A stretch of 53,275 bases of DNA from Lachnospiraceae bacterium (lineage in GTDB: Bacteria; Bacillota; Clostridia; Lachnospirales; Lachnospiraceae). Below are positions 1 to 53,275 of this stretch, one piece after another (positions within the stretch are counted from its first letter, which is position 1; each line of letters begins with the position of its first letter). Location: assembly GCA_017436865.1 (NCBI GenBank), contig JAFSCH010000093.1, positions 1 through 53,275 on the forward strand, given 5' to 3'. The notes under the pieces were generated by a model. The model searched no databases. It was not told where the DNA came from and was given only the letters and a program-made list of their open reading frames with translations. Position numbers and translations under genes: made by a program.

Positions 1-97
1 CCAGCTTTATTAATCGACTTCCAAACTATATGAAAGATGCTCTTAATTGCGTGAGTATCGCATAAATCAATAAAATATTGGCTGTAATATAGAGTTT

Positions 98-178
98 TCA
101 AGGTGCAAACGTTAATTCACGTGTGGGAAGTTTGAGTAAAATAATATTAAAAATTTTACTATTTATTAAACAATTCAT
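98..178 (-). CDS. Possible 26-residue leader peptide
   Basis: A short reading frame, MNCLINSKIF...LTFAP, has a good ribosome site (AAAAGGAG, about 7 bases before the ATG). It follows the CPBP gene by 35 bases on the same strand. It ends before the left edge, so the gene it might lead into is outside the window. It has a hydrophobic centre and no recognised domain. It could be a leader peptide of a mobile-element gene or chance; only the ribosome site and position support it. Confidence 0.3.
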   Translation of the reverse strand: MNCLINSKIFNIILLKLPTRELTFAP

Positions 179-213
179 TTTAAGTCTCCTTTTCAGCCGT
201 ATAAATTGGAATA

Positions 214-927
214 TTATTCTGTTTGTTTCCTTTGCGCACTATAAAATATTATCATAATCAAAACCAATGTAATAGCTGCTACGACCGTGGAACTTAGATA
301 CATAGTCGGAAATTGATTATACTTCAGCATATATGTAACAAAAGCATTGGGAAGATTTACAAAATATGAAACAAATAAATTATTACCCGAAAGTTTGTAT
401 GCAACTGCAAATCCAACACCTACAGCAAATAATAGTAAAATATCACCAATGGTGCGAAATCCAGGGTAGCCTAAGTGATATAACGAAAACATCATTCCTG
501 AGATAATTATTGCTGGTAACCATCCAAAATGTTGCTCAATCCTGCCCTGTACAAATCCACGAAAAAGAAATTCTTCAAAAAATGTGGTCATAATTAATGG
601 TACAATTCCCATAGGCAATAGGTGCCAAGGTATTTTTTCTCCTGCAAGCATCACCGGCATAAGTTGTCCACCAATTGAAAATGCAACAAATGCAATTAAT
701 ACAACAAATTGCCGCATTCCCAACTTTTTAATTCCAACAGAAGATAATGTTCCGTTTTCCTTTTGCAAGCAATAAAGAGGAACTAAAAAACTAAATATCA
801 TCCCATAGGCAAGATTATAAAAAATAAAATATAATGCAGGTGTCGGATTTACATTAGCTAATGTAACACAGATGATTAACATTACCTCTACGACAATACA
901 TAAAAGTATTAGTTTAGATTTTCTCAT
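214..927 (-). CDS. CPBP family intramembrane metalloprotease
   Basis: A 237-residue, strongly hydrophobic protein with about six to eight membrane segments. The family's first active-site motif is present as FFEEFLFRGFVQGR (EExxxR) near residues 117-130, followed by SLYHLGYPGF with the second conserved histidine near residue 150. CPBP/CAAX-like proteases cleave substrates within the membrane; in Gram-positive bacteria many are linked to bacteriocin immunity or protein processing, but no substrate can be named here. The gene lies four bases downstream of the PadR regulator on the same strand, so the two are probably one transcript controlled by PadR. Length is normal for the family. Confidence 0.85.
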   Translation of the reverse strand: MRKSKLILLCIVVEVMLIICVTLANVNPTPALYFIFYNLAYGMIFSFLVPLYCLQKENGTLSSVGIKKLGMRQFVVLIAFVAFSIGGQLMPVMLAGEKIPWHLLPMGIVPLIMTTFFEEFLFRGFVQGRIEQHFGWLPAIIISGMMFSLYHLGYPGFRTIGDILLLFAVGVGFAVAYKLSGNNLFVSYFVNLPNAFVTYMLKYNQFPTMYLSSTVVAAITLVLIMIIFYSAQRKQTE

Positions 928-931
928 CTTA

Positions 932-1477
932 TTAATTTCCTTTCTGGTTCATTTTTAGCAATTCCACTAGTTTGTTTGTTCCGGAAAGTTCTGCCTTAGC
1001 AAGGCTTGCCATCCGTTCAACAGTTATTATGTAGTGAAGCGGTGTTGTTTTACCGTCCGGATGCGAAATCCATTTTTCTATTCCGTCAATATATTTTTTT
1101 AATATTTCTATCCTATTTTCCAAAAGTGTAATTTGTTCTTTAGGCTCAAAAAAATCGAGCAGAAATGCCGCTATTGAAAACACGTTGGTGTCATAATCAA
1201 AAGATAATATTGAATTTATCAATGTTCCCTTTAGTTCTTCTTTTCCTCTATCAGTTATAGAATAGACTGTACGAAATGGCATATTCCCATTTTTTTCTGA
1301 TACACCAACAATTAATCCTTTGTTATCCAATGTTCGAAGTGTTGAATATACTGTTGAATCAGCTATGTTATACCACCATTTTACGTTCATAAATTCTAGA
1401 GTTTTAATAATTTCATAAGCATTTTGTGGTTGTTTGTTGATTAGTCCTAACATCATGGTTGCCGATTTTGATAACAT
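932..1477 (-). CDS. PadR family transcriptional repressor
   Basis: The N-terminal half is a PadR winged helix: LGLINKQPQNAYEIIKTL, the recognition region DSTVYSTLRTLDNKGLI, and the wing segment TVYSITDRGKEEL. The C-terminal part is the helical dimerisation region usual for PadR proteins. I place the start at the ATG at 1477 (MLSKSATMML), which has AAAGGGGG directly upstream, rather than nine codons earlier. The protein is then 181 residues. It sits four bases before the CPBP protease gene and has a promoter overlapped by a palindrome just upstream, so it probably represses its own operon. The signal it senses is unknown. Confidence 0.88.
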   Translation of the reverse strand: MLSKSATMMLGLINKQPQNAYEIIKTLEFMNVKWWYNIADSTVYSTLRTLDNKGLIVGVSEKNGNMPFRTVYSITDRGKEELKGTLINSILSFDYDTNVFSIAAFLLDFFEPKEQITLLENRIEILKKYIDGIEKWISHPDGKTTPLHYIITVERMASLAKAELSGTNKLVELLKMNQKGN

Positions 1478-1502
1478 TTCATCCCCCTTTATGGTGCATT
1501 CC

Positions 1503-1556
1503 AATACTACTACACATATACAGTAGTATTATATTGAAGTACATCCAAATTGTCAA
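1503..1556 (-). promoter_or_regulatory. padR promoter with overlapping palindromic operator
   Basis: On the minus strand a consensus promoter is visible: TTGACA (1551-1556), a 17-base spacer, TATAAT (1528-1533). A perfect 9-base inverted repeat, AATACTACT / AGTAGTATT (1503-1511 and 1522-1530), begins inside the -10 box and extends over the probable start point. A repressor bound here would block RNA polymerase. The position 26 bases before the padR start suggests autoregulation. Confidence 0.8.
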
Positions 1557-1620
1557 TAGAAAGTAACATAGTTATCCCGACTTTTTCCCTTAACTTCCAT
1601 TACTTTTACCACTCAAAATC

Positions 1621-1664
1621 AAACCCCTACTGTGTTGCTATTCTAGAGCTGTTCAGTAGGGTTT
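1621..1664 (-). terminator. Hairpin after the IS passenger genes
   Basis: AAACCCCTACTG (1621-1632) pairs with CAGTAGGGTTT (1654-1664) apart from one bulged base. It lies six bases past the stop of the last IS ORF. On the minus strand it is followed by a moderately T-rich stretch, so it may end the IS transcript; it could also be part of the IS end. Confidence 0.5.
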
Positions 1665-1669
1665 ACTAT

Positions 1670-1888
1670 TTATCCAAACAAAAATTCATCCAAATCTTCA
1701 AGTGCTTCTCTCAGCTCTGGATTTCTTTCCTGATTTATATAACGCTCAAGTTGCAATGCTTCCCATTCCTCAGGCTCACATTCCATGTTGTAAGAAAGTT
1801 CAACAAGATCCCATAAGAATTGACTCTTTTTTGTTTTTCGATGAGTCATACAGTATTGTTCAATTAACATTCTTGAATATTCCTGCAT
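1670..1888 (-). CDS. IS passenger protein, 72 aa, acidic
   Basis: A small acidic protein with a helical N-terminal half (EYSRMLIEQYCMTHRKTKKS) and a glutamate-rich tail ending DLDEFLFG. No family is recognised. It starts directly after the stop of the 80-residue ORF, which implies translational coupling. Its fixed position behind the transposase suggests it belongs to the IS and may help transposition or its control, but the sequence does not show a function. Confidence 0.55.
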   Translation of the reverse strand: MQEYSRMLIEQYCMTHRKTKKSQFLWDLVELSYNMECEPEEWEALQLERYINQERNPELREALEDLDEFLFG

Positions 1889-2131
1889 TTATTCATCCTC
1901 ACTTTCATTAGTGCCTCTTATGAATGCCATGATTTCTTCATAAGAATGCTCGCTTTTAATAACTGCAGCCATGAGTTCATCCTTCCGCATTTCATTACGA
2001 AGCTTAATCAGTTCTGCAAGAGCTTCCTTTTCTGCTTCATATCTTATCTTGGCTTTCTCCATAACTGTTTTCTGTTGCTCTATCTTGGCATCAAGCAATT
2101 CTGTTGATGCTTTCTTTCTGCCTCGTGCCAT
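1889..2131 (-). CDS. IS passenger protein, 80 aa, coiled coil
   Basis: The first half is a basic N-terminus (MARGRKK) followed by an uninterrupted charged helix, about residues 12-52, with a coiled-coil pattern. The second half contains the segment SYEEIMAFIRG. The layout resembles small DUF4315-like proteins of conjugative elements, but identity is uncertain. It starts 13 bases after the transposase stop with a GGAGGGC ribosome site and runs directly into the 72-residue ORF. Probably an accessory gene of the IS. Confidence 0.55.
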   Translation of the reverse strand: MARGRKKASTELLDAKIEQQKTVMEKAKIRYEAEKEALAELIKLRNEMRKDELMAAVIKSEHSYEEIMAFIRGTNESEDE

Positions 2132-2144
2132 TGTAATGCCCTCC

Positions 2145-3866
2145 TTAAATCTTCATTTTATGTACTTTAGGATTCAGACAGTCGCTGATTTCCTTTGCTT
2201 TTCGTTTTATATAGTTGGCATCCATTCCAAATGCCTTTAGTATTAGCTTCTGGGTTGCTGTCACCGCATGGTCAAGTCTGTATACACCATCAGCCTGCCT
2301 TATCATCTCTATCTTTTCCAGTTCCCTAATGGCTGCCGGAACATTCATGTAATTAGGCTTCTCCATCATTTCTTCCTCTGCATCCTTAAGTTTTGTATAC
2401 ATTCGATTCCTGATGATAAGTGCCACAAAAGCTATCAGCATCTTTCCTTCCAATGCATCACCCGAATATACTCTTAAGCTGCGATTTCCAAGAAAACTCT
2501 TATCAGCCTTAAACAGTTTCTCTGAAGCATCTCTGCTCTTATACAATTCCAACGCTTCCTTAGCTGTCATCTTGGCAGAAGTAATGATGCAGAAATACCC
2601 ACACATCTCAAGTTCTGTCTCAACAATATCAGATTTTTCAATCGCACAGATAAAACACTGATCTTCATAGCCTTCATGAAAGTATTCAAGACTGTAATAC
2701 TTTTCATAACTCTTATCAACTATAACCTGTTGTCCTTCAAGTCTTTTCAGATACGCTGACATCTTGTCAAGCCTAGTCTCCAGAGCTGCCCGCTCTGAAG
2801 CAGCCTTTCCATAGCTATAGTAGATATGAAGATATCTGTTCTTCTCATCTGAGTAAAATACAGGAGTTTCAACAGTTATTCCATTTACCTGATATCTGCG
2901 GATTGTGTATTCTCTCTTGTCTTCAAAGCTTCCCTTTACCTTCCTGATTATTTCATTTGTGAAGGATTTCATACCCTTTACCATAATCGCAAAATCGTAT
3001 CCGCATTTATCCATGTATCTTATGTTTTCTCTGCTAAAGTATCCTCTGTCCAAAATAAATCCAGCATTCTTATATCCATAAGCCACAGCCTTATCAATCA
3101 TCATCTGAAGCTGCGATATGTCCACAATACTCCCCGGATATGTTTCATAGAAAAGTGGTTCTCTATTATTGATGTCATATGCTATAGAATAGTTTATTAT
3201 CGGAAGTCCTTTATCTTCCTTTGCATGTCCGAATTCTGCCAGTTCTATATCACCTGCCTGGCAATTCTTATTAGTGGAATCATAGGAAATATAAATTCTG
3301 TCCTTATGCTTTTTGATGGAGTTCCATTCATTCTGGAATTCAACGCTGTCATCCACAGTTATCTCGCTGGTAAATTTTGAGACAGCAGAGTCGCTGTATA
3401 TCTTATAGTTCGGCGTGAAAAGTGGATGGTTGTATGCATAGTCAGGATAATATTGACCGGTATTATTTTCTGTAATGATGTAATAAGATGCAAGATCAAG
3501 GAATAAGCCTGAACCACGATTGTCATTGTACATACCAGAAATAATCTTATCTACCATACTTTCCATCAACAGCTTTTCAATCACAAGAAATGAACCAATA
3601 CGTAAACAACTGCTCCTGTCATCGTGCCCTTTATCCTTAGGCAACTCTGCATCTGGAAAATATGTCAGGTAGTTTGGGTTAGGGTACATCATAGTTGAAT
3701 CATCTTCACAACGCTTACCTATAGTAGTGCGCTTGGGAATGTTGTATTTCTTATCTGGCTTGTAAACCCTGTCATACTCATAATTGATGTAGACCACACC
3801 TTTGATTGCCTTCTCATAAATCTTCCCTTTTTCATCTGGTATTTTTACTTTGAAATCATAATACAT
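2145..3866 (-). CDS. IS1634 family DDE transposase
   Basis: A 573-residue transposase. The catalytic triad can be placed: ISYDSTN for the first aspartate (about residue 215), FILDRGYFSRENIRYMDKCG for the second (about residue 273), and the YKSRDASEKLFKADK segment (Y-x2-R-x3-E-x6-K) for the glutamate (about residue 450). It continues into a helical region, ALIIRNRMY, typical of the C-terminus of IS4-superfamily enzymes. The reading frame is full length without interruptions, so the enzyme may be active. A ribosome site AAGGAG precedes the start. Confidence 0.85.
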   Translation of the reverse strand: MYYDFKVKIPDEKGKIYEKAIKGVVYINYEYDRVYKPDKKYNIPKRTTIGKRCEDDSTMMYPNPNYLTYFPDAELPKDKGHDDRSSCLRIGSFLVIEKLLMESMVDKIISGMYNDNRGSGLFLDLASYYIITENNTGQYYPDYAYNHPLFTPNYKIYSDSAVSKFTSEITVDDSVEFQNEWNSIKKHKDRIYISYDSTNKNCQAGDIELAEFGHAKEDKGLPIINYSIAYDINNREPLFYETYPGSIVDISQLQMMIDKAVAYGYKNAGFILDRGYFSRENIRYMDKCGYDFAIMVKGMKSFTNEIIRKVKGSFEDKREYTIRRYQVNGITVETPVFYSDEKNRYLHIYYSYGKAASERAALETRLDKMSAYLKRLEGQQVIVDKSYEKYYSLEYFHEGYEDQCFICAIEKSDIVETELEMCGYFCIITSAKMTAKEALELYKSRDASEKLFKADKSFLGNRSLRVYSGDALEGKMLIAFVALIIRNRMYTKLKDAEEEMMEKPNYMNVPAAIRELEKIEMIRQADGVYRLDHAVTATQKLILKAFGMDANYIKRKAKEISDCLNPKVHKMKI

Positions 3867-3989
3867 GAACCATTTATCTCCTTAGTTATAAGTATGTATA
3901 CCTACTCAATAATTGTAACAATAAAAGCCCGAAAAATCAACGGGTATTGCTGTTTTTCAGGCCTCTTACCATTATTATTCGATTGAGTC

Positions 3990-4187
3990 TTAAAACTTAC
4001 TGGAAGTTAAGAATCCACTCAAATTAGTATATATAGTAACTTGCTTAATTGTTGGCATACTGTCAAACATTTTTCCCAAGTTTCCTGATATAAAAGCAGA
4101 CACAATAATCATCATATTTGCCTGGGCTGACATCTGCACCAATTTCCCCATATGATTATGTTTTTCATTATTTGTGATTATCTGCAT
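3990..4187 (-). CDS. Hypothetical protein, 65 aa, last gene of the helicase operon
   Basis: It starts three bases after the MazG-like gene with GAGGAATAACAG before the ATG, so translation is plausible. The sequence MGKLVQMSAQANMMIIVSAFISGNLGKMF has a moderately hydrophobic centre, and the frame ends abruptly (GFLTSSKF). No family is recognised. The abrupt end about 30 bases from the IS right-side hairpin suggests a gene shortened when the IS or another rearrangement arrived, but a genuine small protein cannot be excluded. Confidence 0.4.
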   Translation of the reverse strand: MQIITNNEKHNHMGKLVQMSAQANMMIIVSAFISGNLGKMFDSMPTIKQVTIYTNLSGFLTSSKF

Positions 4188-4190
4188 CTG

Positions 4191-4493
4191 TTATTCCTCA
4201 TTTCCAATCCAGTAGATTTTGTCCTTAAATCCACCTCGTTTTTCTCTCTTGGATTCTTTCACTTGCAACAATTCTTCCACAGAATGGCCTCGTGCTTCAC
4301 ATACTGCAAACAGTACTTCAAGAATGTCCGCCATCTCTTCAATGGACTTGTCTGCCTGATACTCTGCTACTTCCTCATTCAACTTTTTGTCCAGTTCCTT
4401 CAAATAATCCTCATTTGATAATATTTCAATAATCGGTTTTTTACCATCATTTCTTATTATTTCCGGAATTCTATCTCTGACCAATTTCCCCAT
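4191..4493 (-). CDS. MazG-like nucleotide pyrophosphohydrolase (COG4997 type)
   Basis: A 100-residue all-helical protein that starts MGKLVRDRIPEIIRNDGKKP, the typical opening of the small COG4997 phosphoribosyl-ATP-pyrophosphohydrolase-like family. The metal-binding glutamates appear as KLNEEVAEYQ (about residues 37-46) and EEMADILEVLFAV (about residues 52-64). Members hydrolyse NTPs to NMP and pyrophosphate and are thought to clean or deplete nucleotide pools. The start ATG shares one base with the stop of the HNH nuclease gene (TAATG), so the two are translationally coupled. Confidence 0.85.
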   Translation of the reverse strand: MGKLVRDRIPEIIRNDGKKPIIEILSNEDYLKELDKKLNEEVAEYQADKSIEEMADILEVLFAVCEARGHSVEELLQVKESKREKRGGFKDKIYWIGNEE

Positions 4494-5506
4494 TATTGCA
4501 CCTCTTTCATTCTCTTAGGTTGCCATATAGCATCATAACCATTTATCTTCGCCCAATAGTAAACTGCTCGCAAGTTCTGCGCACTGTAAGTTCCCATATC
4601 CTTTGCTTTTTCATTTACTAAAATAATCTTCTTGTTTCTATCAAGTAACTTTTCTAAATAAATAATCGGAGCTAATTTGTCATTCTTTTGCAGATTACAT
4701 GTAGGACATGCAAGAACTAAATTCCACATCTTATCATCTTTAATAAAGGCTCTTGGAACAAAATGGTCAACATGCACCTTCTGTCCATCGTTAGATAGTT
4801 TCTTACCACAATAAAAGCAACTTTCATTTTCAAATTCTTCGAAGAGAATCCTTCGATAAATGGAGAGATTTTCTCTTTCAGAACTCTTATCAATTTTAGT
4901 AAGCAAATGATCCATTACCGAATCATCATTTATCTTCTCAAGGTACTTTGCCCATTCATAATAATTCAACTTTTCTATAGCCAGCTTATGCTTGCAAACA
5001 AATTGATACATCTGTGGATTGATTTGCAACCATTCTTCTTTTCGGGAAAACGAATAGAAAAGACCTTTTGTATCACCATATAAGGCGCCCACAACATTTA
5101 CCTTACATTTGCTCTTAATTTTCTTACAAACCTCAATCTTGGCCTCATCCGAAATACTCTCAAAGGGAATATCCGCAGTAATAGAATATCTTGCAGTCGT
5201 AGCATTTAATGCCTGTTCTAAATATGTACCGTTTGAGCGTTCACTTACCGGCTGTTGACGAATGCCATGCTTTAATACAAGATTCCAGTACACCTCTGTA
5301 AATGTTCCAAATAACTGGTCAAAGGTCAATGTCAAGTTTTCATCCACATTGTAAAGGTTGTCCATAATTGCTTTCAGAAAACCAAATTTATAACTACTGG
5401 AATTCTTGGAATGAGATGAAAACAGGTTACTAAATGCTGACCACATCTCATCATCCGACAATGTTCTGTTTTCATAGCGTCCTTCCGCAAGGTCATAACC
5501 TGCCAT
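4493..5506 (-). CDS. HNH endonuclease domain protein
   Basis: A 337-residue protein. The C-terminal third is an HNH zinc-finger nuclease: CFYC (230-233), VHVDHFVPRAF with the catalytic histidine pair (245-248), N262, and CPTC (267-270) followed by NLQKND. The first 220 residues have no recognised domain; they may bind a partner or substrate. The start at 5506 is chosen because GAGGAGAGGAAG lies just upstream; a longer frame to 5578 lacks this. It is flanked by the HTH gene 22 bases upstream and the MazG-like gene overlapping downstream, in an operon with two helicases. The setting suggests a defence or DNA-processing nuclease, which is inference. Confidence 0.85.
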   Translation of the reverse strand: MAGYDLAEGRYENRTLSDDEMWSAFSNLFSSHSKNSSSYKFGFLKAIMDNLYNVDENLTLTFDQLFGTFTEVYWNLVLKHGIRQQPVSERSNGTYLEQALNATTARYSITADIPFESISDEAKIEVCKKIKSKCKVNVVGALYGDTKGLFYSFSRKEEWLQINPQMYQFVCKHKLAIEKLNYYEWAKYLEKINDDSVMDHLLTKIDKSSERENLSIYRRILFEEFENESCFYCGKKLSNDGQKVHVDHFVPRAFIKDDKMWNLVLACPTCNLQKNDKLAPIIYLEKLLDRNKKIILVNEKAKDMGTYSAQNLRAVYYWAKINGYDAIWQPKRMKEVQ

Positions 5507-5528
5507 AACTTCCTCTCCTCTGATAGTA

Positions 5529-5708
5529 TTACTTTTCTTCTTTTCGAACTCGCCTCGGATCTTCTGGTTTCTTTGCATTTGAAGGTATCAACCAAGTCTT
5601 CCCTTTTATCATGGCTCCTTCCAATCGTCCTTCCTTGCAATAAATTCCTACTCTTCTCTGTGAAATCCCCCATTTTTTTGCGAATTCGGCTGTTGTTAAA
5701 TATTCCAT
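5529..5708 (-). CDS. Small excisionase-like HTH DNA-binding protein, 59 aa
   Basis: A single HTH domain (MEYLTTAEFAKKWGISQRRV) followed by a wing ending GKTWLIPSNAKKPEDPRR. The start at 5708 is supported by GGAGGA six bases upstream. The same domain makes up the first 55 or so residues of the Fic protein at 22145-23035, which shares AKKW, GKTW, IP.NA.KPE and the general spacing. Such domains occur in excisionases and in regulators of toxin modules. Here it lies between recQ and the HNH gene and may regulate the operon or guide one of its enzymes. Confidence 0.8.
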   Translation of the reverse strand: MEYLTTAEFAKKWGISQRRVGIYCKEGRLEGAMIKGKTWLIPSNAKKPEDPRRVRKEEK

Positions 5709-5782
5709 ACTATGTCCTCCAAAAATCAGCAACACTTATCTGATTACGTCCGTTTATTAGAACACTTTTATTCATCAATTAA

Positions 5783-8410
5783 CTATTCTTTTATTAACTT
5801 TAATTTTTTTAGTCTTGCCCTAATAGCCCCTGTTGTTCTTCCATGTATTTCTGACAAATCACGAGTACTAAACTGGCCGCTCTCGTACTCATTGGTTAAT
5901 TTTCTATCCTCTTCCTCTGTCCATGGCATATAGGCGCCTGCATGTTTTTCGCGTATTTCAGCAAACCAATCACTCTCAACTTTTTCCTCTTCTTCAAGTT
6001 CTTCCTCAGCAATCATTTCTCTCACGAATCTCTCTACCAACATCTGTTGAATAATCTGAGGATACATTAATACAGTGTAAGCATAGCCTTTTTCGCTGAC
6101 CTTTTCGATTACTTTAACGCCAAGTTTTATTCCCTTTTCAGTAGGCAGCTTATCAAATCTCCCGCCCACTTCTTTTTCCTCAATTACCTCCTCAGCTAAC
6201 AATTTTTCCATTAGTCTCGTTGCTGGAATTTTCTTTATATTATCTCTTCCACAAATGCGATTCATTTCATCACGTATATCAGAAATATATAAAAATTCTG
6301 AATATATAAAATTATCCGCTTCTTCCTGAAGAAGAAAGAACTCTTGCTTCCCAGCTTTTTTCTTTCTTTTCATTTTTACACCAGACTCAACGTACTGACT
6401 AATATCCTTTTTGTTCTGAACGATCTCTGGATATTCTCCTATACATTCTTCAATCAATACGAGAAAACGTTCACCATACTTAACAAATTTGTTCTCCCCT
6501 ACACCAGAAACGTTAAGCATCTCGCTCTTTGATGCAGGTACTTTTACTGCCATATCTATCAAAGTCTTATCACTGAAAATAATGTATGGAGGCATATTTT
6601 CTTCTCTGGCAATCTCAAGGCGAAGTTCTCTAAGTTTATCAAACAGTTTGAAACCTGCAGATGTAAGAGATTCCATACCTTTTGACTTTTTCTTTGTTTT
6701 TGTGTCCTTTTCAGGAAGCTTGTCTTCATCGTTAATTTTCACTAACACCTTTTTTTCCGGATTTTTCAGTCCAGTAATATCTCCTAGTTTAAGCACCTGA
6801 AAATCCCCTACCAAGAGATATCCTTCTAATACTAACTGTTCTATTAATCGTTTTAGCAGATTCTTATTGGTTGCCGCAAGCACACCATAGGATTTGTAAT
6901 CTACAGCACCTATATCTTCCAGCCTTGCCGTTTTTGCCCCAACAACCGTATCAATGATAATCCCCTTACCATACCTACCCTTGGCTTCATACACACAGTT
7001 AATAATCTTCTTTGCCGCATCAGTCATGTCTAAAGTTTCAAACTCTCTCTGACAATTACCGCAATCTTCGCAAGGCTTCTCCGGATTTTCTCCAAAGTAT
7101 TTCAAAATATAATTACGAAGACATTCTGTCGTGTAACAATATCTTTCCATGCTTTGCAAACGCTGTGTATCTCGTTCTTTGACAATCTCTCTATCAATCG
7201 AATCTAACTCCGCCGTTTCCTTATGGTCTATCAAGAATCGGTTAATGATAATATCCTGTGGCGAGAATAAAAGAATGCACTTGGCGTCCATTCCATCTCG
7301 ACCAGCTCTTCCTGCCTCCTGATAATAGTTTTCCATGCTCTGTGGCATATTATAATGAATAACAAATCTAACATTGGATTTATCTATTCCCATACCAAAA
7401 GCATTTGTTGCAACTACAATACTTGTATAATCAAACACAAAATCATCCTGCATTTTCTTTCTTTCGGCAGAACTCATTCCAGCATGATATTTTGCTACTG
7501 AAACGCCTTTACTCTTTAACAGTTCATAAAGACTGTCAACATTCTTCCTCGTGGCACAATAAACTATTCCACTCTCGTCAAGATGCTTCAATACATAATC
7601 AATAACATACTGTTCTTTGCTCTTTGGCTTATCTACCTGAAAAAATAGATTATCTCGATTGAAACCAGTTACTAAGACATATGGATTATTAAGTCCCAAA
7701 GTGCATACTATATCTTCTCTAACGTTTTCTGTTGCAGTAGCTGTAAATGCACTTAAAATTGGTCTCTTTTCCAGCATTTTTACAAACTCTACAATTTTCA
7801 TATAACTCGGACGAAAATCCTGTCCCCATTGAGAAATACAATGAGCCTCATCCACTGTCACCATCGAGATTTGCACGTCGCGCACCAACTCAAGAAATCC
7901 CTCAGTAACAAGACGTTCCGGAGCCACGTATATTATTTTATATAATCCCTGTCTTGCGTTTCTGACAGTCTCATAAAATGCACTTTCAGATAAGGAACTA
8001 TTAATAAATGCTGCCGAAACACCCGCTTCATTTAAAGCTTTTACTTGATCCTGCATAAGTGAAATAAGCGGTGAAATAACCAATGTTATACCTGACAACA
8101 TCATCGCAGGAATCTGATAACATACTGACTTTCCGGCACCTGTAGGCATAACTGCAAAAGCATCTCTTCCTGACAAGATGCTATCTATTACTTGCTTCTG
8201 GCCATCCCTAAAAGAATCGTAACCAAATAAGACCTTTAAAGTTTCTTCTGGCGTACGGTATCTTTCATCTTTCACTGCAGAACTTTCATAAAAGTTTACA
8301 TTCTCGTATACAAGCAAATCTTCTTTTTCTTCGAAATCTTCGGCCATATCGAAAAGACTAGTCCATAATGATTCTTCGTCCATAAAACCATCATCATAAT
8401 TATTACTCAT
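5783..8410 (-). CDS. recQ: RecQ family ATP-dependent DNA helicase
   Basis: An 875-residue 3'-5' helicase. Walker A is MPTGAGKS (88-95), the DEAH box lies in TVDEAHCISQWGQDFRPSY (about 185), and motif VI is YYQEAGRAGRDG. Then come the zinc-binding cysteines (CLRNYI...CEDCGNC), an RQC winged helix (about 430-530) and an HRDC domain (about 610-690). The extra C-terminus ends with a Myb-like segment, MPWTEEEDRKL...TTGAIRARLKKL, not found in standard RecQ. About 80 residues precede the helicase core. Start at 8410 is supported by GGTAGGTGG. It follows the UvrD-like gene by 26 bases. This is probably a specialised RecQ in an accessory operon rather than the housekeeping copy. Confidence 0.9.
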   Translation of the reverse strand: MSNNYDDGFMDEESLWTSLFDMAEDFEEKEDLLVYENVNFYESSAVKDERYRTPEETLKVLFGYDSFRDGQKQVIDSILSGRDAFAVMPTGAGKSVCYQIPAMMLSGITLVISPLISLMQDQVKALNEAGVSAAFINSSLSESAFYETVRNARQGLYKIIYVAPERLVTEGFLELVRDVQISMVTVDEAHCISQWGQDFRPSYMKIVEFVKMLEKRPILSAFTATATENVREDIVCTLGLNNPYVLVTGFNRDNLFFQVDKPKSKEQYVIDYVLKHLDESGIVYCATRKNVDSLYELLKSKGVSVAKYHAGMSSAERKKMQDDFVFDYTSIVVATNAFGMGIDKSNVRFVIHYNMPQSMENYYQEAGRAGRDGMDAKCILLFSPQDIIINRFLIDHKETAELDSIDREIVKERDTQRLQSMERYCYTTECLRNYILKYFGENPEKPCEDCGNCQREFETLDMTDAAKKIINCVYEAKGRYGKGIIIDTVVGAKTARLEDIGAVDYKSYGVLAATNKNLLKRLIEQLVLEGYLLVGDFQVLKLGDITGLKNPEKKVLVKINDEDKLPEKDTKTKKKSKGMESLTSAGFKLFDKLRELRLEIAREENMPPYIIFSDKTLIDMAVKVPASKSEMLNVSGVGENKFVKYGERFLVLIEECIGEYPEIVQNKKDISQYVESGVKMKRKKKAGKQEFFLLQEEADNFIYSEFLYISDIRDEMNRICGRDNIKKIPATRLMEKLLAEEVIEEKEVGGRFDKLPTEKGIKLGVKVIEKVSEKGYAYTVLMYPQIIQQMLVERFVREMIAEEELEEEEKVESDWFAEIREKHAGAYMPWTEEEDRKLTNEYESGQFSTRDLSEIHGRTTGAIRARLKKLKLIKE

Positions 8411-8436
8411 TGTAACCACCTACCAATACTTCTTTT

Positions 8437-11400
8437 TTACTCTTCCGAATCCTCATCTTCAAAAATTTCTCTGTTTGGATCTTCCAAGTACTTTTTAAAA
8501 TCCTTTATCTGTTTCTTCGTAATACATTCATCAAAATGATTTCCATTATACGTTGGATGAAGAACCGGATACTTTGCCTTGGTCTTAAGCATATAGTGAT
8601 TATTAATCAACCATTGAACAACAGCTCGCATATCGTCTCTACTCACATCCGCATAAATTCCATACTCTGGAACTTCATTTAACTTATGCTTTACAATCTG
8701 TTTCCTATTGCCTCCACGTAAAACACTGATAAGAATCATGATTCCAAAATAGTAATTCTCACTAATGTGTCCCAAACAATTAATAGTATTTCTCGCTAGC
8801 TCCATCAAATCCTTCCCTTTGAAACTCATATCATTCAAATCATTGGTTTCCATGACCTCTGTTTTTTCAGGAACTGCTATCTGTGTATTTTTATCTTTTG
8901 CCAAAATAATAGTTCTCGCAACAAACTGTTCAGGTTTTACTTCCGGAATATTTGTCACCTTAGGTTTTTGCATTGATTTTTGTGTAGGCATTCCTCTTTC
9001 TTCAACCGGAACAACAGTCACTGCTGAGACAAATGGTTCAGCAAAATCAGGTTCAATATTCTTTAGTGTAAGGTATTCATTTGTACCAATAGTATTATTG
9101 CACCCTGTCTTATCATTCTTATAATTCGTACATCCTAAGAAATATCCATTTCCTGCGCTCTTTGCTATCAAATATCCATCCCGGCATTTATCGCACTTCA
9201 TTATCACCAATTTGCCTGCTTTAATATCATTAGTCATAAAGCCACACATTTCTTGGTCATTTGTGCACATATATAATTTCAAACCATAGGCATTCTTATA
9301 TCTGAACTGCAACGGATACCCGCAAATAGGACATACTTTTCTTGTCGAGTTCTGTTTTATTTCCTCCTCATTCCACTTTCCATTAAGAACAACACTCTTA
9401 TAATCATGTTTTATCTCAAGCAGAAATTCTGAAGGGTTTTGTTCCGGAGCAATGAAATATACTCTATTCTTTGTTCTAGTCATTGCAACATAAAACAGTC
9501 TTCTCTCCTCTGCATAATCAATAGAATTATCTCCCTTGATTACAAACGACAGAACTGGATCATCTTCTATCTTTGAAGGAAAGCCGTAAGTTTCATTCTT
9601 TCCATTCACAACAATAACATTGTCATAACCAAGTCCTTTTGCCATATGTACTGTCATAAACGTAATATCTAATTGCGGATACTTTACTGATTTTATTTTG
9701 CTTCCTCTAGTCTTATATTCAAATAAACCAGAACGTTCTAAGTAATCCCCATCAAAACCATATCTTCCCAATAAGAGGATTGAACCAGCATCTTTCTTTC
9801 CAGCCTGACGACTATACTCCATTATCTGATTAAGAGCTGTCTCAACTGCATTTGCAGTCGCATACAACGCTCCACTTCTTCTATCACCGCCTCTTTGCTT
9901 GTATGAACTATCATATGTATAAATAATTACAGGATCATCTATATTCTTTGGTGAAATAAGCTGCTTCTCAATTTGAGTAGGATTCTTTTGAATAAAATTG
10001 CCCGCTATGTCAATTACATCTTGTGCATTTCTATATGTGCGTACGATTTTTAAGAGTTTTGCATATCCCATCTTCTCTTGAAATTTAGTGAACAATGAAA
10101 TATCCGAACCACTGAAAGCATATATTGACTGCCAATCATCTCCAACAGCTATTATTTTTCCATCACAAACCTCTGAAATAGCTGTAGTCAAATCAAAACG
10201 CTGTCTAGAAATATCCTGGTACTCATCCACAATAATATATTTGAAATGAAGCTTCTCCTTCATTTCCTTAACTTGACGAAGTACCCGCGCCGATTCGTTT
10301 ATCATATCCTCAAAATCAACAGCACTGTTTTCTTTTAAATATCTCTGATACTCTAAGTAGCAATCTTGACAAATATTCAAGAATAATCTTGATCTGACAT
10401 TTGTTGTAGAATGATACATTCTGTCAAACTCATCAACATCGAATCCATTTGTTTTAAAATTCGTGATGAATCTACAAATAAGGTTAACTAGCTTTCGGAC
10501 ATATCTTGACTCCTCTGAGGCAATAAGTTTATCCATAACTTCCTTATTTGATCTTGGTGTTAATTCAAAACCTGCAGCTTCCAATTTTTCCTGCAGATGT
10601 TTCAGCAAACTCCTCTTATCATTGAACTCTGAAAAAGTATAAATCAAAGTGGTTCCATGCTCTCTATGGAGCTTCACTTTATTATTTACACTATGCTTAT
10701 ACCTTACCAATTCTTCCTCTGTAAATCGGCTATTTTTTCCATCCTCAGTAACACCAAAATGTTCAATATAAGCTACCTTATCTCCTTGTCTAATAATAAA
10801 ATCCGGCGTATATGGTTTTCTCGAAAATGTAATATTATATGGATAGATTGGTTCATACTCATAATCAATATTGTTCAGATACAAGAAGTTAGCTATCTGC
10901 ACTTCCTGATAAGATTTCAATACTTCATTCTGAATAGTCACCTTCTTCTTTGTTCTGGCATCTACTACTTCACGTCTAAACTCGTCCAATTCACTTCGCA
11001 TAGTCGTATAGTTTGCCTTCGCAGTTTTATTGAAGAACTCATTCAAATCAGCCCCTTCATAAGGAGCTTCAAAATATGAGGCAAAGAACATAATGAGGTT
11101 GTTTACCAAAACCTCATTTGTAAGAATTGATTGTTTAAAATAATCCTGTAAAAGAAAATATAACTTAGAGCCATCAAATATATTTAATGGTTCTGGATCA
11201 TTTATTCTTAAAATTGCATTACCAGTTGAGTGGAACGTCGCAATAGGACAATCTATATGAAGATCCTTATTTATCTTTTCACGAAGCTCACCTACCGCTT
11301 TATTCGTAAAAGAAATAACCAATATATCTCTTGGCTCTATTCCTTTCTTTTCAACCAAATATTTAACTTTAGCAGCAACTGTAGTTGTTTTGCCAGCTCC

Positions 11401-11868
11401 AGCTCCAGCAATTACGAGACAGTAATCCTCATCTGTTAAAATTACCTTTCTTTGGTCTTCATCAAGCACAATAACTGGGTCAACATCTTTTAGAATATTA
11501 TCGAGATATTCTTTCTCTGATAACATTTGATTCTTTATATATTCATCATTTGCAGCATCAACCCTCTCCCCAAGGTGGTCATACAAATCAATAATCCTTA
11601 AGACCTCTCCTTCTAAAATTCCATTTTGAGCGCAATAGTTTTTCAGCATCTTGCTATTCTGCAAAACCCTGAAATATTCAACAATATCTTTATACACAGG
11701 TATTATTTCTGCATACTCACTTCTAGCCACATAATGATTACCTTTTAGCAACGCATTTATCTCATCCTGTAATTTATAGATTCTTATGCATTCTGAGCTT
11801 GGTTCTGGCTTTATCTTTTTTCGTCCCAGTTTTTCGCCAAAGCTCATTACTCGCGAAAAAAAGTCCAT
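8437..11868 (-). CDS. UvrD/helicase IV-like helicase with nuclease-like insert, zinc ribbons and RQC domain
   Basis: A 1143-residue protein. Walker A is GAGAGKTT (154-161), Walker B IIVDEYQDISRQRF (545-558), then GDDWQSIYAFSGSD (576-589), and the UvrD C-terminal motifs VHMAKGLGYDNVIVV and RRLFYVAMTRTKNRV. An insert at about 320-415 has YTPDFII and AYIEHFGV, the layout of the PD-(D/E)xK-like fold reported in helicase IV. After the core are two zinc ribbons (CPICG...CTNDQEMC and CDKC...CTNY...C). The end of the protein (about 1040-1125) resembles an RQC domain. It heads the operon with recQ and the HNH gene. The ribosome site before 11868 is weak. Confidence 0.88.
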   Translation of the reverse strand: MDFFSRVMSFGEKLGRKKIKPEPSSECIRIYKLQDEINALLKGNHYVARSEYAEIIPVYKDIVEYFRVLQNSKMLKNYCAQNGILEGEVLRIIDLYDHLGERVDAANDEYIKNQMLSEKEYLDNILKDVDPVIVLDEDQRKVILTDEDYCLVIAGAGAGKTTTVAAKVKYLVEKKGIEPRDILVISFTNKAVGELREKINKDLHIDCPIATFHSTGNAILRINDPEPLNIFDGSKLYFLLQDYFKQSILTNEVLVNNLIMFFASYFEAPYEGADLNEFFNKTAKANYTTMRSELDEFRREVVDARTKKKVTIQNEVLKSYQEVQIANFLYLNNIDYEYEPIYPYNITFSRKPYTPDFIIRQGDKVAYIEHFGVTEDGKNSRFTEEELVRYKHSVNNKVKLHREHGTTLIYTFSEFNDKRSLLKHLQEKLEAAGFELTPRSNKEVMDKLIASEESRYVRKLVNLICRFITNFKTNGFDVDEFDRMYHSTTNVRSRLFLNICQDCYLEYQRYLKENSAVDFEDMINESARVLRQVKEMKEKLHFKYIIVDEYQDISRQRFDLTTAISEVCDGKIIAVGDDWQSIYAFSGSDISLFTKFQEKMGYAKLLKIVRTYRNAQDVIDIAGNFIQKNPTQIEKQLISPKNIDDPVIIYTYDSSYKQRGGDRRSGALYATANAVETALNQIMEYSRQAGKKDAGSILLLGRYGFDGDYLERSGLFEYKTRGSKIKSVKYPQLDITFMTVHMAKGLGYDNVIVVNGKNETYGFPSKIEDDPVLSFVIKGDNSIDYAEERRLFYVAMTRTKNRVYFIAPEQNPSEFLLEIKHDYKSVVLNGKWNEEEIKQNSTRKVCPICGYPLQFRYKNAYGLKLYMCTNDQEMCGFMTNDIKAGKLVIMKCDKCRDGYLIAKSAGNGYFLGCTNYKNDKTGCNNTIGTNEYLTLKNIEPDFAEPFVSAVTVVPVEERGMPTQKSMQKPKVTNIPEVKPEQFVARTIILAKDKNTQIAVPEKTEVMETNDLNDMSFKGKDLMELARNTINCLGHISENYYFGIMILISVLRGGNRKQIVKHKLNEVPEYGIYADVSRDDMRAVVQWLINNHYMLKTKAKYPVLHPTYNGNHFDECITKKQIKDFKKYLEDPNREIFEDEDSEE

Positions 11869-12180
11869 ATCTTCTTAAAAGGGAATTCCCTCATCCTCCA
11901 CAAATTTATCGTCATTCTAAACTTTTCACTACATATTTCATTATATTCCTTTATCCGAATATTTTCAACATATTCCCGCTCTCTTTTATCTTTTATCTTT
12001 TATCGTAATCGTAATACACCGCAATGTAACTCACATCATAAGGAAACTATACTGCTTCCACAACGCCGCAAGCAGTGGAAGTGGTGACCCACTTTCATTT
12101 TTTGCTTGTCGATGAGGCAGCTTAGCATGACCGCCTCCTTCCGTAAACATATTCCGTTTATCTTTTTAACAAAACTTGTT
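11869..12180. other. Intergenic stretch between the helicase operon and the phosphoesterase pseudogene
   Basis: About 310 bases without a supported gene. A hairpin with arms CTTCCAC (12055-12061) and GTGGAAG (12075-12081) lies in the middle. The promoter of the helicase operon should be in this stretch, but I cannot point to a convincing one. Confidence 0.4.
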
Positions 12181-12743
12181 CTATTTTTTCCTTCCTCTTT
12201 CCACTTGCCTATCAATCGTCATCCGATGAATGCTTGGAACATCTGCAAGCACACCTTCCTTGATAATCTTTCCAAGGTTTATCGGTGTATATCCACATAC
12301 ATTCGCCGCCAAATTAATGTGTTTACATCCCTCTTTGTATGGTTCCATATGATTATGGTCGTGACCATGTATATTCAGACACCATGGCGATCCGTACACA
12401 GGTTCATGTGATAACAATATTTTCTCTGCTATAAATAGCGGACCTGTATAGATTTCATCAAAGTAATTCTTATATGCACCTTTTGCGTCATGATTCCCGA
12501 GAATCAGAATCTTTTTTTCGCCTTGATGTCTTTGAGATACTCCGGGCTTCCAACGTCTCCCAAGCAGATAAATGTATCATTTTTCATTACAATCCTATTG
12601 ATGATCTCAATCTGCTCCTGTGGAGTAATCCAATCCGGACTCATAAACTTGCAATCTGCATCATCAAAATGCAAATCCGATAATATGTAAACAGAGCCCT
12701 TCTCTGACCAATGACGGAATGGTTCGTATAGTGTTGGTATCAT
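12181..12743 (-). pseudogene. Calcineurin-like metallophosphoesterase broken by a one-base frameshift
   Basis: The two halves of a metallophosphoesterase lie in different frames. The first half has SDLHFDDAD and CLGDVG; the second, read in its own frame, has ILILGNHDAKG and then NIHGHDHNH. Together these give the metal-binding set D-x-H, GD, GNHD, and GHxH. The frame changes in a run of seven A on the coding strand (plus-strand T run 12512-12518); one more A restores a single frame of 187 residues. AAAGGAAT precedes the start. This may be a real inactivation, a phase-variable tract, or a sequencing error in a homopolymer. Confidence 0.82.
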
Positions 12744-12791
12744 AAAATTATTCCTTTCTCTTGATTTATCAATAGTTATCTTTTATTTGTA

Positions 12792-12820
12792 TTGAATTTT
12801 TCAAAATAATTGCCTATAAT
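12792..12820 (+). promoter_or_regulatory. Promoter for the probable antitoxin RNA
   Basis: On the plus strand TTGAAT (12792-12797) is followed after exactly 17 bases by TATAAT (12815-12820). It points toward the 3' end of the small toxin gene and toward the shared terminator at 12888-12936. No plus-strand protein gene follows, so the product is expected to be a short RNA. Confidence 0.65.
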
Positions 12821-12826
12821 ATACTT

Positions 12827-12936
12827 AACAAGGCAGTCGGAAGGTGAGTGCACTTCACCCGTCCCGGCGAAATTTAAAACAAGTTACAAAAAGTAGTCGT
12901 CCTAAACTTTTCCAGAGAGCAGGACGGCTATTTTTT
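12827..12936 (+). ncRNA. Candidate antisense RNA antitoxin of a type I system
   Basis: A transcript from the promoter at 12792-12820 would run about 110 bases and stop at the hairpin with six T (12931-12936). It contains a small hairpin, GGTGA...TCACC. It is antisense to the 3' end and terminator region of the holin-like toxin mRNA, which reads the other way. Convergent toxin and antisense RNA overlapping at their 3' ends is the layout known for TxpA/RatA-type pairs. The exact start base is an estimate. Confidence 0.55.
12888..12936. terminator. Bidirectional terminator shared by toxin mRNA and antisense RNA
   Basis: AGTCGTCCT (12895-12903) pairs with AGGACGGCT (12921-12929) with one G-U. 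Six T follow on the plus strand and five T follow on the minus strand, so it can stop transcription in both directions. Confidence 0.78.
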
Positions 12937-13014
12937 ATGATTTTTCATATCCAGAATTGCTACAATCAATAACGCTACGGTTAAGATTATCATAAATTCC
13001 TCGTATGTACTCAT
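12928..13014 (-). CDS. Holin-like type I toxin peptide, 28 aa
   Basis: The peptide begins MSTYEEFMIILTVALLIVAI and ends in a short basic tail, MKNHKK. The MSTYE opening, single membrane helix and positively charged end are the marks of the small holin-like toxin (Hol_Tox) group related to TxpA/BsrE. The start at 13014 has AAAGGA eight bases upstream. A probable -10 box (TATAAT, 13082-13087) gives a leader of about 65 bases, as is usual for toxin mRNAs kept poorly translated. The 3' end overlaps the shared terminator. Expected action is membrane disruption when not silenced by the antisense RNA. Confidence 0.8.
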   Translation of the reverse strand: MSTYEEFMIILTVALLIVAILDMKNHKK

Positions 13015-13106
13015 AAGCATCATCCTTTCCATAAGGCTCGGAACGGATGAGAGCACGTCCCCCGACTACCCGGGTAAGTATATTATATTTGCAAATTTAT
13101 CTTAAA

Positions 13107-13171
13107 CTTGAAGCCGCAAATTGCGACTTCAAGATGCCTTACACTTGAAATCACAATTTGTGATTTCAAGT
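13107..13171. repeat. Two related palindromes with compensating differences
   Basis: The first palindrome (13107-13133) has arms CTTGAAG-C-CGCAA and TTGCG-A-CTTCAAG. The second (13143-13171) has arms ACTTGAAATCACAA and TTGTGATTTCAAGT and is perfect over 14 bases. They share the skeleton CTTGAAR-Y-C-R-CAA, with bases changed on both sides so pairing is kept. They lie just after the stop of the AAA ATPase gene and upstream of the toxin promoter. They may be terminators or a small dispersed repeat. Confidence 0.75.
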
Positions 13172-13172
13172 C

Positions 13173-14402
13173 TCACTGTAACACTTCATTAGCTAAATGC
13201 TCGACAACAGACCTTGGATTAAATATCTCTTTTTCTCCCAAAGAATAGCCTCCATCCCACTCAAGAAATTCCCCATATTTTTCCGTAGCGCCATAATAAT
13301 CTATCATTGTTTGTACTTCCTCTTGAGAAAACCCAAAGTGCTCACTGTAACGATTATCCAAAATAGAATTTTCTATTATATTATTAAGCCCGGTCAGTTC
13401 TTTCCATCTTGCAATACTCATAACTCCACTCAAAAATCCATAAGCCAAGTGCAGATTATCCTTTAATCCACCGGAAAGTAATATATCCATAAAACTAACC
13501 ACTTTATCATAATATCCATGAGCACACCCCATCAGAAGCGGAGCATCATATTCATCTATTATAACAACCGGAGCTACTCCATAATCCAACCGCAGCATAT
13601 GTGAAAGATTTAAAAAGGCACACGATACATCTACAACACTTGCATTCCCATTCAACATTTTCTCCATGTATTCCTTTTGATAAGATATTATTTTTTCACT
13701 TTGAAGCAGTTTCTTATGTCTTTCAAATTCTCCTCGTATTATTTTGTAAATCAGTTCATATGACCTTTCCCACGTTTCGCCTCTCACATTTGCAAAAGAC
13801 ATATAAATAACCGGATATTTTCCTTGGTACTCTTGATATTCCTTTCCACACTTCCATATTTTCTTATCTCTGAAATAAACAGATGTATCCCCCTCTGTCC
13901 TTTCAAAGAACACTCGTAACATATCCATATTTAATGACTTGCCAAATCCTGATGGTCGAGTAAACAATAACACCAATGGACGCTCATCTATAAAATCTCG
14001 TATCAGCAATGTTTTATCCACGTAATAATATTCACTTGAAATCTTGCGATAATCTGTTATTCCATTTGGCACCGGCAGTTTCCTATCTGCCTTTCTTCTT
14101 TTTGCTCGCTTTCGTTCTATGATATTCTGTTCCCAAAACAGAGCCTTTCCTTCTTCGTCCACAGCAATTCCATCCAAATCACTATCTAATCCCAATACAG
14201 ACAACACCGCGGCATATGCTCCTAGTGACACTGTAGCTATTCCACGCTCTATTGCATAGAATGTGCTTTCTCCTATGCCAGCTTTCCCAGAAATTGTTTC
14301 AGCACTGATATTCCTACGTAACCTTGCCTTCTTTATACGATGCCCCAATTTCTTTAATTTATCTTCTGTATTAGGTTCCAAAATCACAGTTTTTCTAGAC
14401 AT
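13173..14402 (-). CDS. HipB-like HTH fused to a truncated AAA-ATPase-like protein
   Basis: Residues 1-105 are an Xre-type HTH of the kind that partners HipA kinases: KLGHRIKKARLRRNISAETI, then IERGIATVSLGAYAAVLSVLG. Residues 115 to the end match AAA-ATPase_like (PF09820) proteins: YYYVDKTLLIRDFI, Walker A FTRPSGFGKSLNMDMLRVFF, and Walker B VVIIDEYDAPL. Family members normally run past 500 residues and end in a PD-(D/E)xK-like domain; this one stops at 409 without it. Start at 14402 has AGAGGTTAGCAC. The fusion is unusual: an antitoxin-type repressor domain joined to an NTPase. Truncation may mean decay. Confidence 0.75.
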   Translation of the reverse strand: MSRKTVILEPNTEDKLKKLGHRIKKARLRRNISAETISGKAGIGESTFYAIERGIATVSLGAYAAVLSVLGLDSDLDGIAVDEEGKALFWEQNIIERKRAKRRKADRKLPVPNGITDYRKISSEYYYVDKTLLIRDFIDERPLVLLFTRPSGFGKSLNMDMLRVFFERTEGDTSVYFRDKKIWKCGKEYQEYQGKYPVIYMSFANVRGETWERSYELIYKIIRGEFERHKKLLQSEKIISYQKEYMEKMLNGNASVVDVSCAFLNLSHMLRLDYGVAPVVIIDEYDAPLLMGCAHGYYDKVVSFMDILLSGGLKDNLHLAYGFLSGVMSIARWKELTGLNNIIENSILDNRYSEHFGFSQEEVQTMIDYYGATEKYGEFLEWDGGYSLGEKEIFNPRSVVEHLANEVLQ

Positions 14403-14501
14403 GTGCTAACCTCTTTTTCTAAATTAAAGCAAAAAAATCCTCCTACTACAAACCCGCATGGGCTCATAATAAAAGGATATCATTTGTCAATACTTTTTTC
14501 A

Positions 14502-14518
14502 TTGGACTGTTAGTCCAA
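14502..14518. promoter_or_regulatory. Palindrome upstream of the HTH-AAA gene, possible operator
   Basis: TTGGACT (14502-14508), three bases, AGTCCAA (14512-14518): a perfect 7-base inverted repeat. On the minus strand it is followed by TTGACA and then the HTH-AAA gene about 80 bases further. It is a plausible binding site for the HTH of that protein or of the small HTH protein that ends at 14525. Confidence 0.5.
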
Positions 14519-14524
14519 AACACT

Positions 14525-14860
14525 TTATGCAACTAATTGATACATCTTTTGACAGTATGCTATGATTCTTTTCTGCGCAGCCACAATATTATATTGTTCA
14601 ACGTCATATATAATAGGCCTTTCATTTTTCTTTACCAAAAAATCTTCCATATGAACATTCAATAACTCGCTTAGCATAAACAGATGGTCCACCGATGGTA
14701 ATATAAGTCCTTTGTACCAACGATAAATCGGCTGAACACAAGATAAATGCAAATACTCCTGTATCATACGAGGCGTATAGCCTTCCGATTCAATGATACG
14801 TTTTAATTTTCTGCCGGTTTTCTGCATATCTATGTTTTGATATGTAATTCTATTTGCCAT
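14525..14860 (-). CDS. Xre-like helix-turn-helix protein, 111 aa
   Basis: The protein opens MANRITYQNIDMQKTGRKLK. An HTH covers about residues 15-70: LKRIIESEGYTPRMIQEYLHL, then QPIYRWYKGLILPSVDHLF and LSELLNVHMEDFL, the usual Xre helices 2 to 5. The remaining 35 residues are helical with no known domain. Start at 14860 is chosen for GGAGGCGATATA upstream. It lies upstream of the HTH-AAA gene on the same strand. Its target is unknown; the palindrome at 14502-14518 is the nearest candidate. Confidence 0.75.
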   Translation of the reverse strand: MANRITYQNIDMQKTGRKLKRIIESEGYTPRMIQEYLHLSCVQPIYRWYKGLILPSVDHLFMLSELLNVHMEDFLVKKNERPIIYDVEQYNIVAAQKRIIAYCQKMYQLVA

Positions 14861-14962
14861 TATATCGCCTCCAATCAACATATTTTCCTTAACCTTTAAT
14901 ATACCACAACTTACCGATATTTCCACTTGAATCCGTCACTCTTCTTGCTTATCATAGTCTCA

Positions 14963-15149
14963 TGAAATGAGTTTTATGTCGTGTATAGCCATCAGCTCAA
15001 GCGGGTAGCTCGTTTCATTTTCAGAGAAGCGAGTTTTTGACTGAGTAATTTCTTCGGATTAGAAAAGGTTACTCGCTTCTGTAACTAAGAAACGGGTTTT
15101 GTTACTGAGTAAAGTCTTCGGATCGGAAAAGGGGGCACGTTTCTTTTTT
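14963..15149 (+). ncRNA. Three tandem hairpin units ending in a T-run; unidentified structured RNA locus
   Basis: Three units of 55-59 bases follow one another. Unit 1 (14963-15017) pairs TGAAATGAG with CTCGTTTCA. Unit 2 (15025-15080) pairs AGAAGCGAGT with ACTCGCTTCT perfectly. Unit 3 (15087-15145) pairs AAGAAACGGG with CACGTTTCTT with one mismatch and runs into six T. Units 2 and 3 also share their loops (ACTGAGTAA, TCTTCGGAT, GAAAAGG). The T-run makes plus-strand transcription more likely. I see no open frame in it and do not recognise a known RNA family. It lies between the small HTH gene and the HipA-like module. Confidence 0.55.
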
Positions 15150-15219
15150 ATATACAAGTTTGCACTTTCAAAATATTAAAGCTCAAGTTTTGCAAAACAA
15201 AATGACATTCACCAAATTC

Positions 15220-16035
15220 CTACTGCCAATTTCTCTTTAATATCTCACTCTTCAAGTACAATGTATTCTTGTCAGATGTTTTGAGCGGATGCAGTTTACC
15301 TCGTTTTGTCAAATCAATAATATTTTGTCTTGAACACCCAAGCAGCTCCGCTGCTTCCGTTGCATTGATTACTCTATGTGTGACAAAATTCCGAAAATCC
15401 GCTACGGTAAGCGGAACATTCTTTCCCATACGATATAGCACAGAATCCGAAACACTCATATTCACATCCCATGCCACACCATATCCACCGGTTTGCATTT
15501 GAACATGTTCAAAATATTCCGGTTTCTTAAGCAAGATTTGAAAACCTTTTGTCTTCTCAAAATGTTTCTTCAAATCACATTTCTTGATAATTCCATCTCT
15601 AAAAAACACAAGCAAGCAATAATCATCCAAAGGAAGCACATCTTCAATTCTGGTGGCAAATCGTTTTCTGATTTCTTCCGGGAGATCCTTTTCATCCATT
15701 GGGACAAGGTAATAATCGTCTTGAGCGCATCTTCCCATCGCTAACGTCAGAAGCTCATATTCATCGTATTCCTCCAACTGATTATCACGCAGAATCTCTC
15801 CAATATTCTGTCGGTCTGTGGGAATAATACGTTGCTGGACCCATACTTTGCTCCAATAGGAGTTTATGGTAGTTTCGTTTTGTTTTACAAAAGAATCCAA
15901 CAGCAAAGGAGTTTCCCATGGGTCTGCTCCCTCAGGCAATTCGATATAAAATCTCTTTTCAAGCTCATAATAAAGAAGGTACGCCAAGTCTTTCTGCACA
16001 TCGGCAGCTTCATCACGAATTGCAAAAATCTTCAT
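15220..16035 (-). CDS. DUF2442 domain protein with C-terminal HTH, partner of HipA-like kinase
   Basis: A 271-residue protein in three parts. Residues 1-130 are unassigned. Residues about 135-205 match DUF2442 (VLPLDDYCLLVFFRDG...GYGVAWDVNMSVSDSVLY). Residues about 220-271 are an excisionase-like HTH (INATEAAELLGCSRQNIIDL, then LKSEILKRNW). The start at 16035 has AAAGGTGG upstream and lies inside the end of the kinase gene, so the pair is translationally coupled. The HTH suggests it binds the two operators in front of the kinase and represses the pair, as HipB does for HipA. That role is inference. Confidence 0.75.
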   Translation of the reverse strand: MKIFAIRDEAADVQKDLAYLLYYELEKRFYIELPEGADPWETPLLLDSFVKQNETTINSYWSKVWVQQRIIPTDRQNIGEILRDNQLEEYDEYELLTLAMGRCAQDDYYLVPMDEKDLPEEIRKRFATRIEDVLPLDDYCLLVFFRDGIIKKCDLKKHFEKTKGFQILLKKPEYFEHVQMQTGGYGVAWDVNMSVSDSVLYRMGKNVPLTVADFRNFVTHRVINATEAAELLGCSRQNIIDLTKRGKLHPLKTSDKNTLYLKSEILKRNWQ

Positions 16036-16834
16036 ACGCACACCACCTTTTCCAAATCATTTCCCATATTTTGTCTTGAAGTACTTCGGATATAATGCCA
16101 TCAAGTCCTTCCATTATCCTCTCTCTATCAGTTTCACACAAAGGATTTAGCATAGGCCTTTTATCTGCAGGTATCAATTTCAAATTCTCCCATGTAGACT
16201 TTGACCCAATATAATTATTACAAGGTTTATCTTCCATTACATCGAATGCCTCTATCTGAGTATCATTCATACAGCGACAAAGCAGTGAAAGTCCATGATC
16301 AAACAACGGTGCCATACGAAAAGTTTTCTTTCGGCTATTACGTAACACTTCAATATTGGCACCATGACGGTCACGATTGAGAATCAGATAATCCACTACG
16401 AGCATCTGATAAATATAATCTTCCCACCCCTTGCGCACGCAAAAATCAAGGGCAGATTCCGCCTCATATTCTTCTCTTTCCTTATATGCATCCAGCGCAA
16501 TTTTGGACTCACCTTTTTCCTTAAAATCATCAGAGGCGCAAAGGTATACATCTCTAATTTTCCCATCCACTATGATATCTGCATGGATAAGCTGATATGA
16601 CAAATGCGGAATCCCTAATATTGTAAGCAACCTATCAACAATCAATTCATTTACACATTCATGACCGATTACGCCCTGCACTTTATCAAAATTCGAAAGC
16701 TTATAGTAAACTTTTCTGCCTCCTAATTCCGAATACGATTTCAAAAAGGAACCTGCTGTTCCTGATGAATTACGATATACCGACCAGGACAAATAAGTGA
16801 GGTCCTGTTTTTCTCTTATCAACTGTATATTCAT
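16013..16834 (-). CDS. HipA-like protein kinase, 273 aa
   Basis: The C-terminal kinase motifs of HipA are visible: VVDYLILNRDRHGANIEVL (147-165) with the catalytic N-R-D-x-H-x-x-N, and MAPLFDHGLSLL (174-185) with the metal-binding aspartate. Length is much below full HipA (about 440), matching the shorter HipA-like proteins common in Clostridia. HipA enzymes phosphorylate targets such as glutamyl-tRNA synthetase; the target here is unknown. Gene order is kinase first, HTH partner second, the reverse of hipBA. The ribosome site GGAGG precedes the start at 16834. A promoter with two palindromic operators lies just upstream. Confidence 0.8.
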   Translation of the reverse strand: MNIQLIREKQDLTYLSWSVYRNSSGTAGSFLKSYSELGGRKVYYKLSNFDKVQGVIGHECVNELIVDRLLTILGIPHLSYQLIHADIIVDGKIRDVYLCASDDFKEKGESKIALDAYKEREEYEAESALDFCVRKGWEDYIYQMLVVDYLILNRDRHGANIEVLRNSRKKTFRMAPLFDHGLSLLCRCMNDTQIEAFDVMEDKPCNNYIGSKSTWENLKLIPADKRPMLNPLCETDRERIMEGLDGIISEVLQDKIWEMIWKRWCAYEDFCNS

Positions 16835-16854
16835 AGTCTTCCACCTCCATCTTA

Positions 16855-16917
16855 ATTTTATTCTATCACTTGTCGTACGTCAAGCAATATTTTTATTTCA
16901 CTTGTCATATGACAAGT
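16855..16917 (-). promoter_or_regulatory. Promoter of the HipA-like module with two palindromic operators
   Basis: The minus-strand promoter is TTGACG (16878-16883), 17 bases, TAAAAT (16855-16860). Operator 1 (16869-16884) is CTTGTCGT/ACGTCAAG with one mismatch and covers the -35 box. Operator 2 (16900-16917) is ACTTGTCAT/ATGACAAGT, a perfect 18-base palindrome. Their centres are 32 bases apart, about three DNA turns, which would place two bound dimers on the same face. The shared half-site is CTTGTC. Confidence 0.8.
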
Positions 16918-16947
16918 AGTATTAAGAATTTAATTACTCATAAAATA

Positions 16948-16978
16948 GTCAAGTACGATTGACTAAATCATACTTGAC
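16948..16978. terminator. Inverted repeat upstream of the HipA-like module, possible terminator
   Basis: GTCAAGTACGA (16948-16958) pairs with TCATACTTGAC (16968-16978), ten of eleven bases. A short T-rich run follows on both sides. It may end transcription coming from the integrase side. Confidence 0.45.
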
Positions 16979-17302
16979 CATTTTTCAACAAACCATGTCA
17001 CAGCCCCAAATTCACTAAAATTTGGTATAAATCTGGTATAAAAATCCTCTTCTAAACTCCCACAACCCTTGATTTTCCTAGACTTTTTCCGAAAAGCAAC
17101 TTGCTGCCGCGGCAAACCATAAGCACTTTTATTTTTCTTTGCATAAGTTAGTATAACCTCGAATTTCTTAGTATTTACAAGGGTTCCAAGGTTTTTACCC
17201 TAGAACCCTAACTTATTATATCTTAGCCATCAAAATAGGTAAAAATCGAGGTAATTTTTTCATTCGTACATCACACTACTTTTTAAACCTATAAACTACT
17301 TA
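16979..17302. other. Relic stretch with a long inverted repeat next to the integrase tail
   Basis: No gene is supported here. It holds two short direct repeats (TTGGTATAAAT and CTGGTATAAAA, about 17031-17052). A long imperfect stem follows: ATAAGTTAG (17143-17151) with CTAACTTAT (17208-17216), and inside it AGGGTTCCAAGGT (17180-17192) with ACCCTAGAACCCT (17197-17209). Because an integrase C-terminus lies beside it, this may be the remains of an attachment region; no duplicated att core could be identified. Confidence 0.4.
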
Positions 17303-17500
17303 TTATAGCCCCTTTACTCTCGCTAAAGCCTGCTTTGCTTCAGCCATATCTATCACACTCATTTCTTTTTGCATTTCTTCTCTGATTTTAAGCTTTTCTA
17401 AATCATTTTTAGCATCTTCCAACTTAAAATGAGTATAGATATTAAACGTGGTCTGAATATCTGAGTGACCCATTCTATCTTTTTCCAGATACTTTCTCTT
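17303..17500 (-). pseudogene. C-terminal remnant of a tyrosine recombinase (integrase)
   Basis: Read on the minus strand the last 60 or so residues of an integrase are clear: RMGHSDIQTTFNIYTHFKLE, then a helical tail ending ARVKGL and a stop at 17303. The GHSDIQTT...Y segment contains the conserved second histidine region and the tyrosine nucleophile of the XerC/Int family. Everything upstream is gone; the frame meets the stop codon of the winged-helix relic at 17501. This marks the end of a former prophage or conjugative element. Confidence 0.82.
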
Positions 17501-17946
17501 TCAGTTACATTCTGATACATCCACCAATACTTTCCACTTTCCATATCGTTTCCCGTTCACTCTGCGAACATATCCTTTTTCTTGCATTACATCCATAATC
17601 CTCTTAACTGTGCTTAACGATTTGCCGGTCATCTTCGCCAAATCATTTTGTTTCACACAAGGATCTTCCACAATATGTTTTAAAATGACTAATTCCTCTA
17701 CAGTACATTTCTGAAATACCAAGAATGTTTTTCAAAAATATCATTATTCACTTCAAAGCCAAATGTTTTCATATACTTAATCATGAATACAGCTGTTGCT
17801 CTTGTATTTCCTTCACAAAATGGGTGAATCTGCCAGATATCAGAAACAAACTTCGCAAGGTGTTTTACCGATTCCGTTAATGATAAACCTTCATATGAAA
17901 ACTGCTTTTCTGTATTAAAAATGATGAAGTAAAAAGAGCATGTCAA
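17501..17946 (-). pseudogene. Chimeric relic: Fic core fragment joined out of frame to a winged-helix fragment
   Basis: The right part (17698-17946) encodes a piece of a Fic protein with the motif IWQIHPFCEGNTRATAVF and downstream KYMKTFGFEVNNDIFEKHSW. Its N-terminus is missing and replaced by unrelated bases. The left part (17501-17722), in another frame, encodes a winged helix (LAKMTGKSLSTVKRIMDVM, then RYGKWKVL) of the type found at the end of Fic or AlbA-like proteins. The two overlap out of frame, so no complete Fic protein is made. Probably two deletion events in a mobile-element cargo gene. Confidence 0.75.
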
Positions 17947-17987
17947 AACAACTCAGAGCAAAACGCTTGAGTTCACGACAAAGAAGA

Positions 17988-18005
17988 AGCCTCCGATTGG
18001 AGGCT
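17988..18005. terminator. Short strong hairpin
   Basis: AGCCTCC, four bases, GGAGGCT: a perfect 7-base stem. On the minus strand it is followed by TTCTTCTTTG, a modest T-rich tail. It lies in the relic zone between the Fic fragment and the 64-residue ORF. Confidence 0.55.
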
Positions 18006-18089
18006 AAATTTATACCTTATTACTATTGCGCTTACTTTGTAACACTTCTTTACAATACTGCCGTGGCAGATAAAAAAACCTTTTACAAA

Positions 18090-18284
18090 TTATGCATTAT
18101 AAGCTTCTTTCATAGAAAACTTAACCATATTTTTTTCAATTCCCATTCTTTCATAAATTTTACATACCTGCCCTACTTTTGCATCATTACTGGTATGCGT
18201 ACTTATTTCATAACCGCAATTGCTTAATTTCTTATAACTATCAGGATGTTTAGTCCTTTCTCTACAGAACAAGTTTGAGTACAT
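18090..18284 (-). CDS. Hypothetical protein, 64 aa
   Basis: A frame starting MYSNLFCRERTKHPDSYKKL with AAGGAGAGT directly before the ATG, 14 bases after the truncated KAP ATPase. The end is KFSMKEAYNA. No domain is recognised. Given the relics around it, it may itself be the start or end of a broken gene. Confidence 0.35.
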   Translation of the reverse strand: MYSNLFCRERTKHPDSYKKLSNCGYEISTHTSNDAKVGQVCKIYERMGIEKNMVKFSMKEAYNA

Positions 18285-18298
18285 ACTCTCCTTACTAT

Positions 18299-19084
18299 TT
18301 ATGCAGCACCAATATACTTATCAATATTGTAATGCGCTACTGGCATCTTAAATGGTACCTGAATTATTTTTTCAAAAAATTTACGACTCTTTCTTTCATC
18401 TAAATTATTCTTATATTTTTCCTTAATCCCCTGAGAAACCACTTCGTAATCAATCGCCAATACAAATACACACTTCTCACAGTCTAAGAATATTTTCAAT
18501 ACTTCCAACAATTCCACTGCTCGTAAAGGTTGCAAACGATCTAAATCATCTATATAGAATACAATTCTTTTTCCTCCGTCTGCCTGAGAAATCTCATTCA
18601 CAGTTTTCTGAAACGTATCCTTCAATTCTTGAATTATATCAACTGCATTTTTTTCTAGCTTATCACTAATCACATCATTTACTACGCTAATTCCTAACAT
18701 TTTTTCACTTTGTTCTCCAACAGCTTTTATTGCTATCTTACCAAGCCCTGTTACTAAATTAAGAAATTCCCCCACTGACCATCGTCCATCTTTGCACAAT
18801 GCTTGGGACAAATAATTAAGGAATACAATAGGAAGATCATCTCCCATAGTAAATTGTGAAAATTGCCACGTATTAAACCAAACAGAAATCACCTCTTCCC
18901 CAAGATTATTCTTTACCATATTCATAACACTTGTTTTACCACTGCCCCAATCTCCTTGAATAGCAATTGTCATTGGCGTTTCACATTCTTTAATAAACTC
19001 ACTCAACCCCGTTATATATTGCGTTATATCAAATTGATCCTGCGAAATATTTTCAATAGCTTCATCTTTCCACCCAAATCCCAT
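18299..19084 (-). CDS. KAP family P-loop NTPase, truncated
   Basis: A 261-residue N-terminal part of a KAP NTPase. Walker A is IQGDWGSGKTSVMNMV (about residues 43-58) and Walker B is IVFYIDDLDRLQPLRAVELL (about 173-192); FVLAIDYEVV follows as in the family. Complete KAP proteins usually run to 500 residues or more, with further helices after the conserved RKFFEKIIQVPFKMP; here the frame stops 15 residues later. KAP NTPases are membrane-associated and some belong to anti-phage systems. Probably non-functional. The start has AAGGAG ten bases upstream. Confidence 0.8.
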   Translation of the reverse strand: MGFGWKDEAIENISQDQFDITQYITGLSEFIKECETPMTIAIQGDWGSGKTSVMNMVKNNLGEEVISVWFNTWQFSQFTMGDDLPIVFLNYLSQALCKDGRWSVGEFLNLVTGLGKIAIKAVGEQSEKMLGISVVNDVISDKLEKNAVDIIQELKDTFQKTVNEISQADGGKRIVFYIDDLDRLQPLRAVELLEVLKIFLDCEKCVFVLAIDYEVVSQGIKEKYKNNLDERKSRKFFEKIIQVPFKMPVAHYNIDKYIGAA

Positions 19085-19145
19085 ACTATCTATTCTCCTT
19101 GTATTTTCGATTTATAACTATTTTTATTTCCTACATCTATTATGT

Positions 19146-19547
19146 CTATATAACCGTCTTAATTTTATCAATTAATGTAATATCTGCTGGCAACCATTCA
19201 ACTGAATCAAGTTCCTCTTTCGTTAACCACTTTGCAGCTTCATGTTCCTTAAGCACCAGATTACCCGAAACAATCTCTGCCCAAAAGCAATCCATAGACA
19301 GATGAAAAGTTGGATAATCATACTCGATCGTATCAATCAATTCACCTACATTAATTTCTGTCTCCAATTCTTCCATTATCTCACGCTTAAGTGCCTCTTG
19401 AGGTGTTTCACCATCTTCAATCTTTCCTCCTGGGAATTCCCAACCTCCTTTTAGGTCACCATAGCCCCTTTGAGTCGCAAAAATAATTGTCTCTCCGTGC
19501 TCATTCACTGCCTTGGTTATAGCTGCTACTACTCTAATTGTTTTCAT
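19146..19547 (-). CDS. NUDIX hydrolase, MutT-like (d)NTP pyrophosphohydrolase
   Basis: A 133-residue protein with a full Nudix box: WEFPGGKIEDGETPQEALKR followed by EIMEELETEI. The GGWEFPGG opening and the downstream WLTKEELDSVEWLPAD region match 8-oxo-dGTP diphosphatase-like enzymes, which remove damaged nucleotides. The start overlaps the stop of the DUF3427 helicase by the four bases ATGA, so the two were one operon. The helicase is now broken while this frame is intact; it may still be expressed. Confidence 0.88.
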   Translation of the reverse strand: MKTIRVVAAITKAVNEHGETIIFATQRGYGDLKGGWEFPGGKIEDGETPQEALKREIMEELETEINVGELIDTIEYDYPTFHLSMDCFWAEIVSGNLVLKEHEAAKWLTKEELDSVEWLPADITLIDKIKTVI

Positions 19548-22060
19548 GCCTCTTTTTCTCCTTTTGTTTGGATATTACTCTGTAAATAACGTAATAAATC
19601 ATTTCTAACTGGATGCTTCATTTGTACAGTTACTTTTGCAATATCTCTAATTTTGCCGTTATTGTCTTTTTTAGTATCTGCTTTAACATCTGTTATATCA
19701 AATATTCCCATATAATAGAAACCAGTCTCTGCATCACTCTTTTTTACAAGCAAATGTTTTCTTGTTGCAGTACAAACATCTTCCATGTAAGAACTGTCTA
19801 CTCCTCTGCCTATTTGTGAATCCCATCTAAAAATAACATTATCTTCAAATACATCCGCATAATCTGGTTTTCCATCTACATAACTTTTCTCTGCATCTAC
19901 ACTTTCTTCTTTATGATATGTTACAAAGATAAATACGTCATTACCTATTCTTTTCATTCCATACATTGTTGATGACAAATCTCTTCCACAATTCATTAAT
20001 AAACTTACATCACGTCTAGAATACTTTTCATACAACACAAATGGACATTCTTCACTTCTTCCATCATGGTATTTTTCTTTATACCTTCTCAAGCCAACTT
20101 CAATAATATCTCTAACCTGTCGTGCAAATTCCCTATGTTGCAAACGTTCTGTGAATCCTGCCATTCTATGAAGTATTTTAGTACTGTAATTATTTAAAAT
20201 ATCAATATGACAATATTTTTGAAGCTCTTCTTCTTTACTTACAAAACTACCTTATAGTACATTTATTGCATTAGAAAATGATTCATCATCAATTACATAT
20301 CCATACTTTTCTCCTAACTCTTTCTTAATCTCATCCAAATGAATCACTTCTTGTTCCATCAACTGCTTTAACATTTCTAATTCATATGGTCTTGTCCCAG
20401 ATAAGATAGTTTTTGACAAATACTCAAGTATAGTCATTTCCTGTTCCGATACTCTCCCTACATACAGCTCCTTTTCTTCTGATTCAAGAAACGTCTGATA
20501 TGTCTTATATTCACGTGTAATTACTAATGGATCAACTTCTCCATTATCATAGAAATCTAGCAAGTACGGAATACGTCCAAGTCTATTTTTCAAGTTCCTA
20601 TAGCTAGCTTTAATAATGGATTTCATCCCTTTAATTCTATCAATTGATGCAAAAATCTTATTCTTTGCTATTTCATCAAAATGCACTGTAGATGCACCTG
20701 GTATCGTAGTATTTCCACTGATTACATATTTTCTTATGACATCTGGATTATACGACCTGTCACCGGAAAGAGCGACTGGAATCATAAAATTATTATTGTA
20801 ATTTCCAATAAAATCAAGAATAACCACATATTCCTTTCCTTCTGCTTTACGAAGCCCTCTACCAAGCTGCTGAATAAATACTATCGGAGATTCTGTAGGT
20901 CGTAGCATAATTACTTGATTTACTTCTACAATATCAACACCTTCGTTTAAGATTTCTACCGAAAAAATATAATCCAACGGCTGTGTTTCTTCTGTAGCAT
21001 CTTTCTCATCCATAGCAAGTCTTTCAAAAGCGTATGCTCTCTCATCTTCAGATGCGCTACCATTAAGTGCAATCGTTCGATATCCTAAAGCATTAAATTT
21101 CTGTGACAATTCCTCAGATTCATCAATTCTACTACAAAAAATTAGCCCTTTTACTCTATCTCCGCTATACCCATAATATTCTGCTTGTTCAATAATATGG
21201 CGTACACGCTCATCGCCAGTAAGCAAATTGAAATCTCTATCAGACATTTTTCTCGATTTCAATTGCTTTTCTTCAACTAAGGAAACATCGCTGATTCCGA
21301 AATAGTGAAACGGACATAATATATCCTCTTCCATTGCTTGCTGCAATCGAATTTCATATGCAATCTGATAATTAAATATCTCGTAAATGTTACGTCCTGC
21401 TACATCGTCATCCCTTTTATCCGGAGTCGCAGTCATACCAAGCCATAACTTAGGTTTAAAATAATTCATGACCTTTTGATACGTGTCCGCAGAACTGTGA
21501 TGTGCCTCATCCAAGATAATACAATCAAATTCGTCAGGACTATAATTATGCAAATGTTCATCGCGATTTAATGTCTGCACCATCGCAAACACATAATCAG
21601 AATCGTAGTCCGCATATCCTGCACCTACTAATCCCATAGAAATATTCTTGCCAAATACTTTCTTGTATGATTTCCTTATCTGACGCGCCAACTGACCACG
21701 GTGAACCAAGAACAGAACTCTCTTATATTCTAGCTCTCGCATAGCAAATGCAGATGCATATGTTTTTCCTGTTCCCGTAGCCGAAATCCATAATGCTCTC
21801 TCTTCCCCTGCCTCAATAATTTTCTTCAAATTAACAATAAAGCGCGGTTTTGGTCATATTAGAACTACCAATGATAATCCTATAGATTTCATTTTTTTGA
21901 AAATGTATCCCTTAGTGTGAAATCCATCTCCTGAAGCTTCAACATCATACATTTTTAATGTAATATTGGAAAGCTGATTCAGCTTCTCCTATGCTCTTGG
22001 CTCACTAAAATTCAAATAATTGGTAGTAAGAATTTCGCCTTTAATTCCTTACTTTTCCAC
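19544..22060 (-). pseudogene. PLD-like/DEAD helicase/DUF3427 protein, degraded
   Basis: Three parts of one large protein remain in order. At about 21850-22035 are pieces of a PLD-like domain: GEILTTNYLNFSEPRA, then a TAG stop, then FHTKGYIFKK, a frame change in a run of seven A, and IIIGSSNMTKTAL. A deletion then joins this to the helicase (20252-21829), with ISATGTGKTYASAF, LDEAHHSSADTY and QLGRGLRKAEGKEYVVILDF. The DUF3427 part (19544 on) follows in the same frame after a single TAA at 20252-20254. So there are at least two nonsense codons, one frameshift and one deletion. Intact relatives pair with a NUDIX gene, as here. Confidence 0.85.
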
Positions 22061-22144
22061 TATTTACTCCTGTCTTTAAAATGTATGTCATCCAATTTTT
22101 CTCAAAGTGCCAATTTGACACTTTAGAATGAACTTTTAACACTT

Positions 22145-23035
22145 TCAATAAGCAATCCTAAAGTAATCCAAATACGCTTTATATTTATCCTGTGCTGTCA
22201 GACAGGTATCTGTCAAATACCCTTTTTCATTGTTCCATTCTTTCAATCCTCGGTAATAGAACATCTTTAGATTATCCTCTATGATGAACGGAACAATATT
22301 ATATTTCAGACATTCCTTAAACATAATCAATCTTCCCACACGACCATTACCGTCCTGAAACGGATGGATTCGCTCAAATTTCACATGGAAGTCCAGAATA
22401 TCCTCAAAGTTTTTTTCTTGTTTTCCATTGTACTCTGTCAGCAGAGCTTTCATCTTATCGGAAACTTCTTCCGGAAGTGCAGTATCCATGCCGCCAACTT
22501 CATTCGGCATTTTTTTATACTCACCAACAGCAAACCAATCTTTTCTAGAATCACTGGTTCCATTCTTCAAAATAAGATGAAGTTCCTTGATAAACTTTTC
22601 TGTCAGTGTTACTTTTGCATTATCAATAATCATATCAATACAACGGAAGTGATTTGCTGTTTCTATCACATCATCCACATTGAGCACTTCTTTTTCTACA
22701 CCGATGGTGTTAGTTTCAAAAATATATCTTGTCTGATCGTGAGTCAGACGGCTGCCTTCCATATGATTGGAATTGTATGTTAAATCAATTTGTGTCTTAT
22801 GATAAATACCACCAGAATACTTGCTTGCTTTCTGCTCCTGCAAAATATCCAGCAAAGTAACAGGCTGTTCCTTCTTCTTGTTAGAACGCTCCGGTTTTTC
22901 TGCATTTTCAGGAATATTCCAAGTCTTACCAACGAGGGATGCCCCCAGCACTCGTCCCTGCGCACAGTAGTTTCTGACACTGCGCTCTGAAACATTCCAT
23001 TTTTTTGCTATTTCAGTAACTGAAAGGTATCGCAT
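22145..23035 (-). CDS. Fic domain protein with N-terminal HTH
   Basis: A 296-residue protein. Residues 1-55 are an excisionase-like HTH (MRYLSVTEIAKKWNVSERSV, then VGKTWNIPENAEKPE). Residues about 90 to 290 are a Fic domain: an inhibitory-helix motif SNHMEG (the S/T-x3-E-G/N pattern) before the core, and the catalytic motif HPFQDGNGRVGR (about 222-233). All catalytic residues are present. Fic enzymes transfer AMP or similar groups to proteins; the target is unknown. Having the inhibitory helix in the same chain suggests self-control (class II). Start at 23035 has GGAGGAGAGCAG. The HTH is the same type as the small protein at 5529-5708. Confidence 0.88.
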   Translation of the reverse strand: MRYLSVTEIAKKWNVSERSVRNYCAQGRVLGASLVGKTWNIPENAEKPERSNKKKEQPVTLLDILQEQKASKYSGGIYHKTQIDLTYNSNHMEGSRLTHDQTRYIFETNTIGVEKEVLNVDDVIETANHFRCIDMIIDNAKVTLTEKFIKELHLILKNGTSDSRKDWFAVGEYKKMPNEVGGMDTALPEEVSDKMKALLTEYNGKQEKNFEDILDFHVKFERIHPFQDGNGRVGRLIMFKECLKYNIVPFIIEDNLKMFYYRGLKEWNNEKGYLTDTCLTAQDKYKAYLDYFRIAY

Positions 23036-23198
23036 CTGCTCTCCTCCGTTATAAATCAAATCTAAATTTACACTTTACTACGTTATAGTATATAGCATTA
23101 TCGGCAAAATATCAAACTTTTATCATGGCATTTATTTTTATTTTGCCGTTATGCCAACTACCGCAACATGTCCTATCAGTATATTATCAATATTATAC

Positions 23199-24230
23199 TC
23201 ACCCTACTCCTTCTTCCCCCTCGTTTGCCTCTTCCATCTCAAGCTGTTCTTGACCAACTCCATCCTCAAACCGCACTCGCAATACTGCCTGTGGCCAGTT
23301 GACGGAAACATATGCTCGCTTATTCTTAACCTGTGCTTCTTTAGCAAAGATCTCCATTAGACTTCCCAGAATCTCTTTTGTCAGATATCCTCCACGCCAA
23401 TGAAATAGCAATACTTTTCCTTTCTTCACCGCCTGTTTTGTCCGATTCTGTACCTCGTCCATGGTTGTCCATGAGATTTTCTTCTCTTTGTAATAGAAAT
23501 GGTCGTTATCGCTGCAAACCGGTATTTTCCAGATAACAGGTTCATGGTCTCTAAAAATCTGCTTATCTGACAAATTCACATAATCATATCTCACCATATC
23601 ATCTTTCGAAAGTGTATTGTCAAAGGTTGCATCAAGATGATAATACTGTCCGCCAATGCGAATCACATTCCATGCATGTCTATATTTTATGCCTTTTTCC
23701 GGATTCGCTTCAGACAAAGCGATAATACACCATATGTTTAGTTCATCGCACAATATTTTTACCGCCTTTGCTATCCCCTCACATACCGCAACGCCATTTC
23801 CCAACGCGCCGATGATTTCATGGGAATACTCCTTCTTCAACTTATCATACTTCACATTCTTTACCATAAAATCATGTATGAATAACTCTTTTCCCTTTTC
23901 ATCCAAATTCGCCGCCTGAAGAGCCAGTTTTTTCACTCTTGACTCCATCGCCTGGCGATGTTCCTTGATTTTACTTTTGGTAAAGAGATACTGTGGTATC
24001 ATCTCCACTACGGAAGAATCCGGATAATGCTTATAAGAAAAAGCAACAGAATAAAAAATAGCCGGACAGTCCATGCGAATCATATAATAGATATCCGACA
24101 ATTCTTTCCGCGAAAGCATTGGTACCGCAAAGGAATCCTGTAGATTTAACAATCCTTCCTTTATGGCATAGTATGCCCTCTGCTGTTCTTTATTCAATTG
24201 GTCATAATAATAATTTCCTGCTTTCGCCAT
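23199..24230 (-). CDS. Transglutaminase-like domain protein
   Basis: A 343-residue protein with the papain-like triad of the transglutaminase-like superfamily: cysteine in GVAVCEGIAKAV (about 150), histidine in YRHAWNVI (about 183), aspartate in YYHLDATFDN (about 198). There is no signal peptide or membrane segment, so it appears cytoplasmic. The C-terminal 110 residues are unassigned and end in a glutamate/glycine-rich tail. Bacterial members usually act as proteases or peptide cross-linkers; the role here is unknown. It follows the amylase gene after 98 bases. GGTGGAGG precedes the start. Confidence 0.82.
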   Translation of the reverse strand: MAKAGNYYYDQLNKEQQRAYYAIKEGLLNLQDSFAVPMLSRKELSDIYYMIRMDCPAIFYSVAFSYKHYPDSSVVEMIPQYLFTKSKIKEHRQAMESRVKKLALQAANLDEKGKELFIHDFMVKNVKYDKLKKEYSHEIIGALGNGVAVCEGIAKAVKILCDELNIWCIIALSEANPEKGIKYRHAWNVIRIGGQYYHLDATFDNTLSKDDMVRYDYVNLSDKQIFRDHEPVIWKIPVCSDNDHFYYKEKKISWTTMDEVQNRTKQAVKKGKVLLFHWRGGYLTKEILGSLMEIFAKEAQVKNKRAYVSVNWPQAVLRVRFEDGVGQEQLEMEEANEGEEGVG

Positions 24231-24280
24231 ATTTCCTCCACCTTTGCATTTTTCAGAACATAAATTTACACTAAGAAATA

Positions 24281-24306
24281 GACTAACCAGATTCCTCCAG
24301 TTAGCC
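24281..24306 (-). terminator. Weak terminator after the amylase gene
   Basis: GACTAAC (24281-24287) pairs with GTTAGCC (24300-24306), with a T-rich tail on the minus strand (TATTTCTT). It lies in the 98-base gap between the amylase and transglutaminase genes. Confidence 0.4.
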
Positions 24307-24328
24307 TATCTTCTAACTTCTTATTAAA

Positions 24329-26020
24329 CTAATTAAAACTTTTCACCCAGTTAATCAAAGAACCTTGATGTTTGTTTTCACGAACAGTACCAACCATATA
24401 ATCGGTCACCGGCCCATTCTTTCTCATTTTCTCAAGAATTGCTTCCTGAAGTTCTTCAATAGTCATATCTTCATAGGATTTAGTCCCATCTACAACTACT
24501 TTTTCCGTTTTTGCCTCAACCTTAGGTTCCTCTTTCGGCAGTTCCACTGTTTTTATTGTTTCCTCTACTTTTGAAACTTCTTTTTCTGGTTCTTCCTTTT
24601 GTGTTTCTTCCACTACCTTCACTGGTTCTGGAATTTTTACTATTTCCAAAGTCTTTATCGGCTCAAAACTCGCATCAACCATTTCGATAGGAAGCCATAT
24701 TTCACCAGAGTTTGCAGACAGCTTAACCTGTATACGTCCACCTTTTACAGATACTCTTTCACCTGTCAATGCACCGACATATTCTACAGAATTCCCAGCC
24801 TCTACATCAATCATTACGTCATTGTCTGCATTATTAACTGTTGTAATCACGGATTTACCATCTAGAATTCTTGCATAAGCAAAATGTGTATTCTGAAGCA
24901 ACAATTCTTTATATTCTCCATAACATAATGCTGGTGTGTTCTGGCGAATCTTACCAAGTGCTGCAACAAGCTTTGTACAAGGGTTTGTTTCGATAGTATC
25001 TTTATAATCTTCATAATTCAATGCAGGTCTCAAGGAATCATCAGAAGTACGTTCCTTGCGTCCTTCGATACCAAATTCCGAACCATAGTACAAAGACGGA
25101 ATACCCGGTAAGGTATAAAGCATCACATGTACTGGTACAAAATGCGCCTTATTACTTAGCTTGGTATAAATACGTTCTACATCATGATTATCTACAAAGC
25201 TGTATAGATTTAAATTATTTCCAACCATGCCGCTAACATATTTAATGGTATGAGCTACTTCAAAATAATTGTGGTCGTTATGGCCAGAATACAATGCTTT
25301 ATGAAGCATATAATTGGTTACCGAATGAAGCGTTCCCTCATTTGCCCAACGGGAATAATTTCCATGGATTACTTCGCCCATAAGCCAGAAATCGGGTTTT
25401 ACTTCGTTTGCCACAGCACGAAGTGCTTTCATATATTCAAAATCCATAACATCTGCAGCATCCAAACGTATTCCATCAACATCATATTCTTTTACCCAAA
25501 AACGAATGACATCACATATATAATCCTTCACTGCCGGATTGTGCTGGTTTAATTTTGCTAAAAGGTCATAGCCTCCCCAATTTTCATAAGAAAAACCATC
25601 GTTATAAGAATTGTTTCCACTGAAATTCACATTACAATACCAGTCTTTGTATTGTGACTGTTCTCTATTTTGTTTAATATCCTGAAACGCAAAAAAATCA
25701 CGGCCAGTGTGATTAAACACGCCATCTAAAATCACTCGAATGCCTTGCTTGTGGCATTCTGCTACAAAATTTGTCAAATCCTCGTTCGTTCCGAGTCTAC
25801 TGTCTAATTTTTTGTAATCTGTTGTTTCATAGCCATGTCCTACAGATTCAAAAAGCGGTCCGATGTAAATTGCATTACATCCGATTCCCTTAATATGCGA
25901 AATCCACGGAAGTAAGGTATTTAACCGATGTACCGGTTCTTCATAAGAATTCTGTTTTGGTGCTCCTGTTAGCCCCAACGGATAAATATGATAAAAAACT
26001 GCCTCATCATACCACGCCAT
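24329..26020 (-). CDS. GH13 alpha-amylase family protein with acidic linker and C-terminal tail
   Basis: A 563-residue cytoplasmic glycosidase. GH13 motifs in order: LDGVFNHTG, GIRLDAADV with the nucleophile aspartate, WLMGEVIHG with the acid/base glutamate, and SFVDNHDVERI with the third carboxylate. The opening MAWYDEAVFYHIYPLGLTG resembles maltodextrin-processing neopullulanase or cyclomaltodextrinase relatives without the extra N-terminal domain. After the catalytic and beta domains (to about 445) comes a glutamate/lysine/proline/valine-rich linker of about 70 residues and a 45-residue helical tail ending LINWVKSFN. Start at 26020 is supported by GAGGAGG. The substrate is probably maltodextrin or intracellular glycogen. 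Confidence 0.85.
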   Translation of the reverse strand: MAWYDEAVFYHIYPLGLTGAPKQNSYEEPVHRLNTLLPWISHIKGIGCNAIYIGPLFESVGHGYETTDYKKLDSRLGTNEDLTNFVAECHKQGIRVILDGVFNHTGRDFFAFQDIKQNREQSQYKDWYCNVNFSGNNSYNDGFSYENWGGYDLLAKLNQHNPAVKDYICDVIRFWVKEYDVDGIRLDAADVMDFEYMKALRAVANEVKPDFWLMGEVIHGNYSRWANEGTLHSVTNYMLHKALYSGHNDHNYFEVAHTIKYVSGMVGNNLNLYSFVDNHDVERIYTKLSNKAHFVPVHVMLYTLPGIPSLYYGSEFGIEGRKERTSDDSLRPALNYEDYKDTIETNPCTKLVAALGKIRQNTPALCYGEYKELLLQNTHFAYARILDGKSVITTVNNADNDVMIDVEAGNSVEYVGALTGERVSVKGGRIQVKLSANSGEIWLPIEMVDASFEPIKTLEIVKIPEPVKVVEETQKEEPEKEVSKVEETIKTVELPKEEPKVEAKTEKVVVDGTKSYEDMTIEELQEAILEKMRKNGPVTDYMVGTVRENKHQGSLINWVKSFN

Positions 26021-26121
26021 ATTCATTTCCTCCTCGTTTAAGAAAAATTCTGAACTACAGTTGATGATCCATATATATATAGAATAATTTAATATATCCA
26101 AATTGTCTACACAATTTCCTA

Positions 26122-26171
26122 CAAAAAAAAAAACAAAAGAGCACCTCCAGACTCTTCATCCATTGGTGCTC
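26122..26171 (-). terminator. Terminator of the Na/Pi cotransporter gene
   Basis: GAGCACC (26139-26145) and GGTGCTC (26165-26171) form a perfect 7-base stem. On the minus strand it is followed by TTTTGTTTTTTTTTTTT, a very strong T tract. It lies 12 bases past the stop at 26184. Confidence 0.88.
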
Positions 26172-26183
26172 CTCTCTATTCAT

Positions 26184-27983
26184 CTACTTTAAATTCTTAA
26201 TCGGTGCCAAATACTGAGCCTTACGATTCTCCTGTTCTGCTAAATAAGACTGATCCGTAGAAGCATGTAACTCTTGCATATATAAATGATGATTTTGTGA
26301 AATTTCGTCATTATTTTTACCAAGTAACAGCATTGCAATGCTAGAACACTGATCTGCCGTACGTTCCAAATAAGTTAAAACATCCATAAAAATGAGTCCG
26401 GCATTAATCGAACAAACTCCTTCACACAGACGATCTGTATGACGATTCTTAAGAAGTAATACCATATCATCAATTACTTCTTCTAAAGGTTCAATACGTC
26501 TCGCCACATAATCATTCTCATCTGTCATTGCTTCGATAGTAAGTCGTAAAATTTCAGAAACCGCATCATTAATCAGTGCGAATTCTTTCTTTGCAATCTT
26601 AGAGAATTTCACATCTTTGTCTGCCTTTTTCTTAGCAAGTTCATTGAAATTCGTTGCATAATCACCAATTCTCTCAATATCTCGAATACACTGCATCAAC
26701 ATATTATGCTGACGTTTGTCATTTGCATTCTTAATATGGCTAGACAAATCAATCAAATAATTATCAGCATTATCCGTAAAACAATCCAACTTATCTTCTA
26801 ATGCATCTATTTTCTCTGCTCTCTCGTTATCAAATTCTTTGAACTGCGTTAAACTGAGAGATATATTTTCCTTTGCAATTTCCGCCATCTCTACTGCTAT
26901 TTTAGTAACCTCAGCAAGTGCAAGCGGAGGTGTTATCATGAGCTTATCATCCAAAACAGCAAGCTCTGGATATTTCTCTATTTCTTCTTCCTCATCATCT
27001 TTAATAATTGCACAAGCAATCTTAACAAGAAGCCCCGTAAACGGCAGAAGCACTATCGCAGTCACCAAATTAAAAATAGTTTGGAAATTAGCAATCGTAC
27101 CACTGTCTACCACATCTTTCCATAAATTCTCCATAAAACCTACATTACGCAGTACAGTCATTAAAATCATAAATAATATGGTTCCAATTGTATTAAATAC
27201 AATATGTACAATACCTGTGCGCTTTGCATCTCTAGAAGAACCTATCGAACAAACCATTGCTGTAGTAACGCAAGTACCTAAATTGATTCCCATAATAATA
27301 GGGTAAACAAGTTCAAAGGTCATAACTCCTGTCGAAGACAATGCCTGAAGAATACCAACCATTGCAGATGAACTCTGTACAATAACAGTAAGTACAAGCC
27401 CCGTAACAATACCAAGAAGCGGCATATCTGAAAAACGTCCAAGAATATCTGCAAAAGCCTTTGAACTAGATAATGGTTCTACCGCATCTGTCATGCCTAA
27501 AAGTCCCATAAAAAGAATACCAAAACCCAATGCAATCATTCCGATGTTTTTACTACTCTCTTTTTTTATAAACATTACACAAATAATACCAATAATAAGA
27601 GCTATTGGCGCTAGTGTGTCCGGTTTAAAAAATGCAAGGATAGAACCACCTGACGAATCAATATCCATCAAACGGATAATCTGTGCTGTTACGGTAGTAC
27701 CGATATTAGCACCAAGAACAATACTTACCGCTTGACGAAGATTTAAAATACCCGCACCAATTAGACCAACAGTCAATACAATCGTTGCCGTCGAACTCTG
27801 AATAACTGCTGTTACCAACGTACCTGTCAACAAACCTAAAAAAGTATTCTGTGTAAGCTTTCCAAGCACATTTTTCAGTGTATTTCCCGATCCCTGCTTA
27901 AGACCATCTCCCATAATCTCCATACCATATAAAAACATGGCAAGACCACCAAGCAACTTAATAATCATTAAAATTGTATCCAT
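26184..27983 (-). CDS. Na+/phosphate cotransporter family protein with PhoU-like domain
   Basis: A 599-residue membrane protein. The first part has the paired Na/Pi cotransporter repeats, each with a QSS motif: TAVIQSSTATIVLTVGLI and TVIVQSSSAMVGILQAL, and glycine-rich LGANIGTTVT and MGINLGTCVT. About eight membrane segments lie in residues 1-330. The cytoplasmic C-terminus (about 350-570) is a PhoU-like helical bundle (MQCIRDIERIGDYATNFNEL, then YLERTADQCSSIAM). It likely imports phosphate with sodium, with PhoU-type control. It is preceded by about 140 bases without genes and ends in a strong terminator. Confidence 0.88.
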   Translation of the reverse strand: MDTILMIIKLLGGLAMFLYGMEIMGDGLKQGSGNTLKNVLGKLTQNTFLGLLTGTLVTAVIQSSTATIVLTVGLIGAGILNLRQAVSIVLGANIGTTVTAQIIRLMDIDSSGGSILAFFKPDTLAPIALIIGIICVMFIKKESSKNIGMIALGFGILFMGLLGMTDAVEPLSSSKAFADILGRFSDMPLLGIVTGLVLTVIVQSSSAMVGILQALSSTGVMTFELVYPIIMGINLGTCVTTAMVCSIGSSRDAKRTGIVHIVFNTIGTILFMILMTVLRNVGFMENLWKDVVDSGTIANFQTIFNLVTAIVLLPFTGLLVKIACAIIKDDEEEEIEKYPELAVLDDKLMITPPLALAEVTKIAVEMAEIAKENISLSLTQFKEFDNERAEKIDALEDKLDCFTDNADNYLIDLSSHIKNANDKRQHNMLMQCIRDIERIGDYATNFNELAKKKADKDVKFSKIAKKEFALINDAVSEILRLTIEAMTDENDYVARRIEPLEEVIDDMVLLLKNRHTDRLCEGVCSINAGLIFMDVLTYLERTADQCSSIAMLLLGKNNDEISQNHHLYMQELHASTDQSYLAEQENRKAQYLAPIKNLK

Positions 27984-28120
27984 ATTTTTCCCTCATAAAT
28001 AAAATGTAATAGAAAGCCACTATGACATTCCAATTTATAATCATACTGTATTTGACAAAAAGTAACAAGATACAATTTTACTCAAATTTTACACATTTTT
28101 TACATTCATTTTTATAAATC

Positions 28121-30049
28121 TCAGCAATTCCGCTCTCTCATAAACCTTACAAATTCTTCCTCTGGTAATGGTTTAGAAAAATAATATCCCTGGATATAGT
28201 CACAGTTCTGTTCACTCAAGAAGCCCAACTGCCCTTCCTGTTCTACTCCCTCTGAAAGAATCTCCAGATTAAGCTCCTTTAACATTCGGATTGTATTTAT
28301 CACAATTGCCTGATAATCCGGATTGTTAATTTCATCAATAAAGCTCTTATCTAACTTCACGATACTAAGCGGCATTGTTATAATCCTTTGGATATTTGAA
28401 AATCCTGTTCCGTAATCATCTAACGAAAATGTAATCCCTTCCCTAGCAAGAGTATTCAAATTCTTCATCATAATGTCATAAGAATTTTCCATTGCAGTTT
28501 CTGTGATTTCAAGATTAATCCTTTTTGGCGAGACATCATACTTATATAAAATTTCCAATAAATCATTTGCCAAATTATCTTGCATGCACTGTGCTACGGA
28601 AAGATTAATTTCGACATATTCAAGTCCTAGTTCTTTAAATGCTTCACTTTTTATAAACCGACAGGTTTCCTCAAAAACAAATATTCCTATTTGATATATT
28701 GCACCACTTTTCTCTGCTGCCGGTATAAACAAATCTGGCGGAATATATCCATATTCATCATCAAATAGCCGGATTAATACCTCTGCCGAAGAAAAGCGTT
28801 TCTGCTTTGTAGAATAAATCGGCTGATAATGCAATTCAAATCGATTCTTTTTTAACGCTTCATTAATGATACTATCTATATTACCTTTTATCTCAAATCC
28901 ACTCTGCCCCATAATATCAGCTGCATAAATAATATCACCCTTTAATTCAGACTGATTCTTTAACACATTATAAATAATTGATGCTGACTTAAAGTTATCG
29001 ACATCCTCCTGACAATGCACAATGCATATACGTGCCCTTAATGCCAACCCTGATTTTCGAATGGTCTTATCACTTTTAATCTCATCACTGATATCCTTTG
29101 CAAAAGCATCCGTTTTCTCATGGCCTTCTGCATTCAAAAAAATGGCAAGACACCCATGATTCAGATAATACAAATCTGCTCTTACCTTATGCTTTTTTCG
29201 CAACATCATAATAGGAGCAATCGTCCTTTTTAGCAATTCACGCGCAGCTTCCTCTCCCAATGTCGAAATAAGAGCATTATAATTCATGATATGTATATAA
29301 AGAATATCCATCCTTTTTTCATTATAAAAAGCCCTCCGCAAATCATTCCAATATGCCTGATAATTACGAATTCCAAAATAAGGATTCATATTTTCATCCG
29401 GCCGCTGTACCGTTATAATTAAAATTAAAATTGCCAGCACCGTAGCAAACATCTCAACCAAAAAAACCGGAAAGAAAAACTGAATCGCTACAGATATGCA
29501 AGTCAAAGGAAACATACTAATGACACCAAACAATTTTCCTCTTGAAAAAAGCACACGATATTTCCACACATAACGAATACCGTACGCGATGTAAAAAAGT
29601 AAACATATATGAATAACATACATATATTCACCTCTTACATATTCATTCTGTTCATTAAAATGAAATACCGCTCCTGTAAACATATTAAATAAAAGCGCCA
29701 GTATGAAAAATAAATTCGGGAGTGCTATTACTGTTTTTACCCGTAAATTATGCTCTATCTTCTGCCACGTATCTGTAAGACCAATTATATATAAAATATA
29801 AATAAAAGCATTTAAACACCGCAATATAAAATAGCCATATGTTATCATTTCCCTAACAATAGGATTCCCATGCATTACCATATTACTTTCTCGAAGCAAA
29901 TCAAATACCGTCGCACCTAAACAAGTAAATGACAATATCAAAAAAATACGATTTACCAATCCCTGTGTCATTTTGTGAAAAAATAATGAAAATAATAAAA
30001 TAACAATGATAATCAATGTGCAAATATCAAAATATAAGATTCTTTGCAT
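28121..30049 (-). CDS. Membrane EAL-domain cyclic-di-GMP phosphodiesterase with degenerate GGDEF
   Basis: A 642-residue protein. About six to eight membrane helices fill residues 1-215. A GGDEF-like region (about 225-370) lacks the GGDEF signature. The EAL domain (about 395-640) is complete: HYQPIYS, SAEVLIRL (EVL in place of EAL), EINLSVAQC, LEITETAM, LDDYGTGFSN, VKLDKSFI, LSEGVEQEGQ and QGYYFSKPLP. All metal-binding and catalytic residues expected of an active phosphodiesterase are present, so it should break down cyclic-di-GMP at the membrane in response to an unknown signal. It is a single-gene unit. Confidence 0.88.
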   Translation of the reverse strand: MQRILYFDICTLIIIVILLFSLFFHKMTQGLVNRIFLILSFTCLGATVFDLLRESNMVMHGNPIVREMITYGYFILRCLNAFIYILYIIGLTDTWQKIEHNLRVKTVIALPNLFFILALLFNMFTGAVFHFNEQNEYVRGEYMYVIHICLLFYIAYGIRYVWKYRVLFSRGKLFGVISMFPLTCISVAIQFFFPVFLVEMFATVLAILILIITVQRPDENMNPYFGIRNYQAYWNDLRRAFYNEKRMDILYIHIMNYNALISTLGEEAARELLKRTIAPIMMLRKKHKVRADLYYLNHGCLAIFLNAEGHEKTDAFAKDISDEIKSDKTIRKSGLALRARICIVHCQEDVDNFKSASIIYNVLKNQSELKGDIIYAADIMGQSGFEIKGNIDSIINEALKKNRFELHYQPIYSTKQKRFSSAEVLIRLFDDEYGYIPPDLFIPAAEKSGAIYQIGIFVFEETCRFIKSEAFKELGLEYVEINLSVAQCMQDNLANDLLEILYKYDVSPKRINLEITETAMENSYDIMMKNLNTLAREGITFSLDDYGTGFSNIQRIITMPLSIVKLDKSFIDEINNPDYQAIVINTIRMLKELNLEILSEGVEQEGQLGFLSEQNCDYIQGYYFSKPLPEEEFVRFMRERNC

Positions 30050-30201
30050 AAAAATCTACCATGCCTTTCTCAAATATATTGTATAAAACAAAATCTATAA
30101 ATCCTCTTGTTGTATTCTGATATTTCAAGTATCACCCTTGTATTTTATTATGCATTTAAATGTTTTGCATACACTTTTGCATTTTATTTCTTCAACTTAC
30201 C

Positions 30202-30230
30202 AAAAAATAGTGCGTGCCAGTGCACGCACT
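30202..30230 (-). terminator. Hairpin terminator between tRNA-Leu and the EAL gene
   Basis: AGTGCGTGC (30209-30217), loop CAGT, GCACGCACT (30222-30230): a perfect 9-base GC-rich stem. On the minus strand it is followed by ATTTTTT. It is a second stop signal about 65 bases beyond the tRNA's own terminator; whether a small transcript ends here is unclear. Confidence 0.7.
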
Positions 30231-30294
30231 TTGGCAAAAATTTCTTGCAAGATTCTTGTTTAACTACCACTACGCTACAGCGTTTTCCTAGTAC

Positions 30295-30326
30295 AAAAAA
30301 ACCTTAGAAATAACAATTTCTAAGGT
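30295..30326 (-). terminator. Terminator of tRNA-Leu
   Basis: ACCTTAGAAAT (30301-30311), loop AACA, ATTTCTAAGGT (30316-30326): a perfect 11-base stem, followed on the minus strand by seven T. It begins five bases after the tRNA 3' end. Confidence 0.88.
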
Positions 30327-30331
30327 TTTAC

Positions 30332-30414
30332 TGCCGGTGGCCGGACTTGAACCGGCACGAGGTTGCCCCCGTCAGATTTTGAGTCTGATGCGTCTGCCAT
30401 TCCGCCACACCGGC
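30332..30414 (-). tRNA. tRNA-Leu, anticodon CAA
   Basis: On the minus strand the acceptor stem is GCCGGTG with CACCGGC and discriminator A. The anticodon stem CAGA/TCTG encloses the loop CTCAAAA, giving anticodon CAA (30379-30381). The T arm GCCGG-TTCAAGT-CCGGC is standard. A long variable arm is present, as expected for leucine. CCA is not encoded. Confidence 0.95.
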
Positions 30415-30561
30415 GACTCTTTTAAACATATTATGTCTATCGACAAAAATTATATTACCATATCATAGTAAAATAAGCAAGTACTATTTTTTATTTTTTT
30501 CATATTGTTTATCATTAATATTAAATTCCCCTCGCATCCCCCCAATGAAACGCCTTTATAC

Positions 30562-31401
30562 TCACGCTTCTCCATTTTTAAATCGCATCATCATCTCATT
30601 TGTAAGACTTATTCCATCATATTCTGTCGGAATCTCATCTCTGGTAATCCATTCTGCTACAGAAAGCTCCTCTTCATCCATTGTAATGTTATCATTTCCA
30701 TCCACTTCACACCAAAACCCTAGCAACAACGTATCTGTAAATGACCATGGCTGGCTCTTATAATAACGAATATTTTTTACTTTAAGTCCCGCTTCCTCCA
30801 TAACCTCCCGCTTTACCGTTTCTTCAACTGTTTCACCTATTTCTGCAAATCCTGCTACCAAGGCATAATTCTTATAATCACGCCCTGCATATTTCGTCAT
30901 GAGTAACTTGTCTCCATTTGTCACTGCAACAATAACAGCCGGTGATATTTTCGGATAATGCAACGCATTACAGCTCGGGCAACGCATCATACGTTCCTTT
31001 TTATCATGTTCCAAACCATTACCACAGGTTCCGCAAAATCTTGTCGTCTCATACCAATTTGCTAACTGACAAGCTGTTATCCCTGCAAACGCAAGCTCTT
31101 TTGGCTGTTTTGTCCGAAACACATTCTGCTGTTCATAAGAATACTCTTTTAGCATATCTTCCATCAGAAGATCCGCTTCGCCCAGAAAGAAACGTTTCCT
31201 TCCCTCTTCTGTATCTAGTGCAAATAAATATCGAAATGCCATCTCTACTTCATCTAATTCTTCATATCGAAGGAACTCGATTTCCTCTGTATTCTTTTTT
31301 ATCAAAACATTACGTCCTTTCACAAACATAATATAGTCCCCTGCATTAGGACTTTGCTCTATATATTCATTATGATAAATTGCTGTTATATCCTGAATCA
31401 T
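30562..31401 (-). CDS. nudC: NAD+ diphosphatase (NADH pyrophosphatase)
   Basis: A 279-residue NUDIX enzyme. A zinc ribbon (CGTCGNGL...MRCPSCNALHYP) precedes the Nudix box GFAEIGETVEETVKREVMEE. The motif SQPWSF that follows identifies the NAD(H) pyrophosphatase group, which also removes NAD caps from RNA. It cleaves NAD(H) to NMN(H) and AMP. It is a single gene, divergent from the AraC regulator to its right and next to tRNA-Leu on its left. Confidence 0.93.
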   Translation of the reverse strand: MIQDITAIYHNEYIEQSPNAGDYIMFVKGRNVLIKKNTEEIEFLRYEELDEVEMAFRYLFALDTEEGRKRFFLGEADLLMEDMLKEYSYEQQNVFRTKQPKELAFAGITACQLANWYETTRFCGTCGNGLEHDKKERMMRCPSCNALHYPKISPAVIVAVTNGDKLLMTKYAGRDYKNYALVAGFAEIGETVEETVKREVMEEAGLKVKNIRYYKSQPWSFTDTLLLGFWCEVDGNDNITMDEEELSVAEWITRDEIPTEYDGISLTNEMMMRFKNGEA

Positions 31402-31643
31402 ATTCCGTACCTAACCTTTCTATTTCTTATTTCACAAACATCTTAAACCACATAATATCACAATATATACGCCATTTCTAGTCATAGCATCTATATTTCA
31501 TGCCAAAAATTGCGTATTTTTCAAACAAATCCTGAAAATCTATTTACAAAAATGTCATTTCTTTCTATTATAGAATTGTAATACCGTTTCCATGCATGAC
31601 ATTTACGGAAAGTAACACGTTAGAAAAGGCATAGGTACTTTAT

Positions 31644-32537
31644 ATGAATTTCTTTTATCAGACCAGAGTTGAATCTTTTAGTAGTTTTTTATCAAACGAC
31701 AACACTTACCCTGCGCATCTTCACAGACAAGTTGAGATTATGTTTGTCATTTCCGGCGAAGTTGAAATCTGTATGGAGGAACAGGTTTATTCCCTCAAGG
31801 CTGGTGATATATCTGTTGCATTTCCAGACAAAATTCATTCTCTGAATACAGAAAAAACAAGCCGTGTTCTTCTTATGGTTTTCGATATTGATTTTTTACA
31901 GAATTTCCGTACAACTTTTACACAATATTTACCCGAAAATCCTATTATGAATACTATCAATCTTACAGAACATGGACGTAATGCCCTTTCATGGTTGATT
32001 TCTCTATCCAAGAATATGCCAGCAACCGCAGATATGCCTGATATTGAGAATCTTCCAAATCATCCTGTTGTCTCTGATACATCAAAAATTATCGATGAGC
32101 AAAATGATATTTCTCCAAACCAGCTCTATACAAAAAGCTACTTAACTATTTTTCTAGCAGATGTCTTCGCTTACTTAAAGCTTATAAAGCGAAGTACTTG
32201 TACCGATAGAAATATTTGCGAAAATATATTAATCTATCTAGATAAACATTTTCAGGAAAATGTTTCTTTAGAGAGCACCGCAAAAGAATTAGGCATCAGC
32301 AAATTTTACCTTTCACAGATTTTTTCCAATAAGTTACATACCTCATTTCCTTCGTATGTAACTGCCAGGAGGCTTGACTTTGCTGAAAACCTCTTATCAA
32401 CCACCACAAAATCAGTTACTGATATTGCTTTTGAATCCGGCTTTAGTAGCCCTAGAACTTTTTTCAGAAGCTTTCAGGAAGCATATCAGACAACTCCACA
32501 CCAATACAGAAAAAACCATAACAAGTTTCTCTCCTGA
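31644..32537 (+). CDS. AraC family transcriptional regulator
   Basis: A 297-residue regulator. The N-terminal half is a cupin-type sensing domain (HLHRQVEIMFVISGEVEICM, then GDISVAFPDKIHSL). The last 100 residues hold two HTH units: ESTAKELGISKFYLSQIF and the signature region VTDIAFESGFSSPRTFFRSF, ending TTPHQYRKN. The ligand is probably a small sugar-like molecule but is not evident. It is one of only two clear plus-strand protein genes in the window. The ribosome site is weak (AGGTACTTTAT). It is divergent from nudC, with 242 bases between. Confidence 0.88.
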   Translation: MNFFYQTRVESFSSFLSNDNTYPAHLHRQVEIMFVISGEVEICMEEQVYSLKAGDISVAFPDKIHSLNTEKTSRVLLMVFDIDFLQNFRTTFTQYLPENPIMNTINLTEHGRNALSWLISLSKNMPATADMPDIENLPNHPVVSDTSKIIDEQNDISPNQLYTKSYLTIFLADVFAYLKLIKRSTCTDRNICENILIYLDKHFQENVSLESTAKELGISKFYLSQIFSNKLHTSFPSYVTARRLDFAENLLSTTTKSVTDIAFESGFSSPRTFFRSFQEAYQTTPHQYRKNHNKFLS

Positions 32538-32590
32538 CAAGGAAACCTGTTATGGTTTTTTGTACTTCTATATCATATTCTTATTATTGA

Positions 32591-33766
32591 TTAGTGGTGG
32601 AATAATCTGATTCCTGTGAAACACATAGCCATGTTGTACTTATTACACGTTTCAATAACATTATCATCACGGATAGATCCGCCTGGCTGTGCAATATACT
32701 TAACTCCGCTTCTCTTTGCTCTTTCTACATTATCACCAAATGGGAAGAATGCATCTGAACCAAGTGCTACGTTGTCAAGCTGATCAAGCCATGCTCTCTT
32801 TTCTTCTCTTGTGAATACTTCTGGCTTCTCTGTGAAGAAGTTCTCCCATGTACCATCTGCAAGAACATCCATATAATCATCGCTCATGTAAACATCGATT
32901 GTGTTATCTCTGTCTGCACGACCAATCTTCTCCTTGAATGGAAGGTTTAATACCTTTGGATTCTGACGTAAGAACCAGTTATCAGCCTTGCTTCCTGCAA
33001 GTCTTGTACAATGAATACGAGACTGCTGTCCTGCACCGATACCGATTGCCTGTCCACCCTTAACATAGCATACAGAGTTAGACTGTGTATACTTTAAGGT
33101 AATCATAGCGATAGCAAGGTCAATCTTTGCAGATTCTGGGATTTCCTTATTCTCTGTAACAACATTAGAGAATAACTCTTCGTTGATTACAAGTTCATTT
33201 CTTCCCTGCTCAAAAGTAATACCATATACATCCTTGGTCTCGATCTCTTCCGGAACATACTCTGGATCGATCTGGATTACTGCATAGTTACCCTTCTTCT
33301 TTGCCTTTAAGATTTCTAATGCTTCTGGCTCATATCCTGGAGCGATAACACCGTCAGAAACCTCTCTCTTAATTAAGTTGGCTGTATCAACATCACAAAC
33401 ATCAGAAAGAGCGATAAAATCACCAAAAGAAGACATTCTGTCTGCGCCTCTTGCTCTTGCATAAGCACTTGCAAGTGCGGAAAGCTCACCCATATCATCT
33501 ACCCAGTAAATCTTTCTCTCTACTTCTGTTAATGGAAGACCTACTGCTGCACCAGCTGGAGATACATGTTTAAAAGAAGTAGCAGCTGGAAGTCCTGTTG
33601 CTATCTTTAATTCCTTAACAAGCTGCCAGCCATTGAATGCATCAAGGAAATTGATGTAGCCTGGCTTACCATTTAATACTTCAATAGGAAGCTCACCATT
33701 CTTCATATAAATCTTAGATGGCTTCTGATTTGGGTTACAACCATATTTTAATTCTAATTCTTTCAT
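32591..33766 (-). CDS. AICAR transformylase (stand-alone PurH C-terminal activity)
   Basis: A 391-residue enzyme matching the AICAR formyltransferase domain of PurH without the IMP cyclohydrolase domain. Landmarks: [30 protein letters not shown] with the catalytic lysine-histidine, [40 protein letters not shown] and [10 protein letters not shown]. It transfers a formyl group from 10-formyl-THF to AICAR (ZMP) in the ninth step of purine synthesis. The missing cyclohydrolase step is supplied by the PurO-type gene upstream. Both lie behind a ZTP riboswitch, which senses the substrate of this enzyme. Confidence 0.92.
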
Positions 33767-33802
33767 TTTATATGCTCCTTTAAATATTCTAAATTAATAT
33801 TG

Positions 33803-33930
33803 TTCAGACTGCCGCTCGAAAATTCTTCGAATTTCCTCGCTGCGGACATTCGTCCTATAAGCAAAGATAACAACCTCTCTCAGAATGCAAGCATTCTTCC
33901 CGAGTTATTATCTTTGCTTGCAGTCCCGAA
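33803..33930. repeat. Nested palindromic element between purO and the AICAR transformylase gene
   Basis: The outer ends are TTCAGACTGC (33803-33812) and GCAGTCCCGAA (33920-33930), imperfectly inverted. Inside, GCAAAGATAACAAC (33861-33874) pairs with GTTATTATCTTTGC (33904-33917), 13 of 14 bases, around the small palindrome GAATGC-AA-GCATTC. The whole 128 bases could fold as one RNA in the operon transcript. It resembles a small dispersed repeat or an RNA processing site. Confidence 0.6.
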
Positions 33931-33936
33931 TTGTTA

Positions 33937-34650
33937 TTACACATTTTTATTGATAATCTTTGTCTCGTACTTTCCTGTTGCAATATCAATGTAACGAATA
34001 AATAAAGATACTTTATTTTCTTCATTCAAGCTATTCCATACAGTGTTTGCAAACTCATCCATATCATTTGGAATATCAACAAGCTTTGGTTCTCCCTCAA
34101 AGCTCGGTAATGGGTTTCCATCGCACTTATATGTATGAATGAAATGTCCTTCACCCGCAACAGGATTAGAATACGCGAAAGTATATCTGTTGCAAGCATC
34201 CGGATTACCATTGTTGCTCTTTAAGATAGACATTGCATAGTTGTATTCACCATCTTCAATGTGAAGAACACCCGAAATTCTTGGTGTATAGTTAGGAGCA
34301 TCCGGCTCGAACTCTCTTGTTCTTAAAGCCTGCTCAAATGTCATCTGCTTATCCATTAATTCATATACTGTATCTGTCTGATCACCGTTTGTTACAATTG
34401 TCTTGTTTCCGAGTACGCGAACAGGTGCATAGATAATAAGACTTGGGTCACTTAACTTAGATGGGTCAAACGCCTGTGTGCGGATTCCTTCTCCATCTTC
34501 CACAAATACTCTGTTTCTGCTGTTTTCGCTTCTACCCATGATGAAATAAGCGATTGCCGCCTTTGTTCCATCCGGTGTTTTACCAATTACAATACCTCTT
34601 CCAGGATATGCATTGCTCTGTAACTCATTTGCAAGTGAAAGTTTTTCCAT
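33937..34650 (-). CDS. purO: IMP cyclohydrolase, PurO type
   Basis: A 237-residue protein of the archaeal-type IMP cyclohydrolase family (PF07826): opening MEKLSLANELQSNAYPGRGI, then YFIMGRSENSRNRVFV and IIYAPVRVLGN. It closes FAICAR to IMP, the last step of purine synthesis. The start at 34650 is supported by GGAGGAAAAAGAA; the frame extends 24 codons further without support. It is the first gene behind the ZTP riboswitch, followed by the AICAR transformylase gene after about 170 bases. The pair replaces bifunctional PurH. Confidence 0.88.
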   Translation of the reverse strand: MEKLSLANELQSNAYPGRGIVIGKTPDGTKAAIAYFIMGRSENSRNRVFVEDGEGIRTQAFDPSKLSDPSLIIYAPVRVLGNKTIVTNGDQTDTVYELMDKQMTFEQALRTREFEPDAPNYTPRISGVLHIEDGEYNYAMSILKSNNGNPDACNRYTFAYSNPVAGEGHFIHTYKCDGNPLPSFEGEPKLVDIPNDMDEFANTVWNSLNEENKVSLFIRYIDIATGKYETKIINKNV

Positions 34651-34775
34651 TTCTTTTTCCTCCGTATCATATGGTTGCATGTTAATAACCCATAGCAATC
34701 GAGTAGACTTTTGTCTACTCACTGCACCAAACGCATATAGCCATAGGCTGTAATATTCCTTATGCGTTTGTGTGC

Positions 34776-34897
34776 AAAAAAACCGTCTGGGTCATGCACT
34801 TTTACATGCTGCCCAGGCGGTCGGCTTTTTCTTAAATATAATACACTCCCTGTAGGTTCTCCTACACAGGCACTCCTGTTTCCGCCAGTCGTGTATC
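34776..34897 (-). promoter_or_regulatory. ZTP (pfl) riboswitch with overlapping terminator
   Basis: Read on the minus strand, the aptamer starts with a stem ATACAC/GTGTAT and contains the conserved ACGACTGGCG, a GTAGG/CCTAC hairpin followed by AGGGAGTGT, and the 3' core CCGCCTGGGCA (34810-34820). That core also forms one arm of an intrinsic terminator: CCGCCTGGGCAGCATG pairs with CATGACCCAGACGG, followed by seven T (34776-34782). Binding of ZTP/ZMP to the core should prevent the terminator and turn on purO and the AICAR transformylase when that enzyme's substrate accumulates. Confidence 0.9.
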
Positions 34898-34904
34898 TAG
34901 AGTT

Positions 34905-34933
34905 ATCATATCTGAAAACACAGAAGAATGCAA
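34905..34933 (-). promoter_or_regulatory. Promoter of the purO operon
   Basis: TTGCAT (34928-34933), a 17-base spacer, TATGAT (34905-34910) on the minus strand, ending just before the 5' stem of the ZTP riboswitch. Confidence 0.75.
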
Positions 34934-34997
34934 GTATGATTTTATATATTTCTTTTGGCATACCAAAGATATTTATAAATAGTTCCACTCATCTATT

Positions 34998-35582
34998 TTA
35001 TGGCTTCATGTATGCAGAAATTGCATTTACCCCATACATCATAGCTTTTAAACCATCCTGATATTTATAATTTACATTTGTTGCAAGCATTCCACTAATT
35101 CCCGTAATCAACACCCACATACTTTCTGCTGCTTCGCGGCAATCTGTCTCACTACTTACATCTCCATCTTTCTTACCATTTTCAATTAGTTCGGTCAAAT
35201 ATTGAAGAATCTCATTACGAACACCTTCCTCAGTCACCTTATATAATGCAGTATAATACTGAAAAAAGGCATTTCTCTCATAAATATAAGTAAGTGCTTC
35301 CTTCATTAAGGCTTTAAAATTGTCAAAGTAAGATTCACCTTCCTTGACAGCTTCTTTTGCCTTTGCAATCAATTCCTCATTGCATCGATTGGCTACTAGC
35401 ATATTAATCTCATCCAAATCGCGGAATCTGTTGTAGATTACTCTTCTGTCACAATTAAGTTCCTTACAAATTCTCGTTACTGTCAGAGCATCAGGACCTT
35501 CCTTACATCCAATATTCACAGCAAGATCAATAATTCTCTTACTTGTTTCATCTTCAATTCTTTTTCCTTTTGAAAAAGCCAT
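34998..35582 (-). CDS. TetR/AcrR family regulator
   Basis: A 194-residue regulator. The HTH lies at about residues 10-55: RIIDLAVNIGCKEGPDALTV, then ICKELNCDRRVIYNRFRDLD. The C-terminal 130 residues are the helical ligand domain, with the segment VLITGISGMLATNVNYK. I place the start at the ATG at 35582 (MAFSKGK), after GAGGTGATAGGA. It ends about 65 bases upstream of the purO promoter and could share regulation with it, though nothing in the sequence proves this. The ligand is unknown. Confidence 0.85.
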   Translation of the reverse strand: MAFSKGKRIEDETSKRIIDLAVNIGCKEGPDALTVTRICKELNCDRRVIYNRFRDLDEINMLVANRCNEELIAKAKEAVKEGESYFDNFKALMKEALTYIYERNAFFQYYTALYKVTEEGVRNEILQYLTELIENGKKDGDVSSETDCREAAESMWVLITGISGMLATNVNYKYQDGLKAMMYGVNAISAYMKP

Positions 35583-35777
35583 TCCTATCACCTCACGTAC
35601 TCAGACTATTCTTATCTGATAATGTTACGGTAATCCTCCTGATGCCATTCTCTTATGTCTTATAACCGTTTCTTAAAGCCATCAAGTTGTGTGATGGCTT
35701 TGTATTCATTACTTATATTTTATCAACAATTTACACATTTAGCAAGCAAATGTCTGTTTTTTTATCCAAACCATTTC

Positions 35778-36248
35778 TTACAATGTCTTTGCTCTCTGTT
35801 CAACATTTCTTTGAAAATTCAATACATCATGAGCATACTCCTCATCCATGTATTTGGAAGTAATCAAAAAATCAGCTGTTGCTTTATTGTTCGCAATCGG
35901 AATATCATATACTTGTGCAATACGAAGTAACGCTTTCACATCAGGATCATGTGGCTGCGCTGCCAAAGGATCTGAAAAGAAAACAACAAAATCAACTCTT
36001 CCCTCTACGATCTTAGCACCAATCTGCTGATCTCCACCAAGCGGACCACTATTATAGCCTCTGACCGGAAGGCCTGTTGCCTCTGTAATCATGCGAGCCG
36101 TTGTTCCTGTACCACACAAAAAATGTTTCTTTAATATATCCTTGTTTTCGTCACACCAGCTAATCAGTTCTCTCTTTTTGCTGTCATGTGCAATTAATGC
36201 AATATTTTTCTGTTTTCCAATGGTTAATGTAATCTTATCTTCATTCAT
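35778..36248 (-). CDS. mgsA: Methylglyoxal synthase
   Basis: A 156-residue enzyme with the family signatures ALIAHDSKKRELISW, LCGTGTTARMITEATGLPV, SGPLGGDQQIGAKIVEGRVD with the catalytic aspartate, and FFSDPLAAQPHDPDVKALLR. It converts dihydroxyacetone phosphate to methylglyoxal and phosphate, a bypass of lower glycolysis when phosphate is limiting. The start at 36248 (MNEDKIT) has GGAGGAAATACAGC. It appears to be a single-gene unit between the ABC exporter and the TetR gene. Confidence 0.95.
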   Translation of the reverse strand: MNEDKITLTIGKQKNIALIAHDSKKRELISWCDENKDILKKHFLCGTGTTARMITEATGLPVRGYNSGPLGGDQQIGAKIVEGRVDFVVFFSDPLAAQPHDPDVKALLRIAQVYDIPIANNKATADFLITSKYMDEEYAHDVLNFQRNVEQRAKTL

Positions 36249-36389
36249 GCTGTATTTCCTCCATCCATTATCTTTATCATGGTCAATTCCATTCAAAATA
36301 ATTATACTTTATTTGTAACACATTATTTATAGTACCGTAAATAAGAATATTTTCTCCAGCCAAAGCCTTTCTGTGTCATAACATAACTA

Positions 36390-38309
36390 TCATTGTGCAA
36401 TTGCATTTCCTGTATAGAGCTGATAATATTTTCCTTTTTTCTCTAATAATTGTTCATGATTGCCACGTTCAATAATACGACCTTGTTCAAGAACCATGAT
36501 ACAGTCACTATTCTTAACCGTAGATAAACGATGAGCAATAACAAATGTTGTTCTTCCTTGCATCAGCTTATCCATACCCTCCTGAACAATTTTCTCTGTT
36601 CTGGTGTCAATCGAGCTGGTTGCCTCATCCAAAATAAGTGCTGGAGGATCTGCAATAGCAGCTCTTGCAATAGCCAGAAGCTGCCTCTGTCCTTGACTCA
36701 GGTTCGCACCATCTCCCGTAATCACGGTCTGATAGCCCTCTGGAAGCTTTTCTATAAATTCATGCGCATTTGCAAGTTTTGCTGCTGCCATTACTTCTTC
36801 ATCTGTCGCATTGAGCCTTCCATAACGTATATTTTCCATAACCGTAGTCGTAAACAAATGTGTCTCCTGCAATACAATACCAAGAGAACGTCTTAAGTCC
36901 GCTTTTTTTATTTTATTAACATTAATTCCATCAAAACGAATCTTACCATCCTGGATATCATAAAAACGATTGATTAAATTAGTAATCGTTGTCTTACCTG
37001 CACCAGTAGAACCTACAAAAGCAATTTTCTGTCCCGGTTCTGCAAAAAGGTCTACATTGTGCAATACTATTTTTTCATCTGTATAGCCAAAATCTACATC
37101 AAAGAACTCAACCTTACCTTCAAGTCTCTGATATGTTGTGGTATTACTATCCTTATGATAATGCTTCCACGCCCAAATATGTGTTGTCTTATCCGTCTCC
37201 TGTAATTCGCCATTCACAATTTCTGCATTAACAAGCGTAACATATCCGTTATCTTCTTCCGGCTTCTCATCTAACATCTTAAAAATTCTGTCAGCTCCTG
37301 CTAGCGCCATAACGATACTGTTAAACTGCATACTAATCTGACTAATCGGCATGTTGAAGCCCTTATTCAAGGTCAAAAAGCTTGCAAGACCACCAAGTGT
37401 TAATCCACTAAATCCCATCAACGCAAAAATACCGCCAACAATTGCACATACAACGTAACTTAAGTTTCCAAGCTGTGCATTAATTGGTCCTAGCATATTG
37501 GCAAACTGACTGGCATTATAGGAGCTATCAAAAAGCTCCTCGTTCAATTCATCAAACTTTTTGATATTTTCTTCTTCATGGCAGAATACCTTTACAACCT
37601 TCTGCCCCTCCATCATTTCTTCAATATAACCATTTACTGCACCGATTGCCTTTTGTTGTTTCACAAAATAGCTTCCTGACATGCCTGCCGCTTTTTTCGT
37701 TACAAACATCATCAAAGCTACCATCGCAAGACTTACCAAGGTAAGCGGGAAGCTTAAGACTATCATACTTCCAAGTATACCAACAATCGTAATCACACTA
37801 TTTAAAAGTTGTGGCATACTCTGACTAATCATCTGTCTTAATGTATCAATATCGTTTGTATAGCATGACATAATATCACCATGCGCATGCGTATCAAAAT
37901 ACTTGATTGGTAATGCCTCCATCTTATGGAACATATCATTTCTGATATTTCTCAGCGTTCCCTGACTAACATTAATCATAATACGATTCTGTATATAAGC
38001 TGCAAATGCTCCTATTGCATAGAAACATGCCACACGTAAAATGGCATTTGCAAGACCGGAAAAATCAGGATTAGACTGCCCTATCATCGGTGTAATATAA
38101 CCATCAATCAAGGTCTGCATAAACATTGTACCCTGAATACTTGCAAATACACTTAAAAAGATGCAAATAACAACTACAATGACATGTGGCAGATAATTCT
38201 GAAACACATATGCCATCAATCGTTTAAAAAGCTTTCCAGGATTCTCAATCTTTGGTTTCGGTCCCATTTGCCCTCTTCTCCCTGGGCCCATTGGTTTTCC
38301 TCCTGCCAT
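36390..38309 (-). CDS. ABC exporter half-transporter, canonical ATP site
   Basis: A 639-residue half-transporter with six membrane segments (about 35-340) and an ATPase domain (about 395-630). Walker A is GSTGAGKTT, signature LSQGQRQLLAIARA, and Walker B LILDEATSSID with the catalytic glutamate. About 50 residues between the membrane and ATPase domains (NGELQETDKTTHIWAWKHYH) are an unusual insertion. Its start overlaps the stop of the partner gene (TAATG), so the two are made together. Together they form a heterodimeric multidrug-type exporter of the LmrCD/BmrCD kind. The substrate is unknown. Confidence 0.92.
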   Translation of the reverse strand: MAGGKPMGPGRRGQMGPKPKIENPGKLFKRLMAYVFQNYLPHVIVVVICIFLSVFASIQGTMFMQTLIDGYITPMIGQSNPDFSGLANAILRVACFYAIGAFAAYIQNRIMINVSQGTLRNIRNDMFHKMEALPIKYFDTHAHGDIMSCYTNDIDTLRQMISQSMPQLLNSVITIVGILGSMIVLSFPLTLVSLAMVALMMFVTKKAAGMSGSYFVKQQKAIGAVNGYIEEMMEGQKVVKVFCHEEENIKKFDELNEELFDSSYNASQFANMLGPINAQLGNLSYVVCAIVGGIFALMGFSGLTLGGLASFLTLNKGFNMPISQISMQFNSIVMALAGADRIFKMLDEKPEEDNGYVTLVNAEIVNGELQETDKTTHIWAWKHYHKDSNTTTYQRLEGKVEFFDVDFGYTDEKIVLHNVDLFAEPGQKIAFVGSTGAGKTTITNLINRFYDIQDGKIRFDGINVNKIKKADLRRSLGIVLQETHLFTTTVMENIRYGRLNATDEEVMAAAKLANAHEFIEKLPEGYQTVITGDGANLSQGQRQLLAIARAAIADPPALILDEATSSIDTRTEKIVQEGMDKLMQGRTTFVIAHRLSTVKNSDCIMVLEQGRIIERGNHEQLLEKKGKYYQLYTGNAIAQ

Positions 38310-40069
38310 TACATGTCACCTCCATTCTCTTCCTTATTTTCATCAAAGTCACCACTACCACCAGTTTGTGACTCATAAACATCACGATAGATTTCACTCT
38401 TTTCGAGCAATTCCTCATGTGTACCAAAATCCGTCACCATACCATGATCCATGACAATAATTCTATCTGCATGCTGAACACTACTTACTCGTTGTGCAAT
38501 AATCAGTTTTGTAGTATCTGGAATTTCTTCTGCAAAGGCCTTTCTGATTTTTGCATCCGTAGCAGTATCAACCGCACTCGTACTATCGTCCAAAATCAGA
38601 ATTTTTGGTTTCTTCAGAAGTGCTCTTGCAATACACAATCTCTGCTTCTGACCGCCGGACACATTCGCTCCACCCTGCTCGATATGAGTATTATATTTAT
38701 CCGGCATTCTCTGAATAAACTCATCGGCACAGGCAAGCTCACAGGCTCTCTTACATTCTTCCTCTGTCGCTTCCTTATCGCCCCATCTTAGATTATCCAG
38801 AATCGACCCACTAAACAAAACGTTTTTCTGTAATACCACGGATACCTGGTTACGCAGGCTTTCCATATCATATTCTTTTACATTACGTCCACCTACCAAC
38901 ACTTCTCCTTCAGTTACATCATACAAGCGGCTTATTAGATTAACAAAACTCGTCTTAGAGCTTCCCGTTCCACCAATAATACCAATCGTCTCACCTGATT
39001 TAATATCAAGGTTTATGTTTTTCAGGACTTCCTTTCCACCCGAATAGTAAGCAAAATCAACATTCTTGAAGCAGATACTTCCATCCGTGACTTCATAAAT
39101 CGGATTTTCAGGATTTGTCAAGTCAGACTTCTCCTGTAATACCTCTGCAATTCGTTTTGCACTTGCATGGCTCATAGTCAACATAACAAATATCATAGAA
39201 ACCATCATAAGGCTCATTAAAATATTCATGCAGTATGTCAATAAGCTCATCAGTTCACCTGTTGTCAATCCCCCTACAACAACTGTCTTAGCTCCAAGCC
39301 AAGAAATAATCAAAATACAAGTGTAAACAGTTGCCTGCATAATTGGTGCATTCAAAACCACCAACTTTTCTGCCTTTAAGAACATATTATAGATATTCTG
39401 ATTTGCTTTAGAAAACTTATCTTTTTCATAATCCTCTCTGACATATGCCTTTACCACGCGGATTGCGGAAACATTTTCCTGTACGCTTGCGTTAAGTTCA
39501 TCGTATTTCTCAAATACCTGACGAAAATACTTGGTCGCCATTGGTATAATGATTCCCAATACACACGCCAGAAAAACAACTGCCACCAAATAAATACTTG
39601 CCAGTCTTGCATGAATAGAAAATGCCATAATCATTGCAATAATCATCGACATTGGTGCTCTCATTGCCATACGAAGCAACATTTGATAAGAGTTCTGTAT
39701 ATTTGTTACATCTGTTGTCAGTCTTGTAATCAGACTGGATGTCGAATACTTATCAATATTTGCAAATGAATAAGTCTGTATATTATCAAACATCGCCTTT
39801 CTCAAATTTCTAGCAAACCCTGTAGATGCTCTCGCACCAAATTTTGCTCCACCTAATCCTGCAAACAAACCAATAATAGCAATCACTATCATCAGTCCAC
39901 CCACTTTCAATATGTGGCTCATATTTCCTGCATTGACACCATTGTCAATAATCGATGCCATTAACAACGGCACAAGCATTTCCATGATAACTTCAAGTAT
40001 CATGCAAAGTGGCGTTAAAATGGAATCTTTTTTAAATTCCTTAATTTGTGCGCCTAATACTTTTAGCAT
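38309..40069 (-). CDS. ABC exporter half-transporter, degenerate ATP site
   Basis: A 586-residue half-transporter with six membrane segments (about 15-300) and an ATPase domain (about 340-570). Walker A reads GGTGSSKTS, with serine before the lysine in place of the usual glycine. Walker B reads LILDDSTSAVD, with aspartate where the catalytic glutamate is expected. The signature is VSGGQKQRLCIARA. One non-catalytic and one catalytic subunit is the hallmark of heterodimeric exporters, so this is the partner of the next gene. It lies 84 bases after a MarR regulator that probably controls the operon. Confidence 0.92.
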   Translation of the reverse strand: MLKVLGAQIKEFKKDSILTPLCMILEVIMEMLVPLLMASIIDNGVNAGNMSHILKVGGLMIVIAIIGLFAGLGGAKFGARASTGFARNLRKAMFDNIQTYSFANIDKYSTSSLITRLTTDVTNIQNSYQMLLRMAMRAPMSMIIAMIMAFSIHARLASIYLVAVVFLACVLGIIIPMATKYFRQVFEKYDELNASVQENVSAIRVVKAYVREDYEKDKFSKANQNIYNMFLKAEKLVVLNAPIMQATVYTCILIISWLGAKTVVVGGLTTGELMSLLTYCMNILMSLMMVSMIFVMLTMSHASAKRIAEVLQEKSDLTNPENPIYEVTDGSICFKNVDFAYYSGGKEVLKNINLDIKSGETIGIIGGTGSSKTSFVNLISRLYDVTEGEVLVGGRNVKEYDMESLRNQVSVVLQKNVLFSGSILDNLRWGDKEATEEECKRACELACADEFIQRMPDKYNTHIEQGGANVSGGQKQRLCIARALLKKPKILILDDSTSAVDTATDAKIRKAFAEEIPDTTKLIIAQRVSSVQHADRIIVMDHGMVTDFGTHEELLEKSEIYRDVYESQTGGSGDFDENKEENGGDM

Positions 40070-40153
40070 AGTTAACTCTTCCTTTCCTTATTTATTTGTA
40101 AATATAGCTTACTTTCTAATATTTTTGTCTCTAACTCATAATACACTTTTATT

Positions 40154-40615
40154 CTATGATTTCTGACCATCAAGATTACTTTTTATCTTATCTACTACAG
40201 CAAAATAAGTCTGAAGCTCTTCCTGACTAATTCCCTTTAAAATATCAAGCTCCATATTATCCAATGTCTCCTTTACACGTATCGCTGTTGCCTTGCCTTC
40301 TGAAGTCAGTACAATCTTCTTCAATCTTGCATCTCCTGGCACTGTTTCTCTACGAATATACCCTTTTTTCTCCATGAGCTTTACAAGACTCGTTACCGAA
40401 GATCGACCAATTCCAAACTCTGATTCTATCGTTTTCTGGTAGATATCCTTATCCTCATTTCTATGAAGATATCCCATAATCCAGCCATGCATAATGGTAA
40501 CTTCATCAAGACCATCCGCCAAACCATCCTGCAAAAAACGACGCGTAAACGCTGTATTCTGCATGCGTATAGCATAACCTACCTTTCTCTCATTTTCCCT
40601 TCCTTCCCGTTTCAT
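40154..40615 (-). CDS. MarR family transcriptional regulator
   Basis: A 153-residue regulator: TIMHGWIMGYLHRNEDKDIY, the recognition part FGIGRSSVTSLVKLMEKKGY, and the wing VPGDARLKKIVLTSEGK. The start at 40615 is chosen because GTGAGGCGAAG lies directly upstream; an earlier start has no ribosome site. It leads directly into the ABC exporter operon on the same strand and probably represses it until an exported compound binds. A palindrome about 140 bases upstream (40753-40772) is the likely operator. Confidence 0.88.
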   Translation of the reverse strand: MKREGRENERKVGYAIRMQNTAFTRRFLQDGLADGLDEVTIMHGWIMGYLHRNEDKDIYQKTIESEFGIGRSSVTSLVKLMEKKGYIRRETVPGDARLKKIVLTSEGKATAIRVKETLDNMELDILKGISQEELQTYFAVVDKIKSNLDGQKS

Positions 40616-40752
40616 CTTCGCCTCACTTTCCAAAACACACAATTATCTGTTACCACTCACTCCATTTCAGTAACACTTTCATTCTATTCATACTGCCTGT
40701 ATCAACATGAATAATTCAACTATATCTACACATTTCTAGTTGCCCCATTTAA

Positions 40753-40772
40753 ATAGTTCGTATTCGAACTGT
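40753..40772. promoter_or_regulatory. Probable MarR operator
   Basis: AGTTCG, TATT, CGAACT (40755-40770): a perfect 6-base inverted repeat with a 4-base centre, the size MarR dimers bind. It lies upstream of the marR-ABC operon, between the divergent regulator and RluA genes. I see no clear -35/-10 pair around it. Confidence 0.5.
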
Positions 40773-40905
40773 TCACACCCTAACATTCTACTATGACACG
40801 AAAGCACAGTCAACATTTCAAGATATTAACATTCTATAAACTTACTAATTCCAGTTTCCTTATCATTGAAGTTCAAAGCATTATTTGCTAAACTACTTTT
40901 ATTCA

Positions 40906-40966
40906 TTAAATTCAGGTTTAGTGAAGTATGGGGAGTCACATGATACTCCACTAAACCTGAATTTAA
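40906..40966. repeat. 18-base perfect inverted repeat in the 5' leader region of the RluA-type gene
   Basis: TTAAATTCAGGTTTAGTG (40906-40923) pairs with CACTAAACCTGAATTTAA (40949-40966). After one mismatch the stem continues with AGTAT/ATACT, leaving a loop rich in G. It ends 28 bases before the ATG at 40995. There is no T-run after it, so it is not a standard terminator. It could be an RNA structure controlling the RluA gene, or a mobile-repeat trace. The surrounding 380 bases (40616-40994) contain no gene. Confidence 0.7.
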
Positions 40967-40994
40967 CCAACACCACCAGAAAGGTATCTATCCC

Positions 40995-41909
40995 ATGAAT
41001 CGAATCTTTTCTTATATAATATCTGAACAAGAAGAAGGTCTTACCATTGGACAATTTCTAAAAAACAAAGGGTACTCTCATCCTATGCTTGTACACCTAA
41101 AAAAAACAGAACGTGGAATTGTCTTAAATGGTGAATGGAGCTATGTATATATCAAATTAAAAAAAGGGGACGTTCTCGATATTAGCCTCATGGAAACAGA
41201 AAGCTCTGAAAACATCCCTTTAACTTCTATTACATTGGATGAGTTTATGAAAATGGTCGTTTACGAAGATGAAGATATTCTCATTCTAAATAAACCCGCA
41301 GGTCTCCCTGTTCATCCATCCATGGGACATCACGAGGATACACTTGCAAACTATTGTGCATATTACTTTCACGAACTACAAAAAGTAAACAGCGGCTTTA
41401 TTTTCCGATGCGTAAACCGTCTTGACCGTGATACCTCCGGTCTTGTTTTGATTGCCAAAAACATGTTTAGTAGTGCCCGCTTATCCACTCAACAATTGAA
41501 CCGAGAAATTCACCGCACCTACATGGCAGTTGTAACTGGTGTTACTCCAAAATCCGGCACCATAAATCTACCTATCGCTAGAAAAGAAGCCTCTGTAATC
41601 GAGCGTTGTATTGATATGGAGCGTGGAGAAAATGCTATTACACATTACACACGTCTCGACAGCAAAAACGATTATTCGTTACTAAAAATCCAGTTAGAAA
41701 CAGGGCGTACTCATCAGATTCGTGTTCATATGAAAGCTATCGGACATCCTCTGCCCGGTGACTTCTTATACAACCCTGAATACTCACATATAAAAAGACA
41801 GGCGCTTCATTCCTATCGTTTAGAATTCTTTCATCCGATTACAAACGAAGCCCTGTCCTTTACCCAAAATCCACCGGAAGATTTTTTCTTCCTTCCATGG
41901 AACTTCTAA
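40995..41909 (+). CDS. RluA family pseudouridine synthase
   Basis: A 304-residue enzyme with an S4-like N-terminal segment (about 15-75) and a catalytic domain with CVNRLDRDTSGLVLIAKN, containing the invariant aspartate. Further motifs are LNKPAGLPVHPS, RTYMAVVTG and ETGRTHQIRVHMKAIGHPLPGD. It isomerises uridine to pseudouridine in rRNA or tRNA; the exact site cannot be told. It is a plus-strand single gene with a convergent terminator behind it. Confidence 0.9.
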   Translation: MNRIFSYIISEQEEGLTIGQFLKNKGYSHPMLVHLKKTERGIVLNGEWSYVYIKLKKGDVLDISLMETESSENIPLTSITLDEFMKMVVYEDEDILILNKPAGLPVHPSMGHHEDTLANYCAYYFHELQKVNSGFIFRCVNRLDRDTSGLVLIAKNMFSSARLSTQQLNREIHRTYMAVVTGVTPKSGTINLPIARKEASVIERCIDMERGENAITHYTRLDSKNDYSLLKIQLETGRTHQIRVHMKAIGHPLPGDFLYNPEYSHIKRQALHSYRLEFFHPITNEALSFTQNPPEDFFFLPWNF

Positions 41910-41924
41910 TTCTTATAAATAGTA

Positions 41925-41966
41925 AAAACACAATGCATTTTATATTTTCTAAATACATTGTGTTTT
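41925..41966. terminator. Bidirectional terminator between RluA-type and MerR genes
   Basis: AAAACACAATG (41925-41935) pairs perfectly with CATTGTGTTTT (41956-41966). The A and T ends provide T-runs in both directions. It sits between convergent genes. Confidence 0.78.
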
Positions 41967-42088
41967 CTACCAATATATTATGCTTTAACAGAACTATATA
42001 TTTTTTGTCCCTTTACAATAACCATATATGCATTGTAAACAGATATAATTATTCAGTATCCCATAATCACGCTAAAAACCTATTCTGG

Positions 42089-42832
42089 TTAATTATAAAC
42101 AGATAACACAATTAGCAAGAACAGAATCAGCAAAAATATACCTATTCCCGTCCACTTAATAACCTTGGCTGCTTTTGGATACTTCTTACCGAAAAAATAT
42201 AATGGTACTCCCAATATCGAATAAACCAGAATCCATTTAAATGGAAGCAAAAAACCATCTATAAACTCTTCTGTCGTCCTCTCTGTCAGCAAGCAGTTTA
42301 CAATTCCGGTTGCTATACAAATCCCGATTGCATTTCTTAAAGCTTCTATTTTACCACAACTTAAATTACCATCTCTGTCTGCAAGGTTAAATTGTTTCAA
42401 TATTATCTTTTTCTCGTATTTTATCGTATCATTTACAATATCAAGAAAACGACTCCCTGCTTTCTCCTGCACTTGAATTTCTTCCCAATAATAGGTTTCA
42501 TCAAAACTATTAATATCTTCCTGTCTGAATTGTATCTTTTTGCAGATTTTTATTGCTCCATCCAATTCCTTTATTCTTTCCTGCAAATCAGCTACATTTT
42601 TTTCTATCACTTCTTGCAAAGAAGCTTTTTCATCAAGAAGCTCTTTGATATCGCCTACTGATAATCCTATCTTTCGAAACACGATTATTTTTTTCAGCAC
42701 TGCAATATCCTCATTGCTATACTCGCGATATGCATTACCATTTCTCGACGGAGTTATCAACTTCTCTTTTTCATAAAAACGAATCGTCGCTCTCGGAATC
42801 TCTAATGCTTGCTCTACCTCTTTTATTGTCAT
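42089..42832 (-). CDS. MerR family regulator with C-terminal membrane segments
   Basis: A 247-residue protein. Residues 1-70 are a MerR DNA-binding domain: EVEQALEIPRATIRFYEKEK, then GNAYREYSNEDIAVLKKI. A long helix (about 70-105) follows. The C-terminal 90 residues are hydrophobic with two or more membrane segments (PFKWILVYSILGVPLYFFG and IGIFLLILFLLIVLSVY). Regulators tied to the membrane in this way are uncommon among MerR proteins. The signal is unknown; it may sense membrane stress or a compound in the membrane. It is a single gene with no adjacent target. Confidence 0.82.
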   Translation of the reverse strand: MTIKEVEQALEIPRATIRFYEKEKLITPSRNGNAYREYSNEDIAVLKKIIVFRKIGLSVGDIKELLDEKASLQEVIEKNVADLQERIKELDGAIKICKKIQFRQEDINSFDETYYWEEIQVQEKAGSRFLDIVNDTIKYEKKIILKQFNLADRDGNLSCGKIEALRNAIGICIATGIVNCLLTERTTEEFIDGFLLPFKWILVYSILGVPLYFFGKKYPKAAKVIKWTGIGIFLLILFLLIVLSVYN

Positions 42833-42903
42833 CGTTTATTCCTCCTTTTTCACACATTATAAGGTATAAACAAGGTTTACAGTCAAGAACAACTTCTCAC
42901 ATT

Positions 42904-45900
42904 CTATTTATTTATTGTTGAAACACCTATGGTTATCTCTTCCAACACATCAAGTAACACTCTAACGGTATCCAATGAAGTAAACATCGTTACGTTGTTT
43001 TCTATCGCAGTCCTCCTGATTGCCAAACCATCTTCATAATGAATACCTGATAAAATAGCACGCGTATTTATTACATAGCTTACATAGCCGGCACATATTG
43101 CTTCTAAAATTTCTGTACTATTTTCACTAAGCTTCCTACGAATACGAGTACGAATTCCATGTGCCTTTAAAAACTCACCCGTACCAACTGTCGCTTCAAT
43201 GTTAAAGCCCATATCATAGAATCTCTTAACCAAAGGTAAGGCTTCTTCCTTATCTTCATCGGCCAACGTGACTACTACCGTTCCATAATTCTGCATCTTA
43301 ACACCAGAAGCAATCAATGCTTTGTACATAGCACGTGGAAGCTTTTCATCATAACCAATTGCTTCTCCTGTAGATTTCATTTCCGGTGACAGATAGGCAT
43401 CCATACCATTCAACTTTGCAAATGAGAAAGCAGGCGCCTTTACATACCATCTCTTTTTTTCTTGCGGATAGCTTCCATTGATTCCCTGCTCCTTTAAGCT
43501 TGTTCCAAGAATTACTTTTGTTGCTATATCTGCCAACGGATATCCGGTTGCTTTGGATAAGAATGGTACTGTTCGTGATGAACGTGGATTTACTTCAATA
43601 ATATATACATTTTCTTCTTTATCTACAATGAACTGTATATTAAACAAGCCTACAATACCTATTCCGATACCCAGCTTTTTCGCATATTCCAGTATCGTTT
43701 GCTTCACTTTATTTGAAATGCTAAAACTTGGATACACACTTATGGAATCTCCCGAATGGACACCTGTTCTCTCCACAAGCTCCATAATTCCCGGGACAAA
43801 CACATCCGTTCCATCACAAATGGCGTCAATTTCCACTTCCTTACCACAAATGTATTTATCTACAAGCACCGGCTTATCTTCATCAATTTCCACAGCAGTT
43901 TTTAAATAATGACGTAAATGTTCTTCCTTTGCTACTATCTGCATCGCACGACCACCAAGTACAAAGCTTGGACGTACAAGCACCGGATACCCAATCTCTT
44001 CTGCTGCCGTTACTCCATCCTCAATATTAGTGACAGCTTGCCCCTTTGGCTGTGGTATCAAAAGCTGTGAAAGCAGTTTTTCAAAAGCATCTCTATTTTC
44101 CGCTTTATCAATGGCAGCACAATCTGTTCCTATGATTTTCACACCTCGCTCCTCCAAAGGCTTTGCGAGATTGACTGCTGTTTGTCCTCCTAGCGATGCA
44201 ATAATTCCATCTGGCTTTTCCAACGCAATCACATTCATCACATCTTCTACACAAAGTGGCTCAAAATACAGCTTATCCGATGTCGTATAATCCGTAGACA
44301 CGGTTTCCGGATTGTTGTTTATAATAATTGCTTCATAGCCTGCTTCCTTTATGGTTTTCACTGCATGCACGGTAGAGTAATCAAACTCTACACCTTGACC
44401 GATACGAATTGGTCCCGAACCAAGCACTATAATCTTCTTCCTATTTTCTACTACAGACTCATTCTCTAATTCATAAGTGGAATAAAAATACGGAACATAA
44501 CTCTCAAATTCGGATGCACAGGTATCAATCATCTTATAAACAGGGAATATACTCAAATCCTTGCGCAATTCGAATATATCTAGCTCACTTTTATTCCAAA
44601 TCCGTGCAATCGCTTTATCTGAAAAGCCCATTTTCTTAGCATGATACAAACGCTCACTATCCAAAGGATGTCGCTTTAATTCACATTCCATATCAACAAT
44701 CTTTTGCATTTTATCTAAGAAAAATGGATCTATTTTTGTCCACATTGCAATTGTTGATACCTCACATCCCCGACGTAACAACTCAGCAATGGCATAAATA
44801 CGATCATCTGTACCTATTTTAATGTAGCTTATTAAATCCTCCGTTTTTTCTTTTTCAAACTTCTCCATATATAAATGGTTTACGCCAATCTCCAAAGAAC
44901 GAATCGCTTTTAGAAAACTCTCCTCGAAGGTTCTGCCTACGCTCATAACTTCTCCGGTTGCCTTCATCTGTGTGCCAAGCTTTTGATTGGCATCTGCAAA
45001 CTTATCAAAAGGAAAACGTGGCATCTTTGTTACTACATAATCAAGTGCTGGCTCAAAGGATGCAGGTGTATTTACCAGCATAATCTCATCTAAGGTCATT
45101 CCAACACTGATTTTGGCAGATACTCTGGCAATCGGATACCCGCTTGCTTTAGATGCCAGCGCAGAAGAACGAGATACTCTTGGATTTACTTCTATCAAGT
45201 AATACTGAAAGGAATCCGGATCCAATGCAAACTGCACGTTACATCCACCTTCTACCTTTAGTGAACGGATAATTTTTAACGCACTGTCACGCAACATCTG
45301 ATACTCTTTATTGGTTAATGTCTGTGATGGACATACAACAATAGAATCTCCTGTATGAATTCCTACTGGGTCTAAATTCTCCATATTACATACCGTAATT
45401 GCTGTATCATTTGCATCTCTGATTACTTCATACTCAATTTCCTTAAATCCCTTAATACTTTTTTCAATTAATACTTGATGAACTGGAGATAAAGCAAGCG
45501 CATTTTTGATTAAACTCATAAATTCCTGCTCATTATCCGCAAAGCCGCCACCTGTTCCACCTAATGTGAACGCAGGTCTTAAAACAACGGGATATCCAAT
45601 TTTTTCTGCCATTTTAACGGCTTCTTCTACATCATTGGCAATGACCGAAGGCAAAACAGGCTCTCCCAATTCTTCACAAAGCTCTTTAAACAATTCTCTG
45701 TCTTCTGCACGTTCAATGCTCTCACTACTGGTTCCCAGTAATTCTACCTGACATTCCTTTAGGATTCCTTTTTTCTCTAGCTGCATCGCCAGATTTAGTC
45801 CTGTCTGTCCACCGATACCCGGCACAATGGCATCTGGACGCTCATGTCGTACGATTTTAGCAACATATTCTAAGGTTAAAGGTTCCATATATACTTTATC

Positions 45901-46083
45901 TGCAATGGTTGTGTCTGTCATAATGGTTGCAGGATTGGAATTGCATAGAATTACCTCATAACCTTCTTCCTTTAAAGCAAGACACGCCTGTGTACCAGCA
46001 TAATCAAATTCTGCTGCCTGACCAATCACAATCGGTCCAGAACCAATGACAAGTATTTTCTTTAAATCAGTTCTTTTCGCCAT
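42904..46083 (-). CDS. carB: Carbamoyl-phosphate synthase large subunit
   Basis: A 1059-residue enzyme of normal length. Two ATP-grasp halves are visible, each beginning with a glycine-rich loop ([20 protein letters not shown] and [20 protein letters not shown]). The C-terminal methylglyoxal-synthase-like regulatory domain covers about residues 935-1059. It makes carbamoyl phosphate for pyrimidines and arginine using ammonia delivered by CarA. The frame is uninterrupted. It overlaps the end of carA by 17 bases. Its partner subunit in this window is broken (see carA), so its use depends on another carA copy or on free ammonia. Confidence 0.95.
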
Positions 46084-47070
46084 ATCTTGTTCCCTCCATC
46101 ATTTCTATAAATTGGTCAAACAAATACGCACTATCCTGTGGTCCCGGTGCACTTTCCGGATGATACTGCACACAAAAAACCTGATCTGACTTACATGCAA
46201 CACCTTCCACAGTTCCATCCAATAGATTCAGGTGTGTTACCTCTAGTCCCGTATTGGCAATACTCTCTGCATCTACCGCATAAGAGTGATTCTGTGAAGT
46301 AATCTCAATCTTTCCTGTTAAAAGATTTTTTACAGGATGATTTCCACCCCTGTGACCAAACTTTAACTTATAGGTCTTTGCACCATACGCCAGCGAAATA
46401 ATCTGATGACCAAGACAGATACCAAACATAGGATATTTTCCACGCAAATCTCTAACAAGCTGTATTACCTTTTCCACATCCGTGGGGTCACCAGGTCCAT
46501 TCGACAAAAAAATACCATCTGGCTTTAAATCTTCTACTACTGATGACGATACATCCCATGGCAATACCATCACATTACAGCCTTTTTGATTTAAGCATCG
46601 CACAATATTTTGCTTCATACCACAATCAATCGCCACTACATGGTACTTTGCATTTTGTATTAAATATTGGTTATTAATACCTTTCGACTTCCCAAGTCAC
46701 GTATAGAACGAACCAACTTTCTAGTATCTATTCCGTATATTCCCGGGATATGATATTTTTCCATAAGCTCCGATAAGGTATATTTACTACGAAAATTGGA
46801 TGGAGTATCGTTATAATCCCTTACAACCAGACCACCAATGGTCGGTATTTCTGTTTCAAAATCATCCTCTGCGATTCCATAGTTTCCTATCAACGGATAT
46901 GCCATTACAACTGTCTGATTATGATAAGAGGGATCCGAAACAATCTCCTGATAGCCTACGGGTGAGGTGTTGAAAACAATCTCCGTTATCCTATCCTGCT
47001 TACTACCAAATCCATATCCATAGTATTCACTACCATCTTCCAGAATCAATTTTCTATTAAAATTCATCAT
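46067..47070 (-). pseudogene. carA: Carbamoyl-phosphate synthase small subunit with internal frame-breaking deletion
   Basis: The N-terminal half (46660-47070) runs from MNFNRKLILEDGSEYYGYGF to [10 protein letters not shown] and stops. In another frame the glutaminase half resumes at [19 protein letters not shown] and is complete: [10 protein letters not shown] with the nucleophile cysteine, and [12 protein letters not shown] normal CarA has roughly 35 more residues between these two points, so a deletion of about 100-120 bases near 46645-46665 removed them and shifted the frame. The start at 47070 has GAGGTGG. Neither piece alone should make a working subunit. Confidence 0.85.
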
Positions 47071-47104
47071 AATACTTGCCACCTCTTTGTCATCATCAAT
47101 ATTC

Positions 47105-47601
47105 TTATACTGTTGTTTGGAATTTTTCGGATATTTTCCTTTCAAATCGGTCTTTTCTAAGATCTGTAGGAATCTTCGTCGGATATTTCCCATGGAAGCA
47201 AGCCGCACAATAATCATGATTTCCTACTAATTTGTCAAGCTGTTCAATCGGCAAATACCCTAATGTATCTACACCTATGATTTCCGCAATTATACGCCCC
47301 TTCCAGTAAATCCATCGCCTTACTTACCGCTTCTTCAATGCTTGGTGTCTTAAGTCTTTCCCTAGTAACTACATAGGCAATAGTTTCCGTATCACTTGTT
47401 GTATGAAAAATAGCACCAGACAATTCCAGTTTATCTCTTAACTCAAGTGCATTACTAAGATTTCCATTGTGCGCCAATGCCATCTTACCCTTCTGATGAT
47501 TGACTTCAATCGGCTGACAGTTATTTCTTGTTGTTCCATATCTGACATGACCTACTGCCATATTTCCAGTGGACAAATGAGCCAAGATATCTTTGGGGAA
47601 G
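47105..47601 (-). pseudogene. purF: Amidophosphoribosyltransferase, missing its start and its middle
   Basis: The first recognisable part (about 47291-47601) is from the PurF glutaminase domain: [38 protein letters not shown] and HTTSDTETIAYVV up to LEGAYN. The next bases, in a different frame, encode the extreme C-terminus: IIGVDTLGYLPIEQL, NHDYCAACFHGKYPTKIPTD, and a stop at 47105. About 80 N-terminal residues with the catalytic cysteine and some 230 or more residues of the phosphoribosyltransferase domain are absent. The gene cannot produce PurF, the first enzyme of purine synthesis. Confidence 0.87.
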
Positions 47602-47665
47602 CTGCTGTTATTCCCTTTCCAAGACCGGATACCACGCCCCCGGTCACAAATATATACTTAGCCAT
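47597..47665 (-). pseudogene. pyrG: CTP synthase, first 23 codons only
   Basis: An ATG at 47665 with AAAGGAAATTAAG is followed by [20 protein letters not shown] and AAS, the invariant start of CTP synthase. Directly after AAS the sequence changes to PurF codons in another frame. The remaining 500 or so residues of PyrG are missing. A single deletion from early pyrG to codon 80 or so of purF explains both truncated ends. Confidence 0.88.
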
Positions 47666-47687
47666 CTTAATTTCCTTTTCGTCTTTC

Positions 47688-48965
47688 TTAAAACATTGTG
47701 ATATAAGCATCACGCTCGGCACCTACAGACACATACTTTATCGGACATCCAATCGCCTTCTCAATGTATCGGATATATTCTAATGCTTCCTTTGGAAGCT
47801 CTTCTGCTTTTCTGCATCCGCTAATATCACACTGAAAGCCCGGCAGATATTCATAAATTGGTTTCGCATCGTTTAACTCTTCTATACCAGCCGGGAACGT
47901 TTCTACTCTGTTTTTCTTTATCTCATATGCAACACATACCGGTATCTCTTCCATATAAGAAAGCACATCTAACTTTGTAAGTGCTACATAAGTGCAACCT
48001 TGCATTTTTGTACCATATTTAGATGCCACTACATCAAAACCACCCACTCTTCTTGGTCTTCCGGTAGCTGCACCATATTCACCACCTGCCTCACGTAGTT
48101 TTTCCGCTTCCTCACCAAACAGCTCACAGGTAAAAGGGCCTTCACCAACACAGCTTGAATAAGCCTTCATAATTCCAATGCTTTTATCTAGCTTTGCGAA
48201 AGGCACACCCGCACCAATCGGTGCATAAGATGCTAATGTTGTAGATGCAGAGGTATATGGATATATTCCAAAATCAATATCTCTTAAAGCACCTAGCTGT
48301 GCTTCAAACAAAATAGATTTTCCTTCCTCAATGGCTTCCCCTAGATACTCGGTTGTATCACAAATGAATGGTATAAAGAATTCTCCGTATGTCTGTAACC
48401 AGGTCAATGTTTCCCTTGCATCAATCGGAGTATGTCCATACCCCTTTTCCACCGTAAGATTTTTCCATTCAACAAGTTCCTCGAAACGATCCTCCAGAGA
48501 ATCTAAATGCAGTAAGTCTCCCATACGCAATGCCTTTTTCATATATTTGTCTGCATATACTGGAGAAATTCCTCTACGGGTAGAACCAAATTTCTTGTCC
48601 TGCAATCTATCTTCCTCTAAACAATCCATCAGTTTATGATATGGCATACAAATGGTTGCCCTGTCACTAATTTTTAAATGTTCCGGTGTTACTGCTACAC
48701 CTTTCTCAGACAGCTTTCTCACTTCTCCATATAAATGTTCCAAATCAATTACAATTCCAGGCCCAAGAATATTTACTGTATTCTCTCTGCAGATTCCAGA
48801 AGGCATTAGGTTCATTACGAACTCACCTTTCTCGTTAATTACAGTATGCCCTGCATTATTTCCACCTTGATAACGGACTACAATATCATAATCTTCACTA
48901 AGCAGGTCAACCATACGACCTTTTCCTTCGTCTCCCCAGTTTGTTCCAACAATTGATGTAAGCAT
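47688..48965 (-). CDS. purA: Adenylosuccinate synthase
   Basis: A 425-residue enzyme. The GTP-binding opening [63 protein letters not shown] and [14 protein letters not shown] are all present. It joins aspartate to IMP using GTP, the first step from IMP to AMP. I place the start at 48965 (MLTSIVG), seven bases after AGGAGGA; the ATG two codons earlier is too close to that site. It lies 11 bases after purB in the operon. Confidence 0.94.
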
Positions 48966-48976
48966 ATGCATTCCTC

Positions 48977-50413
48977 CTAAACATAAATCTGCGCTGTAAC
49001 GTTTTCACGTTGCTTATTGCCCTCTAATAACGGCCTTACGATTTCCTTGACATACGTTTCGCACTGATACTCTGCCATACCTGTAAATTTTACAGGATTA
49101 AGTAGCATATCAATCTCATCTTCTGTTAACCCAAACATATCATCCGCTTTTATGCGTTCTATCAAATCATTATCTACACCATATAGCTTCACTTGCTCCG
49201 CCGCTTTTACAGAATGCTTGCGAATGGCCTCATGAAGCTTTTGTCTGTCTCCACCTTTATTCTTTACGCAATACATCATAATATTTTCCGTTGCCATAAA
49301 AGGAAGCTCTGCATCAAGATGTTTTTTTATCACAGCCGGATACACCTTGAGACCTCTGATTACATTAATATACAAATTGAGAATGGCATCTGTCGCAAGA
49401 AAAGCTTCTGGCACAGATAATCTTTTATTTGCAGAATCATCTAACGTTCTCTCAAACCACTGTGCAGATGCTGTGATTGCTGTATTCTGCAAATCACAAA
49501 TCACAAAACGGGCCAAGGATGCAATACGCTCACTTCTCATAGGGTTTCTTTTATATGCCATTGCAGAAGAACCTATCTGCTTTTCCTCAAAAGGTTCATC
49601 CACTTCTTTTAAATGACTGAGCAATCTGATATCGCTTGAAAATTTGGATGCACTTTGGGCAATTCCTGATAACACTTGCAACACAGCAAAATCAGCTTTT
49701 CTAGTATATGTTTGCCCACTAACACTCTGACATTTTGAAAAGCCGACTTTATCTGCAATTTTCTGCTCTAGCCGTTCCACCTTTTCTTCATCACCATCAA
49801 ACAACTCCAAAAAGCTGGCGCCTGTTCCTGTAGTTCCTTTACATCCGAGCAGTTTTAAACTATTTAGTTGAAAATCAAGCTGTTCGATGTCAAACAGCAA
49901 ATCGTTCATCCAAAGGCAAGCCCTCTTGCCAACCGTTGTTGGTTGTGCTGCCTGGAAGTGCGTATATGCAAGAGTTGGAAGTGCCTTATATTCCATCGCA
50001 AACTCACTAAGTGCCTCAACAGCATTGAGAAGCAGATTCTTTATTTGTATAAGTGCACTTTGCATAAGAATAATATCCGTGTTATCTCCCACGTAACACG
50101 ACGTTGCTCCTAAGTGAATAATACCTGCTGACTTTGGGCAAGCATCACCATAGGTATGCACATGTGCCATAACATCATGGCGTAATTCACGCTCATACTG
50201 CTTTGCTTTCTCATAATCTATATTACTGATTTGGGACTTCATTTCCTGAATCTGTTCATTAGAAATAGGAAGCCCAAGTTCCTGTTCACTTTCCGCAAGG
50301 GCAACCCAAAGCTTTCTCCATGTAGAAAACTTTCTGTCATTCGAGAATATACTCTGCATTTCCTTACTTGCATAACGTTCACATAACGGCGATTGATAAA
50401 TATCTGTTCTCAT
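48977..50413 (-). CDS. purB: Adenylosuccinate lyase
   Basis: A 478-residue lyase. The family signature appears as GSSAMAYKRNPMRSERIASL (catalytic loop with serine), with HLGATSCYVGDNTD and TYTRKADFAVLQVL upstream. It releases fumarate from SAICAR and from adenylosuccinate, so it acts twice in purine synthesis. The start ATG at 50413 follows AAGGAGTAAACAGTG. It lies six bases after purC. Confidence 0.94.
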   Translation of the reverse strand: MRTDIYQSPLCERYASKEMQSIFSNDRKFSTWRKLWVALAESEQELGLPISNEQIQEMKSQISNIDYEKAKQYERELRHDVMAHVHTYGDACPKSAGIIHLGATSCYVGDNTDIILMQSALIQIKNLLLNAVEALSEFAMEYKALPTLAYTHFQAAQPTTVGKRACLWMNDLLFDIEQLDFQLNSLKLLGCKGTTGTGASFLELFDGDEEKVERLEQKIADKVGFSKCQSVSGQTYTRKADFAVLQVLSGIAQSASKFSSDIRLLSHLKEVDEPFEEKQIGSSAMAYKRNPMRSERIASLARFVICDLQNTAITASAQWFERTLDDSANKRLSVPEAFLATDAILNLYINVIRGLKVYPAVIKKHLDAELPFMATENIMMYCVKNKGGDRQKLHEAIRKHSVKAAEQVKLYGVDNDLIERIKADDMFGLTEDEIDMLLNPVKFTGMAEYQCETYVKEIVRPLLEGNKQRENVTAQIYV

Positions 50414-50419
50414 CACTGT

Positions 50420-51139
50420 TTACTCCTTCTCTATTTCTAATCCTAATCTTCTTGCTACCTCTATATATGCCTCTTCCACATTACCTAAATCTCTGCGAAA
50501 ACGATCTTTGTCCATCTTGTCGCCACTTTCTACATCCCACAAACGGCAGGTATCCGGTGATACTTCATCCGCAAGGATAATCTTTCCATGGAAGCGACCA
50601 AATTCTATCTTAAAATCTATCAAACGGAGTCCCGCTTTCAGAAATTCTACTTTCAAAATATCATTCACCATAAATGCGTATTTCTTTATCGTTTCTATTT
50701 CATTTGAAGTTGCAAGATTAAGTGCTTTTGCAAAGTAACTGTTAATCAACGGATCTCCAAGTTCATCATTCTTATAAGAAAATTCGATGGTAGGCTCCGC
50801 TAACTCTGTACCTTCCTCAATGCCTAGTTTTTTCGAAAAGCTACCTGCCGCAACATTACGCACGATAACCTCAAGAGGGACAATTTCAACCCTACTAACT
50901 GCTGTTTCCCTGTCATTCAATTCCTGAATATAATGAGTCGGTACACCCGCTTCTTCGATTTTCTGAAACAACAGATTGGTCATACGGTTATTAATCGCGC
51001 CCTTCCCAACAATCATACCCTTTTTCAATCCGTTAAAGGCAGTTGCATCGTCCTTATAAGATACAATCAGAACATCCGGGTTCTCTGTCAAAAACACCTT
51101 TTTTGCCTTTCCTTCATATAATTGCTCGCATTTATGCAT
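50420..51139 (-). CDS. purC: SAICAR synthetase
   Basis: A 239-residue enzyme with [63 protein letters not shown] and SPDTCRLWD, all family landmarks. It joins aspartate to CAIR with ATP. The start has GGAGGAAATGCAAG. It is the first gene of the operon, preceded by a leader with a terminator-like hairpin. Confidence 0.95.
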
Positions 51140-51183
51140 CTTGCATTTCCTCCTTCAAAGTCATATCATGCGCATTTTTGCAC

Positions 51184-51279
51184 AAAAAAAAGACAAAGAC
51201 GCCTTTAAGTCCATTTAAAACTTAAAGACGCCTTTGCCTTTACGCTGATTATAGTACACCTTTCCCCTTGCTTTGTCAA
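51184..51279 (-). promoter_or_regulatory. purC promoter and leader terminator (possible attenuator)
   Basis: The promoter is TTGACA (51274-51279), 17 bases, TACTAT (51251-51256); an overlapping TATAAT (51248-51253) gives a 20-base spacer. Only about ten bases after the expected start, a strong hairpin forms: CAAAGGCGTCTTTAAG with CTTAAAGGCGTCTTTG (51194-51236), followed by eight or more T (51184-51191). This would stop most transcripts before purC. There is no room for a known aptamer between promoter and hairpin. Confidence 0.7.
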
Positions 51280-51327
51280 TCATTTTTCTAATTCATTACT
51301 TTCCGTGTGATGCACACATTGAAAAAT

Positions 51328-52812
51328 CTAAAAAAACTGTTCCAAATCAGTAGCACTACTTTGTATATTATGAATTGCTTTTTTAGCATCATCCACATAA
51401 TTCAAATTCTGTCTACTATTCTCGTTCGTTTGTTCTGCGCTTGCAGTAACTTCTTCCGTAATTCCCATCAACTGCGTAATACTGTCTACAATCTGATCAT
51501 TTGCTTCTGATAAATGCTCAATCCTCGCATCTATTTCATGTATATCTCCTAATAATGCTCCGATATTACTATCTAACTGTTCCACAGAATCTGCCGCAAT
51601 CACAATTGCTTCATTCTGACTTTTCGCTGCTTCTACCGATAATTTTACATATTCCATAACCTTTTTCGCATTGACATCCAAATCATTAATAATCTGTGTA
51701 ATGCTTTCCGTTGAATTCCTGGTTTCTTCTGATAACTGTCTTATTTGATCAGCTACAACCGCAAATCCTTTTCCTGCCTCACCAGCCCTTGCGCTTTCAA
51801 TCGATGCATTTAACGCTAACATCTTGGTCTGATTTGATATACTAATTATCATTCCGGTAATCTCCACAACCTCTGCGGTCTTATCTTGTAGCTTCTCCAT
51901 GGCAGATGTCACCTGTTCATTTGCAACTGCAATCTTCTCTGATTGTTGTTTCAACTGTTCCATCATTTCCTGATTACTACGAAGATTTTGACTAGAATCC
52001 TCAGCTACTGTTACCATCTTACCTGAACGTTCTTTTGTTTCTATAATTGCTACCTGAATATTCTGAGTCATATCCGTCTGTGACTCTATATTACTTGATG
52101 CTTCCTCTATTGCCTCTGTAATGTTATTCATACTCTCTGTCGTTTTTACAGATGAATTCCAAAGTTTTTCAATCATTTCCGTGCTAGAATCCGAATTTTC
52201 CTTAACTGCACGCGATATATTTAAAATGGATTCTACCATTCTTTCCTGCTCTTTTGCTTGTTCCTCAATCGCCCCCAAAGCATCATCACTAAACTGCTTA
52301 CATAAATTTGATAACCTACCCATTACAACCATTATCGCCAATGTCATGATAACCTGACATACACCTTTTATATCTCTTTCGGCAACACCCATTACTTGTC
52401 GAAGTATTTGACCAACAATATAAAGTAACATATAAGCAACAAACGTTATCCGATAGCTTTTTCTTTCATAATACGGAATAGAAACTGCTAACACACCAAT
52501 TAGTATTAACCCAAGATATGCAGCATCTGTGGTTATCATATAAATCATAAATTGAATTGCCATCTCTACAGACACAATCGTTTTAAAGTATATTAAAGTA
52601 CTACTTTTTAGTATAACAATTATATTACATACCAAAAACACACATATAAGCACAAGATTCCATATCAAAGATTTCATTCTCTCATTTCCGTCAAAAATAA
52701 GCATAATGTGATAAAAGATTAGTACAAAAAATACAAGATTGGCTGCTAACAGGAAGAAACGATTCATTCTCTTCACTCTTTCTTCCGCATTGTTATAACG
52801 AAATTTTTCCAC
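51328..52812 (-). CDS. Methyl-accepting chemotaxis protein with membrane-embedded N-terminus
   Basis: A 494-residue chemoreceptor. Six or so hydrophobic segments fill residues about 15-180 with no sizeable outer domain, so the sensor lies in or near the membrane. The rest is a long coiled-coil signalling rod with the highly conserved tip LALNASIESARAGEAGKGFA and VVADQIRQLSEE. No HAMP domain is evident. The likely start is GTG at 52812 after AAAGGAG; the ATG 11 codons earlier precedes the ribosome site. It should signal to CheA, though no other chemotaxis genes are in the window. Confidence 0.88.
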   Translation of the reverse strand: MEKFRYNNAEERVKRMNRFFLLAANLVFFVLIFYHIMLIFDGNERMKSLIWNLVLICVFLVCNIIVILKSSTLIYFKTIVSVEMAIQFMIYMITTDAAYLGLILIGVLAVSIPYYERKSYRITFVAYMLLYIVGQILRQVMGVAERDIKGVCQVIMTLAIMVVMGRLSNLCKQFSDDALGAIEEQAKEQERMVESILNISRAVKENSDSSTEMIEKLWNSSVKTTESMNNITEAIEEASSNIESQTDMTQNIQVAIIETKERSGKMVTVAEDSSQNLRSNQEMMEQLKQQSEKIAVANEQVTSAMEKLQDKTAEVVEITGMIISISNQTKMLALNASIESARAGEAGKGFAVVADQIRQLSEETRNSTESITQIINDLDVNAKKVMEYVKLSVEAAKSQNEAIVIAADSVEQLDSNIGALLGDIHEIDARIEHLSEANDQIVDSITQLMGITEEVTASAEQTNENSRQNLNYVDDAKKAIHNIQSSATDLEQFF

Positions 52813-52955
52813 TATTTTTTCTCCTTTCAAATGACTTTTTTTCATTTTCCAAATTTTAGTTATCTGAAAGAATTATATCATACTTTTTATTTGTCTAACA
52901 ATATATTTTTATGTGCATATTTTTCACCAAATATTATTTTATATGTTGATTTTTT
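52813..52955. other. Upstream region of the chemoreceptor gene
   Basis: An AT-rich stretch with no supported gene. The chemoreceptor promoter should be here, but no convincing -35/-10 pair can be singled out. Confidence 0.4.
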
Positions 52956-53087
52956 GTAACTGTTCAGCAGGCATGCGCATTTACTGCGTATGCTGTAAGA
53001 AAACGTAGATTTGGAAAGTCAAAATCCCATTGCGAAGCAATTTTAGATGGATTTTGACACGTAACTATGAAGGTACTGAATAGTTAC
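52956..53087. repeat. Nested inverted-repeat element, MITE-like
   Basis: The outer ends GTAACTGTTCAG (52956-52967) and CTGAATAGTTAC (53076-53087) are inverted, 11 of 12 bases. Inside are two more stems: GCATGCGCA with TGCGTATGC (52971-52993), and GTCAAAATCC with GGATTTTGAC (53018-53058) around ATTGC-GAA-GCAAT. It has no ORF. Size and inverted ends fit a miniature transposable element or a conserved structured RNA or DNA repeat. It lies beside a transposase tail. Confidence 0.65.
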
Positions 53088-53099
53088 GATTTTTTAATC

Positions 53100-53145
53100 A
53101 AAAAGTATCGATTATACTTTGTAGTAAATATAATCGATACTTTTT
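53100..53145. terminator. Strong bidirectional terminator next to the transposase tail
   Basis: AAAAAGTATCGATTATA (53100-53116) pairs perfectly with TATAATCGATACTTTTT (53129-53145), a 17-base stem with A and T ends. It lies 27 bases past the stop of the transposase fragment and would end its transcript. Confidence 0.85.
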
Positions 53146-53172
53146 CATTTTCTGTATCTGTTCAGAACCCCG

Positions 53173-53274
53173 TTAGTTGAAAATGATATCCGGATTTCCG
53201 TTTAGTGCTTCACGGATAGCTGTGAAAGCATTGATTCCATGCTTACGAGCTGATCCGATGTAACTCATAATTGT
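53173..53274 (-). CDS. C-terminus of a transposase, probably IS66 family (partial at window edge)
   Basis: The last 33 residues read TIMSYIGSARKHGINAFTAI and end NPDIIFN with a stop at 53173. The pattern of an ARKHG-x-N-A-ALNG tail resembles the end of IS66-type transposases in Clostridia. The gene continues beyond the right edge, so the family call rests on a short stretch and is moderate. Confidence 0.6.
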   Translation of the reverse strand, partial: TIMSYIGSARKHGINAFTAIREALNGNPDIIFN

Positions 53275-53275
53275 A

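Follow-up and report, generated by a model that had tools for sequence, protein, structure and literature searches.

Gene clusters linked to phosphorothioate modification carry diverse nucleases, HNH enzymes among them, according to the accessible part of one report (PMC10853773). Phosphorothioate-dependent endonucleases of the SBD-HNH type, including EcoWI and SprMcrA, join an N-terminal domain to a C-terminal HNH domain; in the available text of a second report (PMC7461809), dnd genes lie within four genes of fewer than 3.6% of these enzymes. Type IV systems of the SauUSI type (mREase_IV in PADLOC) comprise PLD, an SF2 helicase, and DUF3427. MazG-type domains are listed, in the accessible portion of a third report (PMC13092281), as predicted defence genes without experimental validation.

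The locus compared here lies in a window of 53,275 nucleotides, the whole stretch of Lachnospiraceae DNA that was analysed. An earlier note described a compact operon of six genes running in one direction, and recomputed ORF coordinates bear this out: six consecutive ORFs, every one on the minus strand, occupy 3990..11868, and the gaps between them, from the UvrD gene to the last small ORF, are 26, 74, 22, -1, and 3 bases (with ATG 8410 as the RecQ start). The domain names given there also hold, with matches to UvrD-helicase and RQC, RecQ with HRDC and RQC, HTH_17, and HNH_4. The best promoter-like site, at 11968-11940, agrees at 11 of 12 positions; sites of this kind are not enriched over shuffled sequence (26 vs 32.0). 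No terminator-like site was found on the minus strand between 3900 and 12500. The operon sits in a defence island, with SauUSI-like pieces, a PDC-S07 NUDIX gene, and Fic and KAP genes upstream.

The six genes do not travel as one conserved system. The complete set was found at none of 79 HNH loci and beside none of 13 near UvrD relatives; since it recurs in no other locus looked at, the operon is a patchwork, and the conserved co-occurrence expected earlier was not borne out. Nor does the proposed association between the HNH protein and the UvrD-RQC protein form the central link: UvrD genes lie within 6 kb of HNH at 4 of the 79 loci (one match weak, one on the opposite strand) vs 1 of 20 control stretches, and RecQ genes at 5 of 79 vs none of 20. 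Neither helicase is clearly enriched. The conserved units are sub-modules: HNH plus MazG, joined in some relatives by the small HTH gene; and UvrD plus RecQ, adjacent in 3 of the 13 near UvrD relatives.

The HNH and MazG-like pair is the firmest piece of the operon, and probably an uncatalogued antiviral part. The HNH protein (4493..5506, minus strand; 337 aa) consists of an unannotated N-terminal domain, approximately residues 1-222, and a Cas9-like HNH domain. The protein matches HNH_4 in Pfam (1.3e-11), and its profile matches Cas9 HNH chains in the PDB (best 2.5e-12). Residues D247, H248, and N271 are near-invariant among 50 aligned members (alignment A3, from which 13 of 59 rows were dropped, L106 with stops and 12 others for size, and to which four second-family HNH proteins were added; alignment A5 holds 41 of these 50). 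With an HNH fold and the Asp, His, and Asn residues in place, the protein is a predicted HNH endonuclease. Among the 50 members, the N-terminal part has no Pfam domain beyond chance-level matches, and its profile found a single chance-level match in the PDB (E 0.71) and no solved SBD. Relatives at 1e-55 or better occur in 7 of 250 family genomes, its own included, a patchy spread. The idea that this is a phage gene was rejected: there was no match at 1e-10 in the phages collection, and a pattern-limited scan of viral_contigs gave no confirmed relative.

The MazG-like protein (4191..4493, minus strand; 100 aa) has an ORF that shares one base with the stop codon of the HNH gene. Neither it nor two relatives match Pfam above cut-off. 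Its name derives from relatives on plasmids and from an EExxE...ExxD pattern, which we take to be the MazG motif; among the matches listed (12 of 27 records), these relatives share 43-49% identity, and 11 of the 12 are annotated as nucleoside triphosphate pyrophosphohydrolases. Ten of 14 MazG-family matches adjoin an HNH gene. Near the other four, each on a contig shorter than 11 kb, no HNH is visible, nor does one lie within 5 kb of a relative on a Priestia plasmid. The DNA block that spans the pair here is also present in four close relatives, L066-L069, and similarity to them ends at 4185-4194 and 5506-5519, the pair's edges. The small HTH_17 protein (5529..5708, minus strand; 59 aa; Pfam 2.3e-6) has relatives in several arrangements: before HNH in L176 and L177, where the order HTH-HNH-MazG is repeated; in L174 a relative precedes an SLFN helicase, and in L068 one follows HNH-MazG. 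As read from these sequences, the pair, often with the small HTH gene, behaves as a single small cassette.

The company kept by HNH relatives includes restriction and phosphorothioate genes. In a screen of the 79 HNH loci against the 20 control stretches (398 kb), SauUSI-type helicases were found at 15 loci, DndD-like ATPases at 17, PbeA at 8, SLFN helicases at 9, and NUDIX genes at 13, vs none of the 20 controls in each case. A Dnd-type gene lies within 6 kb at 21 of 79 loci; some HNH relatives directly follow DndA-like genes, and others accompany PbeA and DndD-like ATPases. At L067, a McrBC component (PF10117, 5.1e-51) and an AAA_5 protein lie directly downstream of HNH-MazG. At 15 of the 79 loci, no screened partner is present. 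These counts come from profiles built from the same loci that they screened, and the control stretches were drawn from contigs listed earlier for other matches. One of them, L207, whose contig had matched HNH weakly, carries a second-family HNH gene next to a small methyltransferase, which means that the control set is not clean. The two HNH families are homologous (probability 99.3%). Genes in relatives were called with a longest-ORF script, which in L219 hid a methyltransferase ORF that was found by profile. The PF02182 profile matched none of 196 genomes and is uninformative, because it was silent in all 14 control genomes as well. On the HNH tree, a quick search with long branches that used the 76 of 80 rows of 250 aa or more, the partner classes require at least 25 changes.

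The UvrD protein is a second lead, separate from HNH-MazG. This UvrD/Rep-type SF1 helicase (8437..11868, minus strand; 1143 aa; UvrD-helicase 7.2e-51) carries a C-terminal RQC domain (7e-14). A putative nuclease domain of the PD-(D/E)XK type is inserted at about residues 275-445, and T7 endonuclease I (2pfj, E 6.7e-4) is matched by the profile of this insert. Insert residues E322, D356, and E369 are invariant in 15 of 15 sequences, and a Phe aligns where the expected lysine would stand (for L060, which has an internal stop near the gene start, the open part alone was used). The protein occurs in 14 of 250 family genomes, its own counted. Relatives have C-5 cytosine methylases close by at L218 and on the prophage-like contig L234; in contrast to HNH, UvrD has a 64-67% relative in one prophage-like contig. 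RecQ (5783..8410 from ATG, or to 8419 from GTG, minus strand; 875 or 878 aa), with RQC, HRDC, and a C-terminal extension, scores 707.7 bits against NCBIfam recQ (TIGR01389, cut-off 640.2), and thus passes the model for ordinary recQ; a second recQ above the cut-off lies at C124 in the same genome. Ten of the 13 near UvrD relatives have no adjoining RecQ, one of them on a contig that ends after 0.5 kb.

The earlier note counted a small protein as the sixth gene. An ORF is indeed present (3990..4187, minus strand; 65 aa), but it is what remains of a truncated gene: its last codons fall inside the end, at 4011, of an insertion sequence (1589..4011, minus strand). This element has 19-nt terminal inverted repeats (84%), a DDE transposase (3866-2145; DDE_Tnp_1, 8.6e-13), and two small ORFs, with related copies or pieces at other sites in the genome. 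The stub has one relative in 250 genomes, matching over residues 1-60. The idea that it begins a SauUSI-type helicase was rejected: the best alignment to a neighbour covers 19 residues (E 1.6). On sequence grounds, UvrD and RecQ pair together in some relatives, and the stub is cut by the insertion sequence.

We favour, at about even odds, the reading of this locus as a composite anti-phage operon, assembled from separately moving modules, with the following predicted function. UvrD and RecQ would travel along or unwind incoming DNA, and the nested nuclease may let UvrD cut it as well. The HNH protein would nick or cut DNA selected via its N-terminal domain, and the MazG-like enzyme would hydrolyse nucleoside triphosphates, either starving phage replication or keeping modified nucleotides out of host DNA. 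In relatives, HNH (or HNH plus MazG) would act alongside modification-directed restriction of the SauUSI, McrBC, or Dnd/PbeA type; in this operon the pair follows UvrD and RecQ. Of the earlier anti-phage reading, there stand the defence setting, the intact helicase and nuclease domains, and the repeated finding of HNH relatives beside restriction and phosphorothioate genes; its single six-gene system does not.

The tally for a composite comprised tight spacing, the shared HNH-MazG block, the 10/14 adjacency, the repeated HTH-HNH-MazG order, the 3/13 UvrD-RecQ adjacency, the partner counts, intact catalytic positions, the defence island, and patchy spread. Entered against it were the missing second six-gene locus, the weak UvrD and RecQ counts, the 15/79 partnerless loci, UvrD without RecQ in 10/13, MazG without HNH in 4/14, and an ordinary RecQ.

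The modules may instead merely lie side by side in a hot spot for defence genes, with HNH and MazG (and HTH) as one unit and UvrD and RecQ as a separate defence pair sharing the transcript. We regard this as a serious possibility, if not a probable one. The resemblance to relatives at the DNA level ends with HNH-MazG; the four closest relatives have differing neighbours; a phosphoesterase gene directly before HNH in L067 here sits upstream of UvrD; and partner classes change often on the HNH tree. Against mere proximity, gaps of 22-74 bases plus one overlap run across the modules, and UvrD keeps similar company elsewhere: in L134 it lies immediately before HNH, in L131 it precedes HNH by 3 kb on the same strand, and in L218 it shares a same-strand stretch with a second-family HNH-MazG.

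A broader proposal, which we consider less likely than not, is that HNH and MazG (together with the small HTH) form a mobile accessory to modification-directed restriction that has not yet been catalogued. HNH would cut DNA recognised by its new N-terminal domain, and the dedicated pyrophosphohydrolase would clear modified nucleotides freed from, or needed for, phage DNA; a host could then use a modification-directed nuclease and yet leave its own genome unmarked. Other partners of the nuclease family (NUDIX, a second MazG kind, and a small methyltransferase) would fill the same role.

An improbable last reading is repair with nucleotide sanitation: the helicases would mend forks, the MazG-like enzyme would keep the nucleotide pool clean, as NUDIX would in relatives, and defence would be incidental. 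House-cleaning is an established role of NUDIX and MazG-like enzymes, and RecQ exceeds the ordinary cut-off, but the spread of HNH and UvrD is patchy, the genome has another recQ, and the recurring partners are restriction and phosphorothioate genes.

Together, these results correct the six-gene reading: the relevant unit is smaller and modular. The recurrent tight pairing of MazG with this nuclease superfamily near modification-reading restriction offers a two- or three-gene unit for probing nucleotide hydrolysis in restriction.

The earlier note did not recognise the exact set, and comparison with PADLOC agrees: among the matches listed, no catalogued system fits. A literature search, with preprints and most subscription papers outside it, found nothing on DUF3427+HNH+MazG or DUF2075+MazG. 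Over shared domains, UvrD resembles GajB models of Gabija (best 1.8e-43), and HNH resembles PtuB models of Septu (best 9.9e-8). Membership was rejected: the PADLOC matches listed for the six proteins (the best 25 for three of them) include neither GajA nor PtuA. RecQ matches a PADLOC DpdF model at 9.9e-195, but it scores 208.8 bits against an NCBIfam DpdF cut-off of 550 and lies above the recQ cut-off, and the operon has no other Dpd gene. UvrD also matches the DRT helicase (RTasHel, 1.1e-49), but the operon has no reverse transcriptase. Dpd and DRT were both rejected. Apart from generic helicase matches, none of the six matches DndCDE or PbeABCD, and none has the SauUSI-type set of PLD, SF2 helicase, and DUF3427. 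The HNH proteins described in the accessible part of PMC10853773 combine wHTH, SRA, and HNH, domains that Pfam did not find in this HNH protein beyond the HNH itself. SBD-HNH endonucleases share its plan of an N-terminal domain and a C-terminal HNH; although it has no sequence match to any solved SBD, it bears a loose likeness, by eye only, to the SBD motif printed in the available text of PMC7461809. Dnd-type genes near 21 of 79 HNH loci may be set beside the fewer than 3.6% given there, with different yardsticks (6 kb here, four genes there). The SauUSI-type system, with its NUDIX gene (PDC-S07), is a recurrent neighbour of HNH relatives, and this operon itself has a broken copy 8 kb upstream, accompanied by a NUDIX gene and in pieces at 19544-21988.

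The six minus-strand genes, from 11868 to 3990, are separated by the gaps given in the earlier note, and its gene names UvrD (with RQC), RecQ, HTH, and HNH are upheld by Pfam and NCBIfam, which place UvrD and RQC, HTH_17, and HNH_4 domains in the operon proteins; RecQ scores 707.7 bits against an NCBIfam cut-off of 640.2. Neither the MazG-like protein nor two of its relatives has an above-cut-off Pfam match. Its name derives from plasmid relatives (27 records; 43-49% identity among the 12 listed), 11 of the 12 listed carrying a nucleoside triphosphate pyrophosphohydrolase annotation. The final ORF is only a stub: its end is supplied by a roughly 2.4-kb insertion sequence that has a DDE_Tnp_1 transposase and 19-nt inverted repeats (1589-1607 and 3993-4011); its sole relative besides itself among 250 family genomes, in G112, covers residues 1-60. 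We give about even chances to the reading that the six genes form a composite anti-phage operon.

Within UvrD, an insert (residues 275-445) resembles T7 endonuclease I by profile (2pfj chains, E 6.7e-4), and all 15 aligned proteins share E322, D356, and E369. The insert is a putative nuclease, as this UvrD family has phenylalanine at the site of a lysine in wild-type endonuclease I. At E 1e-60 or better, 14 of the 250 family genomes, the window's included, hold UvrD relatives; seven came from 344 genomes of the order (E 1e-200 or better), a count that includes the window's genome and one already found. RecQ lies directly 3' of UvrD in three (L054, L060, and L219) of the 13 near relatives, which are 56-67% identical; among the ten loci without an adjoining RecQ, the L052 contig ends after 0.5 kb. 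The operon RecQ is accessory, because the genome carries a second recQ over the cut-off elsewhere. In L218, UvrD, MazG, an SLFN helicase, and an HNH of a second family share one same-strand stretch, with C-5 cytosine methylases near UvrD. A prophage-like IMG/VR contig (L234, 93-8646) carries two C-5 cytosine methylases near a UvrD-family relative (67%), a restriction-like cargo.

Seven of the 250 family genomes, the window's included, hold relatives of the window HNH (the first family) at E 1e-55 or better; 79 loci from the genome collection belong to Bacillota, Spirochaetota, Mycoplasmatota, Pseudomonadota, and one Riflebacteria MAG. Searching the 250 genomes with the MazG-like protein yielded 14 matches, spread over 13 genomes, and ten of the matches adjoin an HNH gene: first-family in the window and G221, second-family in eight. 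No HNH is in view at the other four (two in G112, and G092 and G055), on contigs all shorter than 11 kb. An hhalign comparison aligns the two HNH families across 298 columns (probability 99.3%, E 4.5e-20). Two of the 27 plasmid records were examined for neighborhood: DUF2075, MazG, and HNH are consecutive on a Lysinibacillus plasmid, and no HNH lies within 5 kb of the Priestia MazG relative.

The window's HNH-MazG DNA is common to L066, L067, L068, and L069 (block 4185-4194 to 5506-5519), and similarity ends at both edges of the block; in L099 and L074 it covers HNH only. The order HTH-HNH-MazG recurs in L176 and L177, and relatives of the HTH sit before an SLFN helicase (L174) and 0.8 kb past HNH (L068). 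On a quick HNH tree with long branches, partner classes require at least 25 changes; presence requires 12 for SauUSI, five for UvrD, four for RecQ, and three for this MazG. It is quite possible, at less than an even chance, that such modules stand side by side without joint action.

Partners were counted by profile within 6 kb of the 79 HNH loci and in 20 control stretches, family names being assigned from scans of representatives (mREase_IV, 9.8e-220; PbeA, 1.7e-245; SLFN-g3 helicase with GIY-YIG; MazG-like PF12643; NUDIX, PDC-S07; methyltransferase PF13649). Found in none of the 20 controls were DndD (17 of 79 loci), SauUSI-type (15), NUDIX (13), the second MazG kind, cysteine desulfurase, and DndB (10 each), SLFN/DUF2075 (9), PbeA and DndC (8 each), macro domain and this MazG (6 each), RecQ (5), and the window HTH family (3). 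The small methyltransferase counted 27/79 versus 3/20, UvrD 4/79 versus 1/20, and the second HNH family 0/79 versus 1/20. Two UvrD cases are strong: L134, where the gene lies 70 bp upstream, and L131, where it is 3 kb away on the same strand; L069 is on the opposite strand and L091 is weak. The strong RecQ cases are L066 and L083 (split over two ORFs). A NUDIX or MazG-type gene accompanies 25 of the 79 loci, a screened helicase 31, a Dnd-type gene 21, and none of the screened partners 15. Second-family loci (n=8) have an SLFN helicase (4), the second MazG kind (4), SauUSI-type (3), NUDIX (3), or HTH (3). A Dnd-like cluster (L034) includes PAPS reductase and class V aminotransferase, and L067 an McrBC component.

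The small class I methyltransferase (PF13649) adjoins HNH in its 27 loci (e.g., L075, 10998-11582), on the same strand and within 120 bp in 20. By eye, L083 encodes a methyltransferase-NUDIX fusion. No locus among the 79 joins the methyltransferase (27) with this MazG (6), for which chance could suffice.

Among 50 members, the HNH N-terminal domain has only chance-level Pfam matches among the 25 of 43 families listed, and no PDB match beyond chance. At five PbeA/DndD-like clusters (L129, L133, L137, L138, and L142; PbeA itself is out of view in L137) the tblastn match spans only about residues 1-232; these loci keep the N-terminal domain without a recognizable HNH part. In alignment with the first family, the second (L172-L178, L180) keeps the VDHF core, but the first family's zinc-binding cysteines are apparently missing from it.

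Upstream of the operon lie weak PDC-M03 matches and a phosphoesterase-like gene in pieces (12181-12743, minus), whose DNA has 93% identity to an intact gene of 190 aa (Metallophos) directly 5' of HNH-MazG in L067. A 409-aa HTH and AAA-ATPase_like (PF09820) protein (13173-14402, minus) has no match in PADLOC. Further upstream are a 261-aa KAP NTPase ORF that looks truncated (18299-19084, minus), with small fragments in later frames, and a broken SauUSI-like type IV restriction gene (19544-21988, minus): a helicase ORF (20252-21829, minus), DUF3427 in a different ORF (19544-20164, minus), and, of the N-terminal part, only a short piece (21853-21933). An open NUDIX gene (PDC-S07; 19146-19547) comes next. 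HTH_17 stands alone before HNH (5529-5708, minus), ends a PDC-M03B-like protein (15220-16041, minus), and begins a Fic protein (22145-23059, minus), whose HTH is 57% identical to the 59-aa HTH protein, in the same Pfam family. The three domains possibly represent a shared island regulator. Elsewhere, the ORF list splits what look, by eye, like carA (two ORFs) and a short purF-like piece (46067-47585, minus); assembly errors are possible because the genome comprises 169 contigs with 7.68% contamination.

Domain make-up, conserved catalytic positions, and repeated adjacency are the established part of the mechanism. In a composite anti-phage operon, the helicases would process incoming DNA, the HNH would cut it, and MazG would hydrolyse nucleotides. 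A repair role for the six genes is improbable.

A literature search returned no paper on DUF3427 + HNH + MazG or DUF2075 + MazG combinations. In the available part of PMC13092281, MazG is a predicted, not validated, defense domain. Dnd neighborhoods contain diverse nucleases, according to the accessible text of PMC10853773, in whose main text, to that extent, 'MazG', 'DUF3427', and 'UvrD' are absent. By eye, and as a lead only, the HNH N-terminal domain resembles the sulfur-binding domain (SBD) motif printed in the available part of PMC7461809. In PADLOC, strong matches are confined to generic helicase models, with UvrD matching GajB and RTasHel and RecQ matching DpdF; HNH matches its Cas9 and PtuB models weakly. 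RecQ matches PADLOC DpdF at 9.9e-195, yet scores 208.8 bits on NCBIfam DpdF against a cut-off of 550.
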